Of a stretch of 38,484 nucleotides of DNA, positions 1 through 38,484 are shown one piece after another. The notes under the pieces were generated by a model. It was not told the DNA's origin, searched no databases, and saw nothing but the letters and a program-made list of their open reading frames with translations. Position 1 is the first letter of the stretch; each line of letters opens with the position of its first letter. This DNA comes from an uncultured Planctomycetales bacterium. GTDB lineage: Bacteria; Planctomycetota; Planctomycetia; Isosphaerales; Isosphaeraceae. The stretch is taken from assembly GCA_903926465.1 (NCBI GenBank), contig CAIYJE010000108.1, positions 1 through 38,484 on the forward strand, given 5' to 3'. A program made the position numbers and the translations under genes.

Positions 1-150
1 CGCGAACGGAAGTGAGCGACCCTCTCTCATGGAAAAATCAGGACCAGCAACACAAGGTTCACCAGCCACGCGATTTCTTCTTACAGAGCCGCGAACGGAA
101 GTGAGCGACCCTCTCTCATGGAAAAATCAGGACCAGCAACATAAGGTTCA
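1..150. repeat. 61-bp direct repeat, two copies (1-61 and 90-150)
   Basis: Positions 1-61 and 90-150 are identical except for one base (C at 53, T at 142), a period of 89 bp. The first copy starts at the window edge, so the array may continue to the left. The repeat core contains GAACGGAAGTGAGCGACC. A 63-codon open frame runs through both copies, but it is made of repeat sequence and is not called as a gene. Confidence 0.9.
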
Positions 151-250
151 TGGACGTTGCGTTTTGTTCTTTCTCGCTGGCAAAGAACCTGGTGTTCACA
201 GCCCGGAGATGTCCTGCTGAGTGGGTCGCTCATTGCCATTCGCGGCTCTG
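84..250. repeat. imperfect inverted repeat, arms 84-115 and 219-250
   Basis: The stretch 219-250 is the reverse complement of 84-115 at 28 of 32 positions by manual alignment. The arms therefore embrace the second direct-repeat copy plus about 70 bp. This resembles the edges of a small non-autonomous mobile element or a degenerate palindromic intergenic repeat. No transposase lies nearby. Confidence 0.7.
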
Positions 251-458
251 TTTAAAGAACGGGCCTTTGGCCCTCAAGACTTGCCCTGTGCCCTGCTTTC
301 GTGAAATTCTATGAAACAGCTATCCACACAGTTGTGGGTAATCGACAGGTCTGAAGTAAAACCTCGCCGTTCCGCAAGCAGGGTCTGTTTGTTTCCCGAT
401 CGTTCAACGAACCGATCCATCCACTGCTCATTGATAACCATTTCCTGGAGACACACAC
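251..458. other. intergenic region before the first gene
   Basis: I see no convincing coding frame here. The only structure is a head-to-head pair of 9-mers close to the DnaA-box consensus (CTATCCACA at 320-328 and TGTGGGTAA at 333-341). A purine-rich TGGAGA just before 459 can serve as ribosome binding site for the first gene. Confidence 0.5.
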
Positions 459-1175
459 ATGGCCTGGCCATTACCTGAGGGGGGAGTTCTGGGGATCTTT
501 GCGAAGCAACCGCAGCCGGGGACCGTGAAAACGCGGCTGGCGGTTGAACTGGGCGAAGCCCGCGCGGCCGAGATTGCCGAGGCGCTGCTGTTTGACACAC
601 TCGATGTCTGGAGCGTGGCCGGTGGCTTACTGGCCGAGGGGGGCCGCAAAGTGCTGGTGTTTGCCCCGGCCGATGCCGGCCCCTGGTTTGATACGCGTGT
701 GCCCAGTGAGTTTGCGCTTCAGCCGCAGGCCGAGGGAGATCTGGGCGAGCGTTTGAACCAGTTCATTCTGGGCGAGTTCGCCAACGGGGCCAGCAAGGTG
801 GTGGTCATTGGGGCCGATAGCCCAACGCTGGACCCCACCTATCTCGTCTCGGCGTTCTTGTTACTGGACCATAAAGATATGGTGATTGGACCGGCCACCG
901 ATGGCGGCTTTGTGCTGCTGGGCGTGAAGGCCCCCTTCAACCCGGCCATTCTGGAAGGCATTGACTGGAGCACGCCCGAGGTTCTGGCACAACTGGTCAC
1001 CAACCTCCAGCGCATCCAGCACACGGTTGCCCTGCTCCCCCCTTGGTATGACGTGGATACCCCCGAAAGCTGGCGTATGCTCAGAGGCCACGTGATGGGC
1101 ATGCTGGCCGCCGGCAAGGATGACGCCATTGGCCCACGCCTGGCCAGCCTGCTGGAACTGGGTGGTAGCCACTAA
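459..1175 (+). CDS. DUF2064 / TIGR04282-family glycosyltransferase-like protein
   Basis: A 238-residue cytosolic protein with a GT-A-like nucleotide-sugar-transferase fold. Family hallmarks are visible: FAKQPQPGTVKTRL near residues 14-27 (nucleotide-binding loop), the acidic motif GADSP at 118-122, and GPATDGGFVLLG at 144-155. Full length for the family, with no signal peptide. The ATG is preceded by TGGAGA at suitable spacing. Family members are often annotated 'rSAM/selenodomain-associated transferase 1' or arsenosugar-associated glycosyltransferase, but no radical-SAM or selenium gene is present here, so the acceptor is unknown. It converges on the minus-strand gene ending at 1210. The family call is strong; the substrate is not knowable from sequence. 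Confidence 0.88.
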   Translation: MAWPLPEGGVLGIFAKQPQPGTVKTRLAVELGEARAAEIAEALLFDTLDVWSVAGGLLAEGGRKVLVFAPADAGPWFDTRVPSEFALQPQAEGDLGERLNQFILGEFANGASKVVVIGADSPTLDPTYLVSAFLLLDHKDMVIGPATDGGFVLLGVKAPFNPAILEGIDWSTPEVLAQLVTNLQRIQHTVALLPPWYDVDTPESWRMLRGHVMGMLAAGKDDAIGPRLASLLELGGSH

Positions 1176-1209
1176 CGTCCCCGCTGACTTTGGGGCCCTC
1201 TTGCTCCGT

Positions 1210-2397
1210 TCACTCCCCGGGCGGCTTGCCCAGAGAATCGAGCCGCCTGGACAGCACGCGCATCCGGCGCGAGAGGTCGAGCACAATCAGCATCGGTGCG
1301 GCCCAGAGCAAGGCCAGGCCAGCCATGGCGGCAAACAGACCCAGCAGCGAATAGGCAACCGGTACCGTTCCCAGTCGGTAGTTGAGGAAGGCGCGAGGGT
1401 CGCCGGTCATTGCCACCGAGCCCAGTCCACCGATCAGGAGCAAGGCCGGAACCGCCACCGTGCAAACGATGCTGGCGGCCATCAAGAATCGGGCGACGGT
1501 TTCCACGAACGGCACATACCAGGGCTCACGGCTCACCCTGGGCATCGCTTCCTCTTCGCTGCCGGTGGCCGCGGCCGCCTTGGCCGTGCGTGGGCTCAGC
1601 GGTTCCGCTTCCTCAACAATCAGGTTCGGTAACAACACGGGGGCCGCCGCCACCGGAACTGGTTCGGCGGCAGCAGCCACGGCATAGGTCTGGGCCGGCT
1701 CAGTAGCCAAGGCGGCCGGCGTAGGGGCCGGTTTCTGGACCGGCGCGGGGGCGGCAACCGGCACGGCCGGTTCAGGGCGTCTGGGGGGCGGGGCCGGCTG
1801 TGGCTGTTGTGGTGTGGCTGGCGGTGTTACGTGTGGAGCTGGCGTCAGCTTGGCCGTGGTCTCTGGGCGTGCAGAAACAACCGGCGCCGGCTTGGCCGCT
1901 GGTTTCTTGACGGGGGACGGCGAAGCTACCGGCAGGGTGGCAGACACTGGCATGGGCTGGCTGGCCGGGGCAGCCTGAGGCGGAACCCCAGACCCAGAAG
2001 GGGCTGGTGCGGTGGATGCTTCTTGAAGCCAGGAGAAGTTCACGCCCCCACCGGCACCGGCGGGTGAATTGGGGGTCTGAAATGCTGGAAACTGAGTGGA
2101 GCCAACCTGAGGCTGGGGGACCGAAGCCGTGCCTTGCTCTTCAGACCGCAGCCAGGGCAGGTCCAGGGCGTCGTTGGATTCTCGATCATCCACGGCCGCC
2201 CAGGCGGCTGCCGGTTCCGGCGTAGCGCCTGCTCCCGCAAGCGTTGGCGTTGGGCCGGAAGTGGCCGGGGCCGAATCCGCACTGGAGGTGGGAATTGCCA
2301 GCACAGCGCCGCACTGCGGGCACCGGACCTGTTTACCCGCGAACTCTGCGCGGGCCTTCATCCGTTTCCCGCACGTGCAAACAAACGAGATGCTCAT
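1210..2397 (-). CDS. zinc-ribbon, Pro/Ala-rich, C-terminal membrane protein (unknown function)
   Basis: 395 residues in three parts. The N-terminal zinc ribbon has CxC at residues 7-9 and CPQC at 26-29. A long low-complexity Pro/Ala/Val linker spans roughly residues 45-275. The C-terminal part has two or three hydrophobic segments (about 300-385) and a basic tail. This layout recurs in planctomycete proteins of unknown function. Its ATG overlaps the stop of the upstream glycosyltransferase in an ATGA (2394-2397), implying translational coupling. No enzymatic motif was seen. A regulatory or structural membrane-tethered role is possible but is only a guess. Confidence 0.82.
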   Translation of the reverse strand: MSISFVCTCGKRMKARAEFAGKQVRCPQCGAVLAIPTSSADSAPATSGPTPTLAGAGATPEPAAAWAAVDDRESNDALDLPWLRSEEQGTASVPQPQVGSTQFPAFQTPNSPAGAGGGVNFSWLQEASTAPAPSGSGVPPQAAPASQPMPVSATLPVASPSPVKKPAAKPAPVVSARPETTAKLTPAPHVTPPATPQQPQPAPPPRRPEPAVPVAAPAPVQKPAPTPAALATEPAQTYAVAAAAEPVPVAAAPVLLPNLIVEEAEPLSPRTAKAAAATGSEEEAMPRVSREPWYVPFVETVARFLMAASIVCTVAVPALLLIGGLGSVAMTGDPRAFLNYRLGTVPVAYSLLGLFAAMAGLALLWAAPMLIVLDLSRRMRVLSRRLDSLGKPPGE

Positions 2398-3710
2398 AGC
2401 TGGATCCGATCGGGCGGGTCGTCTTTGGTGGTAGAGAGGTCAGCAGAGCCAGACCGTGATGGTTTTTGCGGGGTCAGAGCCAATTCCAGGACCTGGCAGG
2501 CCTGGTCGATGGCCTGGCTGGCATTCAGCCGCGCGGCCAGGCGCTGGGCACGTTCTGGAATGGCCGGGTCATCCAGCAAGGCATGCAGTTCTCGGGCAAC
2601 CGCTGGCCCCCGGAATTTGCTGGGGGCCAGGCTCCGGCCCACCCCCAGCCGTTCCAGCCGGGCCGCGTTATCCGGCTGGTCGTGCGCCATCGGCATCACA
2701 AGCTGGGGCAGGCCCGCCGCCAGCGCCTGGGCAGTGGTCCCAATCCCTCCATGATGCACCAGCGCCGCAGCCTGGGGAAGCAGCCGGCCAAATGGAACAT
2801 AGGTGAAGTGGCGAACGTTCGCCGGCAGGGCTTGGGGAATTTGCTCAGGAAACCGGGCGAGCAAGATGGCCCGGCGGCCCAGCAGAGCGGTTGCCTCCAC
2901 GGCGGCCTGAAAGAATTCCGCGCCATGCTTCATGGCCGAGCCGGCCGTGAAGACCACCGGCAGGCTTCCTGCGTCCAGAAACTGCTGAACTTCAGGGTCG
3001 ATCTCGCGATGGGCACTCTCATCGAACAGCGGAAACCCAGCCAGGGTCACGTGGGGCGGCCAATCTGCCTGCGGTGGGGCAAACCAGGCGGGAAACAGGC
3101 CCAGCACCGCGGTGGGTGAATGCCACCAGTTCATGAACCGGCTCACCTTGGGCAAGCCCAGGGTGGCACGAAAGCCGTTGATCCGGGGCCCGAACAGCCG
3201 ATCGACCACCGTGGCGTCCAGCAGCCGGAACATGACCCGCCGACCCCAGACCGGTAACCGCCTGATCAACGGATAGTAGGGCAAAACCGGCGGCTCCAGG
3301 GCGCTCCGGAACACGGCCGGCTGAAGGTGGACCGTGACCAGGGGAACCCCCTTGGCCTCTTGCGCCACGCGTGCTCCGAACGCGGTGACCGGGGCCGCCA
3401 CCACTGTCTCGCCTGGAACGTAGCGATCCAGGATGAGCTCATAGAGCGGCTCCATCATCCTGGAAGACATCTCGACCACAATCTGAAACCCACGAAGCGG
3501 GCTCCAGAGCAACGGGTTTTCGGTGGCCTCCACAAACATTTGCTCGGTGCCCAGCGGCAAAAAGTCGAGCCCGGCCCGGGCCGCCAGGTCTGCAAAGTGG
3601 GGGTTGGTGATCAACGTCACCCGGTGCCCACGCTCCTTCAAAGCCAGCCCCATCGCCACGAACGGATGCACGTCGCCATGACTTCCCACCGCCACCAGTA
3701 GAACGTGCAC
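2394..3710 (-). CDS. GT1-family glycosyltransferase (MGT / UDP-glucosyltransferase-like)
   Basis: 438 residues with the GT-B two-Rossmann architecture. The N-terminal domain opens with VAVGSHGDVHPFVAMG, typical of sterol/macrolide glucosyltransferases. The C-terminal nucleotide-sugar site has HHGGIGTTAQAL at 319-330 and AHDQPDNA at 342-349, the donor-binding signature. The start is GTG with AAGG upstream. The expected reaction is transfer of a sugar from a nucleotide donor to a lipid or secondary-metabolite acceptor at the cytosolic face; the acceptor is unknown. It overlaps the next gene by 4 bp. A C-terminal tail of about 30 residues beyond the GT-B fold is Ser/Asp-rich and looks unstructured. 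Confidence 0.9.
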   Translation of the reverse strand: MHVLLVAVGSHGDVHPFVAMGLALKERGHRVTLITNPHFADLAARAGLDFLPLGTEQMFVEATENPLLWSPLRGFQIVVEMSSRMMEPLYELILDRYVPGETVVAAPVTAFGARVAQEAKGVPLVTVHLQPAVFRSALEPPVLPYYPLIRRLPVWGRRVMFRLLDATVVDRLFGPRINGFRATLGLPKVSRFMNWWHSPTAVLGLFPAWFAPPQADWPPHVTLAGFPLFDESAHREIDPEVQQFLDAGSLPVVFTAGSAMKHGAEFFQAAVEATALLGRRAILLARFPEQIPQALPANVRHFTYVPFGRLLPQAAALVHHGGIGTTAQALAAGLPQLVMPMAHDQPDNAARLERLGVGRSLAPSKFRGPAVARELHALLDDPAIPERAQRLAARLNASQAIDQACQVLELALTPQKPSRSGSADLSTTKDDPPDRIQL

Positions 3711-3802
3711 GCATCACCTTCATCGTTCAAAAAACCGGCGAATCCCGATCGACGGATGACAAACCGCATCCGTCGATCGAAATCCATATTACGCCAACGA
3801 TC

Positions 3803-4291
3803 TCAGATGGTGACCGGCTTGCCCAGCTTGCGGCGCACGGCTACGAACTGGCCGGCATGCATCAGCGGGTGGCCACCGCACATGCTCAGCAGCATGCCGA
3901 CCGTGGAGGCATACGGAGGAAACTTTTCGTCGGTTCGGTCCAGATCCGCTTCGGAAAGGCTCTCTAGCACCGCCAGCGTGGCCGCGCGCTGGGCACTCCA
4001 GAGTTCGTTGTACTTGGCAACACTGTAGAACTTCTCCGGGGCATCTTCGTTGAAACAATCACGCCCGTGGCCCACTTCAAAATCGGCCGGCAGCGCGGGG
4101 CTGGAGCCGGGCTTGATCATTTCCACCATGTGCCGCTCTGAGCTGATCAGGTGCCCAAGCTGCCAGGCGATGTTGTTCATCCCGGCGACCGGCCGAACCA
4201 GAAGGTCGGCATCGGTCAGATCCTTGAGGTAAGACTGAATGACGTGGTCACTCGTGCCCAGCGTGTGCTGAATGATCGCTTTACCGCTCAT
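3803..4291 (-). CDS. DinB-like four-helix-bundle protein (DinB_2 superfamily)
   Basis: 162 residues, all-helical by appearance. Three His positions match the DinB/YfiT metal-binding pattern: one in QLGHLI near residue 47 and two in the C-terminal GGHPLMHAGQF near 140-150. Homologues are small metal-binding proteins, some acting as bacillithiol or mycothiol S-transferases, many uncharacterised. The ATG follows a GAGG-containing stretch. It lies between a secreted propeller gene and a glycosyltransferase on the same strand, with gaps of about 70-90 bp. The exact reaction is unknown. Confidence 0.82.
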   Translation of the reverse strand: MSGKAIIQHTLGTSDHVIQSYLKDLTDADLLVRPVAGMNNIAWQLGHLISSERHMVEMIKPGSSPALPADFEVGHGRDCFNEDAPEKFYSVAKYNELWSAQRAATLAVLESLSEADLDRTDEKFPPYASTVGMLLSMCGGHPLMHAGQFVAVRRKLGKPVTI

Positions 4292-4363
4292 GTTGAGAAA
4301 AACCTCAGGCTAAAAACTTGGAGAGAACGAACGTGAGTGAACGGAAATGGCAAGGCCCCCAGG

Positions 4364-5434
4364 TCAGGGGCGGGTCGCGGTGCCGGCTGGCTCGGGCTCG
4401 ATCACGAAGTCGGCGATGAAGAGCTGGCTCTTCTTGTTGGGGGTTCGGCCGCTGGAAGTCCACATCAGCCGCTTGCCGTCCGGGCTGAACACGGGCAGGC
4501 CGTCAAACCCCTCATGGAACGTGATCCGGTCTTGCTTGCCGGAGTCCACGTCCATCAGGTAAATCTCATAATTGCCGTGACCGTGCTTGCTGGTGGCATA
4601 CACAATGTGGCGGCTGTCACTGTACCAGTATGGGCCCCAGTTCACCTCTTCGTTGTCGGTGAGCTGGCGTTCGGCCCCCCCCTGCACGCTGTTGACAAAC
4701 ACCTGCAAAAGATCGTTACTCTTGCGATCACTGCGGTAAATCAGCCGCTTACCGTCCGGGCTAATGAACGGGCCACCGTCATATCCCTTGGCGTTGGTGA
4801 TCCGGCGCGGGTGGGAGCCATCGGCGTCCATCACATAAATCTCGGCATCACCATCGCGGAACGACGTGAACGCAATGGTTTTGCCGTCGGCCGAATAGCT
4901 GGCCTCGGCATCATAACCCGGAGTGTCGGTTAGCTGGACCAAGGGAGCCTGTGGGTTGGTCAGGTCCCGCACAAAAATGTCGGTGTACTCAGGAAACTCC
5001 CACTTGTAGCGCTCAGTTCGGCTGTAGGCCGGCCCTCGCGGTGGGCCCAGCTTGTCCACATCGGGATCCAGATGGTTCGAGCTGAAAAGCACCGCTTTAC
5101 CGTCGGGCCGAAAGTATGCGCAGGTGCAGCGTCCCTTGCCGGTCGAGATCAGTTTGGGAACGGCGTCGGCCGAAAGTTCGGCCCTGTAAATTTGATAGCC
5201 ATCCTCGTTGGGATGCGGTGAATGAAAAATCGAAAGCGGGATGGGCGGGACCGCCTGAAACACGATCGACTGCCCGTCTGGCGAAAAATATCCCTCGCCC
5301 GCGCGGTCAAACCCGTAGGTAACCTGGCGAATATTCTTGAGATGGCGGGCTTCCTGAGCGGCGTCTTCGGCCGTCTGGGCCACCGCTTCAGGCCGCTGCG
5401 CCAGGGTTGCGACAATCAGACACAAAGCAAGCAT
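4364..5434 (-). CDS. secreted TolB-like / WD40 (PD40) beta-propeller protein
   Basis: 356 residues. The N-terminal hydrophobic stretch LALCLIVATLAQ followed by A-x-A-like sites near residue 20 suggests export. The remainder has repeated PD40 blades recognisable by S-P/A-D-G-K: FSPDGQSIVFQA, RPDGKAVLFSS, SADGKTIAFTSFRDGDAEIYVMDADG, SPDGKRLIYRSDRK and SPDGKRLMWTS. It therefore resembles the TolB C-terminal propeller without the TolB N-terminal domain or neighbouring tol-pal genes. The ATG has GGGAG upstream at good spacing. A periplasmic protein-interaction scaffold is likely; the partner is unknown. Confidence 0.85.
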   Translation of the reverse strand: MLALCLIVATLAQRPEAVAQTAEDAAQEARHLKNIRQVTYGFDRAGEGYFSPDGQSIVFQAVPPIPLSIFHSPHPNEDGYQIYRAELSADAVPKLISTGKGRCTCAYFRPDGKAVLFSSNHLDPDVDKLGPPRGPAYSRTERYKWEFPEYTDIFVRDLTNPQAPLVQLTDTPGYDAEASYSADGKTIAFTSFRDGDAEIYVMDADGSHPRRITNAKGYDGGPFISPDGKRLIYRSDRKSNDLLQVFVNSVQGGAERQLTDNEEVNWGPYWYSDSRHIVYATSKHGHGNYEIYLMDVDSGKQDRITFHEGFDGLPVFSPDGKRLMWTSSGRTPNKKSQLFIADFVIEPEPAGTATRP

Positions 5435-5624
5435 GGTTCACTCCCAGGGGGGTCGTTCGCAAGAGTCGTTTGGGACTGCCGTCTTTCCCCTGCTCGACGG
5501 CCTGCCTAGTATAAGCCGGGCACTCTGAGTCGCCAACCAACCAACCCCACTCACGCCACTGGCGGCGGCCCTGCTTGCGCCTTGCCTCTGGCTGTTTCTC
5601 TCGTGACGGAAGGTAGCTTCGTTC

Positions 5625-6176
5625 GTGAAGATTTACACCAAAACTGGCGATGACGGTACCACCGGACTCCTGGCCCCCGGCCGGGTTGGCAAAGATTGTC
5701 CCCGCATTGAGGCCTACGGCACGGTCGATGAACTGAACGCGGCCCTGGGCGTGGCCCGGGCGTCCAAGCTAGACGCCGTGTCTGACCTGGTGGTGGCCCA
5801 GATTCAGGATGACCTGTTCGTAGTTGGCTCGGCCCTGGCCGATCCCAGCCCGGAAGGCCGCTTCTACCACGCGGTTCATGGCGAACGGGTGGCCCGGCTG
5901 GAACAAGAGATTGATCGCCTGGACACCGAACTGCCCCCGCTGACCCAGTTCATCCTGCCGGGGGGCACCCTGGGCGCGGCTCAACTGCACCTGGGCCGGA
6001 CCATCTGCCGCCGCGCCGAGCGTCAGGTGATCAGGCTCATGCACCAGCCTGGCGAGCACGTGGCCCACGAGATTCTGGTTTACCTCAACCGCCTGAGCGA
6101 CCTGCTGTTCGTGCTCGCTCGCGCCGTCAACCATCGGGCCGGCGTGACAGACACCCCCTGGGGCGGCCTGGGATAA
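5625..6176 (+). CDS. pduO: cob(I)yrinic acid a,c-diamide adenosyltransferase, PduO type
   Basis: 183 residues. Starts at GTG with GGAAGG upstream. The N-terminal ATP-binding motif TKTGDDGTTGL lies at residues 5-15, followed by EAYGTVDELNAALG. The C-terminal half has RTICRRAERQVIRL and YLNRLSDLLFVLARAVNH, all diagnostic of PduO-type ATP:cob(I)alamin adenosyltransferases. The enzyme transfers the 5'-deoxyadenosyl group of ATP to Co(I) corrinoid to form coenzyme B12 and acts as a cytosolic trimer. Full length. No other cobalamin gene is in the window, so it probably serves salvage. The hydrolase gene downstream has its own strong ribosome binding site and no evident functional link. Confidence 0.95.
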   Translation: MKIYTKTGDDGTTGLLAPGRVGKDCPRIEAYGTVDELNAALGVARASKLDAVSDLVVAQIQDDLFVVGSALADPSPEGRFYHAVHGERVARLEQEIDRLDTELPPLTQFILPGGTLGAAQLHLGRTICRRAERQVIRLMHQPGEHVAHEILVYLNRLSDLLFVLARAVNHRAGVTDTPWGGLG

Positions 6177-6350
6177 GTTGAGCTAAGTTTGGCATGTCAA
6201 CCCCGAGGGGCCACTCCAAATCTGGGGATTCAGTCCGAAACAACTACCACTGCGGCGTCCAGGCTTGCGTTCGCACCAAGAGCCAGGACAATTGTAGGGA
6301 AGCAAAGGGCGGTACGGAGGGCGGGCCAGCGGCACCTGGGAGGAGCGGCA

Positions 6351-8309
6351 ATGCGCAACACTGTTGAGCCAGGCAGGCTGCAAGCACACGTGAACTGGGG
6401 CCAGGTGATTGTGCTGGCAACGGCACTGGCGGTGTGTAGCTTGATGTTGCTCAGCATCGCTACCGCCCGGATGAGCCCGCAGCAACCTGCCAGCGCACGA
6501 CCGGCCGAGTATGAAGTCGTCCCAGAAACCGACGTCATGATTCCCATGCCCGATGGGGTTCGGCTGGCGGCCGATATCTATCGCCCGGCACGCGGGGGTA
6601 AACCGGTGGAAGGCAAGTTCCCCACCCTGCTCACTCGGACCCCCTACGGCAAGGGAGACGGCAAGCTGGGCGAAGGGGCCTTCTACGCGGCGCGGGGATA
6701 TGTGGTGGTGAGTAATGATATCCGCGGCCGGTACAAGAGCGAGGGAACCTGGCGGTTGATGACGGATGACCCAGGCGATGGCCTGACGATGGTGGAATGG
6801 ATCGCCCAGCAGCCATGGTCCGATGGCAAGGTGGGCACGTTTGGCACCAGCTATCCAGGCGGTACCCAGCATGCGCTGGCGGAAATGAACCCGCCCCACC
6901 TCACCACCATGGTGCCGGTCGACGCCCTGTCCAATTGTGGCGTGGCCGGCATGCGGCACGGGGGTGCGTTCGAACTCCGGTTCGTCAACTGGATCTTCCA
7001 GATTGGTGCCCCCAACAGCCAGGCGGCCCTGGCCAACCCTGCGCTTCAGGCCGCCCTGATCGAGAACGGCCGCAGAATTCGCGAACATGTGGATTCCATG
7101 CCGATCACGGTCGGCAACACGCCTCTGAAGGTGGTGCCTGAGTACGCCAACTGGGCCACCGAGGCGTTGCAGAGTGGCCCCGAGGCCCCGTTCTGGCACG
7201 TCAAGGGCATGTCGGTGGTTGATCATGTGAATGATTACGCGGATGTGCCTGTGCTGCATATCACCGGCTGGTATGACTCCTGGACCCGCCAGGTCTCCAT
7301 GAATTACGAGGCTCTGTCCAAAGCCAAACGGTCACCCCAGCGGCTGATGCTGGGTCCGTGGACTCACGGCGGCCAGGGCTCGAATGTGGCGGGCGAGGTG
7401 GAATTCTCAAGCGATGCCGCCATCGACCTCACCAATCTCAGGCTCCGCTGGTATGACCACTGGATGCGCAACGATGAGAACGGCGTGGATCGGGAACCGC
7501 CGGTTTTGATCTATGTCATGGGCACTGGGCCAGACCACAAGAGCCGCGATGGCCGCCTGATGCACGGCGGCTACTGGCGCCATGAGCAAGAATGGCCGCT
7601 GGCGCGCACGCAGAAGCAAAGTCTTTACCTGAACCCTGACGGGCGGCTGACCACGGAACGCCCCGGGCAGGCTTCCGCCCCAGTGGTTTTCACGTTCGAC
7701 CCCAACCACCCGGTGCCCACCATCGGCGGTAATATCAGCAGTAACCAGGGCTTGATGACCAACGGCGGCTACGACCAGCGCCCCCGTGATGATACCCACG
7801 CCGCCACCAACCGCCTGCCCCTCTCTGAACGCCCAGACGTGCTCGTGTATCGCACCGAGCCACTGACCGAAGACATGGAAGTGACCGGCACCGTCAACGT
7901 CCACCTGACCGTCTCATCTTCGGCTCCCGATACCGACATCACCGCCAAGCTGATCGACGAGATTCCTCCCAGCCCCGACTATCCCCTGGGCTTCGACCTC
8001 AACATTGGCGACTCGATTCTGCGAATGCGGTACCGCGAGGGACTCGACCACCAGGCCCCGGCTCTGAAGCCCGACCAGGCGTATCCCGCCACCATTCCGC
8101 TCTACCCCACGTCAAACGTGTTCAAGAAGGGCCACCGGATCCGGATCGACGTGTCCAGTAGCAATTACCCCCGGTTCGACGTGAATCCCAACACCGGTGC
8201 CCCCCTGGGCCAGGGACGCGTCCGGCGGCCGGCCGAGAACACGATCCACCACACCGGTGGGGCATCTTACGTGGAGTTGCCGGTCATTCCCGCAGCGTCC
8301 ACACCCTGA
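6351..8309 (+). CDS. CocE/NonD family hydrolase (X-Pro dipeptidyl-peptidase-like, S15-type)
   Basis: I place the start at ATG 6351, directly behind GGGAGGAG; an upstream in-frame TTG would add 54 residues without protein character. The 652-residue product has a single N-terminal hydrophobic segment (about 17-37), so it is exported or inner-membrane anchored. The alpha/beta-hydrolase triad is visible: Ser167 in GTSYPG, Asp309 in GWYDSW and His339 in PWTHGG. A C-terminal jelly-roll domain (about 400-650) follows, as in cocaine esterase, glutaryl-7-ACA acylase and X-Pro peptidases. Expected chemistry is hydrolysis of an ester, amide or prolyl peptide bond outside the cytoplasm. The substrate cannot be assigned. 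Convergent with the next gene, 15 bp away. Confidence 0.92.
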   Translation: MRNTVEPGRLQAHVNWGQVIVLATALAVCSLMLLSIATARMSPQQPASARPAEYEVVPETDVMIPMPDGVRLAADIYRPARGGKPVEGKFPTLLTRTPYGKGDGKLGEGAFYAARGYVVVSNDIRGRYKSEGTWRLMTDDPGDGLTMVEWIAQQPWSDGKVGTFGTSYPGGTQHALAEMNPPHLTTMVPVDALSNCGVAGMRHGGAFELRFVNWIFQIGAPNSQAALANPALQAALIENGRRIREHVDSMPITVGNTPLKVVPEYANWATEALQSGPEAPFWHVKGMSVVDHVNDYADVPVLHITGWYDSWTRQVSMNYEALSKAKRSPQRLMLGPWTHGGQGSNVAGEVEFSSDAAIDLTNLRLRWYDHWMRNDENGVDREPPVLIYVMGTGPDHKSRDGRLMHGGYWRHEQEWPLARTQKQSLYLNPDGRLTTERPGQASAPVVFTFDPNHPVPTIGGNISSNQGLMTNGGYDQRPRDDTHAATNRLPLSERPDVLVYRTEPLTEDMEVTGTVNVHLTVSSSAPDTDITAKLIDEIPPSPDYPLGFDLNIGDSILRMRYREGLDHQAPALKPDQAYPATIPLYPTSNVFKKGHRIRIDVSSSNYPRFDVNPNTGAPLGQGRVRRPAENTIHHTGGASYVELPVIPAASTP

Positions 8310-8324
8310 CCCGGCGGTGCTTGA

Positions 8325-9347
8325 TCAAGGCTGCTCCCGTGGCTTACCCAGGGCATCGAAGTCATTGAACTGGAAGATGTAGGCCCACCAGTCATTGAGC
8401 CGGCCGTTGTCGGTGTTCACGCCGGAGCTGTGCGGTAACCGCGTGAACCACCATTTGAGGTAGTTGCGCTGATAGTCGGGACCGCCCCAGGTCTCACACG
8501 TGACCCTGGCTTTTTTTCCGGTCAGCTTCGGGTAATCCAGCCAGTCGTCGGCCGAACTTTCCACGGCCAAGGGATTGGCATAGTCATAATCTCGCACGCC
8601 GTTGGGCGGGTAATGACAGGAGCCCACAGCCGCAACACCGCTTGACTGGTGGGCGTTGGCGGCAAACCGAGCCCAGTCACTGTCGAGCACTTCAGCCTTC
8701 CAGCCACCAAAGACGCGGCTCATGGTGGCCTCGGTCCGGTGCCCCAGATTGTGGATCATCTCGGCCGGGCCGCGCTCGTTGTTAAACCCCATGATGGCAA
8801 ACGCACGCTTGCACTTCACCTCGGGGGCATCGTACACCGGGCCGTTGATCACAAAGGCCCCACGCCCGGCCATGGCGCTCTCGGCAAAGCCACAGTAGGG
8901 AAACCCCATCCACCAGACCTCATCAAACTCGCCCGCCTCAACCCGCTCGGCCAGCCGATGCTGCGCGATGATCGCCGGGTAATCGGCCGGGTCAGGCTGG
9001 TGCCAGCCCCCCTTGGCCTTCCAGCACTCTGCAAACTGCTCACGGGTGTAGCGGAAGCCATCCACCTTCACCGGAAACTCATCAAGATTGTCCCAGCCGG
9101 TGATCTTGAACTGAACCAGGCCATAACTGACCTCTTTCACGTCGGCCGCATACTGCTCTGCCAGCTTGTGAGGGTCGTTCCAGCCATACTGCTGATGCAG
9201 CCGCTGGCCGGACCCAGCCTCCACAACGGGATCAAAGTTCAACACGTGGACCCGTACCGTGATCGGCTGGGGCGCATCACCATGGGCCAATGGCCCAGAG
9301 AAACCGGTCAGGGCCAGAAGCAACCCCAGGAATCGGAGTGTGTGCAT
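8325..9347 (-). CDS. secreted protein of unknown function with an HxxxH motif
   Basis: I favour ATG 9347 because the signal peptide (MHTLRFLGLLLALTG) begins there; an in-frame ATG at 9374 would add nine residues. The mature part is about 320 residues, rich in Trp and aromatic residues, with no domain I can name. A striking segment near residues 196-206 reads EMIHNLGHRTE: His199 and His203 spaced HxxxH, with acidic residues on both sides, a plausible metal site. Two further conserved-looking blocks are DEVWWMGFPYCGF near 142 and ESSADDWLDYP. It converges with the hydrolase gene upstream. It could be a metalloenzyme or a binding protein; I do not assign a function. Confidence 0.8.
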   Translation of the reverse strand: MHTLRFLGLLLALTGFSGPLAHGDAPQPITVRVHVLNFDPVVEAGSGQRLHQQYGWNDPHKLAEQYAADVKEVSYGLVQFKITGWDNLDEFPVKVDGFRYTREQFAECWKAKGGWHQPDPADYPAIIAQHRLAERVEAGEFDEVWWMGFPYCGFAESAMAGRGAFVINGPVYDAPEVKCKRAFAIMGFNNERGPAEMIHNLGHRTEATMSRVFGGWKAEVLDSDWARFAANAHQSSGVAAVGSCHYPPNGVRDYDYANPLAVESSADDWLDYPKLTGKKARVTCETWGGPDYQRNYLKWWFTRLPHSSGVNTDNGRLNDWWAYIFQFNDFDALGKPREQP

Positions 9348-9497
9348 GGGTGGGCCCAGGTTTGGAAGTTGCATGTTTTTGGGCTATTCTTCACGTAACC
9401 CCTGAAAACCCGCCAGAATGAAGCGCCCGTCGATCCCACTGGAGGCGAGGAGGAATACGGATCTCAGCACCAAACGCGCAACTTCAAACAGCTCAGG

Positions 9498-10532
9498 TCA
9501 GGGTTTCTCGAAGCCAGCTTGTTCGACGTTTGCGTCTACCGGTCCGCGCCTCACAAACTTCTGGGCCCGCTGCCCCTGAATATCGCCCAGGTAGAGAGTG
9601 CCATCGGTAGCAAAGGTCAGCGCGTGCACCCAGTCCACCGACCCCGGCTTGTTCCCCTGAGACAGCGTCCAGCGGTTGCGTACCGATCCCGTGGGTTCAA
9701 ACTCCACCACAATCTGGTCGCGGGGTGGAATTCCAGGCGGTAGTGCCTTGATGAACTGAATCTTTCGCATCGGTGAGGAGCCACAGGCAAAAATCCGGCC
9801 CTGGGGCGAGACCCAAAGATCCCAGGGCATCAGAATGTCGGTCCACTCGGCCAGAAAGGCACCGGCGGCGTCAAAAATCTGGATCCGGCCATTGCTGCGG
9901 TCGGCCACGTACAGCCGCCCCGCCGGATCAAACACCACCGCATGCGGCAACCGGAACTGACCTGGACCGGTTCCCTCCGTCCCAAACGCCTGGAGAAACT
10001 TGCCGGCGGAGTCAAACCGGACCACCCGGTTATTGCCATAACCATCGGCTATGTAAACCGATCCGTCGGGACCCACGGCCGCGTCGGTCGGCTGATCAAA
10101 ATGCGTTTCGTCTACCCCGGCAACTCCCAGGGTACCCAAGGTGCGAACCAGTTCCCCCTCGGGCGTGAATAACCGCACCGTATGATTACCAATATCCGTG
10201 ATCCAGGCTCGGCCCTCGGCATCAAATCCTAATCCGTGCGGCTTCTGGAAAATGCCGGCCCCCCAGCTTCGGATCAACTGGCCCCTGGCATCATAAATCC
10301 GGACCGGAACCGTGCTCCGGCTCAGCACCCACACCTGCCCAGAGCGGTCGATCTCAAGCGCGGACACCGCCCCATGGAACTCTGGAAGAGTGGGACCAGC
10401 CGGCCAGCCGGCCACAAACTGAAACGGGCTCGCGGATGGGGTGGGAGCGTCTTCCTCATGGGCCCCTGCCAGCCCCGCCAGGCTGGTCAAGAGTGCGGCC
10501 ATGAGCAAAATTCTTGCAAGGAAACAGTTCAT
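9498..10532 (-). CDS. secreted NHL-repeat beta-propeller protein
   Basis: Start set at ATG 10532, where a signal peptide begins (CFLARILLMAALLTSLAGLAGA); a longer frame reaches 10604 but adds 24 residues ahead of the signal. The 344-residue product carries consecutive NHL blades: GRAWITDIGNHTVRLFTPEGE, GSVYIADGYGNNRVVRFDSAGK and GRLYVADRSNGRIQIFDAAG. This pattern resembles the propeller of peptidyl-alpha-hydroxyglycine lyases, but I cannot confirm the lyase metal ligands, so catalytic activity is doubtful. Probably a periplasmic or surface binding propeller. Divergent from the TolC-family gene across about 325 bp. Confidence 0.85.
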   Translation of the reverse strand: MNCFLARILLMAALLTSLAGLAGAHEEDAPTPSASPFQFVAGWPAGPTLPEFHGAVSALEIDRSGQVWVLSRSTVPVRIYDARGQLIRSWGAGIFQKPHGLGFDAEGRAWITDIGNHTVRLFTPEGELVRTLGTLGVAGVDETHFDQPTDAAVGPDGSVYIADGYGNNRVVRFDSAGKFLQAFGTEGTGPGQFRLPHAVVFDPAGRLYVADRSNGRIQIFDAAGAFLAEWTDILMPWDLWVSPQGRIFACGSSPMRKIQFIKALPPGIPPRDQIVVEFEPTGSVRNRWTLSQGNKPGSVDWVHALTFATDGTLYLGDIQGQRAQKFVRRGPVDANVEQAGFEKP

Positions 10533-10858
10533 GAACGCGGCCCTGAGGTCAGTCACGGGGGGAATGCCAACTGCTGTAAGGCCAAGACATTCCGTCTCAA
10601 ACACCCATCCGGCTATCAGCTTCGATCCTCTACACTACCGAGCCACAAACCGCCAGGTACAGTAAAAATCGAAACTTCAGCGCCGACAAAACGGCCTGGG
10701 CCGGTCAGGAAAACTGGTTCACTCAGACCTTATTTAGGGCGCTCCCAACCTGGAGACCGGGAAATTGCCTTAGCTGGCAAATAGCAACGATCCGAATACC
10801 ACTATGTTACGTCGAATCAGGACGATTCGCTGCACTTCAAGTGCGCAGGATGCGGCCC
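10533..10858. other. divergent intergenic region between NHL and TolC-family genes
   Basis: No gene is supported here. It should contain promoters for both divergent genes. A short inverted repeat TTGCC/GGCAA (10765-10769 and 10776-10780) is present, but no convincing -35/-10 pair could be chosen by eye. Confidence 0.4.
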
Positions 10859-12436
10859 ATGCATGTTTCGACCCGATTCCTGGCACTGGCTGGGATAGGA
10901 TTTTGGCTGGTGACGTCAGGCTTTGCCCTGGCGCAGGGTCCACAGATTGATGTGGGTGGCGTTCCCACGTTGCCTCAGTCGCGCCTCAAGCTTGGGCGGG
11001 CGATTGGAGCCGTCGAATCTCCCTCATTGCTCCAGACCCCCTCGAACGCACCGATCTCTGGGCGAGCGGGTCCGTCGGTTAGCCGCGCCCCGGTACAAGA
11101 GTTCAACCCAGTGAGTCCAAAACCTGGGGCCTCGATGGAAACGCGGATTCCTGCCCCGCTCTCACTGGCTGAGGAAAAACCGCCCACGTTCGGTTCGCTT
11201 GGTGAACCGCTGCCGCCTCCCGAAGAGGGTGGGATCTCGCTCGATGAGGCCATTCAGTTGCTGGTCGAACGCAATATGGGCTTGATGGCGCTCCAGTATG
11301 AAATTCCGATGGCCAGGGCCGATATCCTGACGGCAAGCCTGCGGGCCAATCCGGTCTTCTATGCCGATAGCCAGTTGGTGCCTTACGGCATTTATTCGAA
11401 TGCCCGGCCCGGCGGCCAAACCCAGTACGACGTCAACGTGAACTGGCCCATCGACTTCAGCCGCAAACGTCAAGCTCGGACGGCCGTGGCGCAGAAGGCT
11501 AGCCTGGTCACCGAAGCTCAGTTCCAGGACGCCGTCCGGATCCAGATTGATAACCTCTACACGGTGGTGGTCGATGTGGCGGCCGCCAATGAAGCCGTGC
11601 GCTACAACGAAGCCTACGCCCGGGGCCTGACCAAGCTGGCTACGGTGTTTACGGAACGGGCTCAGGCCGGTGCCGTGCAGCAGTCTCAGGCCGATGCGCT
11701 CAGAGCCCAGGCCGAACGCGCGCAATTGCAGCTGCGGCTCGCCCGCTCGGCCGTGAAGTCCAACACACGCAAACTCGCCCTGCTACTCAACATGCGGGGG
11801 CAGGAAGCAGCCAATCTCAAGGTGTCTCTGAACCTTCGAGACACCCAACCGCTGCCCGAGGATGAAACATCCCTGCTGGAACGCGCCCTCCAAAATCGGC
11901 CCGATATCCTCGCCAGCCGGCTTGGCATCCAGCGCGCCTGTGCCGAAATCAAGCTGGCCAAGGCCAACAAGTATCCAGACGCCTACCTGCTCTACCAGCC
12001 CTACACGCTCCAGGACAACCGGCCGTTCGGACTCAAAAGCCCCACCTCCTGGGCCGTCGGCCTCACGGTTTCGGTTCCCCTCTTCAACCGCAACCAAGGG
12101 GTGATTGAACGGGCCCGACTCAACGCCGACCAGACCCGGATGGAACTGGCGGCCATTGAGGATTCCGTGGCCACCGAAGTCGAACTGGCCATCCGAGAAT
12201 TCGAACTCAGCCTGGACTCGGTCGTCGAGTTCGAAAAGGAAGTCATTCCCGCATCGCAGCGGGTCTATCAAACGGCCCTCAAACGCTTCAATGAAGGGCT
12301 TGATACCGTGGATGCCTTCTCGGAAGGGCAACGGGATTACAACGAAACCATTCGCGACTACCGAGACGCTCTGGTCCGGCACCGCCGCGCCGTGCTCGAC
12401 CTGAATACCGCCGTGGGTGTTCGGCTGCTGCCCTGA
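10859..12436 (+). CDS. TolC-family outer-membrane efflux protein
   Basis: An open frame begins at GTG 10841, but ATG 10859 has AGGA about 9 nt upstream and starts a clean signal peptide (MHVSTRFLALAGIGFWLVTSGFALAQ), giving 525 residues. After a Pro-rich linker to about residue 120, two OEP repeats follow, with long heptad-rich helices (alanine- and arginine-rich around 200-310 and 400-500) and the tandem pattern ISLDEAIQLLVERN / SLLERALQNRPDILASRLGIQ typical of CzcC/CusC/TolC-like channels. It would form a trimeric outer-membrane/periplasmic conduit for export. No membrane-fusion protein or RND/ABC pump gene is adjacent, so its partners must be elsewhere. Confidence 0.92.
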   Translation: MHVSTRFLALAGIGFWLVTSGFALAQGPQIDVGGVPTLPQSRLKLGRAIGAVESPSLLQTPSNAPISGRAGPSVSRAPVQEFNPVSPKPGASMETRIPAPLSLAEEKPPTFGSLGEPLPPPEEGGISLDEAIQLLVERNMGLMALQYEIPMARADILTASLRANPVFYADSQLVPYGIYSNARPGGQTQYDVNVNWPIDFSRKRQARTAVAQKASLVTEAQFQDAVRIQIDNLYTVVVDVAAANEAVRYNEAYARGLTKLATVFTERAQAGAVQQSQADALRAQAERAQLQLRLARSAVKSNTRKLALLLNMRGQEAANLKVSLNLRDTQPLPEDETSLLERALQNRPDILASRLGIQRACAEIKLAKANKYPDAYLLYQPYTLQDNRPFGLKSPTSWAVGLTVSVPLFNRNQGVIERARLNADQTRMELAAIEDSVATEVELAIREFELSLDSVVEFEKEVIPASQRVYQTALKRFNEGLDTVDAFSEGQRDYNETIRDYRDALVRHRRAVLDLNTAVGVRLLP

Positions 12437-12453
12437 GGTCCAGTTTGGACCTC
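12435..12453 (+). terminator. hairpin overlapping the stop codon of the TolC-family gene
   Basis: A perfect 8-bp stem (GAGGTCCA at 12435-12442, TGGACCTC at 12446-12453) with a 3-nt loop starts inside the stop codon. No T-run follows, so classical intrinsic termination is uncertain; it may instead protect the mRNA 3' end. Confidence 0.4.
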
Positions 12454-12482
12454 TCCTCCCGATTGCTGGAGATGCATGACCC

Positions 12483-13130
12483 ATGGATGCCCGTTCTGCC
12501 CGCCGTCGAACAGCTAGCCTTCAGTTCGAGCCAGTCGAATCTCGGATCCTTCAGTCGGTTGCCCCACTGATTGCGCTGAGTCAACTGCGGGCCCAGGCCG
12601 CCCAGGTCCACCAGCTCAATACCACGTCTACATCCCTATCTGCGTCTACCCCCACTCCGTACCAGCAACGGCGAATGGCCTTCAATGCCCACTTCCTGGG
12701 CAAATTCGCCCAGGGCCCCGGCCTGTACACCGATCAGCGGACACAGGTCTACCTCAAAGCCGAAGGGACCTCCAACCAGCTCTTGCATGGAGCCGTTCAG
12801 CTTGCCTTCTCCATCCCCCTGAACACGGCCACGGCCGCCACCGGCGTGGCCAACTTGACCGATAAAAACATTGCCCAGACCGGCACCCAGATTGCCATGG
12901 ACCTGATGGCCATTCCCGGCGCCGTGGATACGCATGGTCGTCCAACCGCGTTCAACTGGACCGTCAACGGTGGCAGCGGCGGCATTTACACCAGTGCCAG
13001 CGGCCAGGGGACCGTGCAGATTCGTTACTTTCCCGGTGGATCTCACCTGCACCAGGGATTTGTGGGAAGCACGGCCGTGATCTTCACCGGCCAGATCACA
13101 AGCACCGGTGTGAACAACATCCTGCGGTAA
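12483..13130 (+). CDS. small secreted protein with planctomycete N-terminal motif (unknown function)
   Basis: 215 residues. Starts with a basic stretch (RSARRR) and then FEPVESRILQS at about residues 15-25, a variant of the L-E-x-L-E-x-R-x-L-L-S motif at the N-terminus of many planctomycete extracellular proteins. The rest is Thr/Ser/Gly/Ala-rich with a beta-strand look: a repeated HGAVQLAFSIPL-type segment and a C-terminal GGSHLHQGFVGSTAVIFTGQI. There is no cysteine and no catalytic motif. The ATG lies 46 bp after the TolC-family stop and follows the purine-rich CTGGAGATG. Probably a cell-surface or matrix protein. Function unknown. Confidence 0.75.
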   Translation: MDARSARRRTASLQFEPVESRILQSVAPLIALSQLRAQAAQVHQLNTTSTSLSASTPTPYQQRRMAFNAHFLGKFAQGPGLYTDQRTQVYLKAEGTSNQLLHGAVQLAFSIPLNTATAATGVANLTDKNIAQTGTQIAMDLMAIPGAVDTHGRPTAFNWTVNGGSGGIYTSASGQGTVQIRYFPGGSHLHQGFVGSTAVIFTGQITSTGVNNILR

Positions 13131-13277
13131 GCCTGGGTGTAAGGGATTGAGTCGGACCACTGGGCATCGTAGCCTGGAAAGACCCAACGAGCCGGGCCGT
13201 CACCGCGCTTCGGACTTCAACCTCTGACACGCACACTCGTTTCACCTCGCCCCAGCTTCCGCGCGGAGAGCCCAGTC

Positions 13278-14552
13278 ATGCAGCTTGCAAGTCCGACCCG
13301 CCGTGTCTTCCTGGGTTCCCTGGCCGCCAGCCTGCCAGCCACGGCGGCCCTGGCCCGTACGCAAACCGCTGAAGATCGGGTTCGTGTGGCTGTGATCGGC
13401 CTGAATGGCCGCGGTCTGGATCTGGCCGCGCTGTTCGCAAAGAGCGATGGTTCCGAGGTTGTGACGGTCTGTGATTGCGATGCCCGCGTACTGGCCAAAG
13501 GGGTAGCAGCCGTTGAGAAAGCTGGTGGCAAAACCCCACATACCGAGCAAGATTTCCGCCGGGTGCTCGACGACAAGAACGTTCACGCTGTGGCCATTGC
13601 CACGCCCGACCACTGGCACGGCCCCATGACCATTTTTGCCTGCCACGCAGGCAAAGATGTGTATGTTGAGAAGCCCGCCTGCCACAACGTGGCCGAGGGG
13701 CAGGCCATGATCGAGGCCGCCCGCAAGTACAACCGCGTTGTCCAGCTTGGCACCCAGCGCCGGAGCGCGGCCCATATTGCCGACGCCATGGCCCACGTTC
13801 GGTCGGGGGCGCTGGGAAAGATTGGACTGGCCAGGGCCTGGATCCATCAGCAGCGACAACCGATTGGCCATGCCACCCCCGGCCCGGTCCCCGAGGGGCT
13901 CGACTGGACCCTGTGGCAGGGGCCGGCTCCGGCGCAGCCGTTCATCCCCAACCGGGTCCACTACAACTGGCACTGGTTCTGGCACTGGGGGACCGGTGAA
14001 CTGGGCAACAACGGCATCCATGCGCTCGACGTGGCCCGCTGGGGCCTGAACGTGGAAGCCCCCCTGCGTGTGACCTCCGGCGGCGGCAAGTACGTGTTTG
14101 ACGACGACCAGGAAGTGCCAGACACCCAGAACGTGACCTGGGAGTTTGACAATTGCGCCATCACCTGGGAACACCGGATGTGGTCCAAGCACGGCCTTGA
14201 GGGCGGCTCCGCGTTTGGCACGGCCTTTTACGGAGACAAGGGCACGCTGATTGTGGATGACAAGGGCTGGCGTGTGGAAGACGGTGAGAAGGCCGGCGGC
14301 CCCACCACCGCCGACATCGGCCCGCACATCGCCAATTTCCTGGACTGCGTGCGCACCCGCAACAGGCCCAACGCCGACATTGAAACCGGCGTGCTGAGCA
14401 CCCGGCTTTGCCTGCTGGGCAACATCGCCCACCGCACCGGCCGCAAGCTCACCTTCAACGCCGCCACCTGGAACTTCCCAGGCGATGCCGAGGCCAACGC
14501 CTTGCTGACACGAGATTACAACCCGGCGTTCGACCCCATGAAGCCGGCCTGA
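13278..14552 (+). CDS. Gfo/Idh/MocA-family oxidoreductase, Tat-exported (1)
   Basis: 424 residues with ribosome binding site GGAG. A twin-arginine signal is evident (TRRVFLGSLAASLPATAALA, residues 7-26), so the folded NAD(P)-containing enzyme is exported. The Rossmann fold begins VRVAVIGLNGRG (a GxNGxG variant), followed by CDCDARV. The family active-site motif is VEKPACHN near 130-138, preceded by ATPDHWHG. The C-terminal alpha/beta domain carries WHWFWHWGTGELGNNGIHALDVARW. Such enzymes oxidise or reduce sugars or inositols, and planctomycetes have many exported copies. The specific sugar is not deducible. A second paralogue lies at 15874. Confidence 0.92.
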   Translation: MQLASPTRRVFLGSLAASLPATAALARTQTAEDRVRVAVIGLNGRGLDLAALFAKSDGSEVVTVCDCDARVLAKGVAAVEKAGGKTPHTEQDFRRVLDDKNVHAVAIATPDHWHGPMTIFACHAGKDVYVEKPACHNVAEGQAMIEAARKYNRVVQLGTQRRSAAHIADAMAHVRSGALGKIGLARAWIHQQRQPIGHATPGPVPEGLDWTLWQGPAPAQPFIPNRVHYNWHWFWHWGTGELGNNGIHALDVARWGLNVEAPLRVTSGGGKYVFDDDQEVPDTQNVTWEFDNCAITWEHRMWSKHGLEGGSAFGTAFYGDKGTLIVDDKGWRVEDGEKAGGPTTADIGPHIANFLDCVRTRNRPNADIETGVLSTRLCLLGNIAHRTGRKLTFNAATWNFPGDAEANALLTRDYNPAFDPMKPA

Positions 14553-14586
14553 GCCGGGAACGGCAACCGGACACTCTCAGGCCGCT

Positions 14587-14918
14587 TTACTCAGCCTCCA
14601 GCCGGCCTTCCAGGTGAAAGTCAACCGGCAGCCTGGCGTTGTTTTGGATGATGAACCAGTAGGATCCGGGGGCCAGTTTCACGGTCCCCTCGTAGCTGGT
14701 GCCCCGGAAATTCGTGAGTGACAGAACGAGATCCTCGGGGCGGAGGGCCTGGTCGCGATTTTCTTGCTCCAGCCGTGCCCGGTGGGTTTGATCTTTCATG
14801 AACTGAAAACCGAAGGGGCCCTGCGAGCGGATTGTGAACGAGAAGGTACAGGACCGGGTCACGCGAATTTCATGATCCCACGCACGATCCTGGGGAACGG
14901 TCTGCCCGGCGTCGAGCG
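14587..14918 (-). pseudogene. out-of-frame C-terminal half of a split secreted protein
   Basis: The minus-strand frame ending at 14587 reads as good protein well upstream of its only start-like codon (GTG 14862): the codons from about 14916 give LTLDAGQTVPQDRAWDHEIRV and run on into TRSCTFSFTIRSQGPFGFQF. There is no ribosome binding site or start at the head of that stretch. It joins the end of the preceding gene exactly if one C is added to the CCCC run at 14922-14925, giving NIP-LTLDAGQTV. I therefore read it as the separated C-terminal beta-rich domain of the protein starting at 15503, about 305 residues when joined. Sequencing error and true mutation cannot be told apart here. Confidence 0.65.
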
Positions 14919-15503
14919 TCAGGGGATATTCTTTTCGGGAAGGTTGGCAGCTTCCGCCAGGCGAAAGGTCAGGGCGGCCGATTCCACGTCTTCCACGGTT
15001 GCGGCCGGGCCCACGCCCGTCACCAGCGTTGCCCGCTCTGGGCCAATGAATGCATAAATAAAACCAAACTGGTCGCCGGGTAATCCCAGCAGTCCCTCGC
15101 CTCGCATCCGGATTCTGAGGGCCGGCTTGCCCCCCAGCAGCCCCGCTTCAACGGCCGTGTTTTCAAATTTGGGGGAGCGAGTTTTGAAAAATTCGAGGTA
15201 ATCGGTCAGCACCTGCTCGGGGTTGGGCCGGTCAGGATTGATTGTGAATTGCTTCACTTCCAGGATTCCAACGCCACTCTGGCCCCAGGCAGTGCGTGTT
15301 TGCTGACCAACCGTTCTGGCAACCGGGCCCGTCATCCCCTTCAGGATCCTGAGCGAGCCGCCGCCGCAGCTCACTTCGTCTGAGAGTTTTGCCAGTTCCG
15401 GCTGCGCAGGTGCCCATTCCTGAAGGGCGGCCTGCTGGGCCTGAAGGTCGCGGTCTGTGAAGGAAATCAACACCGCGGCCGCCCAGATCATTCGCCATAT
15501 CAT
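14919..15503 (-). CDS. secreted protein of unknown function, 3' end apparently frameshifted
   Basis: I choose ATG 15503, with AGGGG upstream and a signal peptide (MIWRMIWAAAVLISF) at the start; an in-frame ATG at 15557 precedes that signal with implausible residues. 194 residues as it stands. The mature part resembles a PsbP/LpqN-like alpha-beta domain: LEVKQFTINPDRPNPEQVLTDYLEFFK, then GGKPALRIRMRGEG and a closing strand ATLVTGVGPAATVEDVESAALTFRLAE. This resemblance is by pattern only. It ends at TGA directly after a CCCC run, and the coding frame continues in another register (see 14587-14918). It lies opposite in strand to the two oxidoreductases that flank it. Confidence 0.72.
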   Translation of the reverse strand: MIWRMIWAAAVLISFTDRDLQAQQAALQEWAPAQPELAKLSDEVSCGGGSLRILKGMTGPVARTVGQQTRTAWGQSGVGILEVKQFTINPDRPNPEQVLTDYLEFFKTRSPKFENTAVEAGLLGGKPALRIRMRGEGLLGLPGDQFGFIYAFIGPERATLVTGVGPAATVEDVESAALTFRLAEAANLPEKNIP

Positions 15504-15557
15504 GGTTGATCCCCTGTGCTGGCGTCTCAATGCCGAGGAACGGACCCAAAGTTCCAT

Positions 15558-15873
15558 CCATCGTCTTTACTCGAACTGACGGGTAAGGACAAGGATTCCG
15601 CGGTTAACGCTGGTACACAAAAGAGGGGGCAGGCCAGCCGCCATTGGCACCCAGCTTTGCCCGAAAACCGAACCGAACCGCCACAACCCGTGCGGCCAAA
15701 ACAGTCAGCCAGGCCAACCGCTGCCTTGTCTGGCCATGGGTGGTATGATCAGGATACGTGATGGTCGATCATAAAGTTCGCACCATCCTCCAGACCCCGT
15801 GTTGCCTGGGACACCGCCTGGTATCCCAGTGGTTTAACACGCTCTCCCCAGCCCGAGAGAGGCGGCCCCGCTC
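15558..15873. other. intergenic region upstream of the second oxidoreductase
   Basis: About 316 bp between divergent genes, without a supported coding frame. It should hold the promoters for both sides. No clear promoter hexamers or strong hairpin could be assigned. Confidence 0.4.
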
Positions 15874-17205
15874 ATGAGCGATTCCCCGACTCGACGTCAT
15901 TTCCTGGCCAGTTCCGCGGCATCGGCCACAGGATTTGGGATGTTCAACATTCTTGGTGCGCGAACCTCGCGTGCCATGGTGGCGCCGCTGTCGGCCCTCA
16001 AAACACCGGTGGTGGGCCTGATTGGTGCGGGGGGCATGGGGCGTGCCAATACCAACGTCTTCATGGACCACAAGGTGCCGGTGGCGGCCGTGTGCGATGT
16101 GGATGCCAGCCACGCCGGCGCAGCGGCCGACGAAATTGAGAAGAAGCAGGGAAAACGGCCCGAGATTTACAAGGACTTTCGCAAGCTGCTGGAACGCCAG
16201 GATCTGGATGCGGTGATTATTGGTACACCCGACCACTGGCATGCCCTGCCCTGCATTCACGCGGCCGAAGCCAAGAAAGACATGTATCTGGAAAAGCCAA
16301 TCAGCCATGATATCCACGAGGCCCGAACCATGGCGGCCGCCTGCGCTCAACACGGGCGGGTGGTGCAGGTTGGCACCTGGCAGCGGAGCACGGCCGACTT
16401 CGTGGCCGCCCTGGATTATGTGCGATCCGGCAAACTGGGTCGCATCGTCATGGCCAGGGCCTGGAAGACCGACGAAGCCAATGTGGGTAAGGGCCAGGTG
16501 CAAGACCCACCCAAGGAACTGGATTATGACTTCTGGGTCGGTCCCGCTGAGTTCGTTCCCTACAAGGGGAACAATTGCCATTACAACTGGCGATGGTTCT
16601 GGAACACGGCGGCCGGCATGACCGGCGACTGGGGTGTCCACATGATCGATATCGCCCTGCTCGGCCTGGGTAAAGGGGGCGACGATGTGGCCCTTCCCCT
16701 GGAAGCGTATAATGATGGTGGCAAATTTGCCTTCCCCGATGACGACCGCACCACCCCCGATACCCAGCTTGCCGTGCTCAAATATCCCAACGCAGTCTTG
16801 CAGTGGGAAACCAACCGCCGGCCGATTGACGGCGAGCATGACAACGGAACCCAATTCATTGCCGAGAACGGAAACACCGTAACCGTCTGGCGGGGCGGCT
16901 GGTCCATCAAGACCAAGGACAACCAGGATATTGAGAAACCAGCCAACCCCGAAGGAATGAACGGTCTGAACGCCCACGTCCGGAATTTCCTGGATTGCGT
17001 GGAGAACCGCCAGCAACCGCGGTCAAACATTGCCTCGATGGCCAAAACGACCATCGTTTGTCACCTGATCAACGCTAGCTACCTGGCGGGGGGCCCCGTT
17101 CGGTTCAACCCAGAGAAACTGGACATCGAAGGGGAAGCCGGCAAGACCACCCTGGCCTACCGCCGCAATTATCGCGCCCCCTGGACGCTGCCCTCATACG
17201 CCTGA
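15874..17205 (+). CDS. Gfo/Idh/MocA-family oxidoreductase, Tat-exported (2)
   Basis: 443 residues with GAGAGAGG upstream of the ATG. Twin-arginine signal TRRHFLASSAASATG at residues 6-20. NAD(P)-binding VGLIGAGGMGRAN near 48-60 with the classical GxGxxG, then CDVDASHAG. Active-site segment GTPDHWHALP and LEKPISHD. C-terminal domain WRWFWNTAAGMTGDWGVHMIDIALLG. It is a paralogue of the gene at 13278: same motif order and export route, but diverged across most positions. Expected role is exported sugar or polyol redox chemistry. The pair brackets a divergent secreted protein, so it is not a simple tandem operon. Confidence 0.93.
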   Translation: MSDSPTRRHFLASSAASATGFGMFNILGARTSRAMVAPLSALKTPVVGLIGAGGMGRANTNVFMDHKVPVAAVCDVDASHAGAAADEIEKKQGKRPEIYKDFRKLLERQDLDAVIIGTPDHWHALPCIHAAEAKKDMYLEKPISHDIHEARTMAAACAQHGRVVQVGTWQRSTADFVAALDYVRSGKLGRIVMARAWKTDEANVGKGQVQDPPKELDYDFWVGPAEFVPYKGNNCHYNWRWFWNTAAGMTGDWGVHMIDIALLGLGKGGDDVALPLEAYNDGGKFAFPDDDRTTPDTQLAVLKYPNAVLQWETNRRPIDGEHDNGTQFIAENGNTVTVWRGGWSIKTKDNQDIEKPANPEGMNGLNAHVRNFLDCVENRQQPRSNIASMAKTTIVCHLINASYLAGGPVRFNPEKLDIEGEAGKTTLAYRRNYRAPWTLPSYA

Positions 17206-17299
17206 ATTTGAACTTTCCAATACCGGGACGCCGGTTGACGCCGGCTCCCCTGCTTCGTTCGTTTCCACCGGTACGGGATCCTCTGGGAGATTATCGCCC

Positions 17300-18442
17300 A
17301 TGCGTCTTCGATGGCTTGGTATGGCACTGCTGGCAATGGAACTTGGTGGGGCCGCGGCCTCATCAGTTCAGGCTCAAATCTACTACCCCTACGGCTACCG
17401 CAATTACGGCTGGGGCGGCTGGGGGCTTGGCAACCAGTACGGCTCCCAGGCGGCTGGGCTGGGCTGGATGGCCGCCGGCAAGGGCGTCTACAACCTGGAT
17501 ACGGCCGAAGCCCGTTCGATCAACGTTCAGACGAACATGCAGTACAACGAGTACATGTACGAGAGCCTGCGGCAGAACCAGGCCCGGCTCGTGGCTGAAC
17601 ACGAGAAAGAATACCAGGACTACAAAGACGCCTCCAACGCCGCGCAAGACCGGCTCCGCAACCACCCCACGTCGCGTGATATCCAGTCGGGCGAGGCGCT
17701 GAACGTGGCCTTGGTGGAGTTGAGCGACCCCCGCTACGCCGGCGAAATCGGCAAGCTGGCGAATAATGTTCCCCTTGACGGCCGCCTGATCGAGAACATG
17801 CGGTTCCGGAGCACGGTCGAAGTGGTCTCGGGCACACTCGATAAACTCACCTCAGCCAAGCCAACCGGCCTGCTGGCCGGCCCTGAGTTCGCGGACGATG
17901 TCAAGGCGTATCAGGCGGTTTGCAAAGAGATCAATGACGAGATCTCCAAGAGTGGCACCGTGAAGCCGGCCACCGTGGGCAAACTGCGTGACCTGCTCAA
18001 GGCCGCCTATGACAAGGTTGAGAAGATGAAGCCCCAGGACATCAACCTGAAAATCAAGGCCGCGCATAGCCTCAAGGCCATGCTCGGGATGTGCTACATG
18101 TTCAACGACTCTCAGGCGCTCGATATCTACCTTGCAGGCGTGGGTGAGAAAAAGAATGTCACCGTGGGTGAGCTGCTCAGCTTCATGAAGTCGTTCAACC
18201 TCACGTTTGGTTCGGCGGAGAATCCGGCCCAGAACAATGCCTACGCCCAGGTCTACCAACTCTTGGTTGACCTGCGTGGCCAAGCTTTTGGTGAGGGAAC
18301 CGGCACCCTGCCGCTGGATGCCCCACGCAAAGACGCAGATCCAAATAGCGTGGCTGCCTATTACAGTGGGGTTCACCCCACTGAGCTGAACCATGAAAGC
18401 CCACGCAAGAACCCGCCCTCACCGCCCGCTCCGGGCCAGTAA
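17300..18442 (+). CDS. secreted, coiled-coil-containing planctomycete-type protein (unknown function)
   Basis: 380 residues. ATG with GGGAGA upstream. Signal peptide MRLRWLGMALLAMELGGAAASSVQA, then a Tyr/Gly/Trp-rich stretch (YYPYGYRNYGWGGWGLG, about 29-46). A charged helical segment follows at roughly 75-125 (Q/E/K/R-rich, probable coiled coil), then alternating helical regions with LRDLLKAAYDKVEKMKPQDINLKIKAAHSLKAML. A Pro-rich tail ends the protein (NPPSPPAPGQ). I recognise no domain. Followed by a strong hairpin, so probably its own transcription unit or the end of one. Periplasmic or surface structural role is inference only. Confidence 0.8.
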   Translation: MRLRWLGMALLAMELGGAAASSVQAQIYYPYGYRNYGWGGWGLGNQYGSQAAGLGWMAAGKGVYNLDTAEARSINVQTNMQYNEYMYESLRQNQARLVAEHEKEYQDYKDASNAAQDRLRNHPTSRDIQSGEALNVALVELSDPRYAGEIGKLANNVPLDGRLIENMRFRSTVEVVSGTLDKLTSAKPTGLLAGPEFADDVKAYQAVCKEINDEISKSGTVKPATVGKLRDLLKAAYDKVEKMKPQDINLKIKAAHSLKAMLGMCYMFNDSQALDIYLAGVGEKKNVTVGELLSFMKSFNLTFGSAENPAQNNAYAQVYQLLVDLRGQAFGEGTGTLPLDAPRKDADPNSVAAYYSGVHPTELNHESPRKNPPSPPAPGQ

Positions 18443-18471
18443 CCCTCCGGTTCCCCGTTGAATCTATCCTC

Positions 18472-18507
18472 TTCCTGGGGCCGGCCGAACGCGGCCGGCC
18501 CCAGGAA
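18472..18507 (+). terminator. strong GC-rich hairpin, candidate terminator
   Basis: A perfect 15-bp stem (18472-18486 pairing with 18493-18507) closes a 6-nt loop, 30 bp after the stop at 18442. The right arm is followed by a short TTTCT. The stem is very stable. The T-tract is weak, so it may act as terminator, processing signal or mRNA stabiliser. Confidence 0.7.
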
Positions 18508-18542
18508 TTTCTGGCTCCCTCCTTTGATCCGGGTCCTGCGCT

Positions 18543-18953
18543 ATGAAGGCTGTTCTCGGTTCACGCTGGGGAACGGAACTCCTGATCCTGCCCTTGGCGG
18601 CTTTGGGCGGGATGGTGGGTTATCTGGGATTTTTTTGGCTGCTGACGCAAGGTTTTTTCGCGCTGGCCTTGCCCGGTGGTTTACTGGGAATTGCGGCCGG
18701 TTTTCCCAAAAACCGCTGGATCGGCTGGGCCTGGATCTGCGGGATTGCGGCCCTGTCGCTGGGAATTTATGCAGACTGGAAAGCCGAACCGTTTCGGGCT
18801 GACGCCCATTTCCGTTACTTCCTCACGCATCTGCACCTGGTCCGACCCTTCACCCTGATCATGATTGCCGCTGGGACGGCGGTTGGCTTCTGGGGCCCGT
18901 TCAGCCGCTACCGGCAGTCTGGTGGCCAATCCGAGCGCCCGGCGGCGTTCTGA
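18543..18953 (+). CDS. small integral membrane protein (unknown function)
   Basis: 136 residues with four hydrophobic segments: about residues 13-35, 39-55, 60-75 and 100-118. A charged loop between the third and fourth (ADWKAEPFRADAHFRYF) is followed by a hydrophilic C-terminal tail. It starts 36 bp after a strong hairpin. There is no recognisable domain, and no neighbour gives a functional hint. The reading frame is well supported by its amphipathic/hydrophobic organisation but not by homology that I can recall. Confidence 0.7.
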   Translation: MKAVLGSRWGTELLILPLAALGGMVGYLGFFWLLTQGFFALALPGGLLGIAAGFPKNRWIGWAWICGIAALSLGIYADWKAEPFRADAHFRYFLTHLHLVRPFTLIMIAAGTAVGFWGPFSRYRQSGGQSERPAAF

Positions 18954-19064
18954 GGCAATCACAAAACTATCTGGCATGCATCCAACACCACAAAAATATC
19001 ACGCACTCGCCTTTCAAGCTCATCACCCACGATTTTCTGCACTTTCCATGTGAGATCGCGCACC

Positions 19065-20693
19065 ATGACTTGTTCCAGGGGATTACGCGGAACCAGGGCA
19101 CTTGCTCTGGTAGGTCTGGCCACCATGGCCTGTTGCGGGCACTCACTTTGGGCGCAAGCGGTTCCAGAGTCGTTGGTGGTCACACCCGCCCGACAGGCGG
19201 CGCTGGACGCAATTACGGCCAGTTCGCTCCAGGGGCATCTGTCGTTCCTGGCGTCTGACCTGCTGGAAGGGCGTGATAGCCCGTCACGCGGGCTGGATAT
19301 CGCGGCCGAGTATATTGCCGCCCAGTTCCGCCGAGCCGGGCTCAAGCCGGCCGGCACCGACGGATATTTTCAGATCGCACGCTGGAAGGTGGTTGAGGCC
19401 GACGCTGCACGCTTTCGCCTGGAGTTCAAGCTGGCCGGCATGGTGCATCCCGTGGCGCTGGATCAGGTCCGGGTGTCCGCAACTGGCCCGCTGGAGATTG
19501 CCGGCGCACCCCTGGTCCGGCTTGGCGCGCTGGATGAAGCCGCCCTCAAGGCGATTGATCGGGCTCAGGCCGAGGGACGCGGCTTCGTGTTTGAACTCAA
19601 GCCAACCGGCCAAGCAGAACCAGGGGCCCAGCGGCAGTTGATGGAGTCGGTCAGCAAGGCGGTGGCGTTGCTGGGCGAGGCCAAGGCTGCGGCACTGGTC
19701 ATTTTGGATCGGCGTGAACCGGGGCCCGGCATGGGCCTGCCCCGGGGCCGTTTGATCGACCCTGAAAGCCCGGCTCCACGGCCAGCCGGCACCCCACCGC
19801 GGCGGATGCCGGTGCTCACGGTGCAAGACCCGGCTGTCATCAACACGCTGGCCAACGCGGCCTCGCTGGAAAATGCCACCCTGACCCTGGCCCTGGGCGC
19901 TCCGGTAGAGCGACCGGCCACGCTCAGGAACGTGGCGGGCCTGCTGCCCGGTTCCGACCCCGTGCTCAAGAACGAATACGTGATTGTGTCGGCCCACTAC
20001 GACCACATCGGCGTGACCTCGGCGGCCAGCCTGAACGATCACGTGTTCAACGGCGCCAATGACGACGCCAGCGGCACCACCATGGTGGTGGAACTGGCCG
20101 CGGCCCTGAGCCGGCTTGAGACCAAACCGAAGCGGTCGATCTTGTTTCTGACCTTTTTTGGCGAGGAAAAAGGACTGCTTGGGTCTCGCTACTACGGCCG
20201 GCACCCACTGGTCCCCTTGAAAGACACGGCCGCCATGCTCAACCTGGAACAGGTGGGCCGGACCGATGACTCCGAGGGGCCCTCGCTCAAGCGAGCTTCC
20301 ATGACCGGGTTTGATTTCAGCGAGGTTGGGACCGTGCTCCAGCGGGCGGGGTCTGCCGTGGGGGTGGAGGTGGTGAAGCACCCCAAGAATAGCGACCTCT
20401 TCTTTGGCCGAAGCGATAATCAGTCTCTGGCCGATAGTGGCGTTCCGGCCCACACCCTGTGCACGGCATTCATGTTTCCCGATTATCACCAGGAGGGGGA
20501 CCACTGGGAGCAGATTGACTATGTCAACATGGCCCACGTGGGACAGGCCGTGGGCCTGGGGGTGATGGAACTGGCCGATTCTCCCACCCGTCCCCTTTGG
20601 AACGAGGCCAACGTCAAGACGGAACGGTACGTGAAGGCCTGGAAAGCCCTGCATCAAGCGGCTGGCGGGGCAAGCCCCAAGGTCAAGGAATAA
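19065..20693 (+). CDS. M28-family metallopeptidase with PA-like insert, secreted
   Basis: ATG 19065 starts a signal peptide (ALALVGLATMACCGHSLWAQA); GTG 19050 upstream is less likely. 542 residues. The co-catalytic zinc motifs are present: SAHYDHIG, NGANDDASGTT, FFGEEKGLLGS (catalytic Glu-Glu), then FFGRSDNQSLADSGVPAHTL and DYHQEGDHWEQIDY. This is the order expected for exported M28 aminopeptidase or carboxypeptidase-like enzymes. Residues of about 120-290 between the N-terminal helical part and the catalytic domain look like a PA-type lid. Predicted role is periplasmic or extracellular peptide trimming. A trypsin-like protease gene follows 112 bp downstream on the same strand. Confidence 0.93.
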   Translation: MTCSRGLRGTRALALVGLATMACCGHSLWAQAVPESLVVTPARQAALDAITASSLQGHLSFLASDLLEGRDSPSRGLDIAAEYIAAQFRRAGLKPAGTDGYFQIARWKVVEADAARFRLEFKLAGMVHPVALDQVRVSATGPLEIAGAPLVRLGALDEAALKAIDRAQAEGRGFVFELKPTGQAEPGAQRQLMESVSKAVALLGEAKAAALVILDRREPGPGMGLPRGRLIDPESPAPRPAGTPPRRMPVLTVQDPAVINTLANAASLENATLTLALGAPVERPATLRNVAGLLPGSDPVLKNEYVIVSAHYDHIGVTSAASLNDHVFNGANDDASGTTMVVELAAALSRLETKPKRSILFLTFFGEEKGLLGSRYYGRHPLVPLKDTAAMLNLEQVGRTDDSEGPSLKRASMTGFDFSEVGTVLQRAGSAVGVEVVKHPKNSDLFFGRSDNQSLADSGVPAHTLCTAFMFPDYHQEGDHWEQIDYVNMAHVGQAVGLGVMELADSPTRPLWNEANVKTERYVKAWKALHQAAGGASPKVKE

Positions 20694-20805
20694 GCCGGCG
20701 ACCGGCATGCCACGCGGTCCGCGGCCACATCAACAACCTATGCTTTCGATGGTGTCGAGACACGCTGATTCGCCTTGATGACCGGTTCATCCGGAAGGGT
20801 TCCAA

Positions 20806-21792
20806 ATGTTGGGCTCCGCGACGTGGCGTTCCTCGTTCCTGTTCCTCAGTTTGTTCGGTCTGGCGGTGAGCCAGTTAGGCTCCTCTGTTGGTGCGCAGGG
20901 GATACCCACGGCAATGGTGCCGGACCGGCTTGACGACCCGTCGTACGTGGCCCGGTTGCTCCAGCATGCAACCTTGCTTTGCGACTCGGGGCAGACACGG
21001 ACGCTGAAGGAACTGAAGCTGGAACTGGATCGGGGGGCCGTGCTGGAGCCCACCGAACTTTGTCCGGCGTCGGCCTCGGAACTGACGGTTCCGCAACTTT
21101 ACAGCGTGCGATGTCGGAGCGTGCTGACCATTGTCAGGCTTTACAAGTGCAACAAGTGCCAGAACTGGCACATGGGGAATGAGGCCACGGCCTTCGCGCT
21201 GAACGCTCAGGGGGTGCTGGCGACCTGCCGGCACGTGTTTGAGTTACCCGACGACGGCCCAATGATTGCGGCCGATCAAGACGGAAACGTGTTCCCGATC
21301 AAGGAAGTGCTGGCCACCAGCGCCAGCGACGACGTGGCGATCATCCGGATCGATCCAACGGTTTCACGCCCCGTGGGAGCACCCGGGCCGGAACCGGTGC
21401 CGCTGCGTGCCGGCGCACCGGTTGGCACGGCCATTGGCATTGTTTCCCATCCTGGAAATCAGCATTATATTTTTACGCGAGGAATGATTGCACGCCGTAC
21501 CATCCGGGCGGGCGGAATCAACGGCCGAGACTCGGGCCGGTCTCAGGTTCCTGCCACGGTTTTGAATGTCACGGCCGAGTTTGCCGTGGGCTCAAGCGGC
21601 GCCCCAGTGCTGGACGATGCCGGCAATGCGGTGGGCATGGTCGTTTCCACCATGACCGTTCATGCCGAGGGCAAGCGTGAGGGCGAACCTCAGATGGTGC
21701 TGCGGAATTGCATTGGAGCCGAGCAAATTCAGCGGTTACTGCAGCCCAAGGCCAGCGTTACGGTGGGAGCAGGTTCGAACGCCCACCCCTGA
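20806..21792 (+). CDS. secreted trypsin-like (S1/HtrA-type) serine protease without PDZ domain
   Basis: 328 residues, GGAAGG before the ATG. Signal peptide in the first about 30 residues (SFLFLSLFGLAVSQLGSSVGA). Catalytic triad visible: His143 in ATCRHVF, Asp176 in SDDVAIIRI and Ser264 in GSSGAPVLD. Upstream of the protease fold is an N-terminal region of about 100 residues and a cysteine motif CNKCQNWH at 115-122, unusual for this family and possibly a metal knuckle. No PDZ domain follows, so it is shorter than DegP. Likely a periplasmic or surface protease. The substrate is unknown. Confidence 0.88.
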   Translation: MLGSATWRSSFLFLSLFGLAVSQLGSSVGAQGIPTAMVPDRLDDPSYVARLLQHATLLCDSGQTRTLKELKLELDRGAVLEPTELCPASASELTVPQLYSVRCRSVLTIVRLYKCNKCQNWHMGNEATAFALNAQGVLATCRHVFELPDDGPMIAADQDGNVFPIKEVLATSASDDVAIIRIDPTVSRPVGAPGPEPVPLRAGAPVGTAIGIVSHPGNQHYIFTRGMIARRTIRAGGINGRDSGRSQVPATVLNVTAEFAVGSSGAPVLDDAGNAVGMVVSTMTVHAEGKREGEPQMVLRNCIGAEQIQRLLQPKASVTVGAGSNAHP

Positions 21793-22163
21793 TCGCGTAA
21801 GAATGTCCGGTTTTTTTATTGGGAAACGCATCCCTCGACATTTCGGCTGCGGAATATAGAATACGTTCTTCCCCCGACATGGACCGTCCCGCGCCTGTTG
21901 TCCCGGAACTTCTGATCGGCATTACGGCTTGCCGCGCTCGGCCGGTACCCCCGGCCTCGATGTCGCGTGAGACCTTGGACTGGTAAGGACACCCGTCGTG
22001 CCTGATCTTCTCCGTGTAGACAGCCTTGCCACCGGCAAGGCGATGCTCTGGATTTGGAGCGTCCGGTCGTTTGGGACGGTTCGTCGAGGGTGTTTGGGTG
22101 AGACCTGACCCGAGTGAGACCCGTCTCCCTGACCATACCAAGCTTGCGAACCGAGAAATGACG
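21793..22163. other. intergenic/leader region upstream of mscL
   Basis: About 370 bp without a convincing gene. It contains a perfect 8-bp hairpin (GCCTTGCC 22023-22030, GGCAAGGC 22034-22041, 3-nt loop) about 120 bp before mscL. This could be part of the leader transcript or the end of an unseen small RNA. An open frame extends from 22026 into mscL, but its translated part lacks MscL character and is not used. Confidence 0.45.
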
Positions 22164-22700
22164 ATGGCGAATCCTCCCGAGAAATCGTTCCTGGACGACC
22201 CAGGAGATAAAGTTCTCTCCTTGCTGGACGACTCCGGGGAAAAAGTCTTTTCGTTGCTGGAAGAATTCAAGAACTTTGCGCTCAAGGGGAACGTGGTTGA
22301 CCTGGCGGTGGGTGTGATCATTGGCGGTGCCTTCGGTAAAATTGTGGACTCGCTGGTCAAGGACGTGATCATGCCCTTGATCTCGCTGGTCACGCCCGGC
22401 AAAGCCGCCTATGAAGACTGGACCTTCCACTGGGGCGAAAAAATCGTCCCCTATGGCAAGTTTTTGGCCGAGATCGTCAACTTCCTGATCCTCGCCGCGG
22501 CCCTCTACCTTTTCATCGTAAAATTCCTGGGCTTCATCTTGCATACCAAGCTGAAGGAAGAAGCAGCCCCACCTGCTCCACCCACCAAAGAAGAAGTTTT
22601 ACTGACCGAGATCCGCGATTTGCTGAAGGCCAGTCAGACTCATACCAGGGCGAGTTCTCAGGGGAACATGCAGGAAGTGCCACCCCCTCAGGCCGTTTGA
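22164..22700 (+). CDS. mscL: large-conductance mechanosensitive channel MscL
   Basis: Start chosen at ATG 22164, since GAGAA sits at suitable spacing before it; ATG 22158 is two codons earlier. 178 residues, somewhat longer than the usual 130-150 because of an N-terminal acidic extension (two FLDDPGDKVLSLLDD-like segments). The core is classic: FALKGNVVDLAVGVIIGGAFGKIVDSLVKDVIMPLISL, with the TM1 pore helix, then PYGKFLAEIVNFLILAAALYLFIV as TM2 and a C-terminal helix EVLLTEIRDLLKA. It forms a pentameric tension-gated emergency valve in the inner membrane. It is 36 bp upstream of the cyclase-like gene, apparently in one operon. Confidence 0.96.
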   Translation: MANPPEKSFLDDPGDKVLSLLDDSGEKVFSLLEEFKNFALKGNVVDLAVGVIIGGAFGKIVDSLVKDVIMPLISLVTPGKAAYEDWTFHWGEKIVPYGKFLAEIVNFLILAAALYLFIVKFLGFILHTKLKEEAAPPAPPTKEEVLLTEIRDLLKASQTHTRASSQGNMQEVPPPQAV

Positions 22701-22736
22701 CTCGCACCAGCGGAAACACAGGGAGCGTAACGATAC

Positions 22737-24848
22737 ATGTTCAAAAACCTGAGCATTCAGTCCAAGTTGATTTTGATGCTGCTGTCGGTGGCACTCACCT
22801 GCATTGGGCTGCTGGGCTGGATCGGCTTTCGTAGCGGACGGGAAACGCTGACCAACGCTATCTTCAACCAACTGGTGAATATCCGGATCAACAAGGCCAA
22901 CTTGCTCAAGGCGGAACTGCAGTCGGTCCGCGATGCGGTTCTCACGATCTCGGAGTCCAAGTCCACGCTGGAGGCATTTCAGGCCTTCCATGAAGGCTAC
23001 CAGGAACTAGAGTCGAAATCGTTCCCGCGTGAATACGACGAGAAACTCAAGGCCTGGTACCGCGATCAGTTCCTGCCAAAACTTGAGCAATACGTAGATG
23101 CCAAGCCCGACGTAGACGTGTACCTTCCACGCGGCAGTGCCTCTCGCTACTTGCAATATCAATACATTGCCAATAGCCCATATGAATATGAGCAAATGCA
23201 GCGGCTCGATGCTGCCGACGATGATACCAATTACAGCGCGGCCCACCGCGTCTACCACCCCAAAATCCGCGCCATTGCCGAGCGGTACGGATGGGAAGAT
23301 GTGCATTTTATTGATCACCACACCCTGGAAATTGTTTACAGTTACCAGAAGACCACCGAGTTCGCCACCAACCTCAACGACGGACCCTACGCCAATTCCA
23401 ATCTGGCGAGGCTGGTGCAGTCGGTCCGCAAGAACATGGACCGGGGCGATTATCGGTTCGAGGATTTTGAGTTTTATCGACCTGGGCTCAACCGCCCCAG
23501 CGCGTTTCTGGCCGCACCTATTTTTGATGAAAGTCGGATGATCGGCATCCTCACCGTCCAGTTTCCGATCGCCAAGATCAACCGGTTGATGACCAACCAC
23601 GAACAGTGGGAAAAAGAAGGCCTGGGCAAAACCGGGGAAGTCTATCTCGCCGGTTCCGATCGGCGGTTTCGGTCCCGTTCGCGGTTTATGTTTGAGGACA
23701 AGAAAAACTTTCTTGAACAGATAAGCCTGGCCGGCACCTCGGACAGCGTGATTCAACGCATGGACAAGGGCGGCACGGCCGTCATGTACCTGACGAGCAA
23801 TTCCGAGCCGGTGATGAAAGCCCTGGAGGGGCAAGAATTCCGAGGCCTGGCCAGCGATTACCGCAATATCCCGGTGCTGGCGTCGTCGGCCCCGGTGGAA
23901 GTTGAAGGGAATCGCTGGGCGATTGTGGCCAAGATGGATGAGTCTGAAGCCTTCCAACCCGTACGCAGCTATGCACGGCAGGTGCTCTTCACCTCGCTGG
24001 GCCTGCTACTGGGCACCACCCTGTTAGCCACGTTACTTTCAAACATCTTTGTTGGACCGATTCGTAAACTGGCGGCCGGCGCCCGCTTGGTTGCCAAGGG
24101 ACGCACCGACGTGAGCGTTAAACTCAAGTCCAAGGATGAGCTGGGGGAACTGGCAAACTCGTTCAACTCCATGACCCAGAAGCTGCACCAGAAGACCGAG
24201 CAGCTTCAGGAAAAGGTGCGTGAGAACGAGGAACTGCTACTCAATATTCTGCCCGGTTCCGTGGCCGCGCGACGGATGGGTGCCACCGAAGATGACCGCC
24301 TGGCCCAGAATTACTCGGACCTTACGGTCCTCTTCGCGTCGGTGGATGGGCTCGAAGAAATCCAGAGCGAACGCTCGGGCCAAGACGCCCTGGTCATGCT
24401 GAATGATCTGGTGGTGTTGTTCGACGAGGCGGCTGAAAAGTTTGGTGTGGAGAAGGTGAAGACCGTGGGTTCCACCTACATGGCCGTATGCGGCCTGTCG
24501 GTTCAAAGACCCGACCACACCAACCGAATCGCCGAGTTTGGTCAGGATCTGGTCAAGATTGTCGAACGATTCAACCGGGAACGCAACGTCCAGTTGCGAC
24601 TGATGGTGGGTATTAACGCGGGGCCCGTGGTCGGCGGTCTGGTGGGCCGGAACAAGTTCATTTACGACCTCTGGGGCGATACTGTGAGCATTGCCCAGGA
24701 ACTGCTCAACCTGCACGAGGGAAGTTCGCAGATTATCGTGACCGCGGCCGTGCATGACCGGCTCCAAGACCTGCATACCTTCGAGTCTGCGGGCGAAGCG
24801 ACGATCAAGGGCAGGAAACCGATCAAGACTTACGCCCTCAAGCTCTGA
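22737..24848 (+). CDS. membrane class III adenylate/guanylate cyclase homologue, catalytic residues lost (pseudo-cyclase)
   Basis: 703 residues, GGGAGCG before the ATG. TM1 spans about 10-32, an extracytoplasmic Cache-like sensor about 33-415, TM2 about 417-438, HAMP about 435-483, a coiled-coil linker about 483-503, and a class III cyclase homology domain about 525-700. Compared with mycobacterial Rv1625c-type cyclases recalled from memory, both metal-binding Asp are Ser (FASV, Ser535; VGSTYM, Ser579). The transition-state Asn and Arg are Ser651 and Glu655 (WGDTVSIAQEL). The base-specifying Lys575 and Asp644 are kept. The fold is well preserved otherwise, so it is probably a non-catalytic nucleotide sensor or a regulator of a partner. 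It sits between mscL and a channel with a cyclic-nucleotide-binding-like domain. Confidence 0.88.
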   Translation: MFKNLSIQSKLILMLLSVALTCIGLLGWIGFRSGRETLTNAIFNQLVNIRINKANLLKAELQSVRDAVLTISESKSTLEAFQAFHEGYQELESKSFPREYDEKLKAWYRDQFLPKLEQYVDAKPDVDVYLPRGSASRYLQYQYIANSPYEYEQMQRLDAADDDTNYSAAHRVYHPKIRAIAERYGWEDVHFIDHHTLEIVYSYQKTTEFATNLNDGPYANSNLARLVQSVRKNMDRGDYRFEDFEFYRPGLNRPSAFLAAPIFDESRMIGILTVQFPIAKINRLMTNHEQWEKEGLGKTGEVYLAGSDRRFRSRSRFMFEDKKNFLEQISLAGTSDSVIQRMDKGGTAVMYLTSNSEPVMKALEGQEFRGLASDYRNIPVLASSAPVEVEGNRWAIVAKMDESEAFQPVRSYARQVLFTSLGLLLGTTLLATLLSNIFVGPIRKLAAGARLVAKGRTDVSVKLKSKDELGELANSFNSMTQKLHQKTEQLQEKVRENEELLLNILPGSVAARRMGATEDDRLAQNYSDLTVLFASVDGLEEIQSERSGQDALVMLNDLVVLFDEAAEKFGVEKVKTVGSTYMAVCGLSVQRPDHTNRIAEFGQDLVKIVERFNRERNVQLRLMVGINAGPVVGGLVGRNKFIYDLWGDTVSIAQELLNLHEGSSQIIVTAAVHDRLQDLHTFESAGEATIKGRKPIKTYALKL

Positions 24849-24937
24849 TCGTCGGCTCCTGATTCCCCACTCCTATTTGCACCGCCGACCTACCAAGGCG
24901 GGGGCCTGGCCTCTTGAGATAAGGACAGCCACACACC

Positions 24938-26452
24938 ATGACGACTTCGTTCATCGATCGGCCCGTCATGCAATGGGCGTTGGTGCTGGGGATCGGGTTT
25001 CCTCTGCTGATGCTGGTGCTGGGAGAATTCATCTTCCGGAACCGCAAAAATCGGGGGCTGAGTTCCACTGTCTCGAACATCAGAAACCTGGTTCTTCCCA
25101 CGCTCGCCATCTGGCTCATGCTTCAGGAAGTGGTGGGGCTCCCAGCCGAAAGTACGGCCCATAAGCTGGTCGAGACTGCGTTCTGGATTTCGCTGATCTT
25201 TGCGGCCCTGACGTTTGTCAACGAAGTGATCTTTGGATCGGCCGCGGCGGAAACGGCTCGTGGCCGGGTTCCCAAGCTACTGCTCGACCTGCTCCGGTTG
25301 ATCCTGATCGTGATCGGTGGATCGATCGTCCTCTCCAAGGTCTGGGGCGCGAATCTTGCCTCGCTGGCCACGGCGCTGGGGGTGGGCTCGATCGTCATCG
25401 GTCTGGCGCTTCAGGAACCGCTCGGTAACGTGTTCGCCGGCCTGATGCTGCTGTTCGAACGTCCCGTGTCGCTGGGCGACTGGATCGACGTCGACGGCAA
25501 AATTGGCAAGGTTGTGGAGATCAACTGGCGATCGCTCCACCTGCTGACCCTGACCCAGGAACTGGTGATCGTCCCGAACTCGATTCTGAACAAGGGAACC
25601 TTCAAGAACCTGTCACGGCCCACGCAGCTCCGGATCGAAGAGATCATGATTGGCTTCTCCTACGATGATGCACCTAACAAGGTGAAACAGATCCTGCTCG
25701 ATGTGCTGCGTGACACTCCAGGTGTGTTGAACGTTCCATCGCCCGCGGTGCGAACTCGGGAATACGCCGATTTTTCGATCAATTATCAGGTGCGGATGCC
25801 AGTGGCCAGTCATGACGAACTCTCCAAAATTCGCGACGAGTTCATGACCCGCGTCTGGTACGCCGCGCAACGCCATGGCCTGACCATTCCGTTCCCAATC
25901 CGGACCGTGGTTCAGGAAACTCAAGAGCAAGTGACCGCCCGAACCGCTCCTCGGCCCCTGGAACTGCTCAAAAGATTCCCGATGTGGACCACCAGCCCAG
26001 GTGACAACGAGGCAGAGATCAACCAGGCGCACAATCTGGCCAAACATGCCCGCTACCGAAAATACACCACGGGCGAAACGCTGGTTCAGGTGGGCGAGCT
26101 ACTCGATGGTATTTCACTGGTGATCGAGGGTTCCGCCATCCTTCAGGCCATCGATAAAGAGGGGCAATTGCACAAGATCGCCGAAGTCGGACCGGGCGAA
26201 TTCTTTGGTGAAAGCTCGATTGCCTCCAGCCAAAATAGTGACTTCACCATCAAAGCCTCCAAGGATCTCACGGTGCTGGTTCTGGAACCGGACACGGTTC
26301 ATGAGTGGATCGGGCAACGACCCCGGCTGGCCCGCGAAATTGGGACCGTACTCGACCATCGCCGACGCGCAGCCCAAGCCAGCCGCAAGATTGGCTCATC
26401 GCATGAGATTACGAACGGCCAAGAGGGCAGACCCGTGGCTGCCAAGGGCTAA
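24938..26452 (+). CDS. MscS-family mechanosensitive channel with C-terminal cyclic-nucleotide-binding-like domain
   Basis: 504 residues. The ATG has AAGGA upstream. Hydrophobic helices lie at about 12-32, 48-66, 78-98 and 112-134. The pore helix and MscS beta domain follow: LATALGVGSIVIGLALQEPLGNVFAGLMLLFERP (143-176), GDWIDVDGKIGKVVEINWRS and VPNSILNKGTFKNLSRP. The MscS alpha-beta region ends near 325. A cNMP-binding beta-roll occupies about 360-470, with phosphate-binding cassette GEFFGESSIASSQNSDF at 420-436. Glu425 is present, but the Arg expected near 434-435 is Ser/Asp. The architecture matches bacterial cyclic-nucleotide-gated MscS-like (bCNG) channels, with a non-canonical ligand pocket. 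It starts 89 bp after the cyclase-like gene. Confidence 0.93.
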   Translation: MTTSFIDRPVMQWALVLGIGFPLLMLVLGEFIFRNRKNRGLSSTVSNIRNLVLPTLAIWLMLQEVVGLPAESTAHKLVETAFWISLIFAALTFVNEVIFGSAAAETARGRVPKLLLDLLRLILIVIGGSIVLSKVWGANLASLATALGVGSIVIGLALQEPLGNVFAGLMLLFERPVSLGDWIDVDGKIGKVVEINWRSLHLLTLTQELVIVPNSILNKGTFKNLSRPTQLRIEEIMIGFSYDDAPNKVKQILLDVLRDTPGVLNVPSPAVRTREYADFSINYQVRMPVASHDELSKIRDEFMTRVWYAAQRHGLTIPFPIRTVVQETQEQVTARTAPRPLELLKRFPMWTTSPGDNEAEINQAHNLAKHARYRKYTTGETLVQVGELLDGISLVIEGSAILQAIDKEGQLHKIAEVGPGEFFGESSIASSQNSDFTIKASKDLTVLVLEPDTVHEWIGQRPRLAREIGTVLDHRRRAAQASRKIGSSHEITNGQEGRPVAAKG

Positions 26453-26454
26453 GA

Positions 26455-26520
26455 GCCGTTTCAAAACCGGGACTCGCTCCGAGTCGGCAAGATGCCTGTC
26501 CCAGGTTTTGAAATCGCCTC
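26455..26520. repeat. 66-bp hairpin repeat, copy A
   Basis: Outer arms TTTCAAAACC (26459-26468) and GGTTTTGAAA (26504-26513) are extended by GGGAC/GTCCC, with one unpaired base. A nested hairpin, GACTCG/CGAGTC with a CTC loop, lies at 26471-26485. It is 61 of 66 bases identical to 38401-38466. It begins 2 bp after the stop of the MscS-type gene, between convergent genes, where it could act as a bidirectional terminator. Confidence 0.85.
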
Positions 26521-26633
26521 GATCGCGGTTCACTGAACCACCACAAAACCAGACGCACGGTGGGCTTGGGTGCTTCAGGAGCGCTTTGAGTGCCACCTGT
26601 TGTTTGGGTAGTACGGCCCGCTCAGACCTGCGC

Positions 26634-27518
26634 TCAGTCGTCGAGTTCGGCCACCAGCACTTCACGCAGCTTGGCCAGGGCCCGGGTCTTCTCGTTGCTC
26701 ACCGTCTTGGGAGCCAGGCCCCACTGCTCGGCAATTTCGGCCGGCGTGAACCCTTGCAGCGTTGCCCGAATCACATCCGCCTCACGCGGCTTCAGACTGC
26801 GATTGATGGCGTCATTCAGCACGCCGCGCCAGGTCTCGGCACCATCTCCACCCACGGCCCGCGCGGCCGGTTCGGGCTGCTCATCAATGGCCAGGTAGGT
26901 TCGCTGCCGCAACGCCCGCTTCTTGACCATATCCACGGCCCGGAAAAAGTCTGGGCCCAGCGAAGATTCCCGGTTCAGAACCTGAGGGATCCCGCCCTGG
27001 CCCACCTGGGCCAGCATCTGATCGAACCCTGGCCGCCCCAGTTCCTCAAGCATCACCGTATGCACCGCCTGCGTGCAATCCTCTTGCTGAGAACTCGGAA
27101 TACCGGCCCGTGACCAGGCACGGCCCAGGTACCGGTCGAGCTGGCGGAGTCCCGCATCCAGAAACGCAGGGTCCAGAACCGCGGTCCCGGTCCCACCCAC
27201 TGGCGGGGTAACCGCCGAGGCTTGCCCTTGGTCATGGACCAAGCCCAGCCAGTCGTCGCTCACCGTCTGGTTCAGGGCCTCGTCCCAGGCGTCTGAGCCT
27301 GCCAAAGCACTATGACCCAAGGGGGTGACCAGCCCTGGCCAGCTCACCGTCTGGGTGATCTGCGGAGCCAGTGAGACGGCACCCTCAAATGTGCTGTGCT
27401 CGGCTACGATGGGCACGAGTTCGAGCGCGGCCGCATCCAGCAACCGGAGCGCTTCCAAAGCCTCCAGCCGGGGTGCATAGCGTGACCGGTTCGTTTTCGT
27501 GCCCCGCTCCGATCTCAC
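26634..27518 (-). CDS. atypical sigma-70/ECF-like protein with N-terminal planctomycete motif
   Basis: Start set at GTG 27518, with a perfect GAGAGGGG about 7 nt upstream; a TTG 12 codons earlier lacks this. 294 residues. Residues about 13-28 read RYAPRLEALEALRLLD, a version of the motif found near the N-terminus of planctomycete exported proteins. A low-complexity spacer runs to about 115. A short sigma region-2-like helix pair follows (DAGLRQLDRYLGRAW...QQEDCTQAVHTVML, 121-156), then a linker. A clear region-4-like helix-turn-helix lies at about 242-284 (LKPREADVIRATLQGFTPAEIAEQWGLAPKTVSNEKTRAL). It probably directs RNA polymerase to a small regulon. No anti-sigma gene is adjacent. Confidence 0.8.
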   Translation of the reverse strand: MRSERGTKTNRSRYAPRLEALEALRLLDAAALELVPIVAEHSTFEGAVSLAPQITQTVSWPGLVTPLGHSALAGSDAWDEALNQTVSDDWLGLVHDQGQASAVTPPVGGTGTAVLDPAFLDAGLRQLDRYLGRAWSRAGIPSSQQEDCTQAVHTVMLEELGRPGFDQMLAQVGQGGIPQVLNRESSLGPDFFRAVDMVKKRALRQRTYLAIDEQPEPAARAVGGDGAETWRGVLNDAINRSLKPREADVIRATLQGFTPAEIAEQWGLAPKTVSNEKTRALAKLREVLVAELDD

Positions 27519-27989
27519 GTTGCGACCCCTCTCAAAAAGCTCGATTTGACCCAACCTTGCTCAGGAAATCGCTCCGGTACTCACCCCATTTACGAAGCGA
27601 ACCGGGTGTTGGCCCAAGAAAAGCCAGAATCGTTGATTGTTCTCTTAATCAATGTTGCCAGCTCGGGCGAGCCCAATTCCTGGCAACCTAGTCTTTACCG
27701 CGTGCACCCACCCGGCGTGACACAGAGAACGCCACTCAAGATCTTGGTGAACCGCAGTTTTTCTGCCGAACACCCCAGACGTCTAACCACCAACGTCAGA
27801 CACGCACCAAACCACCCAAACCACCACAGAGCTTGGGTAAGCTGGATCATCTTGAGTCACTGAAGCCTGAGGCAAAACCTGGGTGAGGATCAAAAGGCGA
27901 ATCGCGGGACGCGATCCATACCGCGACCAGTCTATTGTAGATTCTGCCAGCGGATCTGACAAAGGGGTAGTGGCGTTTCCGCACCTGGG
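27519..27989. other. intergenic region upstream of the sigma-like gene
   Basis: About 470 bp with lower GC than its flanks and no supported coding frame. A small perfect hairpin (ATCGCG/CGCGAT, 27901-27915) lies about 75 bp downstream of the ABC ATPase stop, in minus-strand orientation. The promoter for the sigma-like gene must lie here but could not be recognised. Confidence 0.4.
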
Positions 27990-28742
27990 TCAGGCGGCGC
28001 GGGCCTCGGCCAGGAAATGACGGGTGGCCTCACACCGTGGATTCTCAAACACTTGCGCCGGCGGACCACTTTCAATCACCTGCCCCTGGCCAAACACATG
28101 CACCATATGCGCAACCTGACGGGCAAACCCCATGGCATGGGTCACCACCATCATGGTCTGACCACCGCGGGCCAGGTCGGAAATTACCTCCAGCACTTCC
28201 GCCGTCATCCGGGGATCAAGCGCACTGGTTGGCTCATCAAACAAGATCACCTCGGGATGCATGGCCAGTGCCCGGGCAATGGCCACCCGTTGCTGCTGGC
28301 CGCCAGAAAGCTGACGGGGCCGGGCCGCGAGCTTGTCTGAAAGCCCAACCCGGGCCAGCAGCGCACACGCCTCGGCCTCGGCCTCGGCACGTGGCCGCTT
28401 GAGCACATGAACCGGAGCCTCAATCACGTTCTCCAGCACCGTCTGATGAGGGAACAGGTGGAACTGCTGAAACACCATCCCCACCCGACGCCTGACCTGA
28501 GCGAGCGTGGCCTGCCTGACCGACTCTGGCGAACTGGCATCAAGGTCAAGGCCATCAATCGTTACGCGGCCACCGTCAAACCGCTCCAGCCCGTTCAGGC
28601 AGCGCAAGAAGGTACTCTTACCGCCGCCAGACGGGCCAATGATCACCGCAACTTCCCCTTGAGCCACCTCTAGGTTGATCCCGGCAAGCACACAGGCACT
28701 GCCGTGATACTTGACCAGGTCGGAAACCGAGATCATCGTCAT
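27990..28742 (-). CDS. polar amino-acid ABC transporter ATP-binding protein (GlnQ/HisP type)
   Basis: 250 residues. Walker [10 protein letters not shown] near 37-45, Q-loop [13 protein letters not shown], signature [15 protein letters not shown], Walker B VILFDEP, D-loop SALD and H-loop VTHAM are all present. The sequence is closest in pattern to GlnQ/GltL ATPases ([15 protein letters not shown]). It powers uptake of a polar amino acid with the fused receptor/permease encoded immediately upstream. Its ATG overlaps that gene's stop by 4 bp (ATGA, 28739-28742), indicating coupled translation and a shared complex. Last gene of the minus-strand group. Confidence 0.95.
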
Positions 28743-30352
28743 GAGGCCTGCCCCTTTCCCTCGTCAACCGCCAGATGCGACTCGCAACGACGGGCCAGCC
28801 ACGAAAGCGGCACACTCATCAACAGGTAAAGGAATGCCGTGGCGGCGGCAAATTCCACCACGCCCCCGGTGCTATTGGCCAGAATCGAGTACCGCTTGGT
28901 CAGCTCGACAATGGAGATCACCGAACAGACCGACGTATCCTTGAACAGGGCAATGAAGTCATTGGTCACCGGCGGAATCACAATTCGGACCGCCTGGGGC
29001 ACGATGATCCGTTGCAAGGCCTGACGGCGGCTCATCCCCAGCGCCAGCGCGGCCTCCATTTGACCGGCAGGAATGGCCTGAAGCCCGGCCCGGTAGATCT
29101 CGGATTCATACGCCGAGTAGTTGAGCGCCAGGCCGAGAATGCCCGCCAGAAGCGCGGGCAGATGCAAACCAAGCCGGGGCAGCAGGAAGAAGAGCACAAA
29201 CAACTGGAGCATCAGCGGGGTGCCGCGGATCAGCTCAACGAACGCCGCCAGCAGCCAACGCAGCGGGCCAGGACCATACAACCGCCCCAGGGCAATGCCC
29301 AGCCCCAGCAAGATGGCCAGCGGCATGGAAGTGATTGCCAGAAAAATCGTCATGCTGGCCGAAAGACAGAGGGTCCACCCATGCCGGGCCAGCAGGTCCA
29401 GCCCCTGCTTGGATTCCTGAATCACCGCACCCGTCGGTTCCGCCGTCCCCAGTTCCGCCAGTTCTTGTTGAACCTCGGTCCAGATTCCATATTTTTCGTA
29501 AAGCGCCCGAAGCTCGCCGCTGCCAATCAACCGGGTCAGTTGCAGATCCAGGGCATCGCGTAGCGTGCGGTCCTGATTTCTCAGGTACAGCACGTAATAC
29601 CCCTTGCCCACGGGCGGGCCGGCCAGGTCCAGCCCCGGGTACTGGGGATGGTAGAAACGAGCGGCCGGCAAATCTTGCAAGGTGGCGTCTGACTGGCCGT
29701 TAGTCACGGCCATCATGCAATCGGTGGCCCCGTTGAAACTGACCACGTCGATCGAATCCAGCCGCTGATCCCGGATGAACGACTCGGCAGCCGAACCACC
29801 CAGAACCGCCACGGTCCAGCGCTGGCCGTCGGACCGGCGCTGGCGAAGGTTGTCAAACGATCGGATGGGCCCCTGACCCGGAGCCATCACCTGCAATTGA
29901 TACACGTAATAGGGACGGCTGGCCAGATAACGGGCCACCCGCGCATCGGTGAGTTCGTAACCGTTCACCACCACATCAATATGCCCGGCCGCCAGCGTGG
30001 GCAGAAGCGCATCCCACTGCCCCTGATACAGCACCGGCGCAGGCCCAAGCGACCCGCACAGAAGCTGCATCAACTCCACTTCAAAACCAATCATCCGGCC
30101 TGGATTCGATGGATCTGGGTAGGCATAAGGACCGCCCCCTTCCGCATCCGCCCCATAGCTCAGCACCTCGGCCCGCCGGATCCGGCTCAGAGAATCGTCA
30201 ACCGCGCAAGCCACCAGCGAACCTGACTCCAGACACCCAGCCACCAAGACCCACGCGGCCCAGACCAGACCCCAGCGTACGCCCCACCCAGGTACGCCCT
30301 GTCCCGCGTTTCGCGAACAGGCCATGAACCTGGATGCGAACGGCCGGCTCAC
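28739..30352 (-). CDS. fused amino-acid-binding protein / ABC permease (GlnH-GlnP type)
   Basis: 537 residues. The start is taken at GTG 30352, because it overlaps the stop of the upstream gene (GTGA), implying coupling; ATG 30325 is the alternative. The N-terminal signal ends in a lipobox LVAGC, so the receptor may be lipid-anchored. A type-3 solute-binding domain (about 50-305) includes GFEVELMQLLCG, WDALLPTLAAGHIDVVVNG and ELRALYEKYGIW. A permease domain (about 320-525) follows, with several helices and the EAA loop EAALALGMSRRQALQRIIVPQAV contacting the ATPase. It imports a polar amino acid. The substrate is not deducible. Fusion of receptor and permease is known in this family but less common than separate genes. 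Confidence 0.92.
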   Translation of the reverse strand: MSRPFASRFMACSRNAGQGVPGWGVRWGLVWAAWVLVAGCLESGSLVACAVDDSLSRIRRAEVLSYGADAEGGGPYAYPDPSNPGRMIGFEVELMQLLCGSLGPAPVLYQGQWDALLPTLAAGHIDVVVNGYELTDARVARYLASRPYYVYQLQVMAPGQGPIRSFDNLRQRRSDGQRWTVAVLGGSAAESFIRDQRLDSIDVVSFNGATDCMMAVTNGQSDATLQDLPAARFYHPQYPGLDLAGPPVGKGYYVLYLRNQDRTLRDALDLQLTRLIGSGELRALYEKYGIWTEVQQELAELGTAEPTGAVIQESKQGLDLLARHGWTLCLSASMTIFLAITSMPLAILLGLGIALGRLYGPGPLRWLLAAFVELIRGTPLMLQLFVLFFLLPRLGLHLPALLAGILGLALNYSAYESEIYRAGLQAIPAGQMEAALALGMSRRQALQRIIVPQAVRIVIPPVTNDFIALFKDTSVCSVISIVELTKRYSILANSTGGVVEFAAATAFLYLLMSVPLSWLARRCESHLAVDEGKGQAS

Positions 30353-31635
30353 GAACGGGGTCCAGGGTCAAACAAATCCCCCTGGCGAGCCACGCGCCGA
30401 ACCGACTGGGATGGCGTTTGCAGGCCATGCCTCAGCCCGTCATGCGGCGACGACTTGCGAACCCGTTGAATGCGCCTGAGCCGACGCCGGGCCGCCAGCG
30501 AAACACGCTCGGAGCGAACCCGGGTAAACCGACCCACAATCAAGCGATGCCCACGCCAGGAGATTCGCCGGTTCACCATCGCATCAAACCAGATCGGCAG
30601 CATGAACAGATCTTTGAGCGGACTCAGCGCCAGATGATTCCATCTGGGCCAGCTTCCCCGCAGCCAGCGACTGCCCACCGCATCTCGACAAATCCCCAGC
30701 ACGGTCAAGCCAGCACAACCGGCCAGCGAGATCTCCGAACCGCTTCCCAGCGCCCAAAGCAGGCCAATGGCCGTCAGATTCCCCAACGGCTCCACCAGAA
30801 ACGTGGCCAGCGCCATCTGATACCGAATCTTCAGCCAGCGCGAGTGCCGGTTCAGAAACCAGGTCAGGTCGCGGCTCTCATTCACGTTCTCAATAATGTG
30901 AGGGCTGAGGCGGATCCGGTACCCGGCCTTGCGAACCATCACCCCCATGGCCTGGTCTTCCGCCAGCAAGTTGCGCACGGCGGAAAGCCCACCAATGGCC
31001 TCAAGCGCACGGTCGGACATCAGCATCGACTTGCCCACCACGCAGGTGATGCGCAACACAAATGCAAAGCACAGATTACTGGCAATGAACCCGTTGAGTT
31101 GCAAATTCTCAAGCACGGCCCCGAACTTCTGCTCACCCACGCCCGTGAAAACGTTGGTGACAATGCCCACGTTCGGGTCATCCAGATAAAACACCGTCTC
31201 GCGAAGGTACTCGGGCCGCACCCGCACGTTGGAGTCACTGATCAGCAGCAGGCCATGCTTCCGCCTGGGATACATGGCCGCAAAGTTCTCAACCTTCGGA
31301 TTCAGGCCGAACGGTGGATTGCCAATCACCAGCTCGGCATCCTGGGCCGGAAACTCGGCCAGCAACCGCTGAACCACCGCAATGGCCGGATCTTGCGCAT
31401 CGGCCACGCCAAACAAAATCTGATATTCGGGGTAATCCAGCTGAAAAAAGCCCCGCAGGTTCGACTCCAGGTGCTCATCCAGCCCCTTGAGCGGCTTGAA
31501 AATGGTAACCGGCGGAGTTGGGGAACCTGGGTAACTTCTGCGGCGAGTGTACCAAAACATGGACGCGGTGGCCGCTACGGTCAAAACCGCCGCGATCAGA
31601 GCGACCACCAGGAAGAACAGGTCAAGCAGATCCAT
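30349..31635 (-). CDS. GT2/GT21-family membrane glycosyltransferase (HpnI / ceramide glucosyltransferase-like)
   Basis: 428 residues. N-terminal membrane anchor about 5-28, then a GT-A catalytic domain: VTIFKPLKGLDEHLESNLRGFFQLDYPEYQILFG, Asp79 and Asp82, the DxD-like DSN at 134-136, AEDQ at 225-228 and the R-H-S-R-W form of the (Q/R)xxRW motif at 263-267. This is the D1-D2-D3-(Q/R)xxRW set of ceramide glucosyltransferases and of HpnI of hopanoid synthesis. C-terminal hydrophobic segments at about 275-370 and a very basic tail follow. The likely acceptor is a lipid at the inner membrane. No hopanoid genes are near, so HpnI is not claimed. It precedes the ABC genes with a 4-bp overlap. Confidence 0.88.
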   Translation of the reverse strand: MDLLDLFFLVVALIAAVLTVAATASMFWYTRRRSYPGSPTPPVTIFKPLKGLDEHLESNLRGFFQLDYPEYQILFGVADAQDPAIAVVQRLLAEFPAQDAELVIGNPPFGLNPKVENFAAMYPRRKHGLLLISDSNVRVRPEYLRETVFYLDDPNVGIVTNVFTGVGEQKFGAVLENLQLNGFIASNLCFAFVLRITCVVGKSMLMSDRALEAIGGLSAVRNLLAEDQAMGVMVRKAGYRIRLSPHIIENVNESRDLTWFLNRHSRWLKIRYQMALATFLVEPLGNLTAIGLLWALGSGSEISLAGCAGLTVLGICRDAVGSRWLRGSWPRWNHLALSPLKDLFMLPIWFDAMVNRRISWRGHRLIVGRFTRVRSERVSLAARRRLRRIQRVRKSSPHDGLRHGLQTPSQSVRRVARQGDLFDPGPRS

Positions 31636-31737
31636 TGCAAGCAGCCCTCAGCGTCCCGGAGCCAGGCCAGGGTCGAGCAGAACCGAGAGAAGCAAAACCA
31701 AGCAGTTCGATGCGGTGGAACGGGGACGGTTCGCCGA

Positions 31738-32280
31738 TCATGGCCTGGGCTCCCACCGGAGCTCCAGCGGCCCCTGGCAGCAAGGGCAGGCCTGGGGGTA
31801 ACGAACCGTGATCGTGCAAATCTCGCAATAATATCCGGGTGTCCTGAGCATCCCCTGCTCCTCGACCCGAACATTGGTCACTTCCAGGTACGGCAGGCCG
31901 GCGTGGAGCCAGCCTCGAACCTCCGCAGGCCGACCACGCAGCCGCTCATCGAGCCAGACGGCTCGACTGGCGCCATTGGAAAGCAGCGGGACAATTTCAC
32001 GGTCGGATTGCTCAACCACAATCTGCTGAGCCACCGGGCCGGCGTCTGCCTCGATTCCCCGAGGCTTGAGGACGTCGGGCAAAAATCGACAGGTTCCCAG
32101 CACCGTGGCCTCACGTCGCGATGCAGACGGTTCCTCTCCGCCTGAATTTGCGGGAAATTCCACCGCAATCAGGGCGCCCGGCAGGCACGAAGAGATCCAG
32201 GAACGGCGATTCAAGGCCAGAAGCCCCCATGGTGAAAGCCAGATCCACCCTCTTCTTTTCATCGGGTATTGGACCCACAT
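31738..32280 (-). CDS. cysteine-motif protein with N-terminal hydrophobic segment (unknown function)
   Basis: 180 residues from ATG 32280; ATG 32262 (six residues later) is equally possible, since neither has a clear ribosome binding site. Hydrophobic stretch about 11-40, then a mixed alpha/beta region with GAVLGT/RFLPDVL and SNGASRAVWLDERL. The C-terminus carries YYCEIC at 151-155 and CPCC at 165-168, a four/five-cysteine zinc-ribbon-like cluster, followed by PLELRWEP. I recall similar proteins only as uncharacterised planctomycete proteins. It lies about 100 bp upstream of the glycosyltransferase on the same strand and may be the first gene of that group. Confidence 0.7.
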   Translation of the reverse strand: MWVQYPMKRRGWIWLSPWGLLALNRRSWISSCLPGALIAVEFPANSGGEEPSASRREATVLGTCRFLPDVLKPRGIEADAGPVAQQIVVEQSDREIVPLLSNGASRAVWLDERLRGRPAEVRGWLHAGLPYLEVTNVRVEEQGMLRTPGYYCEICTITVRYPQACPCCQGPLELRWEPRP

Positions 32281-32795
32281 TAATGATTCTAGCTGGCCAG
32301 ACCCAACTCACCAAGATTGAAGTTGCCGCTTCTTCCTGAGCGGAGCCAACCCAACCAATCCCGTGCCGCCCAGGCGCGCACCCTGCGTTTCCAACCAGTT
32401 CTGAACAAACCGGCACCGGTGGCTGCTTTGGCGTGACCCGAAGCCTGAGGTGCGGCTGGCAGTTGCTGCGAGTTCAGGCACGAAAGACTTCCGCAGGATC
32501 TCTTCCGTGACCGCAAGCCAAGGCCCCCGGCTGGCCCTTGAGGGGAAGACACAGTTCGCTTTCGCGGCCTGCTGGGGTCGCGTAGGAAACCTGGCGGTAA
32601 CGCGGCACCATTCAATGACAGGCTCAAGGCAAGCCAAGCTTCACGCGGTAGGTTCTGTGTAAGGGGGCGATTCCATCCCCCCCCAAAAATCATTGCTTGA
32701 CACGAAATCACAACGTTAGGATGGATTAGTGGTTTAGCAAGGCGGGTCAATCGTCCCAGTTGTTCTCATTAAGACTTCTGGACGGGAGGGTAACT
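32281..32795. other. intergenic region between divergent genes
   Basis: About 515 bp. Open frames on both strands lack protein character. The sequence has a run of eight C (32677-32684) and a TTACACAGAACC-like segment on the minus strand near 32650-32662, reminiscent of an insertion-sequence terminus but unsupported by any transposase. The right part should contain the promoter of the pair starting at 32796. Confidence 0.4.
32697..32722 (+). promoter_or_regulatory. candidate sigma-70-like promoter for the 32796 gene pair
   Basis: A perfect TTGACA at 32697-32702 is followed 14 bp later by TAGGAT (32717-32722), a short spacing. Downstream alternatives with longer spacing are weaker. It sits about 75-100 bp before the first gene of the pair, in an AT-richer stretch. 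Planctomycete promoter consensus is poorly defined, so this is tentative. Confidence 0.3.
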
Positions 32796-33128
32796 ATGTC
32801 CGTGATCCATCAATTTAATCGAGATTCGATGGCACGCTGGTACGCCAAGGAGCATCTAAAGACCGATCCTGGAATTGAGTCGGTCTACTATTTACCTGAG
32901 AACGCCAGTGAACGTGAGATCCGTTTCATCGAGATCAATAAACTTATGTACGACAGAACGGATGATACACTTGAACCGATTGATTTCGGGATAGATTACG
33001 GCAAGGAGACAGCCCACAAGTTACTTGTGCTCGACGTTACTCCCGCACAATGGGAAAAGATCCAGGCCCAGGAAATCTCTCTTCCCGCGACCTGGTCTCT
33101 CGATCACGCGGAACAGATTTTCCAATGA
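32796..33128 (+). CDS. small protein of unknown function, partner of HEPN-like gene
   Basis: Start at ATG 32796 with GGGAGGG at good spacing; an in-frame ATG at 32760 adds 12 residues lacking support. 110 residues, mixed charged: RWYAKEHLKTDPGIESVYYLP, then REIRFIEINKLM and a C-terminal KLLVLDVTPAQWEKIQAQEISLP. The composition is more AT-rich than its neighbours, hinting at acquisition. Its last bases overlap the start of a HEPN-type reading frame in ATGA (33125-33128). I recognise no domain. The coupling suggests that the two products act together, as in toxin-antitoxin-like pairs, but no antitoxin motif is visible. Confidence 0.75.
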   Translation: MSVIHQFNRDSMARWYAKEHLKTDPGIESVYYLPENASEREIRFIEINKLMYDRTDDTLEPIDFGIDYGKETAHKLLVLDVTPAQWEKIQAQEISLPATWSLDHAEQIFQ

Positions 33129-33643
33129 ATCGCCCTCAAGAACTGTGGTAGGAGCAGGCTCAGTCTGACCTCACCGTGTTTCTGTTACTGAGGAAAGAAG
33201 GAGTTGGGGCCTGCCATACGTTGCACTACCTCCAGATGGTCACCGAAAAGATCGCGAAAGCGTATTTCTGGCGTTCTGGTACTCCTCCTCCTCCTCCTCC
33301 CAAAAGCCATGCCGGATTTGTTCAGTTTTTGAGATTTCTTGGGAGTGCTCAAACAGCGCATCGACAGCGAATCGCCTCACTTTTTTCGTTCCATAGGTTC
33401 GACGACTTTCAAAATTGGAGTCGAGCGATAGCCCCAATCGCCTACGAACTTGAGAGGCTTGCCCCCGATCTGGCAAACCATGGCCCGAATCCAGAGTATC
33501 CCTGGCCACATGCATGGCCTGTCCAGGCTCCGGCTCTTCATGAGTTTGCAATCTGGAGTTCCTTGAATTCGGGTCAGGGACGTGACTTGATGCGGGTGAT
33601 CCAGATCGCAGTGACCCGTTTTCCTGAATATGCTGACCTTTGA
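33125..33643 (+). pseudogene. HEPN-like domain gene interrupted by in-frame TAG at codon 9
   Basis: The frame starts at ATG 33125, coupled by ATGA to the preceding gene, reads MNRPQELW, and meets TAG at 33149-33151. It then continues with EQAQSDLTVFLLLRKEGVGACHTLHYLQMVTEKIAKAY, the typical first two helices of a HEPN protein (DL..A..LL...ACH..QM..EK..KA). The rest is intact to 33643, with a PPPPPP run encoded by a CTC repeat (about 33284-33301) and GPNPEYPWP near the end. Without suppression only a shortened protein from GTG 33176 (155 residues), lacking part of helix 1, could be made. No RxxxxH nuclease motif with the canonical 4-6 spacing is seen. Function of the intact form is unknown. Confidence 0.7.
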
Positions 33644-33883
33644 GTGGCACGCGCCCACGGGTCAGGCCAAGCATCACCCTTCCAACCGAAGATCCCCCAG
33701 ACGCCCAACCCAAGCTGTAATTACCGCTTGAGCTGGTCCGGGCCTTGTTCTGGGAATCGGCATTTCTAGCCGTTCCGGCTTTTCGCCAGGGCCAGAACCG
33801 GCCATGATCAAATAAACCGGGCCAGGTCGCACAAACGCGGCGGTTCCGGCCCACCACGGTCCTTTTCCAGGGGAACCACCGTC

Positions 33884-34669
33884 ATGATCCGCCTGAGTTT
33901 GCAGCTTGTGCTAGGCCTGGCACTGCTGGCAATGGGCTCTGCCGGCACCAGCTTTGCCCAGGAACCGGCCGCCCCAGCCGCCACCGCCGTCGATCCCACC
34001 GCCGCGGCTCGCAACCGGATGGTCCAGCGCCACCTGGCGGAACGCGGAATCAAGGACCCCCGCGTGCTCGAGGCCTTCCGCACCGTCCCCCGCCACAAGT
34101 TCGTGCTCCCAGAAACCCGCCGGCTGGCCTACGAAGATGAGTCGATCCCCATTGGCGAAGGTCAGACCATTACCCCCACCTACGATGTGGCGTTCATGAC
34201 CGAAGCGCTTCAGCCCAAACCCACCGACCGGGTTTATGAGGTGGGCACCGGGTCCGGTTACCAGGCCGCCATCCTCTCTCGGCTGGTGAAAGATGTCTAT
34301 TCGGTCGAAATTCACAAACCGCTCGGTGAACGGGCAGCCAAGGTGCTGGCGGAACTGAAGTACGACAACGTGCATACCCGGGTGGGCGATGGCTACGCAG
34401 GCTGGCCCGAAGCCGCGCCCTTTGACGCGGTCATCTTCACCTGCGCCCCAGAAAAAGTGCCGGCCCCGCTGGTCGAGCAGCTTCGCGAAGGTGGCCGGAT
34501 GATCATCCCCATGGGAGATCGCTACAATCAGGCCGTTTACCTCTACACCAAGCTCGACGGTAAACTGGATGCCGGCGTGAAGCTCAGGCCCACTCTGTTC
34601 GTTCCCATGACAGGCCGCGCCCAGCGCGAGGCGGCCGAGGAACGGGCCAAAACCAAGGATCAGAAGTAA
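33884..34669 (+). CDS. pcm: protein-L-isoaspartate O-methyltransferase, exported form
   Basis: 261 residues with AGGGG before the ATG. The signal peptide [26 protein letters not shown] marks it for export, unlike the usual cytosolic enzyme. The catalytic domain starts near residue 45: [29 protein letters not shown], then [24 protein letters not shown]. The AdoMet motif I is [15 protein letters not shown], followed by [10 protein letters not shown]. It methylates L-isoaspartyl residues in damaged proteins, starting their repair. How AdoMet would be available outside the cytoplasm is unclear. A C-terminal charged tail ([11 protein letters not shown]) follows the domain. Confidence 0.92.
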
Positions 34670-34813
34670 CTTCCAACCCCGGATCAGACCCGCTTGCCAG
34701 GCACCCAAGGCCGGGCCCGGATTGAAGCTTCTGAGCAGCCTGGGCAGAGAGTCGTCCCCAGCTTCTTCAGCTTTTCCAGCGTCTTCGCGCCGAGATGGAA
34801 CCGGTCCGAACAC

Positions 34814-37693
34814 ATGAACACCGCCCTGAACTCGAACGTGTTGACGTACCTGACGGGCTGGCGCCTGCCGGTTCTGCTTTTGATTGGCTGGGTAGGCCTG
34901 GCCAGTGGCCGGGCACAAGAGCCCCCGCTGGTCGTCCGTCCCGAGCCTGCCCCGCGTGACGACCTGGAGCTTGACGCCGATGGCGATGGCATCCCGGACG
35001 GCTGGTACAACCTGCGAGACGTGACCTGGGAGGCCGAAGGGGGCGTTCGAGGACCGCACATGCTGCGGTTCCAGAATGACAAGCCGGGCCGACCCGGGCG
35101 TGCCAGTCGCGCATTCGGGATCGACGGTCGCAAGTATGAGGCCGTGATTCTGGGCCTGTGGGTCCGGGCAACCGAGGTTGCCGGCGGCGAGCGGGTGGGT
35201 GAAGACCCTGGGCTGGCCATCGACTTCCTGGACGAAGGGCTCAGGGCCACCAACCGAGGCACGCTCGGCCCCTGGACCCGCTCCACAATTGGCGAAGATC
35301 GCTGGGTCCATGTGGCGCGCAAGATCAATGTTCCCCCCCAGAGCCGCGATGCCCTGATGACCCTGGGACTGCTGGGGGCCACCGGTACCCTGGACGTGGA
35401 CGGGCTGACGATCACTTTGATACCCGTGGGGAGTGCCCCCACGGACGAACTGATGCTGAACGGTGGCCTGGAACTGGCCAACCCCACGCCAACGTACTGG
35501 TCACTTACAGGGGGCGCCCGGCTGGTGTTTCCAGGGGCGGACTCCGATACCGCACTCGAACTGGGCCGGGCCGGGGCCCGCGCCCAGCTTGCCGTGGCGG
35601 TGCCGATCCGCCGGATCGATACCTTGCAGATCCGGCTCCAGGCCAAGCTCAGTGGCCTACGCGGCTCTGGCGGGGGCACCGCCAACCTCTACTTCCTGGA
35701 CGAGGTGGGGCGCGGCTTACCAGGTGCCACCGGTTCTGCCGCCCTGTTCCGGTTTTCAGGTTCAGCCGGCTGGAAAGAATTCCTGGCCAAGGTTCGAGTG
35801 CCCGCCGGCGCAGAGCGGGCCGTGGTCCAGATTGAACGGACCAGCGGAGCCGGCAGCCTGACGATTGACGACCTGAGTGTGACCGCCCTGCCCGACCCCA
35901 CCCAATTCCGATGGACTCCCGACCACACCACCCTCGACACCACCGACTGGCAGCCCTACAGCCCCACCGCCACCATTGAGCCAGGCTCAGCACTCGATGC
36001 CTCGGCACTGCTGGAGCAGGCCAAGGCCGCCCCCCATGCAACGGTGGTGCAAGACGGACACCTGGCATCGAGTGCCGGCGGCCGAGCCCGGTTTTTGGGG
36101 GTGCTGCTCATGCCCCCCATGGCCACCATCGCCCCCGACCAGGCCGACCAACTGGCCGATAACCTGGCGCGACGAGGGGTGAACCTGGTCCGGTTCGCAG
36201 ATCTTGACGCCCCCTACGGACCGGGCCGAAGCCTGCTCGATGACACGGCCGAAGACACCCAGACCCTGGAACCCGAGGCCCTGGCCCATTTCGATCATCT
36301 GGTGGCGGCCCTGGAACGCCAGGGAATCGCACTCTCTCTGGAACTGAACAGCTCTCGCCGCTTCCGACCAGCCGATGGCGTGGCCGATGGCCAGAGCCTG
36401 CCCCAAGGGGGTGGACCGGCAATTGCCTTCGATCCCGCAGCCAGCCAGGTTTTGCTGGGGTTTGCCAGGGCCCTGCTAGAGCACGTGAACCCGGAAACCG
36501 GCCGGGCCCTCAAAGATGATCCGGCGCTGGCCTGGGTGGCCCTTTCCAGCGAACAATCACTCTTCAATCTGATTGATGAACCCCATGCCCTCAATTCGGC
36601 CTGGGAACTGCGCCTCCAGCAGGTGGCCGACAAACGCAGCTCCAGCTCAGAACTGCGCCGCTGGCAAACGATTGAGAGCCAGCAGTGGATGCGGCTGGCC
36701 CAGAAACTCCGCGATCTGGGGCTGAAGTGCCCCATCGCGGGCTGCGCCCACTGGCGGCGTGAGCCTGAATTTGGGGCCGCCCAGGCGGTCACCGGCCTGG
36801 ACCTGATCGACGATCACCTGTTCTGGATGCCTCCACGATTTGCCATGGGAGATCGCCTGAGCCTGCTTTTTGACCCCGAGGGGGGCCTGCCCCACCTGGC
36901 CAGCAGTAAGCGCAAACCCGGCCGACCGTACGCAGTCTCGCAATGGTGCTCACAAACCCAGGATCTGTGGGCCCTGCCACTGGAAGGGGCCGACCTGCTG
37001 CTCTCGACCGAGCAAGCACGAACCGATGGCTGGGATGCCCTCGTCAGGCGCGGCATCTTCTTCCAGCCCGAAACCTGGGGCAGCGCTCCGCCCGGCACCA
37101 CCGGCGGCCCAGACCTGTTCAGGCTTGCCGAGGTGGCCAACGCTAACCCGGCCGTGTTCGGCCTGATGCCGCACGCTGCCTCGCTGTTTCTACAGCCCCG
37201 CAGCAGCGACAAAGCCAAAGAAAAAGCGATGAAATGGGATCCGGGCGGAGGCCGGCTCACCATCGACACCCCGCACACGGCCGTGCTTGCAGGCCGATCT
37301 GCCAGCAGGCCGGCCCGCTTCAGCGCCATCACCCTGGAATCAGACACCCCCACCGCCACCGTGGCAGCCTCTGCACTGGGCGCAGAGGCGATTGATTCGG
37401 CCAAACGGCTTCTGATCACGGCCATTGCCCGGGTGGAACCCACAGGCCACACCTACGCAGACGCCTGCCGGACCCTGCCAGGCCGGCCAGGCGGGGCGCC
37501 CCTGCTGCTCGAACCGGTGCGGGCCCGCGTGACCTGGAAGCGCAAAGGAACCATCAAAGCATACGCACTGGATAGCGCAGGCAAACGGGTTCAAGACGTT
37601 TCCGTGGAACCAACGGCCGACGGGCCCCGCCTCACCCTTGATGGCACGATCCCCGGAACCATCCACTGGGAACTGGTTATCGAAAATCCCTGA
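34814..37693 (+). CDS. large secreted glycoside-hydrolase-like protein with tandem beta-sandwich modules
   Basis: ATG 34814 begins a signal peptide (YLTGWRLPVLLLIGWVGLASGRAQ); an in-frame start at 34694 adds 40 unlikely residues. 959 residues. After ELDADGDGIPDGWYN, a calcium-binding-like Asp-rich motif, two beta-sandwich modules (about 65-205 and 212-360) look like carbohydrate-binding jelly rolls. A TIM-barrel-like region (about 395-790) follows: LARRGVNLVRFADLDAPYGPG, then LERQGIALSLELN and HVNPETGRALKDDPALAWVALSSEQSLFNL. This resembles secreted GH5-like proteins whose acid motif is usually N-E; here the Glu (580) follows Ser. A small beta domain closes the protein. Polysaccharide binding or cleavage is inferred. 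Confidence 0.8.
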   Translation: MNTALNSNVLTYLTGWRLPVLLLIGWVGLASGRAQEPPLVVRPEPAPRDDLELDADGDGIPDGWYNLRDVTWEAEGGVRGPHMLRFQNDKPGRPGRASRAFGIDGRKYEAVILGLWVRATEVAGGERVGEDPGLAIDFLDEGLRATNRGTLGPWTRSTIGEDRWVHVARKINVPPQSRDALMTLGLLGATGTLDVDGLTITLIPVGSAPTDELMLNGGLELANPTPTYWSLTGGARLVFPGADSDTALELGRAGARAQLAVAVPIRRIDTLQIRLQAKLSGLRGSGGGTANLYFLDEVGRGLPGATGSAALFRFSGSAGWKEFLAKVRVPAGAERAVVQIERTSGAGSLTIDDLSVTALPDPTQFRWTPDHTTLDTTDWQPYSPTATIEPGSALDASALLEQAKAAPHATVVQDGHLASSAGGRARFLGVLLMPPMATIAPDQADQLADNLARRGVNLVRFADLDAPYGPGRSLLDDTAEDTQTLEPEALAHFDHLVAALERQGIALSLELNSSRRFRPADGVADGQSLPQGGGPAIAFDPAASQVLLGFARALLEHVNPETGRALKDDPALAWVALSSEQSLFNLIDEPHALNSAWELRLQQVADKRSSSSELRRWQTIESQQWMRLAQKLRDLGLKCPIAGCAHWRREPEFGAAQAVTGLDLIDDHLFWMPPRFAMGDRLSLLFDPEGGLPHLASSKRKPGRPYAVSQWCSQTQDLWALPLEGADLLLSTEQARTDGWDALVRRGIFFQPETWGSAPPGTTGGPDLFRLAEVANANPAVFGLMPHAASLFLQPRSSDKAKEKAMKWDPGGGRLTIDTPHTAVLAGRSASRPARFSAITLESDTPTATVAASALGAEAIDSAKRLLITAIARVEPTGHTYADACRTLPGRPGGAPLLLEPVRARVTWKRKGTIKAYALDSAGKRVQDVSVEPTADGPRLTLDGTIPGTIHWELVIENP

Positions 37694-37709
37694 GTTCCTG
37701 ACAACCCAA

Positions 37710-37740
37710 TGGACGGAATGAACACGATGGACGGAATGGA
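37710..37740. repeat. short tandem direct repeat ATGGACGGAATG
   Basis: The 12-mer ATGGACGGAATG occurs twice within about 30 bp, just after the large secreted protein's stop and ahead of the small membrane protein. It probably arose by slippage. No function is evident. Confidence 0.6.
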
Positions 37741-37764
37741 CTCAAGACATAAGCAGAACGATTC

Positions 37765-38058
37765 ATGAATGATCGCACGCTATGGCAGCGCAAGCTGGGC
37801 CGGATCCGGCTCGGTGTTGAGCCGGTAACCACGCAGCTCGCCCGCTACCGCCGCGCCACCTGGACCGTCACCGGCATCACGGTGGCCATTGGCCTGTTCA
37901 TCTTCACACTCTTCACCGGCTTCGGCCAACCGAAGATCGGCCTCTGGACCGCCGGCATTGTGGTGCTACCGATCACGGTACTAGCCTGGCTCGACCACTG
38001 GCGCTTAGGCCGGGCCGTGGCCGCGTTTCTTCGAGCCCATCCTGCTGAGCCTGAATGA
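37765..38058 (+). CDS. small two-helix membrane protein (unknown function)
   Basis: 97 residues. A basic N-terminal part (WQRKLGRIRL, RYRRATW) precedes two hydrophobic segments at about 33-50 and 58-76, separated by a short loop. A basic C-terminal helix follows (LDHWRLGRAVAAFLRAH). The start ATG lacks a clear ribosome binding site and lies 71 bp after the large secreted protein. No domain is recognised. Coding potential is supported by the amphipathic organisation and high third-position GC. Confidence 0.6.
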   Translation: MNDRTLWQRKLGRIRLGVEPVTTQLARYRRATWTVTGITVAIGLFIFTLFTGFGQPKIGLWTAGIVVLPITVLAWLDHWRLGRAVAAFLRAHPAEPE

Positions 38059-38400
38059 GTGCGCACGCTTGATAGACTGCGCTCACTCGCTTGCACTATC
38101 GAATCCTTTGATTTTCATACGCGAAAAAGCTAGGCCCTCCCAGGGCGGTTCAAGTTCCATTGAATTGCCCCTTCAGCGCTCAGAACTCTAAAAAAATAGT
38201 ATTGCGTAGTCTCTGGTTACCCAGGGCTACGCCCTCGTTGTACTACACAAGTCCAAGAACTGAGTCGAGAACCCGTGTCCCATGCAGGCAATAGATTAGT
38301 CACAGGCGCGGATCCGAAAGCCCTGAAGGGGCGTTTCAAGAGAGCCCAGGGCAACGCCCTGGGGATTCCATGAGCCCCTGTAGTCCTCTGATTCTTAGAA
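38059..38400. repeat. palindromic repeat cluster (REP-like), non-coding
   Basis: There is no gene in this stretch. CCCAGGGC appears three times in hairpin context: 38139-38146, 38220-38227 and 38345-38352. The last forms a perfect 8-bp hairpin with GCCCTGGG (38356-38363). GCCCCTTCAGCGC (38167-38179) pairs with GCCCTGAAGGGGC (38320-38332) at 12 of 13 positions, giving a larger inverted element of about 165 bp. Similar 'agggc-acgccct' palindromes are common between planctomycete genes. No associated RAYT transposase is present. Confidence 0.65.
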
Positions 38401-38466
38401 GCCGTTTCAAAACCGGGACTGGCTCCGAGTCCGCGAGGTGCCTGTCCCAGGTTTTGAAATTGCCTC
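38401..38466. repeat. 66-bp hairpin repeat, copy B
   Basis: Same element as 26455-26520, 61 of 66 bases identical and in the same orientation. Outer arms TTTCAAAACC (38405-38414) and GGTTTTGAAA (38450-38459) are fully conserved. The nested inner hairpin has one mismatch here. Most changes lie in the loop side, as expected of a structured element. Confidence 0.85.
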
Positions 38467-38484
38467 TTAGATGTTTTTAGCTCC

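Follow-up and report, generated by a model that had tools for sequence, protein, structure and literature searches.

A lineage-wide planctomycete gene pair: an apparently inactive class III cyclase sensor and an MscS-type channel that has most likely lost cyclic-nucleotide binding

Three plus-strand genes lie at positions 22164-26452 of the window, by which we mean the whole 38,484-nucleotide stretch of planctomycete DNA that was analysed. They encode MscL, a membrane sensor with Cache-like, HAMP and class III cyclase domains, and an MscS-type channel with a C-terminal cNMP-like domain. The source assembly comprises 6.9 Mb in 207 contigs, with a completeness of 99.66%. The features are as follows.

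22164-22700, plus strand: mscL, 178 aa (PF01741, 131.3 bits, above the cut-off of 27.4)
22737-24848, plus strand: membrane sensor with Cache-like region, HAMP domain and putative pseudo-cyclase, 703 aa (Pfam matches, residue check)
22839-23951, plus strand: extracytoplasmic sensor region, Cache-like, residues 35-405 (dCache_1, 28.3 bits, under the cut-off of 45)
24036-24191, plus strand: HAMP domain, residues 434-485 (48.8 bits)
24303-24842, plus strand: putative pseudo-cyclase domain, residues 523-702 (Guanylate_cyc, PF00211, 143.8 bits, and residue alignment)
24938-26452, plus strand: MscS-type channel with C-terminal cNMP-like domain, 504 aa (PF00924, 67.2 bits; PF00027, 47.9 bits)
26057-26311, plus strand: cNMP-like domain, residues 374-458 (PF00027 match and cassette alignment)

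The gap between mscL and the cyclase gene is 36 nt (22701-22736) and that between the cyclase and channel genes 89 nt (24849-24937); the genes and both gaps agree with the initial annotation, which had proposed a single mechanosensitive operon. A consensus scan detected no plus-strand terminator-like site within 22164-26452 and a single promoter-like site, at 21835-21862 upstream of mscL, which is no evidence of a promoter because shuffled sequence yields more (mean 1.9). Promoter and terminator consensus, with counts no higher than the shuffle means, was accordingly discarded as an uninformative guide to transcript units. In the AlphaFold2 model of the sensor (mean pLDDT 86) the extracytoplasmic part forms a mixed helix/strand domain flanked by two long helices, and Foldseek matched the model to adenylyl cyclases (E 6e-17), the match list being dominated by the cyclase domain. 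The channel model has a mean pLDDT of 78, and the Pfam matches of this protein describe an MscS core followed by a cNMP fold. We take the two models as support for the domain assignments only.

When 148 relatives were searched, the channel and the cyclase protein as queries both placed the same eight relatives on top, and five named loci (L032-L036), all of them planctomycete records and two labelled Candidatus Kuenenia, match the sensor over its full length. Family profiles were then built from 10 members and run over the 397 genomes of the class, the best two or three candidates per genome being scored, so that extra copies are possible. The cyclase profile matched 21 of the 397 genomes at E < 1e-140 (next match 1.8e-104) and the channel profile likewise 21 at E < 1e-130 (next match 2.5e-79). 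Both genes are present in 20 genomes; the cyclase stands alone in genome G394 and the channel alone in G191, each at a contig end. A scan of 392 genomes of the phylum provided one more near channel, L201 of genome G525 (2.3e-147), around which 14 kb of sequence contain no cyclase. The pairing spans several families of the class and, since the channel occurs in six of 45 genomes of Isosphaeraceae (the taxonomic family of the window, whose own genome is counted), its distribution is patchy.

The resulting set holds 24 family loci, namely those of the class genomes, including two pairs of G040, together with L034 from one further named genome. Both genes are present at 22 of these loci, and at every one the cyclase gene lies directly upstream of the channel gene on the same strand; these include L148, where the cyclase is cut by a contig end, and L173, where it is interrupted by stops. 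No third conserved neighbour was found, the widest family of flanking ORFs being present at 8 of the 24 loci and other neighbours varying. Because the pair is conserved in order and strand at 22 of 22 loci, a functional link between sensor and channel is well founded on comparative grounds, as the initial annotation had anticipated in assigning the two to one system.

A different picture emerges for MscL, which that annotation had included as a backup valve. The gene at 22164-22700 is the only MscL found in the window's genome, where the 36-nt gap and the shared strand favour an osmotic-stress unit of three genes in which MscL is a built-in safety valve. MscL is encoded in none of the ORFs of the 23 other family loci, at 19 of which at least 900 nt of upstream sequence is visible and at four of which less than 120 nt is. 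It is present in 12 of 21 relatives, in eleven of them on a contig other than that of the pair and in one about 475 kb from it; as these are draft genomes, location on a separate contig is no measure of the real distance to the pair. Absent at the other loci (albeit with those four short flanks) and located elsewhere in the 12 relatives that have it, MscL was rejected as a part of the module, and we regard the three-gene unit as very unlikely. When relatives are examined for the proposed triad, the sensor and channel remain together and MscL was found to adjoin them only in the window. Judged by gene neighbourhood, the module is thus one of two genes, sensor and channel, with mscL as a local neighbour.

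In class III cyclases one domain supplies two metal-binding aspartates and the other the substrate-specifying and transition-state residues, as outlined in an excerpt of PMC4174876. The cyclase of the window has serine at both metal positions (Ser535, 24339-24341; Ser579, 24471-24473) and Ser651 and Glu655 at those of the transition-state Asn and Arg, while the base-recognition residues Lys575 and Asp644 are kept. With Asp, Asp, Asn and Arg all replaced, we infer that the domain is inactive, which upholds what had been suspected from the sequence at the outset. The same condition extends throughout the family: both metal aspartates are found in 0 of 23 cyclases, the second aspartate in 0 of 23 and the transition-state Asn and Arg together in 0 of 23, and at most two of the four catalytic residues are kept in any member. 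Among 54 control domains from other loci of the search, 52 carry all four and two are truncated. One genome, G005, has multiplied the sensor. Six tandem family sensor genes on one strand occupy 1914-18281 of locus L104 (contig C56), of which the first alone has a channel beside it; a seventh lies on another contig (L106, 5253-7202). Neither metal aspartate is present in any of the six unpaired copies, and the copies are 34-45% identical.

The cassette arginine of cNMP domains binds the cyclic phosphate. In the channel of the window, whose cassette reads FGESSIASSQNSDFTIKA, this site is occupied by Ser434-Asp435 (26237-26242), and Glu425 is kept. The arginine is missing from 22 of the 23 family channels, L172 being the exception, and Asp or Glu stands beside the site in 21 of 23 (L167 and L176 are without the acid). 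Other MscS-cNMP channels have kept it in 34 of 34 cases (26/26, then 8/8 at further distinct loci), a comparison set that excludes the truncated L195 and eight further profile matches. Most likely, therefore, to judge from the cassette, the cNMP domain of the channel no longer binds cyclic nucleotide. The designation 'MscS-cNMP (bCNG) channel' given initially is correct as to the MscS and cNMP folds but misleading in its ordinary sense, given the missing arginine. All four PF00027 matches in the window's genome, both strands considered, are without arginine at the aligned site, two of them aligning weakly. Besides the channel, a 198-aa protein of this genome (L253, G000:C127, 1339-1935) has a cNMP domain without the arginine and reads SPDF at that site, much like the NSDF of the channel.

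Substitution rates bear on whether these genes are still of use. For the cyclase, dN/dS ranged from 0.07 to 0.17 over 9 pairs, and for the channel from 0.09 to 0.26 over 13; saturated dS left no ratio in 5 of 14 cyclase and 2 of 15 channel pairs, and several others had dS > 1. On these values both genes are shown to be under purifying selection. In-frame stops do interrupt the family cyclase at one locus (L173 in G302, 7002-9014), beside an open channel frame, as would be expected of decaying pseudogenes or chance neighbours. The selection data contradict such an explanation, frames are open in the other complete members and the pairing is kept while other neighbours change, so that its probability is next to nil.

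Conservation is distributed unevenly over the two proteins. Mean pairwise identity in the family is 0.50 for the dead cyclase domain versus 0.42 for the sensor region, and, in the channel, 0.66 for the pore region and 0.31 for the cNMP-like domain, the least conserved folded part (L148, L173, L171, L169 and L178 are left out of these means). Family-specific conserved positions of the cyclase domain include Glu564, Cys585, Ser588, Arg597 and Gly633, in a residue-by-residue comparison against the 28 of 54 controls longer than 180 residues, which provide no letters past residue 661. No coevolution of the cyclase and cNMP domains beyond shared history was detected in 19 pairs, a set without L148 (partial), L173 (interrupted) and L171 (near-identical). 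That the cNMP-like domain evolves fast and shows no specific coevolution signal argues against a tight, conserved interface there.

In the channel tree all family channels fall into one clade (100/100), next to which stands L201, with the arginine kept; the family cyclases and the six extra G005 copies form one clade (100/100) apart from active cyclases, in a tree whose bootstrap is not fully settled. Given these single clades, the joint loss is, on phylogenetic grounds, one event or a short series in one lineage, without a repeat. Canonical neighbours of the same two kinds occur elsewhere. At L218 (G382, 6453-13079) a channel that has the arginine is directly preceded by the gene of a cyclase that has all four residues, and at L211 (G466, 1754-5626) and L212 (G447, 1746-5428) the cyclase, with D, D, N and R, comes after the channel, which has the arginine, the partners of the family pair in reverse gene order; in these two, channel and cyclase are both apparently competent. 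Akin to the family pair, all three loci have a class III cyclase gene adjoining an MscS-cNMP gene; unlike it, they have the catalytic residues and the cassette arginine. Their channels fall outside the family clade, as does the cyclase of L218. By their residues, these loci show that working pairs exist, and they are not direct ancestors of the family pair. Further upstream in L218 are a receiver-like ORF, judged by eye, and an ORF of 1021 aa that has a HAMP-like match.

Taken together, the pair most likely descends from a circuit in which a cyclase acted on a cyclic-nucleotide-gated MscS channel, and selection has most likely kept the adjacency and both folds after the two chemistries were lost in one planctomycete lineage. 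That this former cyclic-nucleotide circuit now works by protein contact is a reading to which we give about even weight. In such a mechanism, the Cache-like domain outside would take up an extracytoplasmic signal, while the HAMP domain and cyclase fold inside would make no cyclic nucleotide. The signal would turn a HAMP/pseudo-cyclase dimer that may touch the channel, the cNMP-like domain being the probable site, and this contact could shift the tension threshold or inactivation of the channel; the Cache signal would in this way be passed on to the channel. The more specific proposal, that the enzyme has become a mechanical relay and the receptor domain a docking site, with an extracellular ligand tuning a tension-gated channel by direct contact, we advance tentatively, at somewhat short of an even chance. 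If contact is indeed the mechanism, the G005 channel would be a hub for seven dead sensors, six in tandem and one elsewhere. In favour of the reading as a whole are the 22/22 pairing, the losses of residues in both proteins, the status of the dead domain as the sole class III cyclase domain found in its genome, the absence of the arginine from all four PF00027 matches of that genome, the low dN/dS, the better conservation of that domain than of the sensor region (0.50 versus 0.42) and the canonical cyclase-channel neighbours L218, L211 and L212. Against it are the poor conservation of the cNMP-like domain (0.31), the absent coevolution signal, the cassette arginine of L172, the confinement of the joint loss to a single lineage event and the kept base-recognition residues, which fit nucleotide binding equally.

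Those residues make a nucleotide-binding relay the alternative that we take most seriously: the pseudo-cyclase would bind ATP or a related nucleotide without turnover, and the channel would receive from it both the nucleotide status and the Cache signal. Position 575 is Lys or Arg in 22 of 23 family cyclases, position 644 is Asp or Glu in all 23, and the first metal position is acidic in 18 of 23. The second, in contrast, is acidic in only 3 of 23 (Glu), 8 of 23 members retain the phosphate-stabilising Arg and Lys575 is lost in the extra G005 copies, and we consider this alternative unlikely. The pair might instead use a diffusible messenger of a non-canonical kind, the cyclase fold making, or the cNMP fold reading, some other small molecule by means of re-invented residues. 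Both folds are kept under selection, and the channel cassette has a recurrent pattern of its own with an acid in 21 of 23 members, as this would predict; the four catalytic residues, however, have no conserved replacement (A, G, E or S at the second metal position; T, S, N, A and others at the Asn position), which renders such a messenger distinctly improbable.

Lastly, the dead cyclase might be the C2-like half of an active heterodimer, its partner binding the metals as in mammalian adenylyl cyclase. The window's cyclase has the fold of class III adenylyl and guanylyl cyclases and its closest PDB sequences among them, and its best PDB sequence match is adenylyl cyclase 5, of which the higher-scoring C2 half likewise has serine at both metal positions. 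A C2 half, however, is required to supply Asn and Arg, found together in 0 of 23 family cyclases, and the window's cyclase, unlike the mammalian C2, is without both. Nor is a metal-binding partner to be found in its genome, where the dead cyclase itself is the one PF00211 domain, and an active heterodimer with another class III cyclase was thus rejected for this genome. G040 (100% complete) has two such domains, both family members, and G123, G220, G270, G341 and G347 have one each, again a family member, with G341 and G347 less than 60% complete; other family genomes hold further cyclases, several with all four residues. Against this background a C2-like role is extremely improbable. The mammalian C2 domain does form an inactive C2 homodimer, according to the same excerpt of PMC4174876.

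Among the systems that the pair most resembles, bCNG channels belong to the MscS superfamily and carry a cNMP domain at the C-terminus (Caldwell 2010; Malcolm 2012; both as cited in PMC4560390). The family channel has the same layout, in which a cNMP-fold domain follows the MscS pore and beta domain; it differs in missing the phosphate-binding arginine (22/23) and in its obligate pairing with a dead cyclase. The KCNH (EAG/ERG/ELK) channels with a CNBHD, as described in part of PMC7515569, offer an analogy only; the family channel belongs to another channel family and its sensor is a separate protein. Full-text literature searches, in which the title and start of the abstract were considered and most subscription journals are not covered, returned no paper on such a pair. 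Both class III cyclases and bCNG channels have been described before; no lineage-wide pair in which both chemistries are lost came up in the literature searched.

The pair has the appearance of a natural example in which a second messenger's maker and reader, both without their chemistry, are still held together under selection. It offers a means of testing whether contact alone suffices for signalling by cyclase and cNMP folds, and in what way the sensing of a ligand may be wired to a bacterial tension-gated channel. To annotate the two genes as an adenylate cyclase and a cNMP-gated channel is misleading for a whole lineage. Just 3' of the channel gene in the window, and convergent to it, lies a minus-strand ORF of 306 aa (26637-27554), the sole domain match of which is to a C-terminal sigma-70 region 4/LuxR-type helix-turn-helix.
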